Shown piece after piece: positions 1-64,000 of a DNA stretch of 64,000 bases (position 1 is its first letter; each line of letters begins with the position of its first letter). The position numbers and the translations under genes were made by a program. Location: assembly GCA_947073545.1 (NCBI GenBank), contig CAMTMP010000021.1, forward strand, positions 1 through 64,000, written 5' to 3'. Origin of the DNA: an uncultured bacterium (GTDB taxonomy: Bacteria; Bacillota; Clostridia; Lachnospirales; Lachnospiraceae). The notes beneath the pieces are model-generated. The model was not told the origin of the DNA. It searched no databases and saw only the letters and a list, made by a program, of their open reading frames with translations.

Positions 1-13
1 TTCTTTTGCAAAG

Positions 14-73
14 CTACCCTATGATAGCTTGTTTAAGTGTGCCATTTATCGGCTGTCCTCTACTTTCTTTCAC
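14..73 (-). CDS. possible 19-residue small ORF at window edge
   Basis: A GTG codon at 73 follows an AGGAGG ribosome site at good spacing and opens a 19-codon frame ending in TAG. It lies downstream of the LplC permease. A short inverted repeat (GCCGC/GCGGC, about 103-122) sits between the two. I recognise no family. It could be a leader peptide, a genuine small protein or the degraded start of a larger gene, perhaps the missing solute-binding protein. The only support is the ribosome site. Confidence 0.25.
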   Translation of the reverse strand: MKESRGQPINGTLKQAIIG

Positions 74-141
74 ACTAATCCTCCTGTTCATTTTTTATGA
101 TCACAGCCGCATCATATAAAGCGGCCTGTTACCGGTTTTCA

Positions 142-1092
142 TTATCCCTTCACTGCGCCCAGCGTAAGTCCGGATATGAAATATTTCTGGAAATAGGGAT
201 ATGCACAGGCAATGGGCGCTACAATGATCACCACGATCGCCATACGTGCCGCCTCCTGCGGCATCTGCGCCAGCATCTCCGCCGCGCCCAGTCCCATGGT
301 GGCCGCGTTCTTCGCCAGCATTTGGATATTGGTCAGAATCGCGTTTAAGAGCGCCTGCAGCGAGTAAAGCGCTGCGTCCTCAATATAGAGCATGGACTGA
401 TACCAGTCGTTCCAGTACGAGAAACAAAGGAACAATCCGATGGTCGCCAGTACCGGTTTGGAAATGGGCAGCACGATTTTTGCAAAAATCGTAAGCTGGC
501 TTGCGCCATCCATTTTGGCCGACTCAATCAAAGACTCCGGCACCGTGGTCTTAAAAAACGTCCGGCATACTACCACGTTAAAGGAAGAAACACACAGCGG
601 CAGGATAAGCGCCCACACCGTATTCTTCAAATGAAGCAGCTGGCTGACCACATAGTAAGTGGAAACCAGACCACCGTTAAATACCATCGGGATAAAGACC
701 ACCATCGTCAAAAATCCGTTCAGTTTATATCCCGGACGGGAAAGCACATACCCCATCAGCGTCGTCAACAAAACACCAAGCACCGTCCCTGCAATGGTCA
801 CAAAAATGGATACCCCAAGCGCCCGGACGATCATTTTACTCTGGGAAATAAGGAATGTATATCCTTCCAGCGAAAAGATCTTCGGTATAAAACGATAACC
901 GTATTCCGTGATGGATTCCTCCGCCGAGAAGGAAATTGCCACCACCAGAATAACCGGTATCACACATGCCAATGCCAACAATATAAACACGATATTCAAA
1001 ACTGCGTTCGCCGGTTTTGACACTCTGTTAAAACGTTCAAACCCGGTCGGTTCATCATATTTTGCTTTTCGCATCCGTTTCACTTCACTCAT
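142..1092 (-). CDS. carbohydrate ABC transporter permease, LplC/YtcP type
   Basis: Inner permease subunit of a CUT1-family sugar importer, 316 residues. About six hydrophobic segments are visible. The conserved cytoplasmic EAA loop that docks the ATPase lies near residues 187-211 (ESLIESAKMDGASQL). The C-terminus has the short basic tail usual for LplC/YtcP proteins. The ATG at 1092 has an AAAGGAG site. It lies 53 bp downstream of the partner permease, so the two are very likely co-transcribed. No ATPase or solute-binding lipoprotein is visible; CUT1 importers of this type usually use a shared MsmK-like ATPase encoded elsewhere, and the binding protein may lie beyond coordinate 1. Substrate is unknown; adjacent genes suggest a monosaccharide or short oligosaccharide. 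Confidence 0.88.
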   Translation of the reverse strand: MSEVKRMRKAKYDEPTGFERFNRVSKPANAVLNIVFILLALACVIPVILVVAISFSAEESITEYGYRFIPKIFSLEGYTFLISQSKMIVRALGVSIFVTIAGTVLGVLLTTLMGYVLSRPGYKLNGFLTMVVFIPMVFNGGLVSTYYVVSQLLHLKNTVWALILPLCVSSFNVVVCRTFFKTTVPESLIESAKMDGASQLTIFAKIVLPISKPVLATIGLFLCFSYWNDWYQSMLYIEDAALYSLQALLNAILTNIQMLAKNAATMGLGAAEMLAQMPQEAARMAIVVIIVAPIACAYPYFQKYFISGLTLGAVKG

Positions 1093-1145
1093 ATCGATCC
1101 CCTGCTCCTTTCACAGTATACGAATCTGCACAAACCAACGTACCG

Positions 1146-2093
1146 CTAAATCATTGCACTGTCCTTGTCAAACTTTCTGACAACCGCGTTGGCCGTCAGG
1201 ATGGTAATACATCCGGCCACAGACTGGATAAATGCCGCCGCTGCCGACATACCCGTAGTCGATGACTTCAATTGCTTATACACATAGACATCCAGCGTAT
1301 ACACTACATCGTATAGAGAATTGGAATCTCTGGGCACCTGATAGAACAAACCGAAATCAGAATAGAAAATGCGCCCAACGTTCATAATGAACATCAATAT
1401 AATAACTGTCTTCATCAAAGGCAGCGTTATATATCGGATCTGCTGCCACACGGTCGCGCCGTCAATTCCGGCCGCCTCATAGTAACTCTTATCTATACCC
1501 GTTATGGTCGCAAGATATACCACCATCCCGTAGCCAACTCCCTTCCACAGATTCATAAATACCAGAAACGGCGGCCACATCTCCGGCTTCATATACCACT
1601 GCTGCCTATCTAAGCCGAAGGATTCCAGCATATTGTTCACAAGCCCTTTGTCATAGCTCAAAAACGCCCACACCAGCGCCGTCACAACCACCCATGACAG
1701 GAAATACGGCATAAACATCGCCGTCTGGTAAACCTTTGTCAGCCTCTTGGAGTGGAGCTGCCCAATCGCGATCGCGGCTGCCACCGGCACCACAATACCC
1801 AAAATAATAAAGACGATGTTATATGCTAATGTATTTTTGATAATCATCCAGATATCTTTTGTAGAAAACAGAAATTTGAAGTTGTTGAACCCGACCCATT
1901 CACTCGTCCAAAAGCTCTTAAGAAATCCTCCGTTAATTTTGAAATTTTTAAAAGCAATCACAATGCCGAACATCGGCATGAAACAGAACAGGAAATACCA
2001 GATTGTAGTTGGCAGCGCCAACAGAGTCAGTTCCGTGTCGTCCCTGTTCCAACGTCTCTTTTTGGGTTTCACGCTTTTTTTATCCTTGACCAT
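1146..2093 (-). CDS. carbohydrate ABC transporter permease, LplB type
   Basis: Partner permease of the CUT1 importer, 315 residues, with an N-terminal basic stretch (residues 1-16) followed by about six membrane segments. The EAA loop is at residues 206-225 (EAAGIDGATVWQQIRYITLP). The family motif FKNFKINGG near residue 48 is typical of LplB proteins. It is the first gene of the permease transcript: a bidirectional terminator (2349-2400) separates it from the fucose-isomerase-like gene, and 2100-2350 is AT-rich with promoter-like sequence. Family assignment is firm; substrate is not determinable from the sequence. Confidence 0.88.
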   Translation of the reverse strand: MVKDKKSVKPKKRRWNRDDTELTLLALPTTIWYFLFCFMPMFGIVIAFKNFKINGGFLKSFWTSEWVGFNNFKFLFSTKDIWMIIKNTLAYNIVFIILGIVVPVAAAIAIGQLHSKRLTKVYQTAMFMPYFLSWVVVTALVWAFLSYDKGLVNNMLESFGLDRQQWYMKPEMWPPFLVFMNLWKGVGYGMVVYLATITGIDKSYYEAAGIDGATVWQQIRYITLPLMKTVIILMFIMNVGRIFYSDFGLFYQVPRDSNSLYDVVYTLDVYVYKQLKSSTTGMSAAAAFIQSVAGCITILTANAVVRKFDKDSAMI

Positions 2094-2149
2094 ACCTTCT
2101 CCTTCTCTTCCCTTATTCGGAACACCGTGTATAATTCCTTCGATATATA

Positions 2150-2165
2150 ATTTGTTTATACAAAT
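2150..2165. promoter_or_regulatory. palindromic operator candidate upstream of the permeases
   Basis: ATTTGT-TTAT-ACAAAT has perfect 6-bp arms around a 4-bp spacer. It lies 57 bp upstream of lplB and directly downstream of an AT-rich TATAAT-like box (2166-2171, minus strand). This is a plausible site for a sugar-responsive repressor, but no matching site was found elsewhere in the window. Confidence 0.25.
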
Positions 2166-2237
2166 ATTATATAGAAATCAATTTATTGCTAATATCCACA
2201 TTTCTTTAGAAAATAGTATAGAAACATTAGTTTACAC

Positions 2238-2266
2238 TTATAATTTTTACGGCAATTATTGTGCAA
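2238..2266 (-). promoter_or_regulatory. candidate promoter for lplB-lplC
   Basis: On the minus strand TTGCAC (2261-2266) and TTATAA (2238-2243) are separated by 17 bp. The match is moderate, and a second TATAAT at 2166-2171 without a good -35 is an alternative. The rest of the 352-bp gap between lplB and the isomerase gene is AT-rich non-coding DNA plus the terminator at 2349-2400. Confidence 0.3.
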
Positions 2267-2348
2267 CTTTTACATATTGCATCCTATTTATGCTCGTTTT
2301 CTGTCTTTTTATACAATTTCTGAGAGATTTCGTTTTTCCCCACGGCAT

Positions 2349-2400
2349 AAAAAAGGAACGGAGCGCTGCAATCTGAGTCGCAGCGGCTCCGTTCCCTTTT
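2349..2400. terminator. bidirectional Rho-independent terminator
   Basis: A 10-bp perfect stem (GGAACGGAGC at 2355-2364, GCTCCGTTCC at 2386-2395) has additional inner pairing (GCTGC/GCAGC). It is flanked by an A-run on the left and a T-run on the right. On the minus strand it ends the isomerase transcript (stop at 2446). Confidence 0.75.
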
Positions 2401-2445
2401 TCATCTATTCTGTTTCCAAATACTGTCGGTTCTGCCTCCTAGAAT

Positions 2446-3930
2446 TTACGCGAACGGATTCTCCGTCGGATAGGGAAGGCTCTTGGGCTGGTTATAACCG
2501 ATCTCGCTCACATCCACACCGATGTACTTAAATACCTCAAACAGCGCCTTGCCGAAGTGGCCGAACGCTACCGCGCCGTGGTGCGGATAATTCTTCTCGA
2601 TCAGCACATGACGGTAGAATCTGCCCATCTCGGGGATCGCGAATACGCCGATACCGCCGAAAGACTTGGTTGCCACAGGAAGCACTTCACCCTCCGCCAC
2701 ATATGCGCGCAGGATGTTGTCAGCCGTGCTCTGCAGACGGTAGAAAGTGATATTGCCGGGAACGATATCGCCCTCGAGCGTGCCCTGCGTCACTTCCTCA
2801 GGCAGGGATCTTGCCATGATCATCTGGTACTCCATGCTGCACTTGGACAGTTTCTTGGAGCAGGTATTGCCACAGTGGAAGCCCATGAAAGTATCCGTAA
2901 ACTTATAATCAAACTTGCCCTCGATGGACTCTTTGTACATATCCTTCGGAACGGAGTTGTTGATATCGAGAAGCGTTACGATGTCATCACTCACCGCCTC
3001 GCCGATGAACTCACTCAGACAGCCGTAGATATCCACTTCACAGGATACCGGAATGCCTCTGCCTGTCAGACGGCTGTTCACAAAGCAGGGAACAAAGCCG
3101 AACTGGGTCTGGAATGCAGGCCAGCATTTTCCTGCGATTGCCACATACTCACGGTAGCCTTTGTGCTCCTCTACCCAGTCAAGCAGGGTCAGCTCGTACT
3201 GCGCGAGTTTCGGCAGAATCTCGGGCTTGTTGTTGCCGTCGCCAAGCTCAGCCTCCATATCCTTCACTACGTCGGGAATGCGGGGATCATTCGCGTGCTT
3301 GTTGAACGCTTCAAACAGGTCAAGCTCGGAGTTCTCCTCGATTTCTATGCCCAGATTGTAGAGCTGCTTGATGGGTGCGTTACAAGCCAGGAAGTTAAGC
3401 GGTCTGGGACCGAAAGATATAATCTTTAAGCCGGAAAGAGCAGCAACCGCGCGCGCAATCGGCACAAACTCGTGGATCATGTCTGCGCAGTCCTCCGCAT
3501 CCCCAACGGGATACTCGGGGATATAAGCCTTTACGTTTCTGAGCTTTAAGTTATAGCTGGCATTGAGCATACCGCAGTACGCGTCGCCGCGGCCCTGAAT
3601 CAGATCGCCCTGAGACTCCTCGGCGGCAGCCACAAACATCTTCGGGCCTTCGAAGTGCTTCGCAAGCAGTGTCTCGGAAATCTCCGGACCAAAGTTGCCA
3701 AGATATACGCAGAGCGCATTACAGCCGTTCTCCTTGATATCCTTTAACGCATTCACCATGTCGATCTCGCTCTCGATGATGCAGACAGGGCACTCGTAGA
3801 TGTCAGCCGCGTCATACTTCTTCGCGTAAGCTTCCACCAGAGCCTTTCTTCTGTTGATCGCCAGAGATGACGGAAAACAGTCTCGGCTTACTGCCACGAT
3901 ACCAATTTTTACCTTCGGTAAATTATTCAT
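2446..3930 (-). CDS. L-fucose/L-arabinose isomerase family protein
   Basis: Aldose-ketose isomerase of the FucI/AraA fold, 494 residues (E. coli FucI is about 590). Candidate metal ligands are E298 in SCEVDIYG and D322 in LLDINNS. Their spacing of 24 equals that of the E. coli FucI pair E337/D361. A His-rich motif (PHHGAVAFGH, H450/H451) lies near the C-terminus. The start at 3930 has a clear AAAGGAGG site. The gene follows DUF4867 by 53 bp, with the PTPS-related membrane protein and an FGGY kinase upstream. Isomerase plus kinase implies conversion of an aldose to a ketose and its phosphorylation. Which sugar (L-fucose, D-arabinose or another 6-deoxy or modified sugar) cannot be told, and no aldolase is nearby. 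Confidence 0.85.
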   Translation of the reverse strand: MNNLPKVKIGIVAVSRDCFPSSLAINRRKALVEAYAKKYDAADIYECPVCIIESEIDMVNALKDIKENGCNALCVYLGNFGPEISETLLAKHFEGPKMFVAAAEESQGDLIQGRGDAYCGMLNASYNLKLRNVKAYIPEYPVGDAEDCADMIHEFVPIARAVAALSGLKIISFGPRPLNFLACNAPIKQLYNLGIEIEENSELDLFEAFNKHANDPRIPDVVKDMEAELGDGNNKPEILPKLAQYELTLLDWVEEHKGYREYVAIAGKCWPAFQTQFGFVPCFVNSRLTGRGIPVSCEVDIYGCLSEFIGEAVSDDIVTLLDINNSVPKDMYKESIEGKFDYKFTDTFMGFHCGNTCSKKLSKCSMEYQMIMARSLPEEVTQGTLEGDIVPGNITFYRLQSTADNILRAYVAEGEVLPVATKSFGGIGVFAIPEMGRFYRHVLIEKNYPHHGAVAFGHFGKALFEVFKYIGVDVSEIGYNQPKSLPYPTENPFA

Positions 3931-3983
3931 TTTTATACCCTCCTTTAACCGGTTCTGCCGGTGTGTTTACAGTACTTTTCACG

Positions 3984-4607
3984 CTACTCGCGCACGTCCA
4001 GATTCTTTCCCACAAGTCCGATGTGCGCACCCGCATCGAGACCGCCCTCCGCATGGCCGATCAGCCACTTGTTCCGCGCCGTGATCAGGGAATCCTCCCA
4101 GCCGTCATGACTCTCCTCCAGCGGATAGTTGGTGCCAGCCGGAAGCACAATGCCTACCTTGAAGCCGCCCTCGTCCGCACTGCAGGGCGCATAATGCAGG
4201 GTCGTCGCATAGAGCTCCACCGCCGTGCCCGCCTCCACAAGAAAGGCCTCCATCTTAGCCGTCTCATACTTGAAATCATCGGTGATATCCTGCTGCATAC
4301 CGACGATCAGTACCGCGTCCGTAGCCGCCACGTTGATCTCCGAGCTTCTGTGATACTCGACGGCGTTTAACTTATAATTATGGCCGTTGCAGTAACCCAC
4401 CTCAATCGGAAGCTCGCCGTAGGTTCTCTTCTGTAACGCCCTGGCCGCCGTCGTCTCCTCCAATACCTTGATGGAAGGCTCGTAAGCTACCCCGTCGGGA
4501 AGCGGTGTCTCCTTTTTGATCGCCTCCACCAGATCGGTGAAGTCGATTCCCTCCACAACCCTGCCATACTTGCGAAATGACGGGTCTGTCACTTTTTTAA
4601 TCTCCAT
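3984..4607 (-). CDS. DUF4867 family cupin-like protein
   Basis: A 207-residue soluble protein that I recognise as DUF4867. The visible cupin-like pattern is EYHRSSEINVA near residue 84 and a later turn LVEAGTAVELYATTLHYAPC near residue 122, so a sugar-binding, isomerase or epimerase role is plausible but unproven. The start at 4607 has a GGAAAGGAG site. It lies between the large membrane protein (35 bp upstream) and the fucose-isomerase-like gene, which points to a job in the same sugar pathway, perhaps as a mutarotase or ketose-aldose isomerase. No signal peptide or membrane segment is present, so it should be cytoplasmic. Confidence 0.75.
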   Translation of the reverse strand: MEIKKVTDPSFRKYGRVVEGIDFTDLVEAIKKETPLPDGVAYEPSIKVLEETTAARALQKRTYGELPIEVGYCNGHNYKLNAVEYHRSSEINVAATDAVLIVGMQQDITDDFKYETAKMEAFLVEAGTAVELYATTLHYAPCSADEGGFKVGIVLPAGTNYPLEESHDGWEDSLITARNKWLIGHAEGGLDAGAHIGLVGKNLDVRE

Positions 4608-4642
4608 CTGTCCGATACTCCTTTCCCATATTCTTAATTGTC

Positions 4643-6970
4643 TTAACGGACTGTCTGTTTTTCACGGCGGCGGTTTCTCCACCGCTCCGCAAGCCTCATC
4701 CGGCAGATCACATACGCTGTAAGCGACACCAGAGAAACCAGCTCTGCCGCCCGCCAATACCATGCCACGTAAAACTTCATTTCAAAACTTCCCTCGTAAT
4801 TACCCGGCACCCTGACGGCAACACGGCCATTGTCCCCCATATGGGTACCCAGCTCCGCCTTCGTCTGCATGTCATGAGCGCGGTATCCTGTATAATAAAG
4901 AACAGGCAGCGTGATTTCCTTCTCCTTCTCAGACGTATTTACCGCCGCAACCCGATAAGTCAGGTATTCCCGCTCCACCTCCCCAAGCGCTACTCCCTCC
5001 TGCGGCACAACAGCCTCCGTAAACCGGCTCCTGTCTGCGCCCACGGGCAGATATTCTCCATTGCCTACCGAGAAATCCCGGTTATTGCCTCCCTCATAAA
5101 AGTTCAAGTCCGCCGCATCCAGAAAAGTCTCCTGCGCTGCTGCCGTCTGGAAATAATTGTCGCACTGCCAGACAGTCACACACAGCAATGCGCCTATGAC
5201 CAGCAGTCCTTCCGTCCGTCCACGCACAAACCCGGCAAAAAACAGGGCGCCCAGACAGGCCGCAAATACGACCGCCACACTCATAAACCGAAGCTGGTAC
5301 TGGGTCAGCAGAAAATACCTGCAGACCAGTTCGGAAGCCTTTGCCAGCTCCACAACCGGAAACGACTTCATGCAGACCCACACCGAAAACAGGGTCCACG
5401 CGAGCATCCATCCGGCATGCTTTACCAACGGCTCTTCCTTTTTCCGCAGCGGCATGAGAATCACGAAAAGCACAATCACAAGTAACAGCGCATACCCAAG
5501 AGAGTCCCTGTCAACAAGCAAATGGAAAAGATCTTTTCCCTCCTGCGCAAAGTCCTCCAGCAATGCATAATAGTCTTTCCCTTCCTCCACACCGGAGCCA
5601 AGGCTCGCATTGATTTTCAGTTTCTCCCGCATCATATAATCAATAAACGGTACCAGAAACCAGAGGTTCAGCAAGATAAAGCCGCCCGCCGCCTTGCCTA
5701 TTTCCACAAGCGTCTTCTTTCTGAATACCCGCCTGCAGAAAACTACACAGGCAAGCGCCGCGTAAGCTGCCGCCATAAGGCCGCTGAGCATATGTGTCAT
5801 CAGAAGCCCCGTAAATCCAAATGTCAGATATTTCCAGCTTCCCTTGTATTCCTCGCTGTCCACGTCTTCCGTAAACAAAAGATAGAATCCGGCGACAATA
5901 AGCGGGTAAAACATCATGGCGCCGCTTCTGCCCATCTTGATGTTGAACAGGCAGTCCAGCCGATAAGGGCAGCCAAGGTAAAGGATTGCGCCAGCCATGC
6001 CGGCAAGTCCGTTCCCCGTGATCTTTCGGAAAGAATAGAAGGAAATGACCGCCGTCGCCGCGTTGACCGCAAGCAAATAGCACTTGCAGGCTTCTTCCAC
6101 GGTGAAACCAACCATCCGCAAAAGAGCCGGAAAATACAGGAAAATATCACCGTAAAAAACAGAAACCGCATAACCGTGCCCACACAGCCATTCCGGCTGA
6201 ATCCGCACCGGAAACTGCCCGGACAAAAGTCCCTGATAAACCCCGTCAATGCGCTGTAAGTGGAACACCACATCCTTTCCGTCTATCAGTCCTTTCTGAA
6301 AAGCCGGAACACTCGTCAGAAGAAACGTAAATAAAAGTGTCATAAATGCTATCTGCCGTCTGCTGTCCCATTTGGTGTAAAACCGGAAATAGCCGAGGAC
6401 GAGCAGATCCGCAAGCCCAAGCAATGCCACGGCGAGAAAAATCCGATACACACAAGTCAGCTTAGTCGGTACAATCTGAACGCCAAGAAGCTGGATGTAA
6501 TCCCCATCCACCGCATCCCCCGTGAGCCTGATCTTCAGGCGCACAGGAGAATCTTCGTGTATCTTGACCCGGAAGGAAAAGGCTTCCCTTTCCGGCGCCA
6601 CAAAAAACTCCTCGTTGTCAAAAAGCTCTTTGCCGTTGCGGCTGTCGTCGTAAATCAACCCTGCCTTGACGATCCCACGCCCGGCAAAAGCCGCCTGTAT
6701 CTCGTAAATCCCATCGCGCAGCCGGAAGGCCGGCGTCACCACCGCCTTCACATCCACATACGACAAATCCGTGTAATTCCCCTTCTCCGTTTCGCCGCTG
6801 ACATACATTAGCTGCATGTCGTCCGCCGAGCAGGAAAGCTGCTCCTGTTCGGAAAACCCCAAAACTACAGCCACACTGTAGCACAGCAGAAACAATATTT
6901 CTGCTAAAATAACCGTCCGGAGCGCCTTTTTCCCCGCCCGGACTTTCTTTAAATCCCACACTCCAGTCAT
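4643..6970 (-). CDS. large PTPS-related multi-pass membrane protein
   Basis: About 775 residues from the ATG at 6970, which has a GGGAAGAG site. The upstream methionines would lie at or before the likely transcription start. It has about a dozen hydrophobic segments, a large extracellular loop after the first, and a block containing LIDGKDVVFHLQRIDG and LYLGCPYRLDCLFN typical of '6-pyruvoyl-tetrahydropterin synthase-related' membrane proteins. These look like GT-C/YfhO-type glycosyltransferases. The C-terminal part is extracellular and beta-rich before a final membrane helix and basic tail. It may transfer a sugar to a lipid or protein at the outer face. Its position in front of DUF4867 and the isomerase may be incidental. 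The enzymatic role is inferred. Confidence 0.7.
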   Translation of the reverse strand: MTGVWDLKKVRAGKKALRTVILAEILFLLCYSVAVVLGFSEQEQLSCSADDMQLMYVSGETEKGNYTDLSYVDVKAVVTPAFRLRDGIYEIQAAFAGRGIVKAGLIYDDSRNGKELFDNEEFFVAPEREAFSFRVKIHEDSPVRLKIRLTGDAVDGDYIQLLGVQIVPTKLTCVYRIFLAVALLGLADLLVLGYFRFYTKWDSRRQIAFMTLLFTFLLTSVPAFQKGLIDGKDVVFHLQRIDGVYQGLLSGQFPVRIQPEWLCGHGYAVSVFYGDIFLYFPALLRMVGFTVEEACKCYLLAVNAATAVISFYSFRKITGNGLAGMAGAILYLGCPYRLDCLFNIKMGRSGAMMFYPLIVAGFYLLFTEDVDSEEYKGSWKYLTFGFTGLLMTHMLSGLMAAAYAALACVVFCRRVFRKKTLVEIGKAAGGFILLNLWFLVPFIDYMMREKLKINASLGSGVEEGKDYYALLEDFAQEGKDLFHLLVDRDSLGYALLLVIVLFVILMPLRKKEEPLVKHAGWMLAWTLFSVWVCMKSFPVVELAKASELVCRYFLLTQYQLRFMSVAVVFAACLGALFFAGFVRGRTEGLLVIGALLCVTVWQCDNYFQTAAAQETFLDAADLNFYEGGNNRDFSVGNGEYLPVGADRSRFTEAVVPQEGVALGEVEREYLTYRVAAVNTSEKEKEITLPVLYYTGYRAHDMQTKAELGTHMGDNGRVAVRVPGNYEGSFEMKFYVAWYWRAAELVSLVSLTAYVICRMRLAERWRNRRREKQTVR

Positions 6971-7030
6971 CCCCGCTTTCTCTTCCCACTCCCCCATCAT
7001 TCTGTCAAACATTCGAAAACTGTATGACTT

Positions 7031-7039
7031 ATTATAGCA
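7031..7039 (-). promoter_or_regulatory. extended -10 promoter element for the membrane-protein gene
   Basis: Minus strand TGCTATAAT is an exact extended -10 (TGN-TATAAT) between xylB (stop 7080) and the next gene. The -35 region is poor, as is usual for extended -10 promoters. Transcription would start near 7024, which supports the ATG at 6970 as the start codon. Confidence 0.45.
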
Positions 7040-7079
7040 GATCAATTCACATATGGGATATATTTATTCCACGGATTGC

Positions 7080-8555
7080 CTATCTGATCTTCTTAAACAA
7101 CTCCTTGCAGGTCGGATAAATCTGCTCAAACTGCCGGTATCTCTTCTCATATTTCTCTACAAGCGCAGGTTCCGGCTCCACCGTGTCCACAATCTTCACG
7201 ATTTTTGCCGCAGCCTCCTCCACATTCGCGTACTCGCCGCAGGCAACCGCCGCCAGCATCGCGCCGCCCATAGCCGGCCCTTCCTCGCTCTCGATCACAT
7301 CCACCTTCAAATTCATGATGTTGGCAATCATCCTCTTCCAGAGCGGACTCTTTGCGCCGCCGCCGCAGATCTTCGTACGCTCGATGTGAATACCCAGCGA
7401 CTTCGCCACCTCCAGAGAATCCCGCAGCGCAAAAGCCACGCCCTCCAGCACCGCCTGGGTCATATCCGCCCGGCTCGTATCCATGGTCATGCCGATAAAC
7501 GTACCCCTCGCATCGGGATCGTTGTGGGGGGAACGCTCACCCATCAGGTAAGGCAGGAAATACACATGGTTCTCGCCCAGCTTATCGTCGGTGATCGCCT
7601 TCTGCTCGTCCGCATACTGCTCCGTGCCGATGATATCGTCCATCCACCACTTATTGCAGGACGCCGCGCTGAGCATACAGCCCATCAGGTGATAGTGCCC
7701 GTCCGCGTGGGCAAAGGCGTGAAGCGCATTGAACTTATCCACGCCGAACTTGTCTGATGAAATAAAGATGGTGCCGCTGGTGCCCAGTGAGATATTGCAC
7801 ATGCCGTCTCCCACGGTCCCCGTGCCCACAGCAGCCGCCGCATTGTCGCCGCCGCCCGCCGCCACTTTTACATTCTCAGGAATACCGAGCTCCTGCGCTA
7901 TCTCGGGAAGCACGGTTCCCACTGTCTCATAGCTCTCGTAAATCTTCGCAAGCTGTTCTTCCCTCACGCCGCAGATCCCGCACATCTCCTTGGACCAGCA
8001 GCGGTTTTTCACGTCAAACAGAAGCATACCGGAGGCATCGGAAACGTCCGTGCAGTGCACCCCTGTCAGCTTATAAGCTATGTAGTCCTTGGGAAGCATA
8101 ATCTTTTTGATCCTTGCAAAATTCTCCGGCTCCTTATTCTTCACCCAGAGCACTTTCGGCGCGGTAAAGCCTGTAAAGGAAATATTCGCCGTATATTCGG
8201 ACAGCTTATCCTTCCCGATCTCGTTATTCAAATAATCGCATTCTTCCGTGGTTCTTCCGTCGTTCCAGAGAATCGCGGGGCGGATCACCTCGTCCTTTTC
8301 ATCCAGAATCACAAGCCCGTGCATCTGCCCGCCGAAACTGATGCCCGCGATCCGGCTCTTGTCCACATCCGCGATCAGCTCCTTAATCCCCGCGACGCTC
8401 TGTTCGTACCAATCCTCCGGCTTCTGCTCAGACCAACCCGGATGCGGGAAATACAGCGGATACTCCTTCGATACAATGTTGACGATTTTTCCGTTTCCCT
8501 CCATCAAAAGAAGCTTCACTGCGCTGGTTCCCAAATCTACCCCAATATAAAGCAT
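7080..8555 (-). CDS. xylB: FGGY-family carbohydrate kinase, xylulokinase type
   Basis: ATP-dependent sugar kinase, 491 residues from the ATG at 8555, which has a GGAGGG site. The reading frame is open further upstream but lacks a better start. N-terminal domain: LYIGVDLGTSAVK phosphate-binding motif, then GGQMHGLVILD and WNDGRTT typical of D-xylulokinases. The centre has GGGDNAAAAVGTG with the catalytic Asp, then the SLGTSGT motif. C-terminal ATP domain: GGGAKSPLWKRMIAN. Full length compared with the family. The product is D-xylulose 5-phosphate if the substrate is D-xylulose. Beside a fucose-isomerase-like enzyme, other ketoses such as L-fuculose or D-ribulose are possible. Confidence 0.85.
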   Translation of the reverse strand: MLYIGVDLGTSAVKLLLMEGNGKIVNIVSKEYPLYFPHPGWSEQKPEDWYEQSVAGIKELIADVDKSRIAGISFGGQMHGLVILDEKDEVIRPAILWNDGRTTEECDYLNNEIGKDKLSEYTANISFTGFTAPKVLWVKNKEPENFARIKKIMLPKDYIAYKLTGVHCTDVSDASGMLLFDVKNRCWSKEMCGICGVREEQLAKIYESYETVGTVLPEIAQELGIPENVKVAAGGGDNAAAAVGTGTVGDGMCNISLGTSGTIFISSDKFGVDKFNALHAFAHADGHYHLMGCMLSAASCNKWWMDDIIGTEQYADEQKAITDDKLGENHVYFLPYLMGERSPHNDPDARGTFIGMTMDTSRADMTQAVLEGVAFALRDSLEVAKSLGIHIERTKICGGGAKSPLWKRMIANIMNLKVDVIESEEGPAMGGAMLAAVACGEYANVEEAAAKIVKIVDTVEPEPALVEKYEKRYRQFEQIYPTCKELFKKIR

Positions 8556-8667
8556 CTTAACCCTCCCATTCTTCCTGCTAAAATTTTCCGTGCCCGTGCA
8601 CGATCCTTCTGTTTCCATGATAAGCCGTACTGCCGATAAAAGCAATACCATATCTGTTTTTCGTAAT

Positions 8668-8673
8668 ATTATA
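8668..8673 (-). promoter_or_regulatory. candidate -10 box for xylB
   Basis: TATAAT on the minus strand, 113 bp upstream of the xylB ATG. The -35 is weak. It lies inside an interrupted inverted repeat CCATAT...ATATGG (about 8649-8684), which could be an operator for the divergent LacI-type regulator. Confidence 0.35.
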
Positions 8674-8726
8674 CAAAATATGGCGGAACACATTGTCCAT
8701 TTCCACTTGATATGCTAAAGTAAAAA

Positions 8727-8823
8727 CGCGAGAAGCACTTCTAAAATAACTCAGCAGCAAAGACTGCTTCGTTAGGAAGTACTAAATCTCGCGCAAGAGA
8801 ATGCCTGAGAATCGGCATTCTCT
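8727..8823 (+). ncRNA. structured intergenic element, copy 1
   Basis: The 312-bp gap between xylB and the regulator holds a 97-nt structured element. Outer helix CGCGAGA (8727-8733) pairs with TCTCGCG (8787-8793). Inside are ACTTCTAA/TTAGGAAGT and AGCAG/CTGCT helices. A separate perfect 10-bp hairpin AGAGAATGCC/GGCATTCTCT (8796-8805, 8814-8823) closes the element. A second copy at 31458-31552 keeps the same architecture with different paired bases. It ends 44 nt before the regulator ATG and so may lie in its 5' UTR. It matches no RNA class I can name; a mobile REP-like repeat is the alternative. Confidence 0.55.
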
Positions 8824-8867
8824 GCACTGCTGTCAGCGATAACAAACCAACAAAAGGAAATCCTGCC

Positions 8868-9884
8868 ATGGCAACCATCAAGGAAATCGCCGCCCTAGCG
8901 GGCGTATCAAGGGGCACAGTGGACCGCGTCCTAAACCACCGCGGCGACGTCAATCCCCAGACCGAAGAAAAAATCATGAAGATCGTCCGCGCCCTCGACT
9001 ACAAACCGAACAAGGCGGGGATCGTTCTTGCCGCCCAGAAAAAGAACCTGAAGCTGGGCGTTTTGCTGCTTGGTATTGGCAACCCTTTCTTTGACGACGT
9101 TCTTCTTGGTGTACGCGAAAAGGCGGCGGAGCTTGCCGGATACAACTGCAGCGTTTTAATCCGACAGACGGAGTACAGTTTACAGCAGCAGCTCGACGCC
9201 ATAGACGAGCTGCTTTCGGAAGGCGTAAACGGCCTTGCCATCTCTCCCTACAACGACGGTGCCGTGCGCAAAAAAATCGACGCGCTCTGCGGCAGTGGGA
9301 TTCCCGTGGTTACCTTGAATACCGATATCGAAAACGCCAGCCGTCTGGCCTATGTGGGCAGTAACTTTTACCGTTCCGGGGAAGCTGCCGGTGGGCTTAT
9401 GCGTCTGATGGCGAAGGGCGAGGTGTGCGTGGGCATCGTCTCCGGCTCGCAGAATATTCTCTGCCATACCGAACGTATCGCCGGCTTCGCACATATCACT
9501 GCGTCATACCCGAATATCCGCATCGTGGACACCGTCAACAACAACGACGACGATCAGGTGAGCTTCGAGCTTACGAAAAAACTGCTTACGGATCACCCTG
9601 AAATCAACGCCTTTTATTTTACCGCGGGCGGTGTATGCGGCGGCTGTCAGGCCGTCGAAACCTGTGCGCGCACAAATGACATTACTGTCATAACAAACGA
9701 TCTGGTGCCCACTACCAGAGAATATATGGAAAAAGGACTGATCGCAGCCACTATCTGCCAACAGCCCTTTCAACAGGGTTTTCTCCCTCTCACGATCCTG
9801 TTCGCCTATCTGACCACAGGAGAAATGCCCGCCGCGGAAAACAATTATGTAGATGTGGACATACGGATCAGGGAGAATCTGTAG
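8868..9884 (+). CDS. LacI-family regulator with sugar-binding (PBP1) domain
   Basis: Transcription factor of 338 residues. The N-terminal LacI helix-turn-helix is at residues 2-25 (IKEIAALAGVSRGTVDRVLN), followed by the hinge helix near residue 50 and a periplasmic-binding-protein-like effector domain (LKLGVLLLGIGNPFF onward). The effector domain resembles ribose- or rhizopine-type binding proteins. It is transcribed divergently from xylB and is the obvious candidate regulator of the sugar island, responding to the sugar or its phosphate. The ATG at 8868 has a GGAAA site. Its 3' end overlaps the convergent GGDEF/EAL gene by 17 bp. Confidence 0.88.
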   Translation: MATIKEIAALAGVSRGTVDRVLNHRGDVNPQTEEKIMKIVRALDYKPNKAGIVLAAQKKNLKLGVLLLGIGNPFFDDVLLGVREKAAELAGYNCSVLIRQTEYSLQQQLDAIDELLSEGVNGLAISPYNDGAVRKKIDALCGSGIPVVTLNTDIENASRLAYVGSNFYRSGEAAGGLMRLMAKGEVCVGIVSGSQNILCHTERIAGFAHITASYPNIRIVDTVNNNDDDQVSFELTKKLLTDHPEINAFYFTAGGVCGGCQAVETCARTNDITVITNDLVPTTREYMEKGLIAATICQQPFQQGFLPLTILFAYLTTGEMPAAENNYVDVDIRIRENL

Positions 9885-11610
9885 CCTGTAAAAAGTCCTT
9901 CTCAAACTGTTCTGCCGGGGTAGGTTTCCCGAAATAATAGCCCTGTATCATATCCGGCTTGGTGGCCATCATTTTCGCCAGTTCTTCCTTCTCCTCGATC
10001 CCTTCCATGCAGACCGCGGATCCCAGACTGTGCACCATGTCTATGATATGGCTGATGATATTATAATCGTATTCATTCTTAAGCGCCTGTACCACAAAAC
10101 TTCTGTCAATCTTTACTGTCTTGGCGTCGATCTCCTTCAGATAGCGCATATTGGAATAGCCTGTTCCGAAATCATCCAGCGCCAGATCGATATTTTTTGA
10201 TTTCAGATCCTTAAACAGCTCTTTAATCCTGTCGTTTGTCTCGATGTAACCGCTCTCCGTCAACTCCAAGACCAGACTTCCCGGGTCCAATCCCACTTCC
10301 TGAATACACCGTTCCACATCCCGCATCATATCGCTCTTATAGAGCTGCACATAGGATAAATTCACATTGATGTGAAACACAGGTATATACTCTTTCCACT
10401 TCTTACATGTCCGCGCCGCCTCCCAGAGCACGTACTGCCCGATCGGTATGATCAGACCGCTCTCCTCCAAAATCGGGATAAAAACCGCCGGAGACACACT
10501 GCCGTACTTCTCATTCCTCCAGCGCAGCAGCGCCTCCGCGCCGATCAGCTTATAGTCTGCCGCGGATACAATAGGCTGGTAGTACACTTCAAATCCTCGG
10601 AAATTATGGTTGATATCCTGTCTGAGCGACTTGCGGATGTCAAGCCTTTCCAGATATATGTCATAGGCCCCGCGGTCAAATACCGTCATCTGGTTTCTGC
10701 CGTTTCGCTTCGCCTCATTCAGGGCAAACTCCGTAAACCGTATAAGCTCCTCCACGGTTGTGCCGGAAAACCCTTCCCGCAATACCCCTGCGGACACGGT
10801 ATAAAAACGACTGTATTCTTGATTCTTAGCCGTAGCGGCTATTGCTTTCTGGATCTGCTTGTAAACGGCGCCTGCATCCTGCCCTTTGCCCTCTCCGATG
10901 TCCACAATCATAAACTCATCGGCGACAAGGCGATACACATCCACGCTCTCTTCCACATTTTTCAGAATGCACTCCGCCAGCTCACGAAGCACCTCGTCTC
11001 CGGCTTCCACACCCTCTTTTTCGTTGATCTCTTTGAAATTATCAATGCCGATACGCATCAAATAACGTATGGATTCCGGGTTATCCCGAAGCGTCGACTC
11101 CATGTTCATCCGAAGCCTCGCTTCTCTGCGAAGTCCTGTAATATTGTCGGCTTTCGCCTTTTTCCCCAGCTCGCTGACGGTACCGATCAGAAGTCTGTGT
11201 CCCTCCGTTCCCGTCACTACCGTCCCCCGGCAGCTAATCCAGACTACCCGTCCCATTCGATCCAGCCAACGGTATTCCAGCGCATGTTCATCCTTCTCCC
11301 CGGAACGGCATTTTTCCAAATCCGCCGACAGCATATCATAGTCGGAAGGGTACACCACACTTTTCAGTGTATCGGAACAATTCTCAATCACAATAGACGG
11401 AAAGGGAAACCTCTTCGTCGCTTTCTCTGCCACCATGTAGGTATCCACAGTCAAATCCAAAATAAACATATAGGCATCGGAAGACTGCTGCATAATTTCA
11501 ATAACGGAACGGATCTGCTCCAACGACATATCCTGCAATGCTCTCAGGTATTTCATCTCACTTACCGACGCTCGCAATCTCCGGTCACAGCGCCGACTCT
11601 CCCCTCCCAA
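9868..11610 (-). CDS. PAS-GGDEF(degenerate)-EAL c-di-GMP phosphodiesterase
   Basis: Cytoplasmic signalling protein of up to 580 residues. A PAS-like sensor spans about residues 35-150. The GGDEF domain has VADEF at 229-233 in place of GGDEF, so cyclase activity is probably lost. The EAL domain (about 335-575) keeps the catalytic set: EAL at 359-361, E452 in LELTES, DDFG at 479-482, K500 and E536. It should therefore hydrolyse c-di-GMP, perhaps with GTP binding at the dead GGDEF as activator, as known for CC3396-type proteins. The start is uncertain: the frame opens with TTG at 11610 beside GGAGGGGAG; an ATG at 11556 has a weak site. No membrane segment. Confidence 0.85.
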   Translation of the reverse strand: MGGESRRCDRRLRASVSEMKYLRALQDMSLEQIRSVIEIMQQSSDAYMFILDLTVDTYMVAEKATKRFPFPSIVIENCSDTLKSVVYPSDYDMLSADLEKCRSGEKDEHALEYRWLDRMGRVVWISCRGTVVTGTEGHRLLIGTVSELGKKAKADNITGLRREARLRMNMESTLRDNPESIRYLMRIGIDNFKEINEKEGVEAGDEVLRELAECILKNVEESVDVYRLVADEFMIVDIGEGKGQDAGAVYKQIQKAIAATAKNQEYSRFYTVSAGVLREGFSGTTVEELIRFTEFALNEAKRNGRNQMTVFDRGAYDIYLERLDIRKSLRQDINHNFRGFEVYYQPIVSAADYKLIGAEALLRWRNEKYGSVSPAVFIPILEESGLIIPIGQYVLWEAARTCKKWKEYIPVFHINVNLSYVQLYKSDMMRDVERCIQEVGLDPGSLVLELTESGYIETNDRIKELFKDLKSKNIDLALDDFGTGYSNMRYLKEIDAKTVKIDRSFVVQALKNEYDYNIISHIIDMVHSLGSAVCMEGIEEKEELAKMMATKPDMIQGYYFGKPTPAEQFEKDFLQATDSP

Positions 11611-11837
11611 TTTTTTACATGTTATGTTCTTTCATTATACTGCCCGCCCCATATATTGTCAAACAATTTCTTGTCTACTTTGCCTAATTTTTCACAGATT
11701 GTGTTTTGTATTTTTGTTCAATACACACATAGTTGACATAATTCCTTCAGGAAAACCATTCTATACAAAGCTTCGCCGTTTTGCTATACTTGCAGTATAC
11801 GAAAATCTGACGTTTGAAAGGATCAGTGTGAAATCTA

Positions 11838-12773
11838 ATGAATAAGAAAAAAGCAGTCGTCTCCCTTGGACATGAAGCACTCGGTTATACGACTTCAGCG
11901 CAGTGGGACGCGGTTAAAATGACCGCCAAGGCCCTTGCCGATCTGGTGGAGGCTGATTACCAGCTTACCATCACCCACTCAAACGGCCCGCAGGTCAGCA
12001 TGATCCACAAAGCCATGACAGAGCTTCGGCGGGTTTATACGGACTACACCCCCGCGCCGATGTGCGTCTGTTCCGCCATGAGTCAGGGCTATGTGGGATA
12101 TGATATCCAGAATGCGCTGCGCGCCGAACTTCTGGGCCGCGGCATCGTCAAAACCGTCAGCACCGTTCTGACGCAGGTGACTGTAGACCCATACGACGAG
12201 GCTTTCTACACCCCCACCAAAGTAATCGGCCGCTATATGTCTGCCGAAGATGCGGAAGCGGAACTCAAAAAGGGAAATTATGTGAAAGAGGAACCGGGCA
12301 GGGGCTTCCGCCGGGCAGTCGCGGCTCCCCATCCCATCGATATCGTGGAAATCGACGCCATACGCGCACTGGCCGGGGCTGATCAGGTCGTAATCGCCTG
12401 CGGCGGCGGTGGTATTCCCGTCATCGAACAGAATCACGTTCTGAAGGGCGCATCCGCCGTAATTGAAAAAGACGCCGCAGCCGGAAGACTGGCGGCGAGC
12501 CTTCTTGCCGACGAGCTGATCATCCTGACAGGCGTCCCTTGCGTATACCGGAATTTCGGACATCCCGGGCAGGAAGAAATTTCCGCTCTCACCGCCGCGC
12601 AGGCGAAAGAACTGTGCGAAGACGGACAGTTCGAGGCGGGTACCATGCTGCCGAAAATGGAAGCCGCCATCGCCTATCTGACACAAAACCCGGCCGGCAG
12701 AGTCCTGATCACCTCGCTCGGAAACGTAAAAGAAGCCCTGAAAGGCAAAAGCGGAACGATTATCACCGCCTGA
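11838..12773 (+). CDS. arcC: carbamate kinase family protein, divergent
   Basis: Amino-acid-kinase fold, 311 residues, the usual length for carbamate kinase (carbamoyl phosphate + ADP to ATP + carbamate). Conserved: NGPQV near residue 50, ACGGGGIPV near 189, EKDAAAGRLA, LTGVPCVYRNFG and the C-terminal ITSLGNVKEAL. Altered: the N-terminal GGNA phosphate-binding motif reads GHEA (residues 11-14) and the usual GSMGPK is GTMLPK. It is a lone plus-strand gene with no ArcA/ArcB neighbours. The start lies within a tiny upstream frame (GTG at 11830, five codons) whose stop overlaps the ATG, suggesting translational coupling; the nearest AAAGGA is about 15 nt upstream. Confidence 0.78.
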   Translation: MNKKKAVVSLGHEALGYTTSAQWDAVKMTAKALADLVEADYQLTITHSNGPQVSMIHKAMTELRRVYTDYTPAPMCVCSAMSQGYVGYDIQNALRAELLGRGIVKTVSTVLTQVTVDPYDEAFYTPTKVIGRYMSAEDAEAELKKGNYVKEEPGRGFRRAVAAPHPIDIVEIDAIRALAGADQVVIACGGGGIPVIEQNHVLKGASAVIEKDAAAGRLAASLLADELIILTGVPCVYRNFGHPGQEEISALTAAQAKELCEDGQFEAGTMLPKMEAAIAYLTQNPAGRVLITSLGNVKEALKGKSGTIITA

Positions 12774-12791
12774 TAAATCTACACATACAGG

Positions 12792-12826
12792 GAGCCGGGA
12801 ATCTCATCCCGGCTCTCATTTAATTT
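12792..12826. terminator. terminator between arcC and lspA-like gene
   Basis: Nine-bp perfect stem GAGCCGGGA (12792-12800) / TCCCGGCTC (12807-12815) with loop ATCTCA, then TCATTTAATTT on the plus strand. It sits between two converging genes and can serve both. Confidence 0.65.
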
Positions 12827-13284
12827 CTCTTCGTCTCCCCGACCGCCAAAAGCAGCGCCCCGATCATAATGCAAAAATCAGATATGTTGAATACAATCCT
12901 GCGAAACCGCCTGTTTTTTACGGGAAAGCTGACGTAGTCCACCACATATTTCCTTGTCAGGCGGTCGTAAGTATTGCTGTAAGCGCCGCCCAGCAAAAAA
13001 GCCAACCCTGCCTTTAGAGTAGAGTTTCCTCGAAAACTGAAAGTTGCCAGAAAGACTACTGTCATAAACAGGGTCAATCCAAGAGAAAGCATGGTCACAA
13101 CCCCTTGTTTCTTCTCTCCCATGTCCAAAAAGGCGCCTTTGTTGTGATATCTTTTGATTAAAAGTCTTCCCTTGCAGAAGGGTTTCTCGTCCCCCACCTC
13201 CAGACTCTTTTCTATATAGTTTTTTATAAGCAGATCCAGCACAAATATCCCGAATGCCAGAGCCGCAAATCCGATTACCGCCAT
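12820..13284 (-). CDS. lspA: signal peptidase II (LspA) family protein
   Basis: Membrane aspartyl protease family that cleaves lipoprotein signal peptides, 154 residues. Four hydrophobic segments are visible. The two family motifs are present: GGAYSNTYDR with D107, and VFNISD with D136, the candidate catalytic pair. The N-terminal NKGAFLD motif is near residue 48, where the family has NxGAAF. It is a short, somewhat divergent copy and could be a second LspA of the genome. It lies 30 bp downstream of a GT2 gene and close to two predicted lipoproteins (DUF5722 and BMP), which could be its clients. Confidence 0.8.
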   Translation of the reverse strand: MAVIGFAALAFGIFVLDLLIKNYIEKSLEVGDEKPFCKGRLLIKRYHNKGAFLDMGEKKQGVVTMLSLGLTLFMTVVFLATFSFRGNSTLKAGLAFLLGGAYSNTYDRLTRKYVVDYVSFPVKNRRFRRIVFNISDFCIMIGALLLAVGETKRN

Positions 13285-13314
13285 ACCGTGCCTCCTTCCG
13301 TTTTTCCACCAACG

Positions 13315-14070
13315 TTAACGGCGGCTTTTAAACTGCGAAAGCACCTTCACCGTTCTTCGCAGCGTAATCCAAAGAGGATGAGGGACGCCGTTTTTTCGAA
13401 GAGCCTGATACCCCTCTTTAAAGGATACCAGATAATTCGAAAGTCCCGCATTGCTCGTTCCGCCATAAAACATGGCCACCAGAATCTCCGGCACATAGGC
13501 CAGTCTGTTTTCCGGCTCTTTGAGAAAGCGCACCATGAACTCATAATCCGCCGCACATCGGTAGGACGTGTCATACAATCCGTATTTCTCATACACCTCG
13601 CGTTTCAGAAAAAGGGTCGGGTGTCCGGGCATCCAGCCATCCGAAATATAGCCTTGTCCCATGTGCCACTCTCTGACGACCCGATCCCCTTCCACATAAA
13701 CCAAATCCGCATGAGCACCCACACATGCCGCGCCGTCCTGTTCCAGCGCCGCCATCATTTTGCTCACGGCATCGGGTTTGTACAATTTATCATTGCAAAC
13801 CGCAGCCACATCCCCCGTGCTCATACGATATGCCTTATTCATGGCGTCATAAAGTCCCTCGTCCGGCTCTGATACCCACCGCACCGAAAGTCCCTGCCTT
13901 GCCTCAGTCTTCGCGGCAAAGGCCTCGATCAGCTCCACCGTCCCGTCCGTGGAACCGCCGTCCGCGATCACCACTTCCATGTCCGGATAGTCCTGCTCTT
14001 CAATGCTTTGCAGTGTGACGGAAAGCGCCTTTTTTGCATTTATAACCGTTACCAGCAGCGAAACCTTCAT
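13315..14070 (-). CDS. glycosyltransferase family 2 protein, WcaA-like
   Basis: GT-A fold transferase of 251 residues from the ATG at 14070 (GGGAAG site). The frame is open further upstream, but that part overlaps the DUF5722 gene end. Motifs: VSLLVTVINAKKALSVTL at the N-terminus, IADGGSTDGTVELIE near residue 47, and an acidic cluster near the donor site. The C-terminus is basic and soluble. Such proteins transfer a sugar from a nucleotide donor to a lipid-linked or surface glycan. It lies between the DUF5722 lipoprotein and LspA, away from the main glycan locus, so its acceptor is unknown. Confidence 0.8.
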   Translation of the reverse strand: MKVSLLVTVINAKKALSVTLQSIEEQDYPDMEVVIADGGSTDGTVELIEAFAAKTEARQGLSVRWVSEPDEGLYDAMNKAYRMSTGDVAAVCNDKLYKPDAVSKMMAALEQDGAACVGAHADLVYVEGDRVVREWHMGQGYISDGWMPGHPTLFLKREVYEKYGLYDTSYRCAADYEFMVRFLKEPENRLAYVPEILVAMFYGGTSNAGLSNYLVSFKEGYQALRKNGVPHPLWITLRRTVKVLSQFKSRR

Positions 14071-14102
14071 ATCTGTCTTCCCACTCTCCCCATTTCGGAT
14101 TA

Positions 14103-15881
14103 TCACGATTTCGGCGTTCCGTCCGCCCGCGCCCATGACAATGCCTCCTCCAAACTGTCCGCACCGAGAATATTGAGCATAAAATCCGTGTATTCTTCGG
14201 CTTGGTCCGTATCAATATAGCGGAAAACATCCTTTATATATTTCCCGGAATGGTCATATTCATACACACCGAAAGCCAGCCCCGCCATCACCTCTTCCGG
14301 CGCGTCCGTCTGCCGGTTCATCAAAAAGGCGTCCACATAAGGGTTATTCTCCACGATATAATAGCAGTACGCGAAAGCCGCCGCCTGCAGCCGCTCGCCT
14401 GAACCGGAAGAAAACCCAAGCTCCGTGATGGTGACACTGCGCACCTCGCCCGCCCTGTCCAGATACGCCTCATCGGAGAGAATATCCGTCAGCACATTCA
14501 GATTCATGATAGATAAATGAGGCGCGTTTCTAGTCTTATCGTACTCCTGCGACCAGTAATTGACGCGGGTAAGCGGTTCCGGGTAAGGGTGTATCGCAAT
14601 GCCCCAGTCATAATTTCCATGCGCCAGCGCCGCCTCGTTAAAGTACTCCAAAATATCCCTGCCGTTGAAAAAAACGGAATTGTCGCCGTCATTGCTGTTC
14701 CAAGCATGGTCAATGCTGAAATACACACGCCCCTGCGCGTAATGCCTTTTTACTGCCTGATAAAAGATACGGAAAGATTTTTCAAATTCCTTCGTATAAT
14801 AAACCACATCTCTGGTATTCATGTAATTCCAGACCCGGTTCTGGTTAATCTCGTTTGCGATCACCCAGCTATGTATCATGCCGTGTTCTCCGCTCGAATA
14901 GCGCTCCGCCAGAAATCCGGCGACAGCCTCGATGGTTCTCGTCCCTTCCTCCCCGGCCGCGTTAAACATGTAATAGTACGCGCCGCTTTCCTGATTCTTG
15001 GCATCCGGGTGAATCAGCTCCGGAAAGGCTTCGTTCCAGTCGTTTAGCACCACCGCCGTGGCCGTCATCCCCATGTCCGACAGGTAGGTAAAAAGCCCGT
15101 CGTAACCGTTGATTGCCGCCCCGTTAAAGGCGTAGTTTCTTCCTTTGTATGTATAGGTAATCGTAGGGAAAGTCGGGTCCGTAGTCTCCCCCATAATGTG
15201 CGAGAGGGGAATATTATAGATCGCATGTTTCACGCCAAGGTCCGTCAGTTCCGGCGTACCCAGCATCGTGGGATCCAAAAGAATCCCCTTCTTGGAGCCG
15301 GTTTCCGGATAAGGCTCCTGATTTTCCGCAAGCGCCTCCGGGTTTGACAAATACACGCTCTTGCCCACCTGTACATAATTTCCGTCCACTTTGACCGCCG
15401 GAATAAACCGTTCGTACAAATAGGCGTCCCGATAGGGAAAAGTCGTCTCCCACGCCCTGTCTTTCCGTCCTCTGGTGACCGGTTCTTTCTCAAGCGCATC
15501 CACATCCTCCTCCCAAGTGTCCGCCCGGAACAGATACAGGTACGCATCGTCACTGGCCGGGATCAGCGGCATAGAAAGAGAGAACTTCAGCTTTTTCAGC
15601 TCTGCGTCATAGACAAAAGCCACATCCATCGCATAATCCGAAAATTCGTGAAGCGACAGGCTTGTCTCCCCCGCCGTCAGCTCCGTCAGCTCCTTTTCCC
15701 GCTGTCCGGCCGCATCGTCCGCCTCCGTCTTCTCCTGACCGGCAGGCGCGCTTGCGGGCGCCGCCTCCTCTCCGCAGCCGCAAAGCAGCGCAAGCGCCAG
15801 ACAAATGCCTGTAAGCAGGGGACGTCCGGAACAGACCTTGCTCTTTTTCTCCTTGTACACTCCCAAACCTCCCGTGCTCAT
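14103..15881 (-). CDS. DUF5722 lipoprotein, glycoside-hydrolase-like
   Basis: Secreted lipoprotein of 592 residues. A signal peptide ends in the lipobox-like ALLCGC near residue 36, so lipidation of a Cys is likely, followed by an acidic linker. The body matches my memory of DUF5722: a TIM-barrel-like region with WVIANEINQNRVWNY (candidate acid/base Glu) and VTITELGFSSGSG (candidate nucleophile Glu), the pattern of clan-A glycoside hydrolases. The ATG at 15881 overlaps the stop of the BMP lipoprotein gene by 4 bp, so the two are translationally coupled. A polysaccharide-degrading or glycan-binding role at the cell surface is inferred, not shown. Confidence 0.7.
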   Translation of the reverse strand: MSTGGLGVYKEKKSKVCSGRPLLTGICLALALLCGCGEEAAPASAPAGQEKTEADDAAGQREKELTELTAGETSLSLHEFSDYAMDVAFVYDAELKKLKFSLSMPLIPASDDAYLYLFRADTWEEDVDALEKEPVTRGRKDRAWETTFPYRDAYLYERFIPAVKVDGNYVQVGKSVYLSNPEALAENQEPYPETGSKKGILLDPTMLGTPELTDLGVKHAIYNIPLSHIMGETTDPTFPTITYTYKGRNYAFNGAAINGYDGLFTYLSDMGMTATAVVLNDWNEAFPELIHPDAKNQESGAYYYMFNAAGEEGTRTIEAVAGFLAERYSSGEHGMIHSWVIANEINQNRVWNYMNTRDVVYYTKEFEKSFRIFYQAVKRHYAQGRVYFSIDHAWNSNDGDNSVFFNGRDILEYFNEAALAHGNYDWGIAIHPYPEPLTRVNYWSQEYDKTRNAPHLSIMNLNVLTDILSDEAYLDRAGEVRSVTITELGFSSGSGERLQAAAFAYCYYIVENNPYVDAFLMNRQTDAPEEVMAGLAFGVYEYDHSGKYIKDVFRYIDTDQAEEYTDFMLNILGADSLEEALSWARADGTPKS

Positions 15882-17092
15882 TCAAAATTCACCAAAACGG
15901 CAACCCCGGGCGGCGCGTCGATTGCATCCGTCACCGTCCTGTCGCCTCTTTTCATCTGTTTATATATTTCGAAAAAATGGGTCGTAGGTATTTCCTGAAA
16001 CCGCCACTCCGTATCTATCACCGGAATCGCGGCGCATCCTTCCTGCACGCCGTAACGCTTCACCTGCCCCGCGTCCTCCTCGGACCAGCCGCCGTCTGCA
16101 TAGTATTCATCGAGTGCATCCGTCACCGCCGAACCGATATTCTTAACCGCGCTGGTCAAAACCCGCTCTGATTCTCTGCACTGGTCCACATCCACGCCGA
16201 TCATCAATCCGTCCCGATTCTCCGCCGCCGCCAGCACAGACTCATACAGACCGCCGCCGCAGGCAAAAATAATCTGCGTGCCGTTCCCGTACCAGCCGTC
16301 GGCTTTCTCCTGCACGGCGGTGTCCGCCGCATAGGTATCCGCATACCAGTAATTGACCGTCACATCATTGAGGGACAAGTCTTTCGCCGCCGCGTCGATT
16401 CCCTGCAGATAACCGTAACCGTAACGAAGCACGGCAGGCTCCTCCCTGCCGCCTATGAAGCCCAGATTCCGGTATCCCTCCCAGACCGCCATATAGCCCG
16501 CCAGATAACCGGCCTGCTCCTCGTGAAACAAAACACAGTGCACATTCCGGGCAATGGGAAGTTCTTCTCCCTCCTCATCGTAGGGCACGGCATCTACCAG
16601 CAGAAAGGAAGTCTGCGGATATGTTTCCTGCAGCGCGCCCACCGCCCCGCCGAACACATCTCCGGCACAGACAATCAATCCGGCATGATCCTCCACAGCC
16701 CGCTGTACTGTTTCCTGATAGCTTTCCGGTTCGTTTGGGTCAGCGTGATAATAAGAAAAAGAAGTCCCCGCCCCCAGCGCATACATCCGCACGCCGTTAT
16801 AAATGGCTTCATTGTAACCGCCGTCTTCCACGGAACCATCCGTCAGAAAGGCAATCTCTCCGCCCGTCTCACTGTAATCCCCATATGGGTCCTCAAACAT
16901 TTTCTGCACCGACTCCCGCCAGGAAGTCATCTCCACAACCGCTTCGCCGTCCTCGTCCTCTTTTTCTTCCCGCTTCGCCTCCGCATGCGTTTCGTTCTCT
17001 GCAGGCGAAACAGTCTCCTGTACAGGGTTCCCGCAGCCCGTCAAGAACATTATTAAGATCAGCCCGGCCAGCCCAAGCTTACGTTTCCTCAT
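15878..17092 (-). CDS. BMP-family substrate-binding lipoprotein
   Basis: Periplasmic-binding-type lipoprotein of about 404 residues from the ATG at 17092. The frame opens further upstream at a GTG (17158), but the signal peptide starts at MRKRKLG. Lipobox FLTGC near residue 20. The mature protein has the BMP (PnrA/Med) pattern AFLTDGSVEDGGYNEAIYNG near residue 84 and IGVDVDQ near 305. The family binds nucleosides for ABC import. No permease or ATPase follows. Instead a DUF5722 lipoprotein overlaps its stop codon, which suggests sensing or capture linked to a surface hydrolase. Confidence 0.75.
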   Translation of the reverse strand: MRKRKLGLAGLILIMFLTGCGNPVQETVSPAENETHAEAKREEKEDEDGEAVVEMTSWRESVQKMFEDPYGDYSETGGEIAFLTDGSVEDGGYNEAIYNGVRMYALGAGTSFSYYHADPNEPESYQETVQRAVEDHAGLIVCAGDVFGGAVGALQETYPQTSFLLVDAVPYDEEGEELPIARNVHCVLFHEEQAGYLAGYMAVWEGYRNLGFIGGREEPAVLRYGYGYLQGIDAAAKDLSLNDVTVNYWYADTYAADTAVQEKADGWYGNGTQIIFACGGGLYESVLAAAENRDGLMIGVDVDQCRESERVLTSAVKNIGSAVTDALDEYYADGGWSEEDAGQVKRYGVQEGCAAIPVIDTEWRFQEIPTTHFFEIYKQMKRGDRTVTDAIDAPPGVAVLVNFE

Positions 17093-17169
17093 TCGCTGTA
17101 TCCGCCTTCCATGAACATTCAAATCCGCTGTGGGCGTATCGTATTCCAAGATAAACACTCACATATAAC

Positions 17170-17198
17170 ACCTTACCACAAGTGGGGGGAATCAGCAA
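17170..17198 (-). promoter_or_regulatory. candidate promoter for BMP-DUF5722 genes
   Basis: TTGCTG (17193-17198) and TAAGGT (17170-17175) on the minus strand, 17 bp apart. Moderate match. It lies between the upstream terminator and the ATG at 17092. Confidence 0.35.
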
Positions 17199-17242
17199 GT
17201 TCGGATAAGATTAAGAAATTATGATGAAAATGCAAGGCCCGC

Positions 17243-17268
17243 AAAAAAGCAGGATATTTCGCCTGCTT
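17243..17268 (-). terminator. Rho-independent terminator of the subtilase gene
   Basis: On the minus strand AAGCAGG-CGAAATAT-CCTGCTT is followed by a run of T (17243-17248). It lies 36 bp past the subtilase stop codon. Confidence 0.75.
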
Positions 17269-17303
17269 AATCTGCCATTTCCTGTATTTGGGAAACCGCT
17301 GTC

Positions 17304-19004
17304 CTACAGTCTCGCAAGCGTCTCAAACGTCCCGTTGATATTGAGCCGCCCGTATCCCCAACGTCTGTCAGGATATCGGATATTCCCCGGCCTATCCGCC
17401 CCCTGAATCAGAAAGCTCTTCGTTCCCCGGCTGTCCACGGCAAACGCATTTCCGTCAACGATGGCCCATTCCAAAAACTGTGCCACGCAGCCGGCAGCCA
17501 GCGCGGCAGCCATACAGGAGCCGTCCGTCTCCCCAAGCACAGTGTGCACGCCCACCCCGGGAGCCGAAAGATCCGGCTTGATGCTGCCGTTTCTGCTAAA
17601 TCCTCTGCCGGAGGGCGCATACCAGCTGTCTGTGTAGCTGTCATAGGTGGAAATCGTGATCACCTGCGACGCGTTTGCCGGCTCTGTCAGCGTCACATCG
17701 GGACTCGGCTGTAAAAACGTGACACTGTTTTCCAGAAACGCCTCGATCGGGAGCCACATATGATACTGCCCGTCGCCGCCCGGTTTTTGCACGGAAGCCG
17801 TCAGCGTCACCGTCCAGATGCCCGGCGTCGGGTCCTGAAAACGCAGAAAAATGAGCGGATCGCCAGCCTCCTTCTCCACCAGAACGACCCCTACCTGTAT
17901 GCGGGTTCTCTCAAAGATAAAAGAAATATTCCTGTCCATTCCGTTCCGAAAATCAATGGACGGCGACACTTCCCCGCCGGGTGAGCGTATCGAGACCGCA
18001 TACACATCGGGGATGCTTCCCCAGATTTCTGCGCAGAATCCCTTCATTGGCCCGGCGACGCGGATCTCCACATTGCCCGGCATGAAGTTCTCGTAATGGT
18101 GTTCTTTGTCACCCTCATTGCCGCCGCCCACCACAACGGCCCTGCTTCTCCGTCCCGCCACGATGTTTAAGTACGCGTCCAAGGCGGAGGTGCCGTCATG
18201 GCTGCCCATATTCGTGCCAAGCCCAATTACGATCACCACTGGACGGCTAAACGCTACCGCCATCTGCTGCAGATAGTTCACGGCTTCCATGATATCGTTT
18301 TCCGCAAAGGCCTCCGCCCGATCGTCGATCAGATAATAATCGCGCAGGTATCTCTTGGCGCCTTTGAGCTTCACCACCGCGATATCCGCAAGGGGTGCGG
18401 CTCCCCGAAATGTCACTCCCTGATCCAGAAGACTCCCCGCCGCGGCGGAGGCTATCCTTGTACCGTGTCCGTTGGTATCAGTGCTGGGTACAACCGTTTC
18501 CGGCTCATCCGAGGCAAGCGCCCTGTCGATTTCCTCCCTGCGGTATTCCGTTCCGTATGCAAAGCCCTCCGGCGGCTCCCCCGTCTGTATGGTCTGATCC
18601 CAGATGGAAAGAATACGGGTACTCCCGTCCTCTCTCCGGAACACTTCCGCCCGATAGTCGATTCCCGTATCCACAAAACCAATAATAACGCCGCTCCCCT
18701 GTAAGGCGAGCGGCGGATTCTGTACGCGGATATTGCCCATCGCCGCCAGAGGAGCGGTGTCAAAAGACCGCTCTCCCGCCTGCATCAGCCCGTACAATTT
18801 AGGGATCGTCGAATATCCGTAATAGCCTATGGATACCGGCTGTACCTGACTGCGCCGCACATGTGCAATACCGTATCCGGCATCAATTTCACGATAACAA
18901 AATTCTACATCCGCACCCTCCAGAATCTCCACAATCACATCATAATCCACAATAATATCCAAAAACTCTTCCGACAAAATCTTTTCCCGACAGGTCAAGT
19001 TCAC
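17304..19004 (-). CDS. S8 family peptidase (subtilase) without signal peptide
   Basis: Subtilisin-fold serine protease, 566 residues. Catalytic triad visible: D112 in GFVDTGID, H180 in NGHGTRIAS, S496 in DGSCMAAA (the family usually has GTSMA). Conserved support: KPDLSAPGV at 476-484 and an oxyanion-type Asn in GGGNEGD near 296. A large insertion (about 310-450) separates H and S, as in Clostridia Csp-like subtilases. The N-terminal 100 residues look like a pro-domain with no export signal, so it may act in the cytoplasm, forespore or by non-classical release. GTG start at 19004 with GGAGAGGG. It lies 124 bp downstream of clpX. Confidence 0.85.
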   Translation of the reverse strand: MNLTCREKILSEEFLDIIVDYDVIVEILEGADVEFCYREIDAGYGIAHVRRSQVQPVSIGYYGYSTIPKLYGLMQAGERSFDTAPLAAMGNIRVQNPPLALQGSGVIIGFVDTGIDYRAEVFRREDGSTRILSIWDQTIQTGEPPEGFAYGTEYRREEIDRALASDEPETVVPSTDTNGHGTRIASAAAGSLLDQGVTFRGAAPLADIAVVKLKGAKRYLRDYYLIDDRAEAFAENDIMEAVNYLQQMAVAFSRPVVIVIGLGTNMGSHDGTSALDAYLNIVAGRRSRAVVVGGGNEGDKEHHYENFMPGNVEIRVAGPMKGFCAEIWGSIPDVYAVSIRSPGGEVSPSIDFRNGMDRNISFIFERTRIQVGVVLVEKEAGDPLIFLRFQDPTPGIWTVTLTASVQKPGGDGQYHMWLPIEAFLENSVTFLQPSPDVTLTEPANASQVITISTYDSYTDSWYAPSGRGFSRNGSIKPDLSAPGVGVHTVLGETDGSCMAAALAAGCVAQFLEWAIVDGNAFAVDSRGTKSFLIQGADRPGNIRYPDRRWGYGRLNINGTFETLARL

Positions 19005-19127
19005 ATACCCTCTCCACCCACTGCTCCTTGCTGTATCCTATGCAGCCACAGACTGTCCTGACACTTTGTCAGGCCGTGACCGCCATCATGCGGCTGCTGC
19101 GTCTCCGCTTAGGACCTGTCTCAACTG

Positions 19128-20621
19128 CTACGACCCGTCAGTCGGCTGCTGTATCACATTCAGGCGGTCCGGGTGCTCTGCGCTCCTGCTGCGTATATCA
19201 ATAATCGGCCCGCCGTTTCCCTCAATATATTCTCTCGTGATGGTGACACGTCCGATGTTGTCGTCCTTTGGCACCTCGTACATGATGTCCAGCATAAACT
19301 CCTCGATAATGGCCCGGAGCGCCCTCGCGCCGGTTTCCTTCTCCATGGCCTTATCGGCAATCGCCTCCAGCGCCCCCTCGTTGAAGAGCAGCTCCACCTC
19401 ATCTAACTCCAAAAGCTTCTGATACTGCTTCAAAATAGCATTGCGCGGCTCCTTTAAAATCTGCACCATCATGTCGCGGCTCAAACCCTCCAGCGTAAAG
19501 ATCACCGGCAGACGGCCGATAAACTCCGGAATCATGCCGAATTTCCTGATATCCTCCACCGTCACCCGGCTCAGGATGTTTTTCTCCTTATCGTACTTGT
19601 CTTTCAGCTCCGCACTGTAGCCGATAGACGTCTTCTTGTTCAATCTCTGCTTGATGATCTCGTCCAGATCGGGAAAGGCGCCGCCGCAGATAAAGAGGAT
19701 ATTTCTCGTATTCACCGTGGCAAGGGGCACCATGGCGTTTTTGGAGTTCGCGCCCACAGGCACTTCCACCTCCGCGCCCTCCAGAAGTTTCAGCATCCCT
19801 TGCTGCACGGATTCGCCGCTCACGTCCCGGGAATTGGTATTCTTCTTTTTGGCAATCTTATCAATCTCGTCAATAAAGATAATGCCGCGCTCCGCCCGCT
19901 CCACGTCATTGTCCGCCGCCGCGAGAAGTTTTGATACCACGCTCTCGATATCGTCGCCGATATAGCCCGCCTCGGTCAGCGATGTGGCGTCCGCAATCGC
20001 CAGCGGCACATCCAGAAGCTTCGCCAGCGTCTTTACCAGATAAGTCTTGCCGCAGCCCGTAGGGCCGATCATCAGCATGTTCGACTTCTCTATCTCTATC
20101 TCGTCCATGGTGCCGGTCGCCACTCTCTTATAATGGTTGTAAACCGCCACGGACATTACCTTCTTGGCGTGCTCCTGCCCCACCACATACTCGTCCAGCT
20201 TCTGCTTGATCTTGTGCGGCGGCATAATATTCCTGATATCAATCTCCGCCGCCTTTTCCTTCTTCTTTTTCTTCGGTTTCTGCTTGTTGGGGATGCCGCC
20301 GTCCCCTTGTAAGTCCGCCAGATTGACAAAGCTGATATTCGGAAATCCCTTTCCGTTCATATCACCCATATTGGGATTATTCAAAAGCCCCTGATAGTCA
20401 AACTGGCTGACCGTATCCATCGTCTTATGCATACAGTCGTCGCAGACACATATATGGTTTGGCAGACGGAACATCTTTCCCGCCTTGCTCTCCGGCCTGC
20501 GGCAGATAAAACAGACGTCCTCGTAATCGCCGCCGGAATCATCGCTTTTCTTCTCTTCCCTCACGGAGTCCTTCTTCTCCAGCTCCGTCTCTTCGTGTTT
20601 ATCGTCTCTATGATCGTCCAT
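19128..20621 (-). CDS. clpX: ClpX-type AAA+ unfoldase with zinc-binding domain
   Basis: ATP-dependent unfoldase for ClpP, 497 residues. An acidic N-terminal extension (1-34) precedes a C4 zinc finger (CFICRR...HICVCDDC, about 37-63). The linker carries a Lys-rich stretch (about 114-124). AAA+ domain: Walker A GPTGCGKT, Walker B IIFIDEIDK, pore loop AGYIGDD (family usual GYVG), and the arginine-rich FIGRLP motif. Longer than E. coli ClpX (424) because of the N-terminal and linker additions, so it may be a second, specialised ClpX. The start at 20621 has a GGAGGG site. No clpP is adjacent; a subtilase lies downstream. Confidence 0.88.
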   Translation of the reverse strand: MDDHRDDKHEETELEKKDSVREEKKSDDSGGDYEDVCFICRRPESKAGKMFRLPNHICVCDDCMHKTMDTVSQFDYQGLLNNPNMGDMNGKGFPNISFVNLADLQGDGGIPNKQKPKKKKKEKAAEIDIRNIMPPHKIKQKLDEYVVGQEHAKKVMSVAVYNHYKRVATGTMDEIEIEKSNMLMIGPTGCGKTYLVKTLAKLLDVPLAIADATSLTEAGYIGDDIESVVSKLLAAADNDVERAERGIIFIDEIDKIAKKKNTNSRDVSGESVQQGMLKLLEGAEVEVPVGANSKNAMVPLATVNTRNILFICGGAFPDLDEIIKQRLNKKTSIGYSAELKDKYDKEKNILSRVTVEDIRKFGMIPEFIGRLPVIFTLEGLSRDMMVQILKEPRNAILKQYQKLLELDEVELLFNEGALEAIADKAMEKETGARALRAIIEEFMLDIMYEVPKDDNIGRVTITREYIEGNGGPIIDIRSRSAEHPDRLNVIQQPTDGS

Positions 20622-20782
20622 ACTTCTTATCTTCCCTCCATAACCTCCAGTGATATGTTCGCGGACATCAGTCAGCGGGGATACTTTTACTCGTTAAATA
20701 AATCCGAATGTGTAACTGTTCCGTAATAGCTTAAAGTCTTTTCTAAATTGTCCGACAGGCGTAATTTCCAACATATTTATGT

Positions 20783-20845
20783 CTAAAAATACGCAAAAAG
20801 AGCAGCGGCATTGGCATATTTTTGTCCACCTCCGGCTGCCAGCAT
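20783..20845 (-). CDS. 20-residue small ORF upstream of clpX
   Basis: ATG at 20845 preceded by GGAGGG at proper spacing; frame MLAAGGGQKYANAAALFAYF then TAG. It sits about 35 nt after the start predicted from a near-consensus promoter (20887-20915), so it would be the first translated frame of that message. It is small, Ala/Gly-rich and hydrophobic at the end. I recognise no family. It could be a leader peptide affecting clpX, a signalling peptide or a membrane micropeptide. The remaining 160 nt before clpX show nothing else clear. Confidence 0.4.
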   Translation of the reverse strand: MLAAGGGQKYANAAALFAYF

Positions 20846-20886
20846 TTGATCGCCCTCCTCACAACCTCGCTTTGCTATTCCAGATA

Positions 20887-20915
20887 ATTATACCCAAAAG
20901 TCATAGATTCATCAA
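20887..20915 (-). promoter_or_regulatory. strong housekeeping promoter upstream of small ORF and clpX
   Basis: TTGATG (20910-20915), 17 bp, TATAAT (20887-20892) on the minus strand. It drives the 20-codon ORF and, with a long leader of about 260 nt, clpX. Confidence 0.65.
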
Positions 20916-20937
20916 GTGCCTGCTCCATTGCGCCGTA

Positions 20938-20984
20938 TAAAAATACCCCGGCGCTCCTGTTTACTATCGCAGGACTGCCGGGGA
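20938..20984 (-). terminator. terminator of the giant surface-protein gene
   Basis: CCCCGGC (20947-20953) pairs with GCCGGGG (20978-20984), with an inner TCCTG/CAGGA helix. On the minus strand it is followed by TATTTTTATA. It lies 29 bp past the stop codon at 21013. Confidence 0.75.
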
Positions 20985-21012
20985 TACTTCTACCTCGTAA
21001 ATCAATCTCTTC

Positions 21013-24000
21013 TTACTGCACAATGAACGTCTTCCTACATTCGCCCGTGTAGTTCCCAACGCCGCGGATGATGACAGTCGCCTCGCCCTTCACGCCGTTG
21101 CGTATGTAGCTCGCCGTGAAATCACGGTTTACTTTCAAGCGCATCCTTCCCACCTTTACCTTCGGAACCGGCTTCACTGCCGCTCCCTTCAAGGTCTGGT
21201 TCTGAATACGGGATACTACCGCCTCACCCAAGTCCGCCCTTTCAATCTCAAACATGACCGTAATCGGATCGATCCCTGAAAGCTCCCCCTTCCCGGTGAT
21301 GGTGGCTGTGGCTGTCCCTGCCTTTTTATTGTCTCTGTAAGCGATCTTTACCGCCGTATTCGGTTTCAACAGGATTTCCTCCCTGCCCTTCTCCCCGGTC
21401 ATGTAAAAGGTCACCTGCGGCTTTAACGCTTTACCTGTGTAAGTCTGATCACCGATCTCTGCTGTCAGGGTATCGTAATCCCATGCCTTCACCCTGAAAC
21501 GCACCGCTTTATAGCTGCCACTGTAATTTCCCATACCCTGCACGGTAATCGCCGCTGTGCCGATCTTCGTATTGTTTCGGTAAGACAGTTTGTAATCTTT
21601 TCCCTGTTCCAGCGTCTTTCCCTGATCCTTTATTACCACATCCGGCTTCAGGGCATAGCCGGTGTATTTCATGTCCGCGGGATTCTCCACAGCAAAGCCC
21701 GCGCACAGGCCGTTCTTATCCGCGATGGCGCATTTGTTAATCTTGAAGGTTATGTTCCTGCTGCCCGCATAGCTGCCGATGCCTTTCACCGTAACGGTGG
21801 CTTTTCCGGCATTTACGTTGTTTCGGTAAGCAACTTCATAGTCTGTACCTCTTACCAGCATCACCTCTCTTGTCTTATCGCTTTTATCCGCGATATGCAA
21901 AGCAGGCTCCAACGCGCTCCCCGTGAAGGTCTGCGCGGGAATAGCGTCTATCTTTATGGCAGACGCCGTAAGCAGTTTCGCCTGATCCACAATCCGGAAG
22001 TCCGCCGTCACCTTGCCCGTATAGCCGGACTTCTCTTTTCCAGTGACGGTAACCGTACCGGTCCCTTTCTCCGTATTATTCCTGTAAGAAATAGTGTAGG
22101 CGCTGCCGGGCAGTTTCTTCTCCTTCCCATTCACCGTCTCGTACACCTGTACGGCGGGCCTCAACGCTTTTCCCGTATAAGCAATATCGTTTACCCGTAC
22201 TTCGATTGTCCCGTCTTTCTCTCCCTGCACGAGATTTACGGGAGAAATGGTAAACGGTACCGTCACCGTGCCGTTGTAATTGCCTTTGCCTTTTACCGTA
22301 ATCCGCCCTTCTCCCACAGCCTTATTTTTACTGTAAGATACGGTGTAATCCCTGTTCAATACAAGCTCCGTATCCCCTGCTTGCTCATCCGTTACGGCAA
22401 GGACCGGTTTGATGGCTTTCCCCGTATAAGCATACTCTGCTTTCTCAGGTGCGACAACCAAAGATGTCTGGGCAGGCTGCTCTGTCGAAGCCACGGACAC
22501 CGCGGCAGGCTGCTCCACCGCAATCATGGATTCCACAAGGGGCTTCGCCACCACTTTGTATGTAAGCTTCTTTGTTCCGGTATAGTTACCGTTTCCGATC
22601 ACGGTCACCGTGGCCGTGCCCTTATTGACGGTATTCTCATAGACAAGCCTGTAATCGGAACCGGACATAAGCTGTGTCTTCCCGTCTTTCGTACTGACCG
22701 TGACAATAGGTCTGGTATTTCCGGCATTGTAAGTCACATCCGAAATCTTATCGAACCTCATGCCGGAGATCGCCGTTCCCTTAATCCGGAAGGTCACCGT
22801 CTTTGTGCCTGAGAAGGTTCCTTTTCCCGTGACAGTCACACCGGCTGTTCCGGCGTTGCGATTATTGAAATAGCTGACCGTATAATCCTTATCTTTCACC
22901 AGCGTCTTTTTCTGGTAGGTGACAACCGGCTCCGGTGTATGGGCGTCTCCGGTAAAGTTTACCGCCGGGATTGCCTTGACGGACACCTTACTTGTCGGAT
23001 ACATGATGGAAAAACTTCTCTCGATGCTCCCGGCATACTTTTTCCCGGTTCCCGCCGCCGCCGTAATGACAGCCGTGGCCGTTCCCTGTTCTTTATTATC
23101 TCTGTAAGTTACCTTGTAATCTCTGTTCTCCTTTAATACCTCGCTGCCCCACTTCACGGTCACCTTAGGCTTGAGCGCCTTGCCTGTGTAAAACTGCATG
23201 GGTATCGCTGAGACAGAACACTCCGAAAGCGGAGTCTGCGTTCTCTCCTCATCCGCGAAACATGCATATAGGGTCACAGCTTTCGTAATCGCCGTCTCTT
23301 CTGTGTAAAGAGTTCCCTCCGCCGGATTTTGCGCATTATACCAGCCGATAAAATACTTCCCTTCTTTTTTTGGATTTTCCGGGAAAGAAACCTGCGCGCC
23401 GTAGCCTGCGTAAACGGTAGTTGCCGTCGTATCCGTCACAAAATTCACCTCATAGGACGGCGCATATGCTTTCGCAAGCCCCCTGACTGTATCGACCGTT
23501 TCCTGTGCGGGAATCACAACCACTTCCAACGCAAGCTCCTGCTTTTCTTTGAAAGCAGACGGCGCGATCTCGACCTCCACAACCGCCTTCTTTCCCCTTT
23601 CGATAGGTTCAAAAGCGCCTCTGTAATATTCCTCTCCCGTCTCGGAATCCCGTATACTTACGGTTCCGCCACAGGACGTTACCCCCGTGTTTTCTATCCC
23701 CGCATGTATCGTCCTCGTGTCTGCCACGGAGATCACTTTCGCCGCCACCTGCAAGGATGCGCCGCCAAGGGCGATTTTTACACTGTTATTCTCCTTATTA
23801 GCCTCTTCCTCCCCGGACAGGGTCAACGTATACTCCGCTTCCTGTACAATCTGATCCATGGAAAAAAACGCAAAGATATCTTTTTCTTCTCCCGGCTCCA
23901 GCACGGCCTCAATCGGCACACTTTCCAACTCGCTGCCATCCGGCCCGTACAGGAACAGGCTTAAGCTTTCTGCCTTTCCGGTTCCGTTATTATAAATCCG

Positions 24001-27000
24001 CGCCGCGATTTTCAGTTCATTTTCCCCTGTCTCCTCATTATATAAAACCATACTGCCTGCGCTCTGCATGGCAGCATCATAATAGCTGTGTGCAATCGTC
24101 CCTGTGCATAAGCTGTTGCCGACCGTTTTCAGTTCGTCGTCAACCTCCATCTTATTGTATACAAGGATCGTCTTGTCCTCTTTTATAAAACCGCCGACAT
24201 ACTGAATACTGCTCTCGTTGTCTGTAATCGGCAGGGAGGGAAGAAAAGCGTCATTCTCATAACCGATCCGATACAGATTCGTCTTTCCGTCCGCGTTCAG
24301 CAAATAGATAATTTCCGGTTTCGCGCCGTCCGACAAGAGCACATACGACGGCGACGGCAGTCTGCCTTCGTCAAACAGGGTCTTGATCTCGTTCCCGTCG
24401 ACATATCCGATATTCCCCGACTCATACCACGTCGCCGTTTCATCCTTGTATACCGAAGAGAACTCTACCTTTTCGACCTTACCGCTCTTAAGCGTCTCTA
24501 CCTCGTTCTCCCCGGTGAGCAGAACCGCGCTGCCCTCCTCTACCTGGTATGTCTGATCCAGCGTCCCCGCCGCATAGGCATAACCGGTTCTCCCGTTTAC
24601 CCTCCCTGCATCCGCGGAAAGAATACACTTTCCTTCTTCCTGCAAAAACGCGACCGTCCATGGCCGGTTCGACCGTTCAGCCACGGCGTATGTATTTATC
24701 TGCACCGTATTTTCGGAAATGGTGTTCTCTGAAACCGTATTCTCCTCCGGCACGGTATTTTCCGATACCGTTTCCTTCGATTTTTCCGGGTCCTGTTCCA
24801 CAGGTTCCTGTTCCTCCGGCTTTTCCGGTTCTTCTTCCGCAGGCTCCTGTTCCTCCGGCTTTTCCGGTTCTTCTTCCACGGGCTCCTGTTCCTCCGGCTT
24901 TTCCGGCTCTCCTTCCACGGGCTCCTGTTCCTCCGGCTTTTCCGGCTCTTCTTCCGCAGGCTCCTGTTCCTCCGGCTTTTCCGGCTCTTCTTCCGCAGAC
25001 TCCTGTTCCTCCGGCTTTCCGTTTCCCTCCTCATTTTCTCCCGAATTGGCCGGCGGCTCACCGCTTTCTTCCCCGTCCGTCTTCTCTCCGTCTTCTCCGG
25101 ACGACGTATTTTCCGCCGCACGCCCGGCAGGCGTTTTTTCTGTCTGCGTCTCCTGCGTCAAAGCGACAAGCTTCCGGAATCCGGATGCCGTGTTCCCCGA
25201 AATCGATTCTCCCGCCTCCGGCGATTCCCCGCCAGACTCATTCCGCACAGCTTCCTCTTCGTCGGAAGCCTCCCCATCCGCTTCTTCCCCGGAAGCGCTC
25301 ACGGCCTGTATGCCGTTTTCCAGAACGTCCCCAGCCGTGAGGCTTGCCCTGTAAATCCGGTTCGTCCCGGAAAGTCCCAGCACGTTGTCCTGCGCATTCT
25401 CATACCAGTAGACAGCCACATCGCCATCATCCGCCACAATCTGAGGTCTCTGCTGGAACAGGCCGTTTTCACTTTCTACCAAGCCGAGATCCACAAATTG
25501 TTCTTTCTGCGCATCATATACCGCCACATGAAGAGCCAGACGTTCCGTCATCTCTTCCAGAGAAAGCCCGGCAAGACTTCCCTTCGCCTCCTGCCACACC
25601 GTATAAATCTTATCTCCGTCCGAATAAATGTCGGGATTAAAATCCGCCGTTCCGTCATCCTCCAGGACTGCTTTCGGTTCGCTCCAGTTTTCCGTGTTTT
25701 CATCCCAAAGAGAATATACGAGCATACTTCTGTCGTTATCTTCACGCCCCGCGCCCGCGTCTGTGAGATAAAGAAGCATGACTGTATCGCCCATCCGAAC
25801 TACCCGCGGAACCGCGCCAAAATAAGCGGCGTTCTGCAGGGTCCGTTCTATGCTGTTTCCGTTTGCGCCGACTTCCCCGTTCGACGTCCATCGCGGCATC
25901 GTGCCATCCGCATTCAGATAACTGCGGTCCATGCTTTTATAGGCATCATAATCATCCAGGGCAAAGGCCTGCGCGGAGGCGCTGTCTCCTCCGACAATAT
26001 ACAGCGTTCCGTCAAGCAGCGCATATGCCACTTCCGTTGAAAGAACCTCCGCCCTCAATCCCAGTTCGCCTGCAAAGTACATTTCATTAACGCGTCTATC
26101 TTCCTCCGGAAGCATAATATAATGCAGGTAGAACGTAAGCTTTCCGTACACGCCTGCGGAAACGATACCCTGCACGCCGGGGCCTGCATAAAGGGAAGCT
26201 CCCACGGAACCCCCTATTCCCAAACTGCCTGTAAATCCTTCCTCCGCCGACAGTTTAAATGTACCGTCCGCATTGACCTCACCCTTGAGCGATATCTCAA
26301 CCACAGTCGGAACCGGACCCACCGACATCTGCTGCGTATGCTCCAATTCCACTGAAAACGCCACAAAAAGTTTGCCCTGAAGATACAGCTCCTGACCTGC
26401 TTGGGCGTTACTCTCCAAATATCCTATCACCTGAAACTCCGGATTAATGCCCGAGGCATACTTATCGATCGTCCTGTTTTTTCTCAAAAAGTTTGAAACA
26501 TTATCTTTGGTCAGACGCTTGACACTATCTACCTTACTGGCAATTCCGGTGCCGCTGACCGCATTGTCCGCTATGGCGCCTAAATTAATACCGGCTATCA
26601 CCGTACCGTCTGATTTCGCGCACCATTCTATCGGAAGCTCGTCCAAGCTGATCGTAACCTTTTGCCCTGTCATGAACGGAACCTTATCCCCTATCGGTAT
26701 TTCCTGATCGTCGACCAGCGACAGCTCCTGGACCGGCGGGCTGAAATTCGTCACATACAGATTCAGTTCCTTCCTTAGCGGCTCTCCTCCTTCCCCCTGA
26801 AGGCTCAGATAAACGGGCTGATTTTCCGAAAAGTCCTTCGGATACAGTTTTGCAAAATCACCATGGGTATTTTCGGCCACCTTTTTATTCCCCGAATATA
26901 GCGTATAGCTGTCATACTGATTGTCCCGGGACATACACATGATCGCAAACGCTTCATTTCCATCATTGCGGTTAATTACGGCCTCCTCCGTCAGCAGATC

Positions 27001-28770
27001 CGTCTTCTCTCTATCTCTGACCAAAAGAACGCTGTCCAAAACATCCGAAAAATTTGCCTGAGGCGGGTCGTTTTGCAGGACATATGTATTGATCCCCGTC
27101 TTATCCTTGACGAAAGAATCTACGATTCTGCTCACGTAGCCGCTCCGCATAATGACCATGCCATGCCCGGGAATGTAGTTCTTCGAACTTAGCTGCGCGA
27201 TTCCCTTTGACGACGTCTGCTGCGATTCTATTCCTGACCGGTAAATAACCGTCGCGTTCTTTATCGGCTTTCCCTTGATGTCCACCACCTTGATCACAGG
27301 CCCTGTGGCTTCGGTGATAAATATTTCTTCGGAATCCGGATCGTCGGGGTCGGGGGGATTCGGATTGTCAGGTTCGGTGGAACCGGAAACTGATATGCTT
27401 CCGGAGGGCATGATCTGAACGGGCTCGGAACCCTCTATCACATACTTGTCTCCAAACCAACTGTTTCCCCATATCCAGAGGCTTCCGTCCTTTTTGACCA
27501 CCGCCACACATCGGCCGGGAGTTTCATTGCAAGTCAGCGAAGCATTTAGCGAAGCATGCTGGTAAACAGAATAACTGCCTTTGTCAAGAAGAACAGATTC
27601 TACATTATCTATCATTTTGACCGGTTTTGTAATCATTCGATCCGTATCGTTTGTAGGCCAATTTTCCTCTATTATCCCGTCAATAGCATACCCCCACATC
27701 CATAAACTATTATCCGTTTTGACAGCCGCACTGCTAGTCGCTCCCAACGTCACCTTTTTTACACCATCCAAAATTTGTGTCGGTCTGGTAATAATACGTA
27801 CCTTTCCTTCTTCAATTTCCTGACCGTCTCCCAATTGACCATAATCAGAAGGCCCCCATATCCATAAACTGCCGTCTGTTTTGATGGCCGCGCTATGCGT
27901 TGCGCCAAGAGATACCGATTTTACCTTATTCATAATCCTAACAGGTACAGAACTGTCTGTCATTGTCCCATTGCCTAATTGGCCTCGCGAATTGTCCCCC
28001 CATGTCCATAAGCTACCATCTGTTTTGATGGCCGCGCTATGCAATGCTCCGAAAGATACTGATTCTACATCTTTCATAACTTCAACAGGGATAGAAATAT
28101 CTTTTCCCGATTGTCCTAACCGGCCACAGGTATTGCTCCCCCACATCCACAAGCTATTATCCGTTTTGATTGCTGCGCTGCACGCATTCCCAATGCACAC
28201 TGCTTTCACATCTTCCATGATTTGCACGGGTTTCAGTTCCGCTGCCGCCAAATCAGCATTTTGGTTTCCGTTCCCAAGCTGACCGGCGCTATTACACCCC
28301 CACGTCCAAAGGGTGCCATCCGTTTTTAGCGCCGCACAATGATCCTTTCCAACAGCTACAGATTTTACATCCTCCATAATCTGCGTAGGCTCCGAACAAT
28401 CTGTCATAGTCCCGTCTCCCAATTGACCGTATTTGTTCGATCCCCACATCCACAGAGTGTTATCTTTTTTTATTACTGCAATTGCCTTATGATCATTTTT
28501 CCAATAGCCTCCGTAGTTATTGGAAAACGCAACCCTATCTCCATCAACTGTACTTTCTGCGGCGTCATTATCACCATACGTCACAAAAGCATCCCCTTCT
28601 TCCAACGCGAAAGGATTCTCCCCCTCCATTACAGCATTTCCCGTTTCCGCCGCATGCGCCCTAATCGCCGGCCCGTTCCCATGGCTCCCCACCATACAAA
28701 AAAACAGGGACGCAGCCAACGCCCCTGCTATGCCTCTGCCAAAAATCCTTCTTATTTTTCCCGCTCTCAT
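21013..28770 (-). CDS. giant secreted RCC1-repeat / Ig-like-repeat protein
   Basis: About 2,585 residues from the ATG at 28770; a GTG at 28791 is the alternative. The signal peptide ends near AHAAETGN. Next come seven RCC1-type units (about 27,350-28,545; motif KTDGSLWTWGDNSRGQLG) that should close a seven-bladed propeller. A carboxypeptidase-regulatory-like domain (about 27,100-27,310) follows, then a long beta-rich region. A Pro/Glu linker has six 13-residue repeats (24,783-25,019) plus SENTV pentapeptides. After it come a CARDB-like domain, one InlB B-type repeat (about 23,240-23,440) and nine Ig/MBG-like repeats (pattern YTGKALKP...DYxVxYxNN...GxGNYxG) to the C-terminus. There is no LPXTG, SLH or choline-binding anchor. 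Probably an adhesin or extracellular matrix protein; function inferred. Confidence 0.82.
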   Translation of the reverse strand: MRAGKIRRIFGRGIAGALAASLFFCMVGSHGNGPAIRAHAAETGNAVMEGENPFALEEGDAFVTYGDNDAAESTVDGDRVAFSNNYGGYWKNDHKAIAVIKKDNTLWMWGSNKYGQLGDGTMTDCSEPTQIMEDVKSVAVGKDHCAALKTDGTLWTWGCNSAGQLGNGNQNADLAAAELKPVQIMEDVKAVCIGNACSAAIKTDNSLWMWGSNTCGRLGQSGKDISIPVEVMKDVESVSFGALHSAAIKTDGSLWTWGDNSRGQLGNGTMTDSSVPVRIMNKVKSVSLGATHSAAIKTDGSLWIWGPSDYGQLGDGQEIEEGKVRIITRPTQILDGVKKVTLGATSSAAVKTDNSLWMWGYAIDGIIEENWPTNDTDRMITKPVKMIDNVESVLLDKGSYSVYQHASLNASLTCNETPGRCVAVVKKDGSLWIWGNSWFGDKYVIEGSEPVQIMPSGSISVSGSTEPDNPNPPDPDDPDSEEIFITEATGPVIKVVDIKGKPIKNATVIYRSGIESQQTSSKGIAQLSSKNYIPGHGMVIMRSGYVSRIVDSFVKDKTGINTYVLQNDPPQANFSDVLDSVLLVRDREKTDLLTEEAVINRNDGNEAFAIMCMSRDNQYDSYTLYSGNKKVAENTHGDFAKLYPKDFSENQPVYLSLQGEGGEPLRKELNLYVTNFSPPVQELSLVDDQEIPIGDKVPFMTGQKVTISLDELPIEWCAKSDGTVIAGINLGAIADNAVSGTGIASKVDSVKRLTKDNVSNFLRKNRTIDKYASGINPEFQVIGYLESNAQAGQELYLQGKLFVAFSVELEHTQQMSVGPVPTVVEISLKGEVNADGTFKLSAEEGFTGSLGIGGSVGASLYAGPGVQGIVSAGVYGKLTFYLHYIMLPEEDRRVNEMYFAGELGLRAEVLSTEVAYALLDGTLYIVGGDSASAQAFALDDYDAYKSMDRSYLNADGTMPRWTSNGEVGANGNSIERTLQNAAYFGAVPRVVRMGDTVMLLYLTDAGAGREDNDRSMLVYSLWDENTENWSEPKAVLEDDGTADFNPDIYSDGDKIYTVWQEAKGSLAGLSLEEMTERLALHVAVYDAQKEQFVDLGLVESENGLFQQRPQIVADDGDVAVYWYENAQDNVLGLSGTNRIYRASLTAGDVLENGIQAVSASGEEADGEASDEEEAVRNESGGESPEAGESISGNTASGFRKLVALTQETQTEKTPAGRAAENTSSGEDGEKTDGEESGEPPANSGENEEGNGKPEEQESAEEEPEKPEEQEPAEEEPEKPEEQEPVEGEPEKPEEQEPVEEEPEKPEEQEPAEEEPEKPEEQEPVEQDPEKSKETVSENTVPEENTVSENTISENTVQINTYAVAERSNRPWTVAFLQEEGKCILSADAGRVNGRTGYAYAAGTLDQTYQVEEGSAVLLTGENEVETLKSGKVEKVEFSSVYKDETATWYESGNIGYVDGNEIKTLFDEGRLPSPSYVLLSDGAKPEIIYLLNADGKTNLYRIGYENDAFLPSLPITDNESSIQYVGGFIKEDKTILVYNKMEVDDELKTVGNSLCTGTIAHSYYDAAMQSAGSMVLYNEETGENELKIAARIYNNGTGKAESLSLFLYGPDGSELESVPIEAVLEPGEEKDIFAFFSMDQIVQEAEYTLTLSGEEEANKENNSVKIALGGASLQVAAKVISVADTRTIHAGIENTGVTSCGGTVSIRDSETGEEYYRGAFEPIERGKKAVVEVEIAPSAFKEKQELALEVVVIPAQETVDTVRGLAKAYAPSYEVNFVTDTTATTVYAGYGAQVSFPENPKKEGKYFIGWYNAQNPAEGTLYTEETAITKAVTLYACFADEERTQTPLSECSVSAIPMQFYTGKALKPKVTVKWGSEVLKENRDYKVTYRDNKEQGTATAVITAAAGTGKKYAGSIERSFSIMYPTSKVSVKAIPAVNFTGDAHTPEPVVTYQKKTLVKDKDYTVSYFNNRNAGTAGVTVTGKGTFSGTKTVTFRIKGTAISGMRFDKISDVTYNAGNTRPIVTVSTKDGKTQLMSGSDYRLVYENTVNKGTATVTVIGNGNYTGTKKLTYKVVAKPLVESMIAVEQPAAVSVASTEQPAQTSLVVAPEKAEYAYTGKAIKPVLAVTDEQAGDTELVLNRDYTVSYSKNKAVGEGRITVKGKGNYNGTVTVPFTISPVNLVQGEKDGTIEVRVNDIAYTGKALRPAVQVYETVNGKEKKLPGSAYTISYRNNTEKGTGTVTVTGKEKSGYTGKVTADFRIVDQAKLLTASAIKIDAIPAQTFTGSALEPALHIADKSDKTREVMLVRGTDYEVAYRNNVNAGKATVTVKGIGSYAGSRNITFKINKCAIADKNGLCAGFAVENPADMKYTGYALKPDVVIKDQGKTLEQGKDYKLSYRNNTKIGTAAITVQGMGNYSGSYKAVRFRVKAWDYDTLTAEIGDQTYTGKALKPQVTFYMTGEKGREEILLKPNTAVKIAYRDNKKAGTATATITGKGELSGIDPITVMFEIERADLGEAVVSRIQNQTLKGAAVKPVPKVKVGRMRLKVNRDFTASYIRNGVKGEATVIIRGVGNYTGECRKTFIVQ
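24783..25019 (-). repeat. 39-bp coding tandem repeat, Pro/Glu linker
   Basis: Six copies of a 39-bp unit encoding KPEEQEP(A/V)EEEPE variants inside the giant protein. Likely an extended stalk segment and prone to copy-number change. The opposite strand reads as a Pro/Ser-rich frame, which is an artefact. Confidence 0.85.
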
Positions 28771-28944
28771 ATGCTGTGTGTCCTCCCTCACAAACCAGAC
28801 TTTTCCTATCTCCTTCCCCTTATCACACGCTCTCTAATTCAACAAAATGCCCGTCAATTCATAAACACAGTAACCAACATGTTTTCTCCCTTTAATTTCG
28901 TTATAATCTATTTCATACCCTTTCTGCTGTCCCAAAAGATAAAT

Positions 28945-28973
28945 ATATTATCCCCCCCTGAATTTTATGTCAA
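28945..28973 (-). promoter_or_regulatory. consensus promoter for the giant surface protein
   Basis: TTGACA (28968-28973), 17-bp spacer containing a G-run, TAATAT (28945-28950) on the minus strand. The leader is about 170 nt. The 307-bp gap between the giant gene and the antitoxin holds this promoter, an AAGCGGC/GCCGCTT inverted repeat (28972-29000) and the repeat at 29014-29057. Confidence 0.7.
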
Positions 28974-29013
28974 GCGGCCTTTTTCGACAGGAAGCCGCTT
29001 CCTACAAACAAAT

Positions 29014-29057
29014 ATCCCCGACAGCCTGTATCTTCTCGATGCCGTCCTGCCGGGGAT
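29014..29057 (-). repeat. 44-bp hairpin repeat, copy downstream of antitoxin
   Basis: ATCCCCGACAG and CTGCCGGGGAT arms (one G-U in RNA) enclose a 22-nt loop. On the minus strand it is followed by a T-rich run and can terminate the toxin-antitoxin message. It shares both arms and most of the loop with 29602-29644, in the same orientation, so the toxin-antitoxin pair is bracketed. Confidence 0.65.
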
Positions 29058-29077
29058 GTTTCTTCGCAAAAACTATT

Positions 29078-29290
29078 TTAATCCCAATTGATTGCATCAT
29101 GTGAAAACATCCTGTTTTCTGAAATATCCTTTTCTGCTTCCTCCAGTGCTTTTTTCTCTGTCGATGTAACTTTCGTATAATCCGGATCCCATGCAAGCAC
29201 CAGCTTCTTTATAAATTCGAGCGCAAAGTTCTGATCGCTTTCCGGTAACACTTCCATAAGACTTACAGCTTCTTTCACTGCTCCACTCAT
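29078..29290 (-). CDS. RelB-like antitoxin of a type II pair
   Basis: A 70-residue acidic, helical protein. The N-terminal part (MSGAVKEAVSLMEVLPESDQ) has the dimerisation-helix look of small antitoxins. The middle FALEFIKKLVLAWDPDYTKV is amphipathic, and the C-terminal acidic tail likely wraps the toxin. The start at 29290 has AAAGGAAG. It lies 15 bp downstream of the RelE-type toxin, so the toxin is translated first, the reverse of classical relBE. No clear DNA-binding motif. Assignment rests mainly on the partner. Confidence 0.65.
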   Translation of the reverse strand: MSGAVKEAVSLMEVLPESDQNFALEFIKKLVLAWDPDYTKVTSTEKKALEEAEKDISENRMFSHDAINWD

Positions 29291-29305
29291 ATCCGTACTT
29301 CCTTT

Positions 29306-29596
29306 CTATTTATAAATATCGCCCCTTGTATCTATATTCATAATATATAATACCTTAATTTCTCCATTTTGACCATAATTATATATGATTCTATACTTCC
29401 CGATTCTCAGCCGCTTTCTTCCGTCCGAATAACCTTGCATCGTTCTGATATCACCTTTTGGAGGGTCCTGTGTCAGTCCCTCTATACCCGACTTAATCCT
29501 ATGTTTCGTCGGTTTGTCCAACGATTCAATATATCTTACAGCCTTTTTCGTATATTCGATTACCACGTTTCCCCCTGCTTTTGCTGCTCGTGCCAT
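29306..29596 (-). CDS. RelE/ParE-family toxin
   Basis: A 96-residue basic protein with the RelE/ParE fold pattern: VIEYTKKAVRYIESLDKPTKHRIKSGIEGL helices, then the beta-sheet GRKRLRIGKYRIIYNY with conserved Arg residues, and a C-terminal strand KVLYIMNIDTRGDIYK. RelE members cleave mRNA at the ribosome; ParE members poison gyrase. The YRIIY and late Arg favour RelE. The start is ATG at 29596; a TTG two codons earlier is possible. The ribosome site would fall within the right-hand hairpin repeat (29602-29644), so folding could limit translation. Confidence 0.75.
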   Translation of the reverse strand: MARAAKAGGNVVIEYTKKAVRYIESLDKPTKHRIKSGIEGLTQDPPKGDIRTMQGYSDGRKRLRIGKYRIIYNYGQNGEIKVLYIMNIDTRGDIYK

Positions 29597-29601
29597 ATCC
29601 A

Positions 29602-29644
29602 ATCCCCGGCAGCTATATCCTCACGATACCGTCCTGCCGGGGAT
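29602..29644 (-). repeat. 43-bp hairpin repeat, copy upstream of toxin
   Basis: Perfect 11-bp arms ATCCCCGGCAG/CTGCCGGGGAT around a 21-nt loop, about 86% identical to 29014-29057. It lies 51 bp past the htrA stop and directly before the toxin start. It could end the htrA message and also hide the toxin ribosome site. Confidence 0.65.
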
Positions 29645-29695
29645 TCTCTTCTCCTCTATATCTTTTCTATATCTTTACGTTTCTTTTACTTATAC

Positions 29696-31267
29696 TTATT
29701 CGCTCACCTTATTGCCAAGCGTAAGCAGCTTCGTCACTTCCTCGTATCCGGCCACAGTCATGGTCATCACCTTGACGTCCACCTGATCCCCTTTGGCGTA
29801 AAACTCCAGCTCCTTCTGCAGTTCATCCATGGATGTGATCTTGTCGCCGCCAAACTCGGTGATGATATCCCCCTGTCTCAGACCCGCTGCCGCTGCCGCC
29901 GTGTCTGGATAAACCTGTGCGATATACACGCCCTCCGGCATACCGTAAGCCTGAGAAACCTCCTGGGTCACGCTGATACCGGAAATACCCAGATATCCTC
30001 TTTCTTCCTCAGCCACCTTGCTTTTGGTCTCCTTGAGCATCAGCTCAGCGATGATGGGACTTGCCGAAGAAATCGGGATCGCATAGCCCATGCCTTCCAC
30101 GGCGCTGCCGCCGATCTTATTGGAATTGATGCCGATCACCTCGCCCTTGATATTTAAAAGCGCGCCGCCGGAATTGCCAGGGTTGATCGCCGCATCTGTC
30201 TGGATAAAGGTGCCCTCCACGTTGTCCCCGCCGTAACCGCTGCTTGCCGAGAGACTGATGCTTCTGTCAAGTGCGCTGATCACACCAGTCGTAACGGACT
30301 GTCCGTATCCGAGGGAATTGCCGATGGCAATGGCCGGTTCTCCCACCTCAAGCGCGTCGGAATCACCCAGCGTAGCCACTTCTATCGCGTCTAAGGTAGC
30401 ATCTGACATCCCTGTCACCGGCACAGCGATAACCGCCAGATCCATTTTGGAATCCTGTCCCTTGATAAATGCTTCCGCCTCGCTGCCCTCGTTGAACTGC
30501 ACCGTCAGCTTATCGGTGTCCGCCACCACATGATAGTTTGTCACTATTAAAAGCTCCGAATCATTCAGCCCTACGATAATGCCGGAACCGCTGGAATCCG
30601 CCTCGCTGTCCATGGACTGCCCGAACCATGACATGGTCTCCGTGTAATGGTTGTTCACCGCCACAATAGAGGGCATCACATTCTTCACCACATCCGTCAC
30701 ATCAGTGACCACTGTCGTGGCCGTATCCGACTGTTTGATCGAAGGCACTACAGCCGGCGCCTGAATCTCCGTATCCGTTTTGGCCATCGAAGAATCCTGC
30801 GTCTCCTCCAAAACTGCTGTGTCCTTATTCGTCATCCCCGTGACAGCCTCCACGGCATACAGCCCGATTCCGGCGAAAAGGCCGAAGAACAATCCCAGAG
30901 ACACAGCCACAAGGGCTTTCTTACCATAACCGCCGCCCGGTTTTTTCTCCCTGTGCTTCTTTTCCTTCTTCTCCATCTGGGCATAACTGTTCGGGTAAGC
31001 ATTGCCGTAATGGTAACTCCCCGCGTTTGCCTGATAGGAAGTGCCATTGGTCTGATAAGAGCCGCTGTTTCCCGAATACGCACCGCTGTTTCCGTACTGA
31101 TTTTGACCCGCACCCTGCCCGTATGTGCCGCTCGTCTGGCTTCCTGTATTCTGGTAAGACCGGTAGCCAATCCCCCTCTGCTCAGACTCATTCCCTGTCT
31201 GAAGCCCCGTCTGCTCCGAACCCGTATGATTGGAATAATCGTTTGGATAATTGTTGTTGTCGTACAT
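29696..31267 (-). CDS. htrA: HtrA/DegP-type membrane-anchored serine protease
   Basis: Surface quality-control protease, 523 residues from the ATG at 31267 (AAAGGAG site). Residues 1-100 are a cytoplasmic Asn/Gln/Gly/Tyr-rich low-complexity tail, followed by a Lys-rich stretch and one membrane helix at about 117-142. The extracellular trypsin-like domain has H246 in TNYHVV, D276 in MDLAVI and S366 in GNSGGAL. A single PDZ domain (about 410-510) includes GYLGISG and GLRQGDIITEFGG. Full triad, so active. Misfolded exported proteins, including surface proteins of this region, are likely substrates. It has its own upstream gap with an AT-rich direct repeat and the structured element beyond. Confidence 0.9.
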   Translation of the reverse strand: MYDNNNYPNDYSNHTGSEQTGLQTGNESEQRGIGYRSYQNTGSQTSGTYGQGAGQNQYGNSGAYSGNSGSYQTNGTSYQANAGSYHYGNAYPNSYAQMEKKEKKHREKKPGGGYGKKALVAVSLGLFFGLFAGIGLYAVEAVTGMTNKDTAVLEETQDSSMAKTDTEIQAPAVVPSIKQSDTATTVVTDVTDVVKNVMPSIVAVNNHYTETMSWFGQSMDSEADSSGSGIIVGLNDSELLIVTNYHVVADTDKLTVQFNEGSEAEAFIKGQDSKMDLAVIAVPVTGMSDATLDAIEVATLGDSDALEVGEPAIAIGNSLGYGQSVTTGVISALDRSISLSASSGYGGDNVEGTFIQTDAAINPGNSGGALLNIKGEVIGINSNKIGGSAVEGMGYAIPISSASPIIAELMLKETKSKVAEEERGYLGISGISVTQEVSQAYGMPEGVYIAQVYPDTAAAAAGLRQGDIITEFGGDKITSMDELQKELEFYAKGDQVDVKVMTMTVAGYEEVTKLLTLGNKVSE

Positions 31268-31339
31268 AATCCCGCTCCTTTCCACAAATCACGGACTCAC
31301 GCCCGCCCGCTTTATTTCCCCTCGCTGATTATGTCCTAA

Positions 31340-31384
31340 GTATATCTGTCATTTGTGTTTAAAATGTGTTTAAAATTTATAAAA
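31340..31384 (-). promoter_or_regulatory. AT-rich upstream region of htrA with tandem 11-bp repeat
   Basis: On the minus strand TTTTAAACACA occurs twice in tandem, followed by a TATACT box without a clear -35. It may be a regulator site for the protease gene; support is weak. Confidence 0.25.
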
Positions 31385-31457
31385 TTTGTGATCTTTCCAC
31401 AGCTCAGCCAGCGTATCATTTAATCGACAAATCGTGCCTGCACGAATGTGGCCGACA

Positions 31458-31552
31458 GGAGAATGCCCGTTTTTCGGCATTCTCCCGCGTGAGACTTAGA
31501 ACTTCTCCACGAAACAGCCTCTGCTGTGAGTGGTTAGAAGTTCTCCTCACGC
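31458..31552 (-). ncRNA. structured intergenic element, copy 2
   Basis: On the minus strand: outer helix GCGTGAG (31546-31552) with CTCACGC, inner helix GAACTTCT/AGAAGTTC with a small ACAGC/GCTGT hairpin inside, then a perfect 10-bp hairpin GGAGAATGCC/GGCATTCTCC with an 8-nt loop. It starts at the glmS stop codon and precedes htrA by about 190 nt. Order, loop size and unpaired segments match copy 1 at 8727-8823, while paired bases differ in compensating fashion. It may be a terminator, a 5'-UTR element or a mobile repeat. Confidence 0.55.
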
Positions 31553-33381
31553 TACTCCACAGTCACCGACTTCGCCAGATTTCTCGGCTTATCCACATCA
31601 CACCCTTTGCCGACAGCCACATAGTACCCGAAAAGCTGCAGTGGTATGATTGCCAGCGAATTGGCAAAATATGGATTCGTCTCCGGAATGTAGATCACAT
31701 AGTCCGCCGCCTTCTCAATCTCTTTGTTCTCCTCACAGGTCACCGCCAGCACGAAGGCGCCCCTCGCCTTCACCTCCACCATATTGCTGATGGTCTTCGC
31801 GTAGAGCGCAGGCTGGGTGGACACCGCCGCCACAAGGGTTCCCTCCTCGATCAGGGAGATGGTGCCGTGCTTCAGCTCGCCCGCCGCGTAAGCCTCGGAG
31901 TGAATGTAGGAAATCTCCTTCAGTTTCAGTGAGCCTTCCAGCGAAATCGCATAGTCGATCCCCCTGCCGATAAAGAACACATCCTTCGCGCCGATATAAC
32001 GGTTTGCAAACCGCTGGATTTTGTTCTTATTGTTCAATAGAAGCTCGATCTGATCCGGCAGGCACCGCAGGTCTCCCAAAAGTGACGCATATGTCATATC
32101 GTCGATTCTTCCCCGCACTCTGCCGAACTTCACGGCCAGCAGATAAAGCGCAACCAACTGGGCGCTGTAAGCCTTGGTAGTCGCCACCGCGATCTCCGGC
32201 CCAGCCCATGTATACATCACGTTATCCGCCTCTCTTGCAATGGAGCTGCCCACCACATTGACGATGCCAAGCACCTGAAATCCTCTCTTCTTGGACTCCC
32301 GAAGCGCGGCCAGCGTATCCGCCGTCTCGCCGGACTGGCTGATCACCACCACCATGGCCCCCTCCTCCAGAATCGGATCGCGGTAGCGGAACTCCGAGGC
32401 CAGATCCACCTCCACGGGAATGCGCGCCAGTCCCTCAATCACGTATTTCCCCGTAACGCCCGCATGATAGGCGGAACCGCACGCCACGATATGAATTTTA
32501 CGCACTCCGCGGATCTCCTCATCGGTCATGTTGAGCTCCTCGATGACGATATCATTATCCTTTATGCGGGGCAGCAGCGTATCCGTCACGGTCTTTGGCT
32601 GCTCATACATCTCCTTTAACATGAAATGCTCGTAACCCGCCTTCTCCGCCGCGCTGGCATCCCAATCAATAAAGACGGGCTCCTTTGTGGTCTCCTCCTC
32701 GTCCACCGTATAAAAATGCATGTGATCCGTCCGCAGGCGCACGACCTCCTGATTATCCACATAATACACCTTGCGGGTGTATTTCAGGATCGCCGGCACA
32801 TCCGAAGCGATAAAACAGCCGTCCTCATTCTGCCCTACAATCAAAGGCGAATCCTTTCTCGCCGCGAAAATCTGGTCAGGACAGTCCGCGAAAAGAATGC
32901 CGAGCGCATAGGAGCCTTCCACACGATGAAGCACCTTGGTAACCGCCTCGAGGGGATTCCCCTTGTAATAGTAATCCAGAAGATGCGCCAAAACCTCCGT
33001 GTCCGTCTCCGACACAAAATGATATCCCCGGTCAGTCAGCATTTTTCTGAGCTGTAAATAATTTTCGATAATGCCGTTATGTACCACGGTAATCGTTTCC
33101 GCCTCGTTGAAATGCGGATGGGCGTTGGTATCGCTTGGCACGCCGTGGGTGGCCCAGCGCGTGTGTCCGATGCCGCAGACTCCCGGCATGGTTTCTCCGC
33201 CTCTGGTGATGTTTTCCAAAATCTTCAGCCGTCCCACCGACTTGGTAATATTGATCTTTCCCACACCGTCATAAATAGCCATACCCGCCGAGTCATACCC
33301 TCGGTATTCCAGCTTAGACAAGCCGTCCAAAATAATGGGCGCCGCCTGCTTCGTTCCGATATAACCTACAATGCCGCACAT
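31552..33381 (-). CDS. glmS: glucosamine-6-phosphate synthase
   Basis: Makes glucosamine 6-phosphate from fructose 6-phosphate and glutamine, the entry to UDP-GlcNAc for wall and surface glycans; cytoplasmic. 609 residues, full length. The N-terminal glutaminase starts at the nucleophile Cys2 (MCGIVGYIG), with GHTRWATHG and a DTEVLAHL motif. Two SIS domains follow (VVISQSGETADTLAALRESK near 350; IGRGIDYAISLEGSLKLKEI near 475), and the C-terminus ends with the typical KSVTVE. AAGGAGG ribosome site. It is the last gene of the glycan locus; the 52-bp gap in front is too short for a glmS ribozyme. Confidence 0.95.
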   Translation of the reverse strand: MCGIVGYIGTKQAAPIILDGLSKLEYRGYDSAGMAIYDGVGKINITKSVGRLKILENITRGGETMPGVCGIGHTRWATHGVPSDTNAHPHFNEAETITVVHNGIIENYLQLRKMLTDRGYHFVSETDTEVLAHLLDYYYKGNPLEAVTKVLHRVEGSYALGILFADCPDQIFAARKDSPLIVGQNEDGCFIASDVPAILKYTRKVYYVDNQEVVRLRTDHMHFYTVDEEETTKEPVFIDWDASAAEKAGYEHFMLKEMYEQPKTVTDTLLPRIKDNDIVIEELNMTDEEIRGVRKIHIVACGSAYHAGVTGKYVIEGLARIPVEVDLASEFRYRDPILEEGAMVVVISQSGETADTLAALRESKKRGFQVLGIVNVVGSSIAREADNVMYTWAGPEIAVATTKAYSAQLVALYLLAVKFGRVRGRIDDMTYASLLGDLRCLPDQIELLLNNKNKIQRFANRYIGAKDVFFIGRGIDYAISLEGSLKLKEISYIHSEAYAAGELKHGTISLIEEGTLVAAVSTQPALYAKTISNMVEVKARGAFVLAVTCEENKEIEKAADYVIYIPETNPYFANSLAIIPLQLFGYYVAVGKGCDVDKPRNLAKSVTVE

Positions 33382-33433
33382 TTAGCCTTACCTCCTTACG
33401 ATTCACACCGGGAATGCCGCTCCGGGCATTTCC

Positions 33434-34360
33434 TCATTGCCAGTACTCCCTGTTGGAAGAACACGCCGTCACAAGCCGCATGGGCAGCCGTCTGTACCGT
33501 TTCCCCATCAGATATCCCATATATTTAAATCCGCTCTGTATGATCACATCCGGTATTTTCATCCACATCCCTTTTTCTTTCAGATGCGCCACGGTGCTCT
33601 TCACCAGCCGGATTCCCTCCGATTCCGGCGGATAAGCCGCAAACACCTCCGGGTGATCCGCCTGTGAAACCCCCAGGTCGAAGTTCCGGTGAAACTGCTG
33701 CCTGTATGTGTAATTATGGGAATGATACACCTTTGCCTGTGCCGCGTAAGCGATCCCGTAGCCCGCCTCCACCGCTTTGGCGGCGTAGAGCATATCCTCG
33801 TTGAAAATCGCCCGGTTCACAAACCCCCCCAGCTCATCAAACACATCTCTCCTGTATGCCGCGCAGACATTGGAGCAGAAAAAAGTTTTAACGCCAAGCG
33901 CCGGAAGATCCGCCTTCGTCTTGATGCAGGGCTCTGCCGGATAATTAAACTGTCTCGTATACCGCTCCGCCTCGCTGCTGTCTCTGTCCGGAAGCTGTCT
34001 TGCGTAAGCTGCCGCCGTCTTTTCCCCGCCAAGCCCCTCCAGCAGACGCTCCACCAAATACGCATCCGCAGGCACAGCGTCCTGTGTCATCATCACAAAC
34101 ACGTCCGCATCCGAAAGCTTCACGCCCTGATTTCTCGTCCGTCCATGGTCAAACTCCCACTTTGACAGATGCTTCACTGTTATATTATGATGCTCTCTTT
34201 CCAGCGTAGTACCGTAAAGCAGTCTGTCCAGATATTTCTGCTCCGTATTCATAAGAATAATCCGGCTCACGGGCACCGTCTGCGTCTGCAATTTTTCAAT
34301 CATCGTCAAAAACCCGCGGTCGGGCTTGTAGACGGGAATAATCACGTCCACTTTCTTCAC
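33434..34360 (-). CDS. rhamnosyltransferase-like family 2 glycosyltransferase
   Basis: Soluble GT-A transferase, 308 residues, with GTG start at 34360 after GGAGGA. N-terminus VDVIIPVYKPDRGFLTMIEKL, donor region HGRTRNQGV and MMTQDAVP in place of a classical DxD. The closest families are RfbF/RgpB-like rhamnosyltransferases that use dTDP-L-rhamnose. This fits rmlA, rmlB and rmlC in the same locus. It lies between the LCP ligase and glmS. No membrane helices. Donor assignment is by family resemblance only. Confidence 0.8.
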   Translation of the reverse strand: MKKVDVIIPVYKPDRGFLTMIEKLQTQTVPVSRIILMNTEQKYLDRLLYGTTLEREHHNITVKHLSKWEFDHGRTRNQGVKLSDADVFVMMTQDAVPADAYLVERLLEGLGGEKTAAAYARQLPDRDSSEAERYTRQFNYPAEPCIKTKADLPALGVKTFFCSNVCAAYRRDVFDELGGFVNRAIFNEDMLYAAKAVEAGYGIAYAAQAKVYHSHNYTYRQQFHRNFDLGVSQADHPEVFAAYPPESEGIRLVKSTVAHLKEKGMWMKIPDVIIQSGFKYMGYLMGKRYRRLPMRLVTACSSNREYWQ

Positions 34361-34395
34361 TTGTCTGTCCTCCGTCCGCTTTCATAAACGCATAG

Positions 34396-34420
34396 AAGGG
34401 GCCTGTGCAACAAGCCCCTT
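34396..34420. terminator. hairpin after the LCP gene
   Basis: AAGGGGC/GCCCCTT arms, 7 bp, 11-nt loop, only 6 bp past the LCP stop. The T-rich side is on the plus strand, so minus-strand termination would be weak and read-through to the next gene is possible. Confidence 0.4.
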
Positions 34421-34425
34421 TGCTT

Positions 34426-35592
34426 TTATTTCAAATATCCGTTTGTTTCCTCGTAAATTTTCTCACTGCACTTCTTCACTGTCTCGGACGGCTCATAGTC
34501 GCTCGCGTCAAACAGGAACTCATGCAGCCACTTGACGTTATCCTCCAGACTGGTGGGAATAACACAGGAACCCTTCGAGCCGATGGTGCCGGTGGCACGC
34601 ATACTCTCCTGCGGGAAGCCGTCTGTCTCCGTGATCTGGTAAGCGCCCACATCACCCAGCATCCCCACAATCTCAGACAGATCCAGAGAGGTATACACTT
34701 CCTCAAATACGGAGTTGGCAGTCTCGGTCAGCTTCGGCAGAGACGCCTTCTTCGCCTGATCCGCCACTGCGGTAAGCACCTCTCTCTGTCGTTCTGCGCG
34801 CTTAAAATCGTCTCCCGCCGTATAACGGATACGGCAGTAGCCTGTCGCCTGTAAACCGTCCAGACGCTGGTACCCGGTCTGTGTCACCGGCGTATACTCT
34901 CTCTTTAAATCCTCCGCGATACAGAGCTGATAGTTGTTCAGGTGGCTGATCTCCGATTCGTCCACTTCGATATCCACGCCGCCCAGCGCATCTATCGTAT
35001 CTGCCAGCCCGGCAAAACCGACCGTCACGAAATCCGTAATGTTCATATCCAGATTCATATTTAACATGTTGATGGCCTGCTCCGGACCGCCCTTCGCGTA
35101 AGCCGCGTTACATTTATTGTACGAATCGTTGCTCAGATTCAGATACGTGTCACGATAGACGGAAACCAGCTTACACTCTCCCGTGTCCTGATTGATGGAC
35201 GCGATCATGATCGTATCGCTTCGGGTATTCTTCGTCAGCGCGCCCGTGGTGGAGTCCACTCCGAAGAGGGCAATATTCCGATACCCCTTCATCGTCGTCT
35301 CCTGCGCCTCCTGTACGGTCTTGTTGATGATAATATCCTTCTCCTTCAGCTCTACTTTTCCGCTTTTCGTACCGGCAAGAACCGCGTAGAGAACTACCAC
35401 CGCAATCAGCAGGATAATAATCTCTATAATAAAGAGAATAATGCGTCTTCGCTGTTTCTTCGCCTGCGCCTTCTTTCCTGATTTCTTTTTGCCTGATCCC
35501 TTCTTTCCGGAAGAGCTGCCGCTTTTCCCGGAAGATTTCTTCCTGGGCCTTATTTCTTCGTCATCGTAGTCATCCGCATATCTTTTCGCCAT
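34426..35592 (-). CDS. LytR-CpsA-Psr (LCP) family ligase
   Basis: Transfers undecaprenyl-linked glycans to peptidoglycan at the outer face of the membrane; 388 residues from the ATG at 35592 (GGGAG site). The cytoplasmic N-terminus is strongly basic (KSSGKSG...KKKSGKKAQAKKQRRR), then one membrane helix (about 60-82). The LCP domain includes IALFGVDS, RSDTIMIASI, LVSVYRDTY and the late Arg pair in YCRIRY...DDFKRAERQ that bind the pyrophosphate. Its own promoter lies upstream. It is the expected final attachment step for the polymer made by this locus. Confidence 0.9.
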   Translation of the reverse strand: MAKRYADDYDDEEIRPRKKSSGKSGSSSGKKGSGKKKSGKKAQAKKQRRRIILFIIEIIILLIAVVVLYAVLAGTKSGKVELKEKDIIINKTVQEAQETTMKGYRNIALFGVDSTTGALTKNTRSDTIMIASINQDTGECKLVSVYRDTYLNLSNDSYNKCNAAYAKGGPEQAINMLNMNLDMNITDFVTVGFAGLADTIDALGGVDIEVDESEISHLNNYQLCIAEDLKREYTPVTQTGYQRLDGLQATGYCRIRYTAGDDFKRAERQREVLTAVADQAKKASLPKLTETANSVFEEVYTSLDLSEIVGMLGDVGAYQITETDGFPQESMRATGTIGSKGSCVIPTSLEDNVKWLHEFLFDASDYEPSETVKKCSEKIYEETNGYLK

Positions 35593-35694
35593 ACTCTTGT
35601 ACTCCCTCAGTCTCTGAACCAATTTCTAAAAGTCCGTTTTTTCATTTTGTCACATGTTGTCCGAAAAAGCAAGTTTTAGCGGACATGTTCTCAC

Positions 35695-35719
35695 AGACTT
35701 TGCAGTAAGTGCAAAGTCT
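35695..35719 (-). promoter_or_regulatory. 5'-UTR hairpin of the LCP gene
   Basis: Perfect 10-bp stem AGACTTTGCA/TGCAAAGTCT with a 5-nt loop, about 10 nt after the predicted transcription start. A second stem (CATGTCCG...CGGACAACATG) follows. Neither has a T-run. Roles in mRNA stability or attenuation are possible. Confidence 0.4.
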
Positions 35720-35736
35720 TGGGCTGAACTGTTACA

Positions 35737-35764
35737 ATTATACTACATCTTGATATAATTGCAA
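35737..35764 (-). promoter_or_regulatory. promoter for the LCP gene
   Basis: Minus strand TTGCAA (35759-35764), 16-bp spacer, TATAAT (35737-35742). Good match, in the 230-bp gap behind the sugar transferase gene. Confidence 0.6.
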
Positions 35765-35822
35765 TATCATTCCCGGCATCTTCCGAAAGTCTTTCACAAT
35801 TCTTAAGATTTTAGTATTTCTT

Positions 35823-37232
35823 CTAATAGGCATTTTTATTGATAAATCCTCTAAAAATCGTGAGAAACATAATCTTGATATCAAAGGATATGGTCCAGTT
35901 TTCAATATAAAAAATATCGAACTCTATCCTTCTTTTTATGGAAGTGTCGCCCCGATAGCCGTTGATCTGTGCCCATCCGGTCAGTCCCGGGCGCACCTGA
36001 TGCTTGACCATATAGCGGGGAATCTCCTCCTTAAACTGCTCCACGAACTGCGGTCTTTCCGGTCTCGGCCCCACCACGCTCATATCTCCCATCAAGATAT
36101 TAAAGAGCTGCGGCAGCTCGTCTATGCTCGTCCTTCTCAAAAACTTTCCTACCTTCGTGACGCGTGGGTCGTTCTTCGTCGTCCAGCCCTTCTGTTCCGC
36201 GGAAGGTTTCTGTACCTCCATGGTGCGGAACTTGTACATACGGAAAGGCTTATTGTGCAGGCCGATCCTCTCCTGCTTAAAAATAACCGGGCCTCTGGAT
36301 GTGCAGCCCACGGCGATGGCGGACACAAGCATCACGGGCGAAGCCACCACAAGTCCGATCATAGCCACAAGAATATCCACGATCCGCTTCATCCACCAGT
36401 TCAGCGTGTTGGTCAGCGGCACATAGCGGATATTGATGACGGGAAGCCCCATCAGATCCTCGGTGTAAGGACGGCTCGGAAACAGACTGTTGTAGTCGGG
36501 GATAAACTTTGTGTGCACGCCTGATTTTTCACACAGATCCACGATGTGCTCCAAATTGTCGTAATCTTTCAAGGACAGGGTGATCGCTATCTCGTCCAGC
36601 TTATTTTCCGGGAGAATATAGAGCAGATTTTCAATCGACCCCACCACCTTGACGCCCTTGTAAAGCGTCCCGGCAGGCACATGGTCGTCCAGAATGCCGC
36701 GCACCACATAGCCCCACTGGGGATTGGAATTGATGCGGTTAATATACTCCTCCGTGGCACGGGAATATCCCACCAGCAGGATATATTTCAGATTATATCC
36801 TTTTTCGCGTACATACTGCAAGAGAATGCGGATGAGCGAACGCCCAAGCGTGGTCAGAAAAATATTGATTCCGTAAAACATGGCCATCATGGTACGGGAG
36901 AAATGGATCTGCGCAATCATGTACCAGCCGGCCATCATGATTACCATGCCAACCGTGTTTGCCTGAAAAATATTCAGAATCTCATACCGGTGTACCGTAG
37001 CTCTCTTGGGGGAATACAGGTTGAACGCATAATATAAAATCAGATATCCGGGCACGATCAGATAGAGCATTTCAAAATATGTGCCCATAGAAAGAGCACC
37101 GACATTAGGGTCGATGTCCGAAAACGGGCTGGCAAACTTCAGGTACCATGCCAGCATATAGGACACCGCTACGATCACGGCATCCAGCACGACGTGCAGT
37201 CTATTGAAATATTTCTGGTTATCTTTTATCAT
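35823..37232 (-). CDS. undecaprenyl-phosphate sugar phosphotransferase (WbaP/CpsE type)
   Basis: Starts glycan synthesis by moving a sugar phosphate, usually glucose- or galactose-1-phosphate, to undecaprenyl phosphate. 469 residues. Four or five membrane helices (residues 10-150), a CoA-binding-like cytoplasmic domain (about 150-270) and the C-terminal bacterial sugar transferase domain: FKQERIGLHNKPFRMYKFRTM, RRTSIDELPQLFN with the catalytic Asp-Glu, GPRPERP and GLTGWAQINGYRG. All motifs intact. A promoter lies 90 bp upstream. It is the only initiating transferase seen in the locus, so polymer assembly likely begins here. Confidence 0.92.
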   Translation of the reverse strand: MIKDNQKYFNRLHVVLDAVIVAVSYMLAWYLKFASPFSDIDPNVGALSMGTYFEMLYLIVPGYLILYYAFNLYSPKRATVHRYEILNIFQANTVGMVIMMAGWYMIAQIHFSRTMMAMFYGINIFLTTLGRSLIRILLQYVREKGYNLKYILLVGYSRATEEYINRINSNPQWGYVVRGILDDHVPAGTLYKGVKVVGSIENLLYILPENKLDEIAITLSLKDYDNLEHIVDLCEKSGVHTKFIPDYNSLFPSRPYTEDLMGLPVINIRYVPLTNTLNWWMKRIVDILVAMIGLVVASPVMLVSAIAVGCTSRGPVIFKQERIGLHNKPFRMYKFRTMEVQKPSAEQKGWTTKNDPRVTKVGKFLRRTSIDELPQLFNILMGDMSVVGPRPERPQFVEQFKEEIPRYMVKHQVRPGLTGWAQINGYRGDTSIKRRIEFDIFYIENWTISFDIKIMFLTIFRGFINKNAY

Positions 37233-37322
37233 AATCAGTCTATGCTCTATGCGTGTTTACTACATTTTATCCGTAATGCTGTTTCCTGTTTATCATACTC
37301 TGTTCACGCCATAATTATTTTC

Positions 37323-37351
37323 ATTTTACAATAAACCGCTAAAAAAAACAA
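37323..37351 (-). promoter_or_regulatory. promoter for the initiating transferase gene
   Basis: TTGTTT (37346-37351), 17 bp, TAAAAT (37323-37328) on the minus strand; leader about 85 nt. Confidence 0.45.
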
Positions 37352-37374
37352 CTGTCTGATCCTCCTCCCGCAGA

Positions 37375-38403
37375 TTACAGGCGAATGCGGTACCAAATAT
37401 TGCGAAACAGCTCCCACTGTATCCTTGCGTAAGCAAAAAATCGCGACGATACAAAGCGAACCCGCTTTTCTCTGCCTTTCTTTGAGCAGACAAGACGCAG
37501 TCCCTCAAACGTTCCCTGCAGCCAGCTTTTGACCAGCCCCTTTTTCAGGAAGAAGAGCGTCTTTACCGAAAAACCCGCAAGCAGAAAAGGCAGGTTCAAA
37601 AGAATCTGCACCGGAGGCATATTCTTATAAACAAGATAAACGCTGTTTTTTGCGGAAAGCTTCACCTTGAAGTCGTTGTGACGGGAGCCCGAGACGCCGC
37701 TTCCCGCGTGGCGCACCACCGCCTCCGGCACATAGAGGTTTCGGTACCCGTGTATTTTGGCGCGGTATCCGATATCCACATCCTCCAGATAGGCGAAGTG
37801 GTGCTCATCCAGCAAACCGATCTGTACAAGGATGCTCCTGCGGTAAATACAGGCGCCCCCGCAGGCCGAAAAAATTTCTCTGGGCCGCCCATAGGCTGCC
37901 GCCGGCCTGTCCTTGCCCACAGCGAAAGCCCACCCAAGCGCACAATAATAGTCCCCCGCGTCGTCAATCAGCTCCGGGCGGTACAGGTTTACCATCCGCG
38001 CCGCCCCGGAAAAAACGCTTTCGTCCTGATCCAGCGCATGTTCCAGCGCGCGGACGAATCCGGGCTCCACAACCGTATCATTGTTCAATAAAATAACATA
38101 CGTTGTTTTATCTCTTCCACTCTCCTCAATCCCCCTGTTTACCGCCCCGCAGAAGCCGTAATTCTTATCTAGGGCAATCAGGCGGACGGACGGAAATTTC
38201 TCCCGCACAAGCTCCCTGCTCCCGTCTGAAGAGCCGTTGTCCACCACAATCACAAGGGCGGGTTCCTCCGCCAGCGAAACAAGGCAGTTCTCTATATACT
38301 TCATCCCATTATAGTTAGGAATGACAATCGCAGAGCGGACACCACCGCCTGCGGACTTACCCCGCTGTGGTTCCTCTCCTCTCCCTTTTTCCTTCTGCGG
38401 CAT
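37375..38403 (-). CDS. glycosyltransferase family 2 protein
   Basis: GT-A transferase of 342 residues from the ATG at 38403 (AGGAGGG site); the open frame upstream has no better start. AIVIPNYNGMKYIENCL and VVDNGSSDGSRELVREKFP mark the nucleotide-binding part; LLNNDTVVEPGF holds the donor-site Asp. EDVDIGYR with downstream RHAGSG resembles rhamnosyltransferases of the WcaE/RfbG type. The C-terminus has one or two hydrophobic amphipathic segments that may attach to the membrane. Probably adds one residue of the repeat unit; linkage unknown. Confidence 0.85.
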   Translation of the reverse strand: MPQKEKGRGEEPQRGKSAGGGVRSAIVIPNYNGMKYIENCLVSLAEEPALVIVVDNGSSDGSRELVREKFPSVRLIALDKNYGFCGAVNRGIEESGRDKTTYVILLNNDTVVEPGFVRALEHALDQDESVFSGAARMVNLYRPELIDDAGDYYCALGWAFAVGKDRPAAAYGRPREIFSACGGACIYRRSILVQIGLLDEHHFAYLEDVDIGYRAKIHGYRNLYVPEAVVRHAGSGVSGSRHNDFKVKLSAKNSVYLVYKNMPPVQILLNLPFLLAGFSVKTLFFLKKGLVKSWLQGTFEGLRLVCSKKGREKRVRFVSSRFFAYARIQWELFRNIWYRIRL

Positions 38404-38541
38404 GATTCCCTCCTGATTTTCTGTGCCTTTGCTTTCGGCAACCGCGAAACACATCATAGCCCTAATTTTAGGCCTATACTTGTTGTGCGCATAGCATAAT
38501 TATAAGCAGACCCTTGTAAAACGTTGGTACTTGTTTTGCCG

Positions 38542-39963
38542 TTATAAGCAGATCGTAATTCCGGGGTCCCACACCACAAGATACCCTTCCCTGCGCACCG
38601 CCTCTCCAAGCGCCATGCCAAGCTTCCGGTATCCCACCTCGTCACAGGTAAGCCCGGACATATCCGCAAGCCGGATTGTCTTCGTTCCACGCCCCTCTTT
38701 CACACGGACGCTTTTCTCCCGATAGGGCAGCCCCGTAATCTCAAAATATAACGGTCGTAATTCTTTCCGCAGCCTCATACAGCGGATGTCCACCGCGGCG
38801 CAGTCCTGCCGCAGCGCGGCAAGATGTGTGCTGCCTCCCGTAAAGCGGGCCGGAAGTCCCTCGAAGAGACAGCGTCCCGCTTCGTCGTAGCCACCCGCAA
38901 ATATGCGGCCTTTTCCATCAAGAATCCGTCCGCCCGTCATGCCCGCATCCCGCCTTGCCTCCAGCAGATCCGGCTCATAGACGATGCGGTAAAAGCCCAG
39001 ATGCAGGCTGTGCTCCACTTCCGCCCGAATCCCCCGCACTGCGCAGAAATCCGCAAGTGCACGCCGCCCCGCCTCGTAGGCGTAGGTTTTGCTCCCCGTA
39101 TTGAGAGCCGTGGAATCCCTGTGGGAACGCCAGTGATAGAGCACCTTGGGAATATGGCAGATACGCGCGGTCTGCGGGGTGAGCGCGTCTTCCTCCCAAA
39201 GACTGTCCACCACCCGAAGCACCAAATCATAATCCTGCGCACCGTCATAGTCCCCGCGCAGCTTCAGGCGCTTCATCAGCCCTGCCTCCACCGCCATAAA
39301 ATGGCAGATATAGTTGTTTGACAATATTAAATCCAGATTAAAGTTTTTCTTTCTATTAGGAAATACAAGGGTTTGCGCACTCTCATCGTACTTGTCCTCA
39401 TCCGAGTAGAGAAGAACCGGCGGGCATCCCTCCTGCCTGCTCTGATGTACGAAATACGCCATCTCATATAACGCATCAGGTGTTATGAAATCATCATGGT
39501 CGAGAAGGGCAATGTAATCTCCCCCCGCCAGATCAATCCCCGCATTGGTATTCTCTGCAATGCCTTTGTTCTCTGAAAGGCGGCCGTAGCGTATCCGCAG
39601 ATCGCCGGTCTCGTGAATCATCTGCCGCACCGTGCGCTCTACGGCGCTGCCCACGCTGGCATCCACGATCACCAGTTCCCAGCGGGTATAGCTCTGTGCC
39701 TGCACAGAGGCGATCATTTCCCGCAGGTGCGCCTCCTTCGTCTCATAAGCCGGCGTTACAATACTGAACAAATACGGATAATCCGCCGTCTCCTGCCTCT
39801 GCTCTTCGAGCGTCTGTTTGTCCGGAAGCATATAGCGGTAATCCGCCTTTTTTTCCTCCTGTACACGCTCCGCCGCCGCATAGAAAGTACCCGCCAATCC
39901 GTTTTTTTTCAAATAATTTACGGTTTTTCTCACATTGTCGATTCTCAGTATCCGATTTCCCAC
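38542..39963 (-). CDS. glycosyltransferase family 2 protein, single-domain paralogue
   Basis: 473 residues from a GTG at 39963 (AGGAG site). A short N-terminal helical region precedes the GT-A domain: YLFSIVTPAYETKEAHL near 62, ENTNAGIDLAGGDYIALLDHDD near 135, SNNYICHF near 218, then KVLYHWRSHRDST. The same order and motifs occur in the N-terminal half of the 42100-44133 protein, so the two are paralogues. The later part (about 310-473) has no second complete GT domain but keeps a remnant with YLVVWDPG at the end. Likely one glycosidic step in the same polymer. Confidence 0.82.
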   Translation of the reverse strand: MGNRILRIDNVRKTVNYLKKNGLAGTFYAAAERVQEEKKADYRYMLPDKQTLEEQRQETADYPYLFSIVTPAYETKEAHLREMIASVQAQSYTRWELVIVDASVGSAVERTVRQMIHETGDLRIRYGRLSENKGIAENTNAGIDLAGGDYIALLDHDDFITPDALYEMAYFVHQSRQEGCPPVLLYSDEDKYDESAQTLVFPNRKKNFNLDLILSNNYICHFMAVEAGLMKRLKLRGDYDGAQDYDLVLRVVDSLWEEDALTPQTARICHIPKVLYHWRSHRDSTALNTGSKTYAYEAGRRALADFCAVRGIRAEVEHSLHLGFYRIVYEPDLLEARRDAGMTGGRILDGKGRIFAGGYDEAGRCLFEGLPARFTGGSTHLAALRQDCAAVDIRCMRLRKELRPLYFEITGLPYREKSVRVKEGRGTKTIRLADMSGLTCDEVGYRKLGMALGEAVRREGYLVVWDPGITICL

Positions 39964-40024
39964 TACAATATCTCCTATTTCCCTGACTCAAACCAAGCAG
40001 ACTTTTTCTGCCACAGCTTAATAA

Positions 40025-40058
40025 ACAGATAGCATAATCTGTTGATTATGCTATCTGT
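40025..40058 (-). terminator. strong terminator of the phosphohexomutase gene
   Basis: Perfect 15-bp stem, ACAGATAGCATAATC (40025-40039) with GATTATGCTATCTGT (40044-40058), 4-nt loop. On the minus strand it is followed by TTTATT. It sits 9 bp past the stop codon. Confidence 0.75.
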
Positions 40059-40066
40059 ATGGTTGT

Positions 40067-41788
40067 TTAGATATTCTTTTTCACTTCCTCAGTCAGCCGA
40101 TCCAGTTTCTCCTGCGCGTCTTCCAGACTCGTGCCCTTCACGCCCATGTAAAACTTGATCTTCGGCTCCGTGCCGGAAGGTCTTGCACAGCACCATGAAT
40201 CGTTGGTCAGGTCAAAATACAGCACGTTTGACTGCGGCAGCCCGGTTTCTCCTGTTTCGCCTGTCTCCGGATTCAGCGTCTTTCCTGTATCGTAGTCCCT
40301 GAACTCCTTCACCGTAAGCTCACCGAAGCTCTTGGGCGGATTCTGGCGCAGCTTGTTCATCAGATCTTCGATCTCCTTCGCGCCTTCAATGCCTTTCTTG
40401 GTGATGGAATACTGGCTCTCTTTATAGTAACCGTACTTCTCATAGAGGTTGATCATCTGATCCCAGACAGTTCTGCCGTTCTTCTTGCACCATGCCGCCA
40501 TCTCACACAGACACATCACCGCCACGATGGCATCCTTATCCCTCGCATGTGTACCCGCAAGGCAGCCGTAACTCTCCTCCAGACCGAACACATAGTTGTT
40601 GGAGCCGGTCTGCTCAAAAAGTTTGATCTGCTCGCCGATAAACTTAAAGCCTGTCAGCACCTCGATAAATCTTACCTTATAGTCCTCCGAGATCGCACGC
40701 GCCATATTCGTGGTCACAATCGTGGTCACCAGAGCGGGATTCTCGGGCATCTTTCCCGTGGCTGTCCGCTCACGCAGGATGTATTCCGCAACGAGCATAC
40801 CGGACATATTGCCTGTGAAGGGCACATACTCACCGGACTTGGTATCCAGCGCATAGATGCCGAGTCTGTCGGCATCGGGATCGGTTGCCAGCACGATATC
40901 TGCATTTTTCTCCTTCGCCAGCTTCAGCGCGAGGGTGAATGCTTTGGGATCTTCCGGGTTGGGGTAGTCCAGCGTCGTAAAGTCGGGGTCAGGCATCTCC
41001 TGCTCGGGCACAACGTATACGTTCTTAAAGCCAAGCTCGGAGAGAATCCGTCTTACAGGCACATTGCCCGTGCCGTTAAAGGGAGAGTAAACGATCTTCA
41101 TATCTTCCGCCATCTCTGCGATCACTTCGGGATGAATGATCTGTTTTTTCAGCTCCTCCATGTACTTGTCGTCAATCTCTTTTCCGATGACTACATAGAG
41201 ACCGGCATTCTTCGCCTCCTCCTTATCCATGGTCTTCACGGTATGATAGTCGGTCACATTGTTAACCTCTGTGATAATCTCTTTGTCCTTGGGCGCCGTC
41301 ACCTGTGCGCCGTCCTCCCAATAGCACTTATATCCGTTGTACTCCGGCGGATTGTGGCTGGCCGTAATCACGATACCGGATATGCACCCAAGCTCTCTGA
41401 GCGCAAAGGATAACTCGGGCGTAGGACGAAGCGCATCGAACACATAAGCCTTAATGCCGTTGGCCGCCAAGCACAGAGCCGCCTCGTCCGCAAACTCGGG
41501 GGACATCCTTCTGGAATCGTAGGCAATCGCCACGCCCTTCTCCTCGCCGCCCTGTTTCTTTATGTAATTGGCCAAACCCTGCGTCGCTTTGCGCACCGTG
41601 TAAATATTCATGCGGTTCGTACCCGCGCCGATCACGCCGCGAAGGCCGCCTGTGCCGAAGGCAAGCTCCTTATAAAATCGGTCCTCGATTTCCTTCTCGT
41701 CATTCCTGATCGCCAGAAGCTCCTGCTTGGTCGCCTCGTCAAAGTAAGAATCCTCCAGCCAAAATTCAAACTGCTCTTTGTAGCCCAT
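40067..41788 (-). CDS. pgcA: alpha-D-phosphohexomutase (phosphoglucomutase/phosphomannomutase)
   Basis: Interconverts hexose 6- and 1-phosphates, giving glucose 1-phosphate for RmlA and other nucleotide sugars. 573 residues, full length for the PgcA type. Active Ser in TASHNPPEYNGYK near residue 145; metal loop DPDADRLG near 305; sugar-binding GLEESYG near 405; C-terminal phosphate loop RPSGTEPKIKFY near 540. AAAGGAGG site. It is co-transcribed with the 48-residue ORF from a near-consensus promoter and closed by a strong terminator, forming its own unit within the glycan locus. Confidence 0.93.
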   Translation of the reverse strand: MGYKEQFEFWLEDSYFDEATKQELLAIRNDEKEIEDRFYKELAFGTGGLRGVIGAGTNRMNIYTVRKATQGLANYIKKQGGEEKGVAIAYDSRRMSPEFADEAALCLAANGIKAYVFDALRPTPELSFALRELGCISGIVITASHNPPEYNGYKCYWEDGAQVTAPKDKEIITEVNNVTDYHTVKTMDKEEAKNAGLYVVIGKEIDDKYMEELKKQIIHPEVIAEMAEDMKIVYSPFNGTGNVPVRRILSELGFKNVYVVPEQEMPDPDFTTLDYPNPEDPKAFTLALKLAKEKNADIVLATDPDADRLGIYALDTKSGEYVPFTGNMSGMLVAEYILRERTATGKMPENPALVTTIVTTNMARAISEDYKVRFIEVLTGFKFIGEQIKLFEQTGSNNYVFGLEESYGCLAGTHARDKDAIVAVMCLCEMAAWCKKNGRTVWDQMINLYEKYGYYKESQYSITKKGIEGAKEIEDLMNKLRQNPPKSFGELTVKEFRDYDTGKTLNPETGETGETGLPQSNVLYFDLTNDSWCCARPSGTEPKIKFYMGVKGTSLEDAQEKLDRLTEEVKKNI

Positions 41789-41851
41789 TTTGAAACCCTC
41801 CTTTATACATTGTATTAATTATAACAAGTGCTGTTTTCGTGCAAATCCTGC

Positions 41852-41998
41852 TTATTTCTGATCTTTCGCCACCGCAATCTTATCCAAAAGTTCCACAATC
41901 TCATCTGTTGTATACTCTTTTTTATCCCCCTGTGTAAACAGTAGTCTCAACTCATAAAGCGTAGACATTTTCACACTCTGCATTTCTTTTTCAGTCAT
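41852..41998 (-). CDS. 48-residue hypothetical protein
   Basis: ATG at 41998 with GGAGG six nt upstream; the frame runs MTEKEMQSVKMSTLYELRLL... to a TAA at 41852. Charged, helical, no signal peptide; the composition looks real, with a Leu-spaced amphipathic helix at the end (DEIVELLDKIAVAKDQK). A strong promoter lies 54 bp upstream and the mutase gene starts 64 bp downstream. An overlapping six-codon GTG frame with an even better AAAGGAGG site precedes it and may couple translation. Family not recognised. Confidence 0.6.
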   Translation of the reverse strand: MTEKEMQSVKMSTLYELRLLFTQGDKKEYTTDEIVELLDKIAVAKDQK

Positions 41999-42051
41999 AT
42001 CAGTAACCTCCACCTTTATTCCTCCTTTCGGATTCGCTTCTTCCTAAAAAG

Positions 42052-42080
42052 ATTATAGTAAAATCGGATGGTTCGGTCAA
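42052..42080 (-). promoter_or_regulatory. near-consensus promoter for the 48-residue ORF and mutase
   Basis: TTGACC (42075-42080), 17 bp, TATAAT (42052-42057) on the minus strand. It starts a separate transcript inside the glycan locus. Confidence 0.7.
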
Positions 42081-42099
42081 GGTATTTCCCATTTCCGTT

Positions 42100-44133
42100 T
42101 TAGCTCCTTGTTTTCAGAATTTTCAGCGCGAAATCGCTGCGGTCCAGCGAAAAATTCGGATTGTAATAGGGATCCCCCTTCTCCAGCAGTTCTTTCCACC
42201 GCTCCCGAAACAGCGCCGCTTCTTTCTCGTAGCGTTCGGCGTTTCCCCCGCTTAAGTCTGTCCCCCGGGACGCCGACTCATAGTGATACAGCTCCGCAAA
42301 GGGGGTAAAGACATTTACCCGCCCGGCCTTCCAGGCACGGATGCACAGGTCCACATCATTCAATGCCACGGCAAACGTCTCGTTCAGCCCGCCCAGCTCC
42401 TCATAGAACGCTTTCCGCATCATAAGGCAGGCTCCTGTCACCGCCATCACGTTCTGCGCGTAACACAGACGACCCATATAACCGAGATTTCGATGATCCA
42501 CACGGTAATGGCTGTGCCCCGCCGTCCTGTGCGCGCCAAGCCCCAGAACCACGCCCGCATGCTGGATCGTCCTGTCCTCGTAGTAGAGCTTTGCGCCCAC
42601 CGCGCCCACATCTTTTCTCTGGGCATACATCAGCAGTTCTTCAATCCAGTCCGGTGTTATGACACTTGTGTCGTTATTTAGGAGGAGCACATATTCGCCC
42701 TCCGCCCGGGAAACACCCAGATTATTGATTTTGGAATAGTTAAATTCCCCTTCGTATGTGACAACCCGGATCAACGGATTCTCCTGTATTTGTTTATAAT
42801 AAGAAAAGATTTCCTCCGAGACGCTGTTGTTTTCCACCACAATAATTTCATAGTTGTCGTAGGTGCTGCGCTCCAATATCGAGGTAATGCAGCGCGTCAG
42901 ATCTTCGGGATGATCCTTGTTCGGAATCACTATGGACACCTTCGGATTGCCGAGAATCTCATACTTGATCTGGAAAATCGTCTCAAACGCCTTGGTGGAA
43001 ATGATCTCAAAGTTTTTAAAGCCCTGTGATTTCAGATGGGCCGCCACCGCCCCTTTGGCCGCCTCGATGGCGTAGCTCTTCGCACTGATATCGGAAGCCA
43101 CGCTGCCCGCATGAGACCGCCAATAATACATCAGCTTCGGCACATGCACCACGCACTTGGCACGGGCGGTAAGCCGCAGAATCATGTCATGATCCTGACT
43201 GCCGTCAAACTCGGAGCGGAAAAGCTCCGTGCCGTCTAAAAGCCGTCTCGCAAAAGCGCTGAAATGGCAGATGTAATTGTTTGCCCGCAGATTGTCCGGC
43301 GCATAGTCCGGCTTAAAATGCAGGGTGATCATGTCGTCTATAGTGCCGCTGCCCTTGAAGGTGGCCTCATCACAATAGATATAGTCCGCCCCTTTCTCGC
43401 AGATCACCTTCATGTACTCATAAAGAACGCTCGGATGCAGCACGTCGTCATGGTCGAAAAGCGCGATGTAATTTCCCGAAGACATGGACAGGCAGGCGTT
43501 GGTATTTCCGGAGATACCCTCGTTTTTAGGAAGCTTCTTATACAATATGCGGCAATAGAGGCTGCTGCTGGGGCGAAGATATTGTTTATCTCTCTCCATA
43601 TATTCCCGGCAGACCTGCTCCACATAGGCATGCTCCTCGTCCGACCCGTCCGCCAGACACAGCTCCCAGCCCTCGTATGTCTGGTCCATGACGGACTCGA
43701 TGGCCTGCCGTAAAAACTTCTCCGGCGTATTATAGAGCGGCATAAGAATGCTGAACTTGACCTCTCTGTCAAATTTATGGAGGCGCTGTCTCGCCGCCTC
43801 CGGCAGTTCCGGAAAGCCGGCCGATCCGTGCTGCGCCCTCGCCTGCCGCTCGATCATTTTTGCATTCAGTTTGCGGGCAATCCCCTTGATACTCCCGTAA
43901 TAGCCAAGACGTTCCTTCACCCGGACAAGCTTATGAAACAGCATACGCAGCGGCTTGGATGCGCGCCAGAGAAGACTTCCCTTGAGTCTTGTCAGTTTCC
44001 CCTCCTCCTGCGCCATAATCTGTTCCGCCTCCGAGAGTTTTTGCGTGAGCGCACGGCCCCGGCGTTTCTCTCTGCCGTAGGCTTCCTTATAAAAGCGTAG
44101 CGCTTCTGACTCCGTCATTTCCTTCCGTTCCAT
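42100..44133 (-). CDS. two-domain family 2 glycosyltransferase
   Basis: 677 residues from the ATG at 44133 (AAAGGAG site). The N-terminal helical region (about 1-110) has coiled-coil character. First GT-A domain: VKFSILMPLYNTPEKFLRQA, NTNACLSMSSGNYIALFDHDD, ANNYICHFSAF. Second GT-A domain from about 395: VSIVIPNKDHPEDLTRCI, IVVENNSVSEE, LLLNNDTSVITPDW, ALNDVDLCIRAWKAGR. Bifunctional polymerising transferases with this layout add alternating residues. Paralogous to 38542-39963. It overlaps nothing and lies 71 bp after the next GT. Confidence 0.85.
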   Translation of the reverse strand: MERKEMTESEALRFYKEAYGREKRRGRALTQKLSEAEQIMAQEEGKLTRLKGSLLWRASKPLRMLFHKLVRVKERLGYYGSIKGIARKLNAKMIERQARAQHGSAGFPELPEAARQRLHKFDREVKFSILMPLYNTPEKFLRQAIESVMDQTYEGWELCLADGSDEEHAYVEQVCREYMERDKQYLRPSSSLYCRILYKKLPKNEGISGNTNACLSMSSGNYIALFDHDDVLHPSVLYEYMKVICEKGADYIYCDEATFKGSGTIDDMITLHFKPDYAPDNLRANNYICHFSAFARRLLDGTELFRSEFDGSQDHDMILRLTARAKCVVHVPKLMYYWRSHAGSVASDISAKSYAIEAAKGAVAAHLKSQGFKNFEIISTKAFETIFQIKYEILGNPKVSIVIPNKDHPEDLTRCITSILERSTYDNYEIIVVENNSVSEEIFSYYKQIQENPLIRVVTYEGEFNYSKINNLGVSRAEGEYVLLLNNDTSVITPDWIEELLMYAQRKDVGAVGAKLYYEDRTIQHAGVVLGLGAHRTAGHSHYRVDHRNLGYMGRLCYAQNVMAVTGACLMMRKAFYEELGGLNETFAVALNDVDLCIRAWKAGRVNVFTPFAELYHYESASRGTDLSGGNAERYEKEAALFRERWKELLEKGDPYYNPNFSLDRSDFALKILKTRS

Positions 44134-44204
44134 AGAACTCCTTTCCCTATCACAAAACGCCTCTTCTCCATACCGCAAAACCACCGCTGCGCTTCACAAT
44201 CGTC

Positions 44205-46598
44205 TCACACCCTGAGCGTGCGCTCAGACCATGCCGCAAAGCAGATCCCCTCTTCTGTCCCGTCTGCCGCTTCCGCGTCTGCCAGCATACCGACCCGGTA
44301 CTCTCCCTGTACCAGCTCCTCCCGCCGCAGGCGCAGCACAAAACCAGCCAATCCGATATGTTTCTCCTCCGGCAGAATTGCCTCCACATCCGCCCTGTGC
44401 CAGTCCGCCGGAACTGCCAGATAACCCGCGCCGTCCGCTCTCTGTAAAATCACTTTACGGCAAAAAGCCGCGTTGTCGGCTCCGGAGATATAGCTCCATC
44501 CCATAATCCACACAATGTCCGGCTCGTCCGCCAAAATCTTATGCTGCGGTTCGGCCAGATCCACGGTGAGCCGCAGTATGCCCGGCCCGGCCTTTTTCAG
44601 CAGCCTGCGCAGGGACGATTTCGAAACAAACGAGGCCTCCTGCACGCAGAGATGATCTTCGTAAGGAAACTTATAATTACACATGTAATTTGACGCGTTG
44701 TCAATCAAATCAACATGGTAAAAAGGGTCTTTTCCGCGAAGTTTCGGATGTTTTTGGTAAAGCGTCTCCTTCTCTGCAAGCAGCCTTTCCCATTTTCCCT
44801 CGTTCTGCTCATCGAGACCGCGGCTTAAGGATTCGTGGTGCCAGAGAATCGCGTCGTTTCTCTGTACATTGACGTAGCCCGCCTCCAACAGCTTAAAGCA
44901 GAAATCCACATCGTTGTAGGCCACCGGCAGATTCTCGTCCAGACCGCCCACTTTCTCATACTTCTTCCGCGACACCATCAGACAGGCCGCCGTCACCGCC
45001 GCCACATTATAGGTGACCCGGTTTCTCCCGAAATAATAGTCTTCCTCGTCGGGAAACGTAATCAGTTTATGGGAAGGCCCTATTTTCAGATTGGTAACAC
45101 CCGCGTGCTGGATCTTTTCCGAACCCGCATACCACAGCTTCGCGCCGACGGCTCCCACATGAGGCAGAAGCGCCTGTCCCGCCATGCGTTCCAGCCAGCT
45201 TCCCTCAATAATTTCTATATCATCGTTCATGAGAAGAATCAGGTCTCCCTTCGCCCTCTTCTCACCCAGATTGCACATTTTGGAAAAATCAAAAGGCATC
45301 GGCTCATAAATATAGGTAAAACCATAGAGTTTCTGCAGCGCCTCCACTTTTTCCCGGTTTACCTCACTGCTCCCGTTATCCACCACAATCCACTCATAAA
45401 AGCGGTACCGCGTCTTTTCCTTAAAGGATCGAAGACATTTCTCCAGCACTTCAGGATGGTCTTTGGACGGAATGATCACGGACACCACGCGATGCGGCGC
45501 AATCGCCGTATTTTCACTGCCCGACCGGGTACACCGCTCCGTGCCGGAAACGGAAGTGTCGTAGAGCAGGTGGTAAATATCCGGGTCTGCCCCCTGCCGC
45601 AGCGTACCGCGGCCGCCTCTGCGCATCAGCATGTCTTCCTTGAGCGTCACATAGGCGCTAGAGGCGCCGATCAGAAAACGTCCCTCCGCAAGCTCCTTTT
45701 TCAGGCTCTTCTGAACCACGGAAAACTGTTCCCTTGGCGAAAGGGTTTCCATGCCCGCAGCGTCTCCCTCCGGCATCCGGTACCTCCTGTGATAAAGTAT
45801 GGCATCCAGATGACCGATGGCCTCTCTCCTTCTTCTGAAGTACCCCTGCGAAAGTTCCTCGATCTCCTCCTCCAGCCGCAGACACAGCTCGTAAAAGCCC
45901 AGATCGGGGTCTTTCATGCTCACGGCCCGGTAACTCATGCTGTCGAGCACGCCGACCCGAACCGCCACAAAATGCCCCCAATACTGGATCGCAAGAAGGG
46001 TGTCCGGGGAATAAGCCGGTTTCAGCCACGGCTCCATCCGCCAGGTCAGTTCCTCCCAATAAAAATCCTCATCCGCATAGGCCAGAAGACACGCGCCGTT
46101 CTTTTCAAAAAAACCGCGCACTTCGGAAAACACATGGGGCGCAAGCAGGCCGTCTCCATAAGTCAGAATACGAATGTCCGACTCCGGCACCGCAAGTTCC
46201 CGAAACCCACGCACCACAATCGGTTCCGGCGAATTAATAACATCTGTATTTTTATCCTCACAGGCCGCAATCCATTGCAGATAGGGATTGGACTGCCGCC
46301 AGAGAGTCTCCTCATACGCCTGTCTTCTCTCCTCCGAAACCTGAATTTTTGACAAGCTCTCCTCCGAAGCCGCCGTGCCTCTCATACGGCGTACCGCGCT
46401 GCGCAGAGGCGCCGACACTTTCGCCGCCATCCTGTATAACGGATTGGCGCAGATACGGTTCAGATTATCCCGCAGATCCGCCTGCCGCCTTTCCGCATCC
46501 GCAATGCGTCCGGCCATCTGGGTATTCTTTTTTCGTTCTTCCTCATAGGCCGCCATGTAATAGGCTGCCCAGTCAAAACGTTTTTTCTGAATGCTCAT
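44205..46598 (-). CDS. large family 2 glycosyltransferase
   Basis: 797 residues. A coiled-coil-like start (residues 1-60) and a degenerate GT-like region (about 110-330, with PWLKPAYSPDTLLAIQYWGHF) precede a full GT-A domain: VSVIIPSKDHPEVLEKCLRSF, IVVDNGSSEVNREK, LLMNDDIEIIEGSWLERMAG, YNDVDFCFKLLEAGYVNV. The C-terminal 170 residues are a beta-rich accessory domain. The ATG at 46598 overlaps the TGA of the methyltransferase-kinase gene (TGATG), so the two are translated together. The partner context suggests work on the same acceptor end of the chain. Confidence 0.82.
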   Translation of the reverse strand: MSIQKKRFDWAAYYMAAYEEERKKNTQMAGRIADAERRQADLRDNLNRICANPLYRMAAKVSAPLRSAVRRMRGTAASEESLSKIQVSEERRQAYEETLWRQSNPYLQWIAACEDKNTDVINSPEPIVVRGFRELAVPESDIRILTYGDGLLAPHVFSEVRGFFEKNGACLLAYADEDFYWEELTWRMEPWLKPAYSPDTLLAIQYWGHFVAVRVGVLDSMSYRAVSMKDPDLGFYELCLRLEEEIEELSQGYFRRRREAIGHLDAILYHRRYRMPEGDAAGMETLSPREQFSVVQKSLKKELAEGRFLIGASSAYVTLKEDMLMRRGGRGTLRQGADPDIYHLLYDTSVSGTERCTRSGSENTAIAPHRVVSVIIPSKDHPEVLEKCLRSFKEKTRYRFYEWIVVDNGSSEVNREKVEALQKLYGFTYIYEPMPFDFSKMCNLGEKRAKGDLILLMNDDIEIIEGSWLERMAGQALLPHVGAVGAKLWYAGSEKIQHAGVTNLKIGPSHKLITFPDEEDYYFGRNRVTYNVAAVTAACLMVSRKKYEKVGGLDENLPVAYNDVDFCFKLLEAGYVNVQRNDAILWHHESLSRGLDEQNEGKWERLLAEKETLYQKHPKLRGKDPFYHVDLIDNASNYMCNYKFPYEDHLCVQEASFVSKSSLRRLLKKAGPGILRLTVDLAEPQHKILADEPDIVWIMGWSYISGADNAAFCRKVILQRADGAGYLAVPADWHRADVEAILPEEKHIGLAGFVLRLRREELVQGEYRVGMLADAEAADGTEEGICFAAWSERTLRV

Positions 46599-48742
46599 CA
46601 GCTAAACAACCCTCTTTTCTGCAAATGTTTCATGGTTTCCGGCGGCATCGCGGTCACTTCCATAACCGCCTCCAGTCGATTCTCCTCCTCAGAGTGCAGT
46701 CCCCAGAGAGAGAGGGTAATGTTCGGATCATCTGTAGGAAAAGCATACGTATCTTCTCCGATTTTAAACCCGTTCATCTGAAGCTGTTTCCCTTTCAGTG
46801 GAATTTCAACGCCGTTCCACGCGATTCTTCTGATATAAATCAGACAGGCACGACTGCCCGGATCGATTCTCACCGCGCTTCTTCCCCTTGCGATACGCAC
46901 GGAGAGCTCCACCGTTCCTTCCCCGGTGCGCAAAACCTGTTCGCCGTCCTCCTCCGGGAAAAAGGACTGCTCCTCGCGAAACCCCTTCCCCGTGTCTTCA
47001 TAAATCTGTATACGGCTGGCCGCAGGCTTATTTCGCAGCCCCTCGCAGAAATCCGTAAGCGTGTAAACCGGCTGGCCGATCGCCTCCCGGATCTCCGCCA
47101 TGGAAAGACGCTTCCCCGTCACATATTTTTGAAACTTCATTTCCTGTCTGCGGTACTGCTGCGCCTCGGCAGGTTCGATTTTTAGTTTTTCCATTATTAA
47201 ATCCGGATTTAATTTATTTCTTTTCTCATCCTCGAGGAGATAACAGTACAGCGCACGGAATGCAATTTCCCTCGTCTCAACAGTCTTGTCGAAAGTCCAT
47301 TCACAATCGATTAGTCCCCATTTTTCTTGATTCAAATAACGGTCGATATCACTTTTTTGACTTCCGGCCTCCTTTTCATCACAGATGTTACTTCCTTGAG
47401 GAATCAGTAGATTGGCAAAAATCAGATCGTAATCTGCAATCTCCTTCTCCTCCCCCCAAGAGATCCTTTTCAGATACTCGTCAAAGAGACGGTGAAAGCC
47501 TTCCGGATCATTTTTCTCCAGACACTCATCAAGAATTTCTTCCAGTGTTCTGCCTTCTAAAAATTTAATCGTGATATAAGGCGCTCCGTCCGCCGCTCTT
47601 TCCAGCTTACACGCATTGACCTCCAAAAGGCTTCCCTCATACCGCTCGGCCAGCTTTTCACAGGCTAAAGCCGTGGCTTCTATATGCTTCCACGCATTTT
47701 TCGATAACGGGTGCTTCTCTATTATTCTGCCGAATCCCGTACCTCTCTGCAAGGTTTTAATCTGAAATTCTTCCTTTCTGTCATTGGAATACTTCACATA
47801 TTCCTCTGACAAGGCCGGCCCTAAGAGGAGCATATAGGAATTGGAAAAGAGAGGAAACTGTCCTTCCTTCAAAACCGCATCGAACACCTTCTTTTCATCG
47901 AAGAGCTGTATGCGGTCTCTGTCAAAATTACGCCCGTTATTCGATAATTCTCCACGTTTCGGCAGTCTCCTGTCGGAATAGAGCGTCGTCATAAACTTAT
48001 AATCCGGATAGGGGTAATACATCTGTATCTCCGAAAAGCCGCAGCGTTTCGCGATTGTCACCAGTCCGTCCCTCGTAAAGGTGCGCACCACACCGCCCTC
48101 CGGATAATCCTCAATCCCCCCGAAATAGGTACCCAGATGATCTTCTCTGCACCCTGCCCAATACTTTAATCCAAACTTATTTTCTATGGCAATTGCGATA
48201 TGTCCCCCGGGCTTCAAGTGCTTTTTTATAATGCGCAGGAAATCGTCATATGGCATATTTGAGTCGATATAAGCCTGCGCATACTCAAAGACCCCGATCA
48301 GACAGATGAAGTCGTAATCGTCCGGCAGATCCGGCTCTACATCCTGAAAGTTCCCCACATGGATGGTCACATTGCCCGCCTCCATATGACGGTAGGCATT
48401 TATCATGCTGCGCTTTTTCGAAAGCTCCACACATGTCACTTCCCCGGCCCGCCTCGACAAGGCTCCCGTGATCGCGCCGCAGCCCGATCCGACCTCCAGC
48501 ACCTTCATGGCCCGGTTGAGGGGCAGCCACTCCACTATATTTTCCCGAAGCGGGGAGAGGTGATACAGGATTTCCCAGCTCTTCCTCTCCTCGATGATCT
48601 TCCGATACTCCACCTCCGCATATTCTCTCGTTATCGCAAGGAGCTCATCCTCAATCTCACCGTCACAATACAGGTCTTCTCCGGGATATTTTGTTAAATC
48701 TATTTTTATTTTTCCAATTTGTTCCATTTTATCTTCCGGCAT
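46598..48742 (-). CDS. fused methyltransferase-kinase, WbdD-like chain terminator candidate
   Basis: 714 residues, cytoplasmic. N-terminal class I SAM methyltransferase (about 50-260) with motif I VLEVGSGCGAITGAL at 81-95 and acidic E106 at the end of beta-2. A kinase-like domain (about 315-500) has a small-lobe pattern near 325-400, a catalytic-loop-like DYDLIFAN with D439 and N444, and a metal-site LIDCEW with D479, E481. The C-terminal part has a helical segment, then a beta-rich domain. The order methyltransferase, kinase, C-terminal extension is that of E. coli O9a WbdD, which phosphorylates and methylates the chain end to stop growth. It lies beside wzt. The kinase assignment is by motif reading. 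Confidence 0.65.
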   Translation of the reverse strand: MPEDKMEQIGKIKIDLTKYPGEDLYCDGEIEDELLAITREYAEVEYRKIIEERKSWEILYHLSPLRENIVEWLPLNRAMKVLEVGSGCGAITGALSRRAGEVTCVELSKKRSMINAYRHMEAGNVTIHVGNFQDVEPDLPDDYDFICLIGVFEYAQAYIDSNMPYDDFLRIIKKHLKPGGHIAIAIENKFGLKYWAGCREDHLGTYFGGIEDYPEGGVVRTFTRDGLVTIAKRCGFSEIQMYYPYPDYKFMTTLYSDRRLPKRGELSNNGRNFDRDRIQLFDEKKVFDAVLKEGQFPLFSNSYMLLLGPALSEEYVKYSNDRKEEFQIKTLQRGTGFGRIIEKHPLSKNAWKHIEATALACEKLAERYEGSLLEVNACKLERAADGAPYITIKFLEGRTLEEILDECLEKNDPEGFHRLFDEYLKRISWGEEKEIADYDLIFANLLIPQGSNICDEKEAGSQKSDIDRYLNQEKWGLIDCEWTFDKTVETREIAFRALYCYLLEDEKRNKLNPDLIMEKLKIEPAEAQQYRRQEMKFQKYVTGKRLSMAEIREAIGQPVYTLTDFCEGLRNKPAASRIQIYEDTGKGFREEQSFFPEEDGEQVLRTGEGTVELSVRIARGRSAVRIDPGSRACLIYIRRIAWNGVEIPLKGKQLQMNGFKIGEDTYAFPTDDPNITLSLWGLHSEEENRLEAVMEVTAMPPETMKHLQKRGLFS

Positions 48743-48911
48743 GTCCTGTTCCTTCCCATCCGAAGCTGTAGGATCTTTTTCCCTTTTGTTTTACCTGTTT
48801 CTCCAAAATCCTCTTAAAATCTAATTTTATACCGCACGATATTTTATTTCCTTCATAAAATAACATATTTTTTCTAATTGCCCCACCAGCCCGCAATCCA
48901 CACACGGCCAT
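48729..48911 (-). CDS. possible 60-residue small ORF before the methyltransferase-kinase
   Basis: ATG at 48911 after AAGGAAAG, basic protein, ending 14 bp inside the next gene. The 313-bp gap here is otherwise AT-rich, with AAATATGTTATTTTAT occurring twice (about 48856-48872 and 49009-49025, minus-strand reading). It may be a coupled small protein or chance; no family recognised. Confidence 0.25.
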   Translation of the reverse strand: MAVCGLRAGGAIRKNMLFYEGNKISCGIKLDFKRILEKQVKQKGKRSYSFGWEGTGHAGR

Positions 48912-49055
48912 TTCTTTCCTTAAATCCTGTTTATATCTTCCGATTCACAGTCGCTTCGCTTTCCTGCTTCTCCCGCTTCCACTTCTTGCTGCCAGCGCGG
49001 TATTTCGATAAAATAACATATTTATTTTAGATTATTTTAACAAAATCCCGGTCTG

Positions 49056-50384
49056 CTATTTAACGGTAACTTTCGAATTCATGTCGTAGAACCCCACCGT
49101 ATCTTTATCGGAAATTACCGTCACACTCATCACATCGTATAGCCTGTGATACACCGTGAAATCATCTTCCTCATATCCGGTGACCCCCAGAGAGAGCAGA
49201 TACTCTCCTCCCTGCAGATTCATATCCTGTGTAAAAGTAATCTCCTTCGTCTCCCCGGCCTCCACGGACTCCAGAAACGCCTTCTCAAACATCGTATTGG
49301 TGCCCGTAATCTCCGTTCCGCGCACCGTTTTGATGGTAAACGCGAAAATCGGCGCGGCAACCCGCTCCGTCATCACTACACGCATATGAATGGTGAACGC
49401 GCTTCCCTTTAAAATAGTGGAAGTTCTCGTCCCCTTTTCGTCCGTTATATAGTATTCCGTAATCTGCGCCTTTTTAGAACCATACTCCAGAAGATCGGGA
49501 TTTTCGGTACATCCTATCCCCTTGTTTTCGCCCGTTTCTCCCTGCTGTTGTCCTTCCAACTTGCTGCCGTCTACGCCTTTCGCCGCCATTGCACGAAGCT
49601 GCTCGTCGTCAAGCAGACGCTCGACTTCCGATTCGGGCGGCGTATACTGTCCCACCAAAACCTGCTTATAAGTGTCAATCATTTTCTTTGGCGCGCCCTC
49701 TCCCAGCTTAACGCCCTGATTTAGCAGCACCACACGGTCACAGTACTTGCTGATACTGCTCAGATCATGGCTGACAAACACAATCGTCTTGCCCATCGCC
49801 TTAAACTCTTCAAACTTGTGGTAACATTTTGCCTGAAAAAAGACATCGCCCACCGAAAGTGCCTCGTCTACAATGAGAATCTCCGGATCGATATTGATGG
49901 CAACCGCAAAAGCCAGCCGCACGAACATGCCGCTGGAATAGGTTTTGGCCGGCTGATACACATAGTCCCCTATATCCGCAAAGGCCAGAATCTCATCCAT
50001 CTTCCGGTCAATCTCCTTTTGGGAAAACCCGATCATCGTACCGTTCAAATATATATTTTCTATGCCGTTATATTCCATATTAAATCCGGCGCCCAGCTCC
50101 AGCAGGGCGGAAATGCGTCCGTTGACCTCCACATCTCCCGCCGTAGCAGATAGAACACCTGTTATTATTTTCAGAATCGTGGATTTCCCGGAACCATTGG
50201 TACCGATAATCCCCACACACTCCCCCTGCCTTATGGTCATATTGACCCCTTTTAAGGCACGGTGCTCCGTGTGGTGCTTTCCCCGCCCGATATGCAGCGC
50301 CTCTCTGAGTCTGTCCGAGGGCCTGTCATAGAGCTTATACACTTTTTCCAAATCCGTGACCTTAATCGCGATATCATTTTCCAT
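49056..50384 (-). CDS. wzt: polysaccharide ABC exporter ATPase with C-terminal Wzt domain
   Basis: Energises export of the finished polymer; 442 residues. The ATPase domain (1-240) has Walker A GTNGSGKST, signature YSSGMFVRLAFAVA, Walker B ILIVDEALSVGD and switch His in VFVSHD. A Gln/Gly-rich linker follows (about 255-295), then a C-terminal beta-sandwich (about 300-442) like the Wzt-C domain that binds the modified end of O9a/O8 chains in E. coli. The ATPases of teichoic-acid exporters usually lack this type of domain or have a different one. GAGGAA site before the ATG at 50384. Upstream of it lies the repeat-rich 190-bp gap after wzm. Confidence 0.9.
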   Translation of the reverse strand: MENDIAIKVTDLEKVYKLYDRPSDRLREALHIGRGKHHTEHRALKGVNMTIRQGECVGIIGTNGSGKSTILKIITGVLSATAGDVEVNGRISALLELGAGFNMEYNGIENIYLNGTMIGFSQKEIDRKMDEILAFADIGDYVYQPAKTYSSGMFVRLAFAVAINIDPEILIVDEALSVGDVFFQAKCYHKFEEFKAMGKTIVFVSHDLSSISKYCDRVVLLNQGVKLGEGAPKKMIDTYKQVLVGQYTPPESEVERLLDDEQLRAMAAKGVDGSKLEGQQQGETGENKGIGCTENPDLLEYGSKKAQITEYYITDEKGTRTSTILKGSAFTIHMRVVMTERVAAPIFAFTIKTVRGTEITGTNTMFEKAFLESVEAGETKEITFTQDMNLQGGEYLLSLGVTGYEEDDFTVYHRLYDVMSVTVISDKDTVGFYDMNSKVTVK

Positions 50385-50574
50385 TACTTATTTCCTCATG
50401 TTTTTATGCGCATTATCGCAGCTCTTATCCGCGCTTATTCCACCTTTTCTTATGCGCATTGCCGCAGCTCGAATCCGCTTTGCTCCTTCTCGCTCGCAGG
50501 CTGTCGCCCTGTTTCATTCCACAGTTACGCCGAGGCTGCGTAGCAGTCCTCGTGATCGAGCTTGCTCGATCGGC
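50385..50574 (-). repeat. repeat- and hairpin-rich gap between wzm and wzt
   Basis: Two 29-bp direct repeats (50404-50432 and 50450-50478; 25 of 29 identical; each contains ATGCGCAT) and two adjacent hairpins: CGAGGCTGC/GCAGTCCTCG (50531-50552) and GATCGAGC/GCTCGATC (50554-50571). None has a T-run. The gap is unusual because wzm and wzt are normally tightly coupled. It may tune the ratio of the two subunits or be an inserted repeat. Confidence 0.5.
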
Positions 50575-51609
50575 TTATAGCACGTCCGCAAAATGACTGC
50601 GCAGTCTTCTGAATACCAGCGTCCCGATACAAAACATACTAATCGTGAAGATCCAAAAGTAAGTGGATGAGTAAAAGTGCTCCCAAAACCATTCTTCCTC
50701 AAAGATCGCGCTCCGGTAGCCGTTTACGATATATACAAGCGGATTCAGCTTAAAGAGCGTCTTCATGTTATCGCTTGGAAGCATCTTGATATTCCACATG
50801 ATGGGGGTTGCCCACATACCGATCTGGAGCGCAATGCTGATCACCTGCTGCAAATCCCTGATAAAAACTACCAGCGCGCTGGTCAGATAACTCAGCGCCA
50901 GCACGAAGAAAATCAGACACAGGCTGTAATAGAGAAGCTGTATGGTGTAAATGGTGGGCACATAGCCGTAGCACACCGCCACCACCAGCAGAATGCACAC
51001 GAAAAACACATGGATAAAGGTGGCCGCTATCACCTTGATAATCGGCAGAATGCTGATGTTAAACACAACCTTCTTGACCAGATAGGTGTACTCCACAAGC
51101 GCCATCGTCCCTTGAGAAATCGCCTCCGAGAAATAAAACCATGGCACCAGCCCGGCCATCAGATACAGTACGTAGGGCGGTGTTTCGCCATCTGCTGCCA
51201 CAAACTCCACCCTCGCCTGAAACACTTTATCAAACACAATCCAGTACATCAGCACCGTCACCACGGGCTGCGCCAGCGCCCACACCATTCCCAGATAGGA
51301 ACCTGCGTAACGTTTCTTAAAGTCATTTTTCGCCAGTTTCCAGATCAACCCCCTGCTCTGAAAAAGTTCCACCGGAATGGTCACAATCCGGTCATAGTAT
51401 ATCGTAAACATGATGCAGGTAAAGGTTAACAGTACGCAGCCGCTGACTTTCTTCATCCGCTCCGTCACCTGATCCGCCAACGGATTATGGTGCAGAATCA
51501 GCACAGAGGCCAAAAGCAGACCAAGCCCCCAGAATATCGCTATCGCCGCGGACTTCGGAAATACTTTCTTCTTTGTGAAATTTTTCTCTGTCTGCCTGTT
51601 TTCGCTCAT
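50575..51609 (-). CDS. wzm: polysaccharide ABC exporter permease
   Basis: Channel-forming half of the exporter, 344 residues from the ATG at 51609; the open frame further upstream overlaps rmlC and is not part of the gene. The N-terminal 90 residues hold two extra membrane helices (residues 18-70) before the usual ABC-2 permease core of six helices (from about residue 90: WKLAKNDFKKRYAGSYLGMVWALAQPV). Wzm proteins are often about 260 residues, so this one carries an N-terminal addition of about 80 residues. Paired with wzt. Confidence 0.88.
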   Translation of the reverse strand: MSENRQTEKNFTKKKVFPKSAAIAIFWGLGLLLASVLILHHNPLADQVTERMKKVSGCVLLTFTCIMFTIYYDRIVTIPVELFQSRGLIWKLAKNDFKKRYAGSYLGMVWALAQPVVTVLMYWIVFDKVFQARVEFVAADGETPPYVLYLMAGLVPWFYFSEAISQGTMALVEYTYLVKKVVFNISILPIIKVIAATFIHVFFVCILLVVAVCYGYVPTIYTIQLLYYSLCLIFFVLALSYLTSALVVFIRDLQQVISIALQIGMWATPIMWNIKMLPSDNMKTLFKLNPLVYIVNGYRSAIFEEEWFWEHFYSSTYFWIFTISMFCIGTLVFRRLRSHFADVL

Positions 51610-51652
51610 ATCTTTTGCCTTCTTCAATTTCAGATGCCTCTTTTGGGCATCC

Positions 51653-52204
51653 TCACTTTTTACACTTGGAAAGCCCCTCCCAATTTTTATCTTTTTCGGA
51701 CATGATAAGCTCCATACCCTCCGGAATCGGCCAGTCGATCCCGATTTCAGGATCGTTCCAGAGGATGCCCCCCTCGTCGTTCGGGTGGTAAAAGTCCGTA
51801 CACTTATAGGCGAACTCCGCGAAATCCGACAGCACCACAAAGCCATGGGCAAAATTCTTCGGAATGAAAAACTGCTTTTTATTTTCCGCAGAGAGCGTTA
51901 CACCGTACCACTTGCCGTAAGTCGCTGAGCCCGGCCGCAGATCCACCGCCACATCAAAAACTTCCCCGGAAATCACGCGCACCAGCTTATCCTGCGGATA
52001 ATTAATCTGGAAATGCAGTCCCCTGAGCACACCCTTCACGGACGAAGACTGGTTATCCTGCACAAAAACCTGATCAATCCCCGCCGCCTTGTAATCCTCA
52101 TAGTGATAGGTCTCCATAAAATAACCCCTGCTGTCCCCAAACACCGCCGGGGTGATCACCTTTAATCCCTCAATCTCGCATGTCTCCACCGTTATTTTTC
52201 CCAT
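51653..52204 (-). CDS. rmlC: dTDP-4-dehydrorhamnose 3,5-epimerase
   Basis: Third step of dTDP-L-rhamnose synthesis, cytoplasmic dimer. 183 residues from the ATG at 52204 (AAGGAGG site). Cupin fold with DSRGYFMETYH, FVQDNQSSSVKGVLRGLHFQ containing the active His, DVAVDLRPGSATYGKW and FIPKNFAHGFVVLSD. Complete motif set. It lies 48 bp after a GH25 gene and 43 bp before wzm. RmlA and RmlB are in the same locus; RmlD is not in the window. Confidence 0.93.
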   Translation of the reverse strand: MGKITVETCEIEGLKVITPAVFGDSRGYFMETYHYEDYKAAGIDQVFVQDNQSSSVKGVLRGLHFQINYPQDKLVRVISGEVFDVAVDLRPGSATYGKWYGVTLSAENKKQFFIPKNFAHGFVVLSDFAEFAYKCTDFYHPNDEGGILWNDPEIGIDWPIPEGMELIMSEKDKNWEGLSKCKK

Positions 52205-52252
52205 CCTAGTCTCCTCCTTGCCATTTGTCATTCACCTGCCGATCTGGCTGAA

Positions 52253-53605
52253 CTATTCTACTGGTACATTTCCCGTATCCCCGTTTACTACGCCGGAATA
52301 TCCTCCCGCACCTTTGGCGTGGTTGATCGAAGTGTCTATATTCATATAGCACAGGTTCAGATCTACATTTGTGGAAATACCGTCCACCGTTCCCTTGGAG
52401 GTATACTGCCACATATGGTAGTAATACGCATCGTATGTAGGCGCGTCCGCATATTCTGCAAGCCATATCCTGTAGTCCGACAACCGTGCCATATCTATCC
52501 TGTCACCCAGCCAGTTGCGCGAAGCATATACGCCCGTCTCATAACCCGCCGCTTCTATGGTCTGTAGGAAAGCCCTGTGCGCTCTTGTCCGCTCGTCGCT
52601 GTCCAAACCGTCGGCGCGCCCCTTGCCACCTGCGCTCTCGCTGTCAAGGAATACCGGATAATCCACATCGTAATTCTCAATCAGACGGATTACCATGGAC
52701 GCCTCCTCCACAGCCTCAATTTCATCCAGCGCCTGTGTAAAGAAATAAACGCCCACGGGAATGCCCGCCGAGATCGCGCCCTCTATATTCTCTTTGTATC
52801 TGGGATCAATGACCAGCGCGCCAGTTGACGCTCCACGGTATCCGCATCGGATAATAGCAAATTCGATGCCTGCATCCTTCACTGCCTCCCAGTCGATCTC
52901 CTGATTCCACTTGGACACGTCGATGCCGAGCTTCGCGCTGCCGTTGTCAAACTGAAGCTCCATATGCTCCGTGCCGTCCGCGTCCTCCTCGGCTCCATTG
53001 ACCGCCTTGTCCTCCTTCTCGGGGTCAATGTCATCCTCCGTCAACATCAGATACTCAATGTTGTCGAGCACCCGGTACTCGATATCCTGCCGCACCTGAA
53101 TCGTCGTGATGGTGTTAGGCACGCGGAATCCGTCCTTCTCATTGAGGAACACGCTGTACTCCCCGGAGCGCAGACCGTCCACATAGATCACGCCATCCTT
53201 GTCATTATCCGTGTACTCGCCTACGTCCTGAATCGTGACGGTAAAATCCGCCCCCGTCACCAGACGGCCGATGCTGTCCACCACCATAATCCGCAGATCC
53301 TTAGCCACGGAACTCATCATCAGCGACACATTCCTGCCGGAGTAGGACTCGATGCTCTTAAATTTTACTTCCGGATCAAAAAAGGTTTCATCTCTCAGAA
53401 AAGCAGACAGATCACCCCCTATCTGTCCATCTTCCGGCACCGCCGTCTCCTCCGGCGAAAGCTCCTCCTCTGACGCAGGCTCCTCTACGGCAAAGCCGAG
53501 CTTGCGTTTCACCGCATCTAAATTCACAACGGCGATCACCGCAAACACCGCCAAAAATACGACGATCATACCGGCCATCGCCCGCCTCATCCGCTTAGAG
53601 TCCAT
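52253..53605 (-). CDS. membrane-anchored GH25 lysozyme
   Basis: Peptidoglycan muramidase, 450 residues from the ATG at 53605 (AGAGG site), overlapping the end of rmlA. Signal-anchor helix at about 10-30, acidic linker, a beta-sandwich (about 75-175) with [18 protein letters not shown] like CnaB/carboxypeptidase-regulatory folds, then the GH25 barrel: [13 protein letters not shown] (catalytic Asp), [37 protein letters not shown] (Asp/Glu), MWQYTSKG. It shares this whole plan with the lysozyme at 61263-63998. It may open the wall for polymer attachment or export. Confidence 0.88.
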
Positions 53606-54464
53606 TTGCAACCTCTACTATATACTGTCCGTAAGCAGTTTTCATAAGCGGCTCCGCCAGCTTAAGAAGCTGCTCCTTATTGATAAAGCCTCTCCTGTAC
53701 GCGATTTCCTCAATACAGGAAATATAAAGCCCCTGCCGTTTCTGGAACGCAGCCACAAAATCCGCCGCGTCGAGCAGCATATCGTGGCTGCCTGTATCCA
53801 GCCATGCGAAACCGCGCCCAAGCGTCTCCACCCGAAGCGTTCCCCTGCGCAGATATTCATTGTTCACGCTTGTAATCTCTATCTCGCCTCTGGCAGAGGG
53901 TTTCACGTTCTTCGCGATCGCCACCACGTCATTGTCATAAAAGTACAGCCCGGGCACCGCGTAGTTGCTCTTCGGGTGATCCGGCTTCTCCTCGATGGAC
54001 AGAGCCATGCCGTTCTCGTCAAACTCCACCACACCGTACTCTCTCGGGTCTCTCACATAGTAGCCAAAGATGGTCGCGCCGCTCTCTCTGGCCGTCACCT
54101 CCTTAAGCACCTTTGAAAAACTCTGGCCGTAAAAAATATTGTCGCCAAGAATCAGCGCCACACTGTCCGTCCCGATAAAATCCGCACCGATGATAAAAGC
54201 GTCGGCAAGCCCCCTCGGGTACTCCTGCACCGCATACTCCATGCGCAGCCCAAGCTGTTCCCCCGTGCCGAAAAGCTCCTGAAACACGGGAAGGTCCCTC
54301 GGGGTGGAAATAATCATGACCTCCCTGATCCCCGCCAGCATCAAAATAGACAACGGATAATAAATCATCGGTTTGTCATACACCGGCATAATCTGTTTGG
54401 AAACCGCCTTGGTCAACGGATAGAGTCTGGTACCCGAACCGCCTGCTAAAATAATTCCTTTCAT
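53595..54464 (-). CDS. rmlA: glucose-1-phosphate thymidylyltransferase
   Basis: Makes dTDP-glucose from dTTP and glucose 1-phosphate; 289 residues, full length. N-terminal signature [53 protein letters not shown], and [24 protein letters not shown] site. It follows DUF4956 by 35 bp and overlaps the GH25 start by 11 bp, so the operon is tight here. The glucose 1-phosphate can come from the mutase at 40067-41788. Confidence 0.95.
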
Positions 54465-54499
54465 CGCGTCTTCTCCTGTTCTTAAAAAAGTTTTTGTTA

Positions 54500-55174
54500 T
54501 CAGAAAGTCACTTCCCCATCATGATCCACCAGAGAGGCGGAGGTGACGCCCGGAAGATCCATCAGTTCCTCCATCAGCCTGCCTCCTGCTTCTGTTTTGA
54601 CCTCCACCGCCATGTTCAGCTTATCTCTCGTCAGATTGCGCGCTTTCACCTGAAACATGCTGCAGTGTCTTTCCACAATGTCCATAATCCGCCCTTCCGC
54701 CTTATAATCGGAAGCGTTCACCAAAAGGATCACCGCGGGCACGCCGGACGGCACCCTGTCAAATAATAATATTATCACAGTTATGACGATTGATGCAACT
54801 ACCGCCACCACCGCGAAGCCCGCACCGCATATGATGCCGACGCTGATTGACCAGAACAGAAACACCAGATCCATGGGATCTTTGACTGCAGTACGAAACC
54901 GCACAATGGAAAGCGCGCCCACCATGCCAAGGGAAATCACGATGTTTGACTGGATCGTCAGGATCACCGCCGCCGTGATCACGGAAAGCGCGATCAGGGA
55001 GAGATTAAAGTTCCGGTTGTAAAAAGCATTCTTATTTATGGTCTTGTAAATCAAAAAAATATAGGCGGCAATCAGCACCGTAATCACCATGCATATCACG
55101 ATCTGGGCCACATCGATCCGAACGGATGCATAGCCCTCCAGAAACGATTGTTTGAAAATATCAATAAAGCTCAT
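54500..55174 (-). CDS. DUF4956 membrane protein
   Basis: 224 residues. Four membrane helices (about 22-43, 58-78, 84-105, 108-140) contain the [20 protein letters not shown] block characteristic of DUF4956 and reminiscent of MgtC-type proteins. The cytoplasmic C-terminal domain (about 150-224) has an ACT-like beta-alpha layout. The ATG at 55174 overlaps the stop of the VTC gene by 4 bp. DUF4956 is commonly next to VTC and CotH in bacteria; its molecular function is not known to me. A transport or partner role for the VTC enzyme is inferred. Confidence 0.85.
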
Positions 55175-55890
55175 ACCCTCACTCCCCCGTAGGAATTATA
55201 TTTCCGGCATAGATAATATTTGGAAAAGCTCGTCCACTGTAAAGAATCGAGCGCCATCTGCCCGCTGATGTAAGAGGGCAGAAGTTCGTCCCACTTTACC
55301 TCCAGAATGCTTTCCCCCGTGCCGAGCACGCTGCGAAGCGGTATCTCCGGCTGCAGGAACCCTGCAATATCATTGGAAGAAGCGATACCGTCGTCAAACG
55401 TCACCCGCACATTCCCCGCGTTACACACAAAGGGCATACGGGTGTACTGCACAATCACCACCGGGCGCAGGCTTTTTAGCCGCATCTGCGTGAACATGGC
55501 AGCCTGCGCTGGAGAAACACCGGGCACCGGCTCCGGTACGACGCCCGCCAAAAACTGCCTGCACTGGTCCGGCGTAACCGGACACGCCGTTTTTTTCGTC
55601 ATGCCTCTGGATTTCGCCTTGCATTCCAGACTGATCCGGGACGTATCGCAGTTATAAAACCGTATGCGGTATTTCTCCCGTGGATCGTCCCCATTCTCAT
55701 TTTCATAAAAGCAGGCGTCGTCCGGGCTGTCAAAATAGAGACTGCGGATCAGATACGCCCCGTCCGCACCCGCGTGTGCATCCGGCTCCAGAACGCCCCG
55801 CGCCCGAAGTTGAAGCACCGCCCTCTGTCCGGCGTCTATCCTGTATTTATACTCGTGTCTGTACTCCGTCACCGCTCCTGCACCCCGCAC
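55171..55890 (-). CDS. VTC-domain polyphosphate polymerase family protein
   Basis: 239-residue stand-alone VTC domain (triphosphate tunnel fold). Motifs lining the tunnel: YRHEYKYRID, RSLYFDSPDD, EKYRIRFYN, ISLECKAKSRG, VVIVQYTRMPF, VRVTFDDGI, ILEVKWDELLPSYI, SFSKYYLCR. In yeast Vtc4 these basic and acidic residues make polyphosphate from ATP. No SPX domain or membrane helix; DUF4956 may supply the membrane part. The start is uncertain: GTG at 55890 with a GGAA site, or a later GTG at 55872. Substrate and product in bacteria of this type are not established. Confidence 0.85.
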   Translation of the reverse strand: MRGAGAVTEYRHEYKYRIDAGQRAVLQLRARGVLEPDAHAGADGAYLIRSLYFDSPDDACFYENENGDDPREKYRIRFYNCDTSRISLECKAKSRGMTKKTACPVTPDQCRQFLAGVVPEPVPGVSPAQAAMFTQMRLKSLRPVVIVQYTRMPFVCNAGNVRVTFDDGIASSNDIAGFLQPEIPLRSVLGTGESILEVKWDELLPSYISGQMALDSLQWTSFSKYYLCRKYNSYGGVRV

Positions 55891-55922
55891 CCGTCATTTC
55901 CACTAAGAACGCGCTCCTTGCG

Positions 55923-56834
55923 CTACTGCATAAAACTCTCTGCGATATAGGCGGTTCCTTCCGTCCGCACCCTTTCCTCCACTGCTTTGACACTGCCCTT
56001 TCCGTGATATAAATACAAGTCGGAAGCGGCGCATAAGCCGTTTGTTCCCGCCACTACCGAGAGCACGCCTCCGTTTACTTCTATGACGCCTCGGTTTTCC
56101 GCGCCTTGATTCACCGTGCGCAGGCCGTTTTTCTCACTCTCTATGCTCACATGCGCATTCTGCATATAAATGCCGTCGTTCCCCCGGATGCCGTCGCCTT
56201 TGGCCTGTACCGAAATCGTGCCGTCCAAAAGTTTAACGCTGTCTTTCCCGCGGATGCCGTCCTCGTAATAGGCAGATACCCTCAGCGCACCGTCTCCGTT
56301 GACCGTAAGGTCGCAGACACTATAAAGACAGGCCGGAGAATCCTCATAGTCCGTATAATCAGGAGAATCCGCCAGCACATTCTCTGTTTCCGACATAAGT
56401 GTCACAACTGTTTTGGCCGCCTCCTCTATATAAAGCGCCGGTCCGTTTAACGAGGTAATCTCTACCCCCGCCAAGTACAGGTGCACCAGCTCGTCCTCCT
56501 CTGCGTCGATCACGACCTGTCCCTCCAGACTGCCGGAAAGCCAAATATCCCCGCCGTCTGCGACCATCACCTTCCCGCCTTCGCAGGCGTCCAGATCAAT
56601 TCGCTGCGTCTTTTCCGGCTCCTCCGGCTCCGTCCGCAGATCATGCCTGGTTCTGCGCTCCCCTTTCGTCCGTGTCGCCAGCCATTCTTCTTCCTGCACG
56701 GCCCCTTCATCCGCACCGGACCGCCGCGCTGCAATGTTCTCTCCCGCGCAGGCCGTAAGGAGCACTGCCACACACAAAATCGAAGCTGCGCAGGCCGCGC
56801 TTCCTGTCTGTCGTCCCGCCTTACCTCTCTTCAT
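55923..56834 (-). CDS. Cthe_2159-family carbohydrate-binding lipoprotein
   Basis: 303 residues from the ATG at 56834 (GGAGG site), overlapping the previous stop (TGATG). Lipobox VLLTAC near residue 28. Then a charged linker and a right-handed beta-helix-type repeat region (about 90-290): VVIDAEEDELVHLYLAGVEI, GDGALRVSAYYEDGIRGKDS, KGDGIRGNDGIYMQNAHVSI, MEGN-like turns. This matches the Cthe_2159 family (DUF4353), whose founder binds acidic polysaccharides such as polygalacturonate. It probably sits on the outer face and binds the glycan or a matrix polymer. It travels with CotH, VTC and DUF4956. Confidence 0.75.
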   Translation of the reverse strand: MKRGKAGRQTGSAACAASILCVAVLLTACAGENIAARRSGADEGAVQEEEWLATRTKGERRTRHDLRTEPEEPEKTQRIDLDACEGGKVMVADGGDIWLSGSLEGQVVIDAEEDELVHLYLAGVEITSLNGPALYIEEAAKTVVTLMSETENVLADSPDYTDYEDSPACLYSVCDLTVNGDGALRVSAYYEDGIRGKDSVKLLDGTISVQAKGDGIRGNDGIYMQNAHVSIESEKNGLRTVNQGAENRGVIEVNGGVLSVVAGTNGLCAASDLYLYHGKGSVKAVEERVRTEGTAYIAESFMQ

Positions 56835-57184
56835 CACGCCTCCGCTTTCCCTTTTTCGCGAAACAATTTACCTACAAGCCGTTCCAGAACACCGAGTCCC
56901 GCCGCCGCAAGAAGCGCCAGCGCGGAATAGCGGAACACAAAACTGATATCATAAATGGAATAGTACACCTCTTCCCCCAGATAGTCCGTAGAAAAGCTGA
57001 CGGTAGTCGCTCCCTTCAGGACATAGAACGCCGCATACACCAGACAGGCGATCAGCAGATCATGCACCAGCCAGCTCACAGCCGCCCTGCACACATCCTT
57101 CCAGTCCGCAAGCTCCTTCTCTCCCGCAACCTTCCAAGTAACCATTCCCGGTACAAACAGTAATAAAATAATGACACAAACCAT
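56834..57184 (-). CDS. small three-helix membrane protein in the CotH-VTC module
   Basis: 116 residues from the ATG at 57184, which follows AGGGAGG; earlier in-frame starts have no such site. Three hydrophobic segments (about 1-18, 37-56, 80-101) with a soluble loop after the second (GATTVSFSTDYLGEEVYYSI). No family recognised. It overlaps the lipoprotein gene by one base and lies 108 bp after the CotH gene. It may be an integral part of the CotH/VTC assembly. Confidence 0.6.
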   Translation of the reverse strand: MVCVIILLLFVPGMVTWKVAGEKELADWKDVCRAAVSWLVHDLLIACLVYAAFYVLKGATTVSFSTDYLGEEVYYSIYDISFVFRYSALALLAAAGLGVLERLVGKLFREKGKAEA

Positions 57185-57292
57185 ATATACCTCCCTGTCA
57201 ATGCGCCGAGTCGTCATGACATACCTCACGGGGTTCCTGTCCTTCGATCCCGCTTCGATTCTGTTTCGCTTCCGCTTCGATTCCGGGTCCGT

Positions 57293-60070
57293 TTACTGCG
57301 GTTCCTCCGGTGTGAACACGGCGCGCAGACAAATGCCTTCCTTCGTCACGGCCGCCTCTATCGTCTCCCCGTCAGACTCATAAGTCCCCTGCCAGCCCGC
57401 AAACCGATACCCTTTTTCCGGCACGGCCGTCGCCGTCACGGGATAGTCGGTAAAATAAGCGCCCCGCCACTCCCCGTCTTTCAGGTCGGGACTGATGGTA
57501 TTGAGCCGGATCGTGCCGCCCGCATCCGCCTGCAATGTGACTTCCCCGGTCTCCCCGGACAGTCCGAGCGCATCCGCAAAATCGGGCACCACATAGTCTG
57601 CCCTCTTTTCATAAAATTCGTCTATCACCCCGATATTTTCCCAGAAAGTATCGGCCGTATATACCCCGCCGTTAAACCGGTGATAACTCTTCTCCATAGG
57701 CGCCGCATAGCGGGCCGCCATTTCATATAGTTTATCATGAACGTCCCGATACGCAAAGTTTTTATTTGCCATATCCATAAAAGTCAGGGCAAACTGCTGC
57801 CGGAACGTTTCATTCTCGATCAGCCCGGACATAAGCGGCGTGGTCAGCGGCGTGCCGAACCAGTGCGACTCTTCGGAAAAGGGATCGGATTCATACGTGC
57901 TCATGCCATCATCGTAAATGCCCGTGGATTCATCGGTGTCGTACACACCCCAGCGCCATCTCCCGTCCCGGCATTCCCCGGCTCCGGCTGCCCCGCTTTC
58001 TCCCGTCCCGACTCCTGCCGCCTCAGCTTCTCCCGTTCCGGCCTGCGTTCTGCTGCGCCAGCAGCAAATATTGTTCAGAGGCCAGTCCGTATTGCCGATA
58101 TAGATTTCAAAACAATAGTGGTCGATAAAGCTCTGAATATCCATCATCCGGCCGATCTTTTCATAGCATTCCGCCTTGGACAGATCTTCTCTCTGGGCGT
58201 AGGACACCAGCTCCTCATATAAAGCAAGGTCTTCCTCCTCCCCTACGGACACCCGGTTATCCTGCTTCACCACAATAACCTCATCCTCGGAAAGCCCGTA
58301 TTTTTCCTCAAAATATCCCGCGCTGAAGCGCGACTGTAAATTATAGAGTCCCCAATATTCCCCGTTTAAAAACACGGCGCACGGTTCTCCCAGCTGTGTC
58401 TCCAAATCCCGGTCGGCCGCCAAAGACTGATTAAACACATCCCGCAGCATGGTTACATTCGTGTCAATCGAACCGGAAGTGCGAAGCATCTTCGAACGCA
58501 GTCCCAGCACATCCTCTCCATATTCCTCTCTGGCATAAAAGTTAAAGCCCTTCTGCCGTAAGTTTCTGGACGATCCGCCGCGCACCCTGACCCCGATCCG
58601 CTCTTCGCCGAGCAGCTTTCCCGCTGCGTCAAACAGCGCCGCCGTAACCGGCCTTTCCTTTGTCTTGTCGGCATGGGTATAGTTCGCCATAAAGGAACGC
58701 CAGACCACGCTGCCGTAATCCCAAGAACGCCCCTGTTCCAAGTATTCTTCCTGTTTTTTGTAATTTCTGTAGTTCACCAGCCATTCCTGATAATCATTAC
58801 CCAGCATATAAATGCCGCGGTCTTCGGAAAAAAAGTCCGCCGGATCTGCCGTCAGAGACAATATCATCAGATTCTCGTATCCATCTTTTTCCTCAAATCC
58901 CACAAAATACACCGACGACGCGGTTTCACTGACCTCCCCGGCATCGTTTGCCGCGACTGCCTTCACCACCGTGCCCTTGTCGATGCGGTCTTTGGGCCGA
59001 TAGTCCCCGTCCCGTGAAATCCCCTCAATATCGGCATAATGGTTTTCCCTGCCGCTGCCGTCCTCTATGACAAACGGCTCCGTATACAGCGCAGACTCTA
59101 CCGTCGGTTCGCTGCCGTCGGTGGTATAGTAAATGCGGTTTCCCCGCCCCGCCGACAAAGACAGCGTAAAAGGATGTCCGTAAAAACCGCTTGCCGCCGA
59201 AAAGAAAGGGGCTTCCAGCGTGGGAACCACATAGGATGCCAGATTCTCGTTGCTCTCCCCGGGACTGCCGTTTTTGACAACGCTCCACGTATCCCGTCCG
59301 TCCTTCTGTCTGGCATAGGATATGTCTGTCGCAAGGTGCGGCACCTCCACCCTGTCCACCGTGATCCCACTGCCGTCGGCAAGGGTCAGCGTCTCTCCCG
59401 CCTCGTTTAGCCGAAATCCCAGATAATAGCAGACTTCCCCGCTTTCTTCGTCCCGGACCGATTCGGCAGAGCCGTCCGCAAACAGCAGAAGATACGAGCG
59501 CGGCCCTATCTCTATCCGCTCTAAACGAGCGTTTTCCGAAAGCTCCTCCTGATCCGTCAGGTACCATCCGTCCAGTGATACCACTGTAAAAGACGGATTG
59601 TATAATTCAATATAGTCACTGCTCTTCCCACGGCCATCCAGCGCAAGACTTACGTTATGAGTGCAGACCTCGTTAATCACAACATGCCGTTTCGCATAGT
59701 CATCATAAATAATCCCCGCGAGCAGAATCACCCCCAGGCCGCTAAACGCAAGCAAAAGCTTTCGTCCGCCGCAAACCGCGCCAAATCCCCTGCGCCCGCC
59801 AAACAGTCCCGGAACAAACGAGAAGCCGTATGCCCCCACAAAACAGAAGACATACAGCAACAGGTTCGCATGATATTGCAGGGAAAAGACAGCGCTGCCA
59901 AAGAGCGCATAGAGCATACCGGAAACGACGGTAAGAGTCAGCAGCGCATAGCAGAGAGTGTCCACCAAAAGCTGCCACCGGCTCTTCTTTTCCCGGTTCC
60001 CATATCGCAGGAATGCCGCTATAAACCCCGGTATGACAAATAAAATAACACTCGATATGAATTGCCCCAT
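57293..60070 (-). CDS. CotH-kinase-family membrane protein with lamin-tail domain
   Basis: 925 residues. Four N-terminal membrane helices (about 1-120). Outside: a lamin-tail-like domain (VVINEVCTHNVSLALDGRGKSSDYIEL, about 130-270), a chitobiase C-terminal-like domain (NRIYYTTDGSEPT, about 290-390), then the CotH kinase domain (about 400-790): RVRGGSSRNLRQKGFNF, FLNGEYWGLYNL, NTDWPLNN with the catalytic Asn/Asp, and WRWGVYDTDES. A Gly/Ala/Glu-rich loop splits the last two motifs. It ends in an InlB-like repeat (GYRFAGWQGTY). CotH kinases phosphorylate secreted proteins. It lies 18 bp after rmlB. Confidence 0.85.
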   Translation of the reverse strand: MGQFISSVILFVIPGFIAAFLRYGNREKKSRWQLLVDTLCYALLTLTVVSGMLYALFGSAVFSLQYHANLLLYVFCFVGAYGFSFVPGLFGGRRGFGAVCGGRKLLLAFSGLGVILLAGIIYDDYAKRHVVINEVCTHNVSLALDGRGKSSDYIELYNPSFTVVSLDGWYLTDQEELSENARLERIEIGPRSYLLLFADGSAESVRDEESGEVCYYLGFRLNEAGETLTLADGSGITVDRVEVPHLATDISYARQKDGRDTWSVVKNGSPGESNENLASYVVPTLEAPFFSAASGFYGHPFTLSLSAGRGNRIYYTTDGSEPTVESALYTEPFVIEDGSGRENHYADIEGISRDGDYRPKDRIDKGTVVKAVAANDAGEVSETASSVYFVGFEEKDGYENLMILSLTADPADFFSEDRGIYMLGNDYQEWLVNYRNYKKQEEYLEQGRSWDYGSVVWRSFMANYTHADKTKERPVTAALFDAAGKLLGEERIGVRVRGGSSRNLRQKGFNFYAREEYGEDVLGLRSKMLRTSGSIDTNVTMLRDVFNQSLAADRDLETQLGEPCAVFLNGEYWGLYNLQSRFSAGYFEEKYGLSEDEVIVVKQDNRVSVGEEEDLALYEELVSYAQREDLSKAECYEKIGRMMDIQSFIDHYCFEIYIGNTDWPLNNICCWRSRTQAGTGEAEAAGVGTGESGAAGAGECRDGRWRWGVYDTDESTGIYDDGMSTYESDPFSEESHWFGTPLTTPLMSGLIENETFRQQFALTFMDMANKNFAYRDVHDKLYEMAARYAAPMEKSYHRFNGGVYTADTFWENIGVIDEFYEKRADYVVPDFADALGLSGETGEVTLQADAGGTIRLNTISPDLKDGEWRGAYFTDYPVTATAVPEKGYRFAGWQGTYESDGETIEAAVTKEGICLRAVFTPEEPQ

Positions 60071-60087
60071 ATCACATCCTTCTGTGC

Positions 60088-61173
60088 TTAACTATTACTC
60101 TGATACATCTCCTCGTAATACTTCTGATAATCGCCGCTTGTCACGTTCTTCATCCAGTCTTCATGCGCGAAGTACCACTCAATGGTGCGGCGGATACCGT
60201 CTTTAAACATGGTTTCCGGCTCCCAGCCGATCTCCTCCCGGATCTTGTCCGGCGCAATCGCATAGCGTCTGTCATGTCCTTTGCGGTCTTCCACATAAGT
60301 GATCAGCTCTTCCGTCAGATGGGCTCTTCTTTCGTCCGTCTCGGGAAGCATGTCGCGCAGCGTCTCTATGATGATCTTCACAATCTCAATGTTCTGCTTT
60401 TCATTGTGTCCGCCCACATTGTAAGTCTCAAAAAGGCGTCCTTTCTCCTGTACCATGTCGATGGCCTTGGCGTGATCCTCCACGTAGAGCCAGTCGCGCA
60501 CATTTTTCCCATCCCCGTAGACGGGAAGTTTCTTGCCCTGCAGCGCATTGTTGATGATAAGGGGAATCAGCTTCTCCGGGAACTGGTACGGCCCGTAATT
60601 GTTGGAGCAGTTCGTAATGTTAGCCGGAAAATGGTACGTGTCCATATACGCCTTCACCAGCATATCCGACCCTGCCTTGCTGGCGGAATAAGGGCTGTGC
60701 GGCGCGTAGGGCGTGGTCTCGTAGAAGTACCCGCCGTCATCGTCGAGAGACCCGTACACCTCGTCGGTGGACACATGCAGAAACCGCTTATCCTGCTTAA
60801 AACTGCCGTCCGGCAGCTCCCAAGCCGCTTTCGCACAGTTTAACATCACCGCCGTGCCGTACACATTGGTCTGTACAAACACTTCAGGATTCTTGATGCT
60901 TCTGTCTACATGGCTCTCTGCCGCGAAATGAACGACCCTGTCGATGTCATTTTCGGTAAAGATCTTCTCGATGGCCGCCTTGTCGCAGATATCCGCCTTG
61001 ACAAAAGTATAATTGTCCCTGTTTTCCACTTCTTTCAGGTTTTCCGGATTGCCCGCGTAAGTCAGCGCGTCCACATTGATGATGTGGATGGAATCCCCGT
61101 ATTTGCCGAACATGTAGTGAATGTAGTTAGAGCCGATAAATCCGGCGCCTCCTGTTACCAGATACGTCTTCAT
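60088..61173 (-). CDS. rmlB: dTDP-glucose 4,6-dehydratase
   Basis: Second step of dTDP-sugar synthesis; 361 residues from the ATG at 61173 (AGGAGG site). Rossmann motif TGGAGFIGSNYIHYM, HFAAESHVDRSI, STDEVYGSL with the catalytic Asp-Glu pair, YSASKAGSDMLVKAYMDTY (Tyr/Lys), NNYGPYQFPEKLIPL and RDWLYVEDHAKAI. Full length. Its own extended -10 promoter lies in front, after the upstream lysozyme gene, and it heads the CotH module. Confidence 0.95.
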   Translation of the reverse strand: MKTYLVTGGAGFIGSNYIHYMFGKYGDSIHIINVDALTYAGNPENLKEVENRDNYTFVKADICDKAAIEKIFTENDIDRVVHFAAESHVDRSIKNPEVFVQTNVYGTAVMLNCAKAAWELPDGSFKQDKRFLHVSTDEVYGSLDDDGGYFYETTPYAPHSPYSASKAGSDMLVKAYMDTYHFPANITNCSNNYGPYQFPEKLIPLIINNALQGKKLPVYGDGKNVRDWLYVEDHAKAIDMVQEKGRLFETYNVGGHNEKQNIEIVKIIIETLRDMLPETDERRAHLTEELITYVEDRKGHDRRYAIAPDKIREEIGWEPETMFKDGIRRTIEWYFAHEDWMKNVTSGDYQKYYEEMYQSNS

Positions 61174-61235
61174 GCTTTTTCCTCCTATCTCCTTCATAAA
61201 AATTCTCTGTATTCCTGTTATATTATCCACGAAAC

Positions 61236-61244
61236 ATTATAACA
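61236..61244 (-). promoter_or_regulatory. extended -10 promoter before rmlB
   Basis: Minus strand TGTTATAAT (TGN-TATAAT), with a TTGACG 12 bp upstream at non-standard spacing. It lies in the 89-bp gap between the lysozyme stop and the rmlB ATG. Confidence 0.5.
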
Positions 61245-61262
61245 TACAAGTACCGTCAAATT

Positions 61263-63998
61263 CTAATAGTTTACATAACTAATATTCATATCCACGTTGG
61301 TGCTGATGCCGCTGACCTTTCCTTTCGAGGAATACTGCCACAGGTCATAGCGTGTCGCCGTATAAGTCGGCGCGCTCGCGTACTGCGCAAGCCAGAGCTT
61401 ATAGTTCGTCAGGCTCGCCGTGTTGATCTTCTCGGTAAACCATGTCTTATTCGCATAAATACCCGCGGCGATGCCGGAATTTTGCACAGTCTGGCAAAAC
61501 GTCTTACAGACTGCCGTTCTGGTTTCCCGGCTGATACCGTCGGCTCTGCCGCCGCTCGCCTCCACATCGAGGAAAAGCGGATAATTCAGTCCATAACCCT
61601 TCACCAGGTCGATCGCCATGGAAGCCTCCTCCACGGCCTCCACCTCATTGACCGCCTGACTGAAAAAGTACGCACCCACCTTAAGCCCGGCCGCTTTTGC
61701 ACCCTTGATATTGCTCCTGAATTTCGGATCTTCCACCAGCACACCCGTAGAATAACCGCGGTAACCGCAGCGGATGATCACATAGGAGACACCGGAATTT
61801 TTCACCGCGTTCCAGTCAATATTGCCGTTGTGCTTGGAAACGTCGATTCCCATGGCGCCTGAGCTTTTCGCCAGCTTTCCGTCGCTGCCAAAGCTGTATT
61901 TCGCACCCTGAATGACCTGTTCCCCTGTCACATAGTTTCCGTTTTTATCGTAAAAATAAACATGCCCGTCGATGGTCTGCCATCCGGTGTACTTATAAGC
62001 CGATGACCCTTTCACTTTTTTGTAGAAAGTATCCCGTTTTCCGTACTCCTTGTAGGTGGCCTCCTCGTAATCCCCGTCCGCGTTTTTGAAGTAAAGCTGA
62101 TTGCCGTCCTTGTCCTTGAGCTTCGTGTTTTCATCCGGGGCAGCTTCCGCTTTCACAACCTTAATCTTATAAGATTCTTTGATATCTTCGGCGCCCTTCG
62201 GATTCTTGCAGACTGCGCGGATCTTCACCTCGCCTTCGGCAACGCCCGTGACCTCCCCCTTCTCGTTTATTTTCGCAATTTTTTCATCGTCGCTGCTCCA
62301 GACAACCTCACCGCCCTTGGGTTTTGTCTCCGCCGTCAGGGTCACCTTTTTGCCGACCACAACTTCCTTTTCACCGCCTATGGACAACTTGGTGTAAACC
62401 GTCTGTTCCTCCTTGTCTTTATCTTTATCCTTATCTTTATCGGGATCTTTATTTTCATCTTTATCCTTATCGGGATCCTTGTTTTCGTCTTTATCCTTAT
62501 CGGGATCCTTGTTTTCGCCTTTATCCTTATCAGGGTCCTTGTTTTCGTCTTTATCCTTATCGGGATCCTTGTTTTCGTCTTTATCCTTATCAGGATCTTT
62601 GTTTTCATCCCCCTTGTCCTGATCTTCCTTGTCAGAATCCTCATTCTTGCCATCGTTTACCGATACGGAACAGCTAAACTCCTGAATCATGCTGCCTACG
62701 GCTACCCGCGCCGTAACAACGGTACTGCCCGCCGCCACTGCCGTAACCGTGCCGCCGGACACCGTAGCGACAGAGGAATCCGCAACACTCCACTCCACCG
62801 AGTACTCCACCTCGCTGCTGCTGACGGATATCTTAAGAGAACCGCTTTCTCCTTTATCAAGCGTCATACTGTCCTTATTGATGGATACCTGTACATTTGC
62901 GTAAGGGTCATCCCCTCCGTCCTCCACCATCTTCCGAAATGCGCTTGCGTTCTTCCACGGATCCGCTATTTTATCCATCGGCACCTTTTCATACTCTGTC
63001 TTCTCATCCCCGATCGGCGTCTTTGTGGACTCCACCCATTCCACCGTATCCTTAAGCGCGGATTCCACCACGGTATTCTGCTGGGTTGCTTCCTCTTTCG
63101 CCACGTTGATCTCCGCCTCAGTCTTCACCTCATCGGCCACATCCACCTTCTGATAAGCAATCTTGTCCGTTACCTTGACGCTGCTGCCCTTAGAAGGAAG
63201 CCTGTACCTTTCGGCCGCCCCGTCTGACAACGGCAGTACCTTAACTTCATATGTACCGGCGGCAATATCCTTCTGGTAAATTACGCCGTCTTTATCCTCG
63301 TCTTTCAACTGAAATTTCTTCGGCCCGGAAACTTCCACTTCAAAGGGCACGCCGCCGATCAGTTTACCCGTCTCCTTATTGACAAACTTAATCTTCATAT
63401 CCGAGAGGATTGACGTCAGATGCAGTTCTACTTCCACCTCGCCTTTCTCATCCTTCTCATCCTTTTCTTCTGTCTCTTCCTGTTCCTCCCCGTTTTCCTC
63501 CTCCACGTCGATCATCCCGCCCAGCTTCGCGGACTCCGACGCCGCCAGCAGACCGCTCTCCCCGATGACCGAAACACCTTCCAGCTCCTCGCCCAGATCG
63601 GCAAAGGCCTCCACCTGCTTTTCCACAGACTTCGCGTGAGCATAAATACCGCCCGTAGCAATCGCTCCCACAAGCACAAGCGCTCCCAGAAGAGCCACTG
63701 CCACATCCAGCGCGCTCATTTCTCCGATAAAATACATCAGGCGGGCAGCAAATCCATCCTCATCGTCATACTCATAATCCTCGTCCTCGTAGTCCTCATC
63801 CTCGTAATCTTCATCCTCGTAGTCCTCATCCTCGTAATCTTCATCCTCGTAGTCCTCATCCTCGTAATCTTCGTCCTCGTAGTCCTCATCCTCGTAATCT
63901 TCGTCCTCGTAGTCCTCATCCTCGTAGTCTTCGTCCTCGTAGTCCTCATCCTCGTAGTCTTCGTCCTCGTAGTCCTCATCCTCGTAATCTTCGTCCTC
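61263..63998 (-). CDS. large GH25 lysozyme with acidic repeat tail, 5' end outside window
   Basis: At least 911 residues; the frame is open to the window edge, so the ATG at 63737 is internal and the true start lies beyond 64000. Order: about 15 EDEDY repeats (63,776-63,998), one membrane helix (ALDVAVALLGALVLVGAIATGGIY), acidic region, CnaB-like beta domain (DEDKDGVIYQKDIAAGTYEV), two Big2-type domains separated by six DENKDPDKDK repeats, a wall-binding-type repeat (GWQTIDGHVYFYDKNGNYVTG), and the GH25 domain: GIDVSKHNGNIDW, FLDVEASGG, LWQYSSKG. The acidic tail would be cytoplasmic. Muramidase at the wall, perhaps linked to polymer export. Confidence 0.85.
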   Translation of the reverse strand, partial: EDEDYEDEDYEDEDYEDEDYEDEDYEDEDYEDEDYEDEDYEDEDYEDEDYEDEDYEDEDYEDEDYEDEDYEDEDYEYDDEDGFAARLMYFIGEMSALDVAVALLGALVLVGAIATGGIYAHAKSVEKQVEAFADLGEELEGVSVIGESGLLAASESAKLGGMIDVEEENGEEQEETEEKDEKDEKGEVEVELHLTSILSDMKIKFVNKETGKLIGGVPFEVEVSGPKKFQLKDEDKDGVIYQKDIAAGTYEVKVLPLSDGAAERYRLPSKGSSVKVTDKIAYQKVDVADEVKTEAEINVAKEEATQQNTVVESALKDTVEWVESTKTPIGDEKTEYEKVPMDKIADPWKNASAFRKMVEDGGDDPYANVQVSINKDSMTLDKGESGSLKISVSSSEVEYSVEWSVADSSVATVSGGTVTAVAAGSTVVTARVAVGSMIQEFSCSVSVNDGKNEDSDKEDQDKGDENKDPDKDKDENKDPDKDKDENKDPDKDKGENKDPDKDKDENKDPDKDKDENKDPDKDKDKDKDKEEQTVYTKLSIGGEKEVVVGKKVTLTAETKPKGGEVVWSSDDEKIAKINEKGEVTGVAEGEVKIRAVCKNPKGAEDIKESYKIKVVKAEAAPDENTKLKDKDGNQLYFKNADGDYEEATYKEYGKRDTFYKKVKGSSAYKYTGWQTIDGHVYFYDKNGNYVTGEQVIQGAKYSFGSDGKLAKSSGAMGIDVSKHNGNIDWNAVKNSGVSYVIIRCGYRGYSTGVLVEDPKFRSNIKGAKAAGLKVGAYFFSQAVNEVEAVEEASMAIDLVKGYGLNYPLFLDVEASGGRADGISRETRTAVCKTFCQTVQNSGIAAGIYANKTWFTEKINTASLTNYKLWLAQYASAPTYTATRYDLWQYSSKGKVSGISTNVDMNISYVNY
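62440..62610 (-). repeat. 30-bp coding tandem repeat (DENKDPDKDK)
   Basis: Six near-identical 30-bp units within the lysozyme gene, encoding a charged spacer between Big2-type domains. The opposite strand reads as Leu/Ser repeats with no meaning. Confidence 0.85.
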
Positions 63999-64000
63999 AT
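63776..64000 (-). repeat. 15-bp coding tandem repeat (EDEDY), continues past window
   Basis: About 15 copies of a 15-bp unit, alternating in a 30-bp higher-order period, reading EDEDY in the frame of the lysozyme gene. Another frame reads MRTTRTK-like repeats and is spurious. The array reaches the last base of the window. Confidence 0.9.

What the first reader, a model, noticed from the sequence alone, without database searches (positions are those of the whole stretch)
46598..50384. WbdD-like methyltransferase-kinase beside a Wzt with a C-terminal domain
Seen: a 714-residue protein with SAM motif VLEVGSGCGAITG, a kinase-like pair (D439/N444 and D479 in LIDCEW) and a C-terminal extension, encoded next to a 442-residue Wzt with a C-terminal beta domain. 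Known: in E. coli O9a/O8, WbdD caps the polymannose end with phosphate and methyl, and Wzt-C binds that cap for export. Inference: this Gram-positive locus uses chain-end capping to set length and gate Wzm/Wzt export, followed by LCP attachment. I know of no described Gram-positive example with this layout.
Basis: partly seen in the sequence, partly recalled or inferred. Interest (0 to 1): 0.75.

Follow-up and report, generated by a model that had tools for sequence, protein, structure and literature searches.

The report
Sugar-chain capping enzyme in gut bacteria
A two-part enzyme that probably puts a phosphate and a methyl group on the growing end of a surface sugar chain, so that the neighbouring export pump accepts only finished chains, sits in about half of the gut-bacterial relatives examined, a setting where this machinery seems not to have been described.

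Summary
In detail: 46598-48742 (-) encodes a 714-aa methyltransferase + kinase + beta-domain protein, and 49056-50384 (-) a Wzt with a carbohydrate-binding domain (CBD). The kinase has no Pfam family, but its model (pLDDT 91) matches kinases and APH-type phosphotransferases, and K343/D439/N444/D479 are invariant in 36 divergent copies. It is not a WbdD: no sequence similarity beyond the SAM motif, and WbdD's phosphate-methylating His-His is Glu-Tyr. It is homologous to a 1457-aa proteobacterial protein beside a Wzt, whose SAM residues carry exactly the numbers published for Klebsiella O7 ORF6, a proven methyl-phosphate chain terminator (PMC11231755). The kinase is in 156 of 299 genomes of the window's family: 146 of 147 with this CBD type, 10 of 152 others (cut-off chosen afterwards). 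Methyltransferase, kinase and glycosyltransferase occur split or fused. Best reading: an O7-type methyl-phosphate cap on a rhamnose-containing wall polymer that stops growth and licenses export; biochemistry unproven. New: Gram-positive-lineage branch, no coiled-coil ruler, LCP setting. Capped Gram-positive glycans are already known (Geobacillus 2-O-methyl, C. difficile cyclophosphate).

The parts
46598..48742 (-). 714-aa methyltransferase-kinase with C-terminal beta domain: predicted chain terminator
   Evidence: ORF; Pfam; AF2 model pLDDT 88.4; homology to a Pseudomonas asturiensis MT-kinase-GT protein, E 3e-33
47813..48742 (-). methyltransferase domain, residues 1-310
48464..48502 (-). SAM-binding motif VLEVGSGCGAITG, residues 81-93
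47057..47812 (-). kinase domain, residues 311-562; catalytic D439/N444 at 47411-47428, D479-E481-W482 at 47297-47308, K343 at 47714-47716
   Evidence: invariant in 36 of 36 rows of A3; model pLDDT 91.3; PRPK/Bud32, APH(3')-Ia, WaaP matches
46643..47047 (-). C-terminal beta domain, residues 566-700; its profile also hits other ORFs of related loci, some glycosyltransferase-like
   Evidence: strands in model; CTD profile hits; no other window ORF hit
49056..50384 (-). Wzt: ABC ATPase (44-176) plus cap-binding-type C-terminal domain (residues 300-435, 49080-49487)
   Evidence: ABC_tran 5.7e-22, Wzt_C 2.7e-41; 37% identical to E. coli O9 Wzt over 446 columns
50575..51852 (-). Wzm permease (ORF from a TTG; true start probably internal)
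   Evidence: ABC2_membrane 6.1e-18
44205..46598 (-). 797-aa family-2 glycosyltransferase directly downstream
   Evidence: Glycos_transf_2 1.1e-16; next recognised gene in 74 of 80 relatives
42100..44184 (-). 694-aa glycosyltransferase with two GT2 modules; its relatives are fused to the kinase in other loci
   Evidence: Glycos_transf_2 5.8e-45, 2 stretches; fusions
37375..39963 (-). two further GT2 genes (38542-39963 and 37375-38457)
   Evidence: Pfam
35823..37232 (-). WcaJ-type undecaprenyl-phosphate sugar-phosphate transferase (initiation)
   Evidence: TIGR03023 507.4 bits, cut-off 410.75
34426..35622 (-). LytR-CpsA-Psr ligase (predicted wall attachment)
   Evidence: PF03816 7.1e-35
51653..54464 (-). 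RfbC-like (51653-52231), GH25-like (52253-53611) and RfbA-like (53595-54464) genes; RfbB-like at 60088-61230. Names recalled from sequence, not scanned
   Evidence: ORFs; kept in 74, 66, 72 and 65 of 80 relatives (some loci are short); best RmlD match of the genome is on another contig

Best explanation
The 714-aa protein is the chain terminator of an ABC-transporter-dependent, undecaprenyl-linked, rhamnose-containing surface polysaccharide. Its kinase domain phosphorylates the non-reducing terminal sugar (by analogy with Klebsiella O7, the 3-OH of a terminal rhamnose) and its methyltransferase domain then methylates the phosphate. The cap stops the neighbouring GT2 glycosyltransferases from adding more sugar, and the C-terminal domain of the adjacent Wzt binds it, so that Wzm/Wzt exports only finished chains; an LCP ligase then attaches them to the wall. 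Shown: the domains, kinase and methyltransferase folds (predicted models), conserved catalytic residues, homology to a Wzt-linked proteobacterial MT-kinase-GT protein, linkage and co-occurrence with one CBD type, fusion to glycosyltransferases. Inferred: chemistry of the cap, acceptor sugar, length control, export gating, LCP step.
Against: No activity or polymer end group is known here. P0001 lacks the coiled-coil ruler of the Klebsiella terminators: the longest helix in its model is 20 residues. The ORF6-O7 sequence itself was not available; the link runs through published residue numbers and a proteobacterial protein. In the outer relatives the N-lobe Lys is not kept in the alignment (H in P. 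asturiensis, R in C. braakii, N in L154), C. braakii has E for D479 and its kinase is not found by the profiles, and the beta-domain profile hits neither plasmid protein. Fusion proteins L162 and L166 depart at several methyltransferase positions. The split kinase L115 of the window's own genome, left out of A3 by my filter, has Glu at D439. WbdD's phosphate-methylation residues H132/H133 are E153/Y154 here, so those residues do not support phosphate methylation. 10 genomes have the kinase without a strong CBD (two, G277 and G090, start within 160 nt of a contig end) and one (G170, downstream side off the contig) the reverse. In the own genome the L115 pair lies near a Wzt with only a weak CBD (2.1e-8), and a 555-aa MT-kinase has no Wzm/Wzt recognised in 18 kb. 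Of 8 loci fetched from outside the family, 3 have a Wzt with a CBD match, 2 a Wzt without one, 3 neither. The co-occurrence counts are not corrected for shared ancestry and the CBD cut-off was set after seeing the list.
Confidence: 0.72

Rival explanations
1. Phosphate-only or cyclic-phosphate cap: the kinase product is the export signal, and the methyltransferase acts on a sugar hydroxyl or elsewhere, so the end group is not methyl-phosphate.
For: C. difficile SLCT-11 glycan, also rhamnose-rich and ABC-exported, ends in 2,3-cyclophospho-rhamnose (PMC6254364). WbdD's phosphate-methylation residues are absent here. Phosphorylation alone terminates chains in O9a (PMC3482155 Discussion).
Against: The methyltransferase SAM-site residues and domain pairing follow ORF6-O7, which makes methyl-phosphate. 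In 20 of 20 sampled split loci the methyltransferase lies directly beside the kinase.
Confidence: 0.2
2. Internal decoration: methyltransferase and kinase modify many repeats along the chain and have nothing to do with termination or export.
For: MT and kinase are encoded inside a glycosyltransferase cluster; no end-group data exist.
Against: The partner of the kinase is the cap-reading domain of Wzt: 146 of 147 strong-CBD genomes, adjacency in 76 of 80 loci, CBD-kinase co-divergence.
Confidence: 0.1
3. Regulatory protein kinase or pseudokinase controlling the glycosyltransferases rather than a sugar kinase.
For: Nearest folds include protein kinases (Bud32/PRPK, PknB, JAK); many loci fuse it to a glycosyltransferase.
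Against: APH and WaaP match about equally well; the ORF6-O7 kinase, to which the homology points, phosphorylates rhamnose in vitro; a conserved catalytic set argues against a pseudokinase.
Confidence: 0.07
4. A true WbdD family member.
For: Same domain order, same gene order, similar length (714 and 708 aa), kinase fold.
Against: No BLASTP similarity; profile comparison aligns only the SAM region and nothing useful in the kinase; H132/H133 not kept; no coiled coil.
Confidence: 0.03

Closest known systems
Klebsiella pneumoniae O7 ORF6 N-terminal methyltransferase-kinase terminator (PMC11231755: section 11 part 1, section 13 part 1 and passages read)
   Same: Methyltransferase then an unannotated kinase with catalytic Asp at about 440, then a beta (there Ig-like) domain; SAM residues collinear through P. 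asturiensis; ABC transporter; rhamnose polymer; single-chain relatives continue into GT2 modules as ORF6-O7 does.
   Different: No coiled-coil ruler in P0001; cell-wall locus with an LCP ligase; terminator and glycosyltransferase are separate genes in the window; 26% identity to the P. asturiensis relative; ORF6-O7 letters not compared directly; homology of the beta domains not shown. The text read names alpha- and gammaproteobacteria, cyanobacteria and an archaeon, no Gram-positive; supplementary figures S9 and S12 not read.
WbdD of E. coli O9a / K. pneumoniae O3 (PMC3482155: Introduction, Results part 1 and Discussion read; sequence from E. coli HS)
   Same: MT-kinase-C-terminal order, next to Wzt with CBD and before the polymerase gene; kinase fold.
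   Different: No detectable sequence similarity outside the SAM region; phosphate-binding H132/H133 absent; no coiled coil.
Geobacillus stearothermophilus WsaE with Wzm/Wzt (PMC2943079, passages read)
   Same: Gram-positive, rhamnan, methyltransferase joined to rhamnosyltransferases, cap predicted to be bound by Wzt.
   Different: 2-O-methyl cap; the word kinase does not occur in the paper (listing); glycan goes to S-layer protein.
Clostridioides difficile SLCT-11 S-layer glycan (PMC6254364: Discussion and passages read)
   Same: Clostridial, rhamnose-rich, ABC-exported, phosphate on the terminal rhamnose; authors suggest an O9a-like role.
   Different: Cyclic 2,3-phosphate, enzyme not assigned in the text read; protein-linked.
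Aquifex aeolicus Wzm/Wzt (PMC9445017, passages read)
   Same: Wzt with CBD; best PDB match of the whole window Wzt (E 2.5e-78).
   Different: Methyl cap; CBD match weak (E 0.063).

Membership tests
ORF6-O7-type methyltransferase-kinase terminators | Methyltransferase with SAM residues equivalent to Y28, Y66, G91, G93, E112, Y158 | tested here: met
   P0001 Y25, Y60, G85, G87, E106, Y154, aligned through P. asturiensis, which has the published letters at the published numbers
ORF6-O7-type methyltransferase-kinase terminators | Kinase domain without recognised family, catalytic Asp equivalent to D441 | tested here: met
   D439; kinase fold; no Pfam match for the window domain
ORF6-O7-type methyltransferase-kinase terminators | Coiled-coil ruler after the catalytic domains | tested here: not met
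   Longest model helix 20 residues; C-terminus is beta-rich
ORF6-O7-type methyltransferase-kinase terminators | Direct sequence similarity to ORF6-O7 itself | not tested
   Its sequence was not obtained; only residue numbers from the paper were used
ORF6-O7-type methyltransferase-kinase terminators | Methyl-phosphate on terminal rhamnose | not testable with these tools
   needs assay or NMR
WbdD (O9a) | Sequence similarity to WbdD | tested here: not met
   BLASTP best E 2.1; hhalign SAM region only, probability 52%; kinase profile probability 0.6%
WbdD (O9a) | Phosphate-methylation residues H132, H133 (R203 not mapped) | tested here: not met
   aligned with E153, Y154, which are invariant in 66 of 66
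WbdD (O9a) | Kinase fold between methyltransferase and C-terminal region | tested here: met
WbdD (O9a) | Kinase structurally closest to WbdD's | tested here: inconclusive
   WbdD is not among the 50 rows shown
WbdD (O9a) | C-terminal coiled coil | tested here: not met
Wzt with cap-binding C-terminal domain | ABC ATPase plus Wzt_C domain over Pfam cut-off | tested here: met
   141.3 bits, cut-off 30.4; 2r5o E 5e-9
Wzt with cap-binding C-terminal domain | Binds the capped chain end | not testable with these tools
   needs binding assay

The most novel reading that the evidence does not exclude
About half of Lachnospiraceae genera make a wall-linked, rhamnose-containing polymer whose non-reducing end carries a (methyl-)phosphate cap. 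The cap is written by a methyltransferase-kinase of the Klebsiella O7 type and read by a matching Wzt domain. Chain length is set without a coiled-coil ruler, by physical coupling or fusion of terminator and glycosyltransferase. This would be a Gram-positive-lineage branch of cap-licensed export.
Probability: 0.55. Interest if true: 0.75.

Novelty: new variant of a known kind. Interest (0 to 1): 0.64.

Why it matters
How Gram-positive bacteria set the length of wall polysaccharides and decide when to export them is largely open (my general knowledge, not a search). Here a single testable signal, a capped chain end, would do both, in a family of gut bacteria whose surface sugars meet the host immune system. 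The kinase-CBD pairing could let cap chemistry be predicted from genomes. The range from separate genes to one-chain methyltransferase-kinase-glycosyltransferase proteins gives natural variants for testing how length is measured without a coiled-coil ruler. The window's kinase domain has no Pfam match, and the two plasmid relatives are annotated only as a methyltransferase and a glycosyltransferase.

Tried and rejected
WbdD membership: rejected after fetching E. coli HS WbdD.

Kinase by sequence alone: weak. The profile of the whole protein hit GCN2 at 2.4e-4 and JAK2 at about 0.005; the kinase-only profile reached only 0.06; one member of 36 each matched Pkinase (0.0023) and APH (0.0043). The separate structure model was needed. 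The whole-protein fold comparison listed methyltransferases only. WbdD is not among the rows; that does not exclude similarity.

Methyltransferase-only systems (the O8 type): suspected because many hits stopped near residue 307, but in 20 of 20 loci picked from these a kinase ORF follows the methyltransferase.

Wzt-MT-kinase fusion in L049: one 1171-aa frame, but the sequence holds many N; not used.

Broad searches with a methyltransferase in the query pick up the SAM motif: many weak rows (176 of 299) are probably of that sort, and in the phylum search 184 of 398 genomes 'match', but only 13 listed rows, from 12 genomes, score above 190 bits. The kinase-only search was run for this reason.

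One search used only rows listed (listings were truncated): 125 of the 176 hit genomes, second rows of a genome dropped. Of these 96 lie 0-400 nt, 6 lie 401-1000 nt and 11 lie 1001-6000 nt downstream of a Wzt_C; 6 have no Wzt_C listed, 4 lie on another contig or strand, 2 elsewhere.

Literature: 10 full-text searches in an open-licence library found no description of a methyltransferase-kinase terminator in Gram-positives. Subscription journals, preprints and supplements were not searchable. A review I wanted (10.1128/MMBR.00009-10) is not held.
Full report
What is in the sequence. The minus strand of the window carries, in transcription order, rfbB-like, a block of three other genes, rfbA-like, a GH25-like gene, rfbC-like, wzm, wzt, the 714-aa protein, two large GT2 glycosyltransferases, a phosphohexomutase-like gene, two more GT2 genes, a WcaJ-type initiating transferase, an LCP ligase and a further GT2 (the rfb, mutase and GH25 names are recalled from sequence, not scanned). 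Both proteins of the finding are at the stated coordinates. The 714-aa protein scores only as a methyltransferase in Pfam and NCBIfam. The Wzt is a full ATPase plus Wzt_C domain.

Is it WbdD? I fetched the E. coli HS O9 locus (wzm, wzt, a 'class I SAM-dependent methyltransferase', wbdA, then a GT4 gene and wbdC); the methyltransferase is WbdD (PDB 4azs over residues 2-556). Gene order and domain order agree with the window, and the Wzts are 37% identical over 446 columns, CBD included (CBD alone 29.5% over 149, NBD 47.7% over 241). The terminators themselves are not detectably similar outside the SAM region. WbdD's phosphate-methylation residues H132 and H133 (PMC3482155) align with E153 and Y154, invariant in 66 of 66. 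So it works like WbdD but is not one.

What it is related to. A tblastn search of plasmids found two Gram-negative relatives (2 records of 72,556): a 1457-aa 'glycosyltransferase' of Pseudomonas asturiensis (query residues 25-547, 26%, E 3e-33) and a 649-aa 'methyltransferase' of Citrobacter braakii (query residues 13-346, 31%, E 1e-30). Each directly follows an ABC permease and ATPase; in both the ATPase C-terminus matches the window CBD (E 1.6e-13 and 5.1e-10). The kinase profile finds the P. asturiensis kinase (E 3.3e-10) but not the C. braakii one, and the beta-domain profile finds neither. Klebsiella O7 ORF6 is described as N-terminal methyltransferase, unannotated 223-aa kinase with catalytic D441, Ig-like domain, coiled coil and two rhamnosyltransferases, 1414 aa; SAM residues Y28, Y66, G91, G93, E112, Y158 (PMC11231755, section 11 part 1, section 13 part 1, passages). 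The P. asturiensis protein has exactly those letters at those six numbers, and its aligned catalytic Asp is 443; they align with Y25, Y60, G85, G87, E106, Y154 and D439 of P0001. ORF6-O7 makes a methyl-phosphate at O3 of the terminal rhamnose; D441A abolishes phosphorylation and blocks export. This is the best guide to function. The direct sequence of ORF6-O7 was not available, and P0001 lacks the coiled coil that the authors regard as the marker of the strategy: its longest predicted helix is 20 residues.

How general it is. In 299 genomes of the window's family (298 genera; Lachnospiraceae by most record titles) the kinase profile hits 156 (E 1e-6 or better) and Wzt_C hits 180. Of 147 genomes with a strong Wzt_C score (E below 1e-36, a line drawn after seeing the list), 146 have the kinase; of the other 152, 10 do. 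With any Wzt_C the table is 149/7/31/112. The one strong-CBD genome without a kinase, G170, has its CBD at a contig end with the downstream side missing; two of the ten opposite cases (G277, G090) also start at a contig end. Counts are not corrected for ancestry. Physically, 113 of 125 genomes with listed hits have the gene within 6 kb downstream of Wzt_C, 96 within 400 nt. Among 80 named loci (the best 80 of at least 589 found), Wzt with CBD is the immediate upstream recognised gene in 76 and a GT797 relative the downstream one in 74. In 99 loci CBD and kinase divergence correlate after removing the ATPase (partial r 0.63, 0 of 500 permutations; the reverse control, ATPase-kinase given CBD, is 0.38). 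Outside the family it is sparse: in a 398-genome phylum sample 12 genomes, four of them in the home family, score above 190 bits. Of the 8 others, whose loci I fetched, L149 keeps wzm-wzt-CBD, methyltransferase, kinase and a downstream ORF with glycosyltransferase similarity; L152 and L153 have a Wzt with CBD match, L151 and L154 a Wzt without one, L150, L155 and L156 (6.2 kb only) neither.

Modularity. In 20 of 20 loci chosen because the methyltransferase match stopped near residue 307, the next ORF starts with the kinase; in 6 of the 20 that ORF also matches a glycosyltransferase, and two more are very long (962 and 1557 aa). Of 11 loci chosen for long frames, 7 encode methyltransferase-kinase-glycosyltransferase in one chain (1239-1891 aa) and 4 a kinase-glycosyltransferase beside a separate methyltransferase; Pfam finds GT modules in the 4 fusions scanned. 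Some fused methyltransferases depart from the family at several positions (L162, L166). Terminator and polymerase are thus repeatedly tied together, as WbdD recruits WbdA in O9a (PMC3482155) and as ORF6-O7 is built.

Mechanism. Und-PP-linked chain made by the GT2 enzymes; kinase phosphorylates the end sugar; methyltransferase methylates the phosphate; Wzt CBD reads the cap; Wzm exports; LCP ligates. The first step's enzyme class, the partners and their pairing are supported; the acceptor, the methylation target and gating are inferred. Cap chemistry could instead be a bare or cyclic phosphate, as on the C. difficile SLCT-11 glycan.

Against. No end-group data; no coiled coil; N-lobe Lys and D479 vary in the outer relatives; own-genome copies break the simple pairing: L115 has a split MT/kinase pair (Glu at D439) with a weak CBD (2.1e-8), L114 a 555-aa MT-kinase with no Wzm/Wzt recognised in 18 kb. 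G000's two other Wzt_C genes (C1, C27; weaker scores) have no kinase in the stretches read, which fits the pairing.

Novelty. Cap-licensed export is known, also proposed for Gram-positive S-layer glycans. What I did not find in print (open-licence library only) is a methyltransferase-kinase terminator in a Gram-positive, its pairing with one CBD type across half of a family, the one-chain fusions there, or the combination with an LCP ligase.

Noticed in passing
window 48855-48876 and 49008-49029: Two copies (91% identical) of an AT-rich 22-nt direct repeat in the 313-nt gap between wzt and the methyltransferase-kinase gene; no promoter or terminator consensus there. In 63 of 77 relatives the gap is 80 nt or less.
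   Followed up: partly
window 54500-60070: A block resembling DUF4956, a VTC-type polyphosphate polymerase domain and a CotH-like 925-aa protein (names recalled from sequence) sits between the rfbA- and rfbB-like genes; similar blocks are upstream in L034-L036 and L041 and downstream of the kinase in L133, but were not labelled in the other loci.
   Followed up: no
window 52253-53611 and 61263-63737: Two GH25-like lysozyme-type proteins (label recalled from sequence) are conserved members of the locus, in 66 and 59 of 80 relatives; why hydrolases travel with a capped polymer is unclear.
   Followed up: no
L115 (G000:C6) 1849-10456 and L114 (G000:C7) 8344-10011: The same genome has a second wzm-wzt with a weak CBD followed about 4.6 kb later by split methyltransferase and kinase genes (Glu at the catalytic Asp), and a third MT-kinase of 555 aa without a recognised transporter in 18 kb.
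   Followed up: partly
L168 8920-13293; L169 5947-7896; L138 17966-20092: Probable or known chain terminators annotated only as 'glycosyltransferase' or 'class I SAM-dependent methyltransferase', on a Pseudomonas and a Citrobacter plasmid and for E. coli HS WbdD itself.
   Followed up: yes
L049 8600-12112: Wzt-CBD and MT-kinase form one 1171-aa frame, but the stretch holds many unknown bases; may be an artefact.
   Followed up: no
G170:C288:283-696: The only genome of 147 with this strong CBD type that lacks a kinase match; its CBD lies on the minus strand 282 nt from a contig end, so the downstream gene may simply be missing from the assembly.
   Followed up: no
L116 5987-7663 and 11360-14536; L123 9556-11967; L149 3909-9286: The profile of the terminator's C-terminal beta domain also hits other ORFs of polysaccharide loci, some glycosyltransferase-like; perhaps a shared glycan-binding module.
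   Followed up: partly
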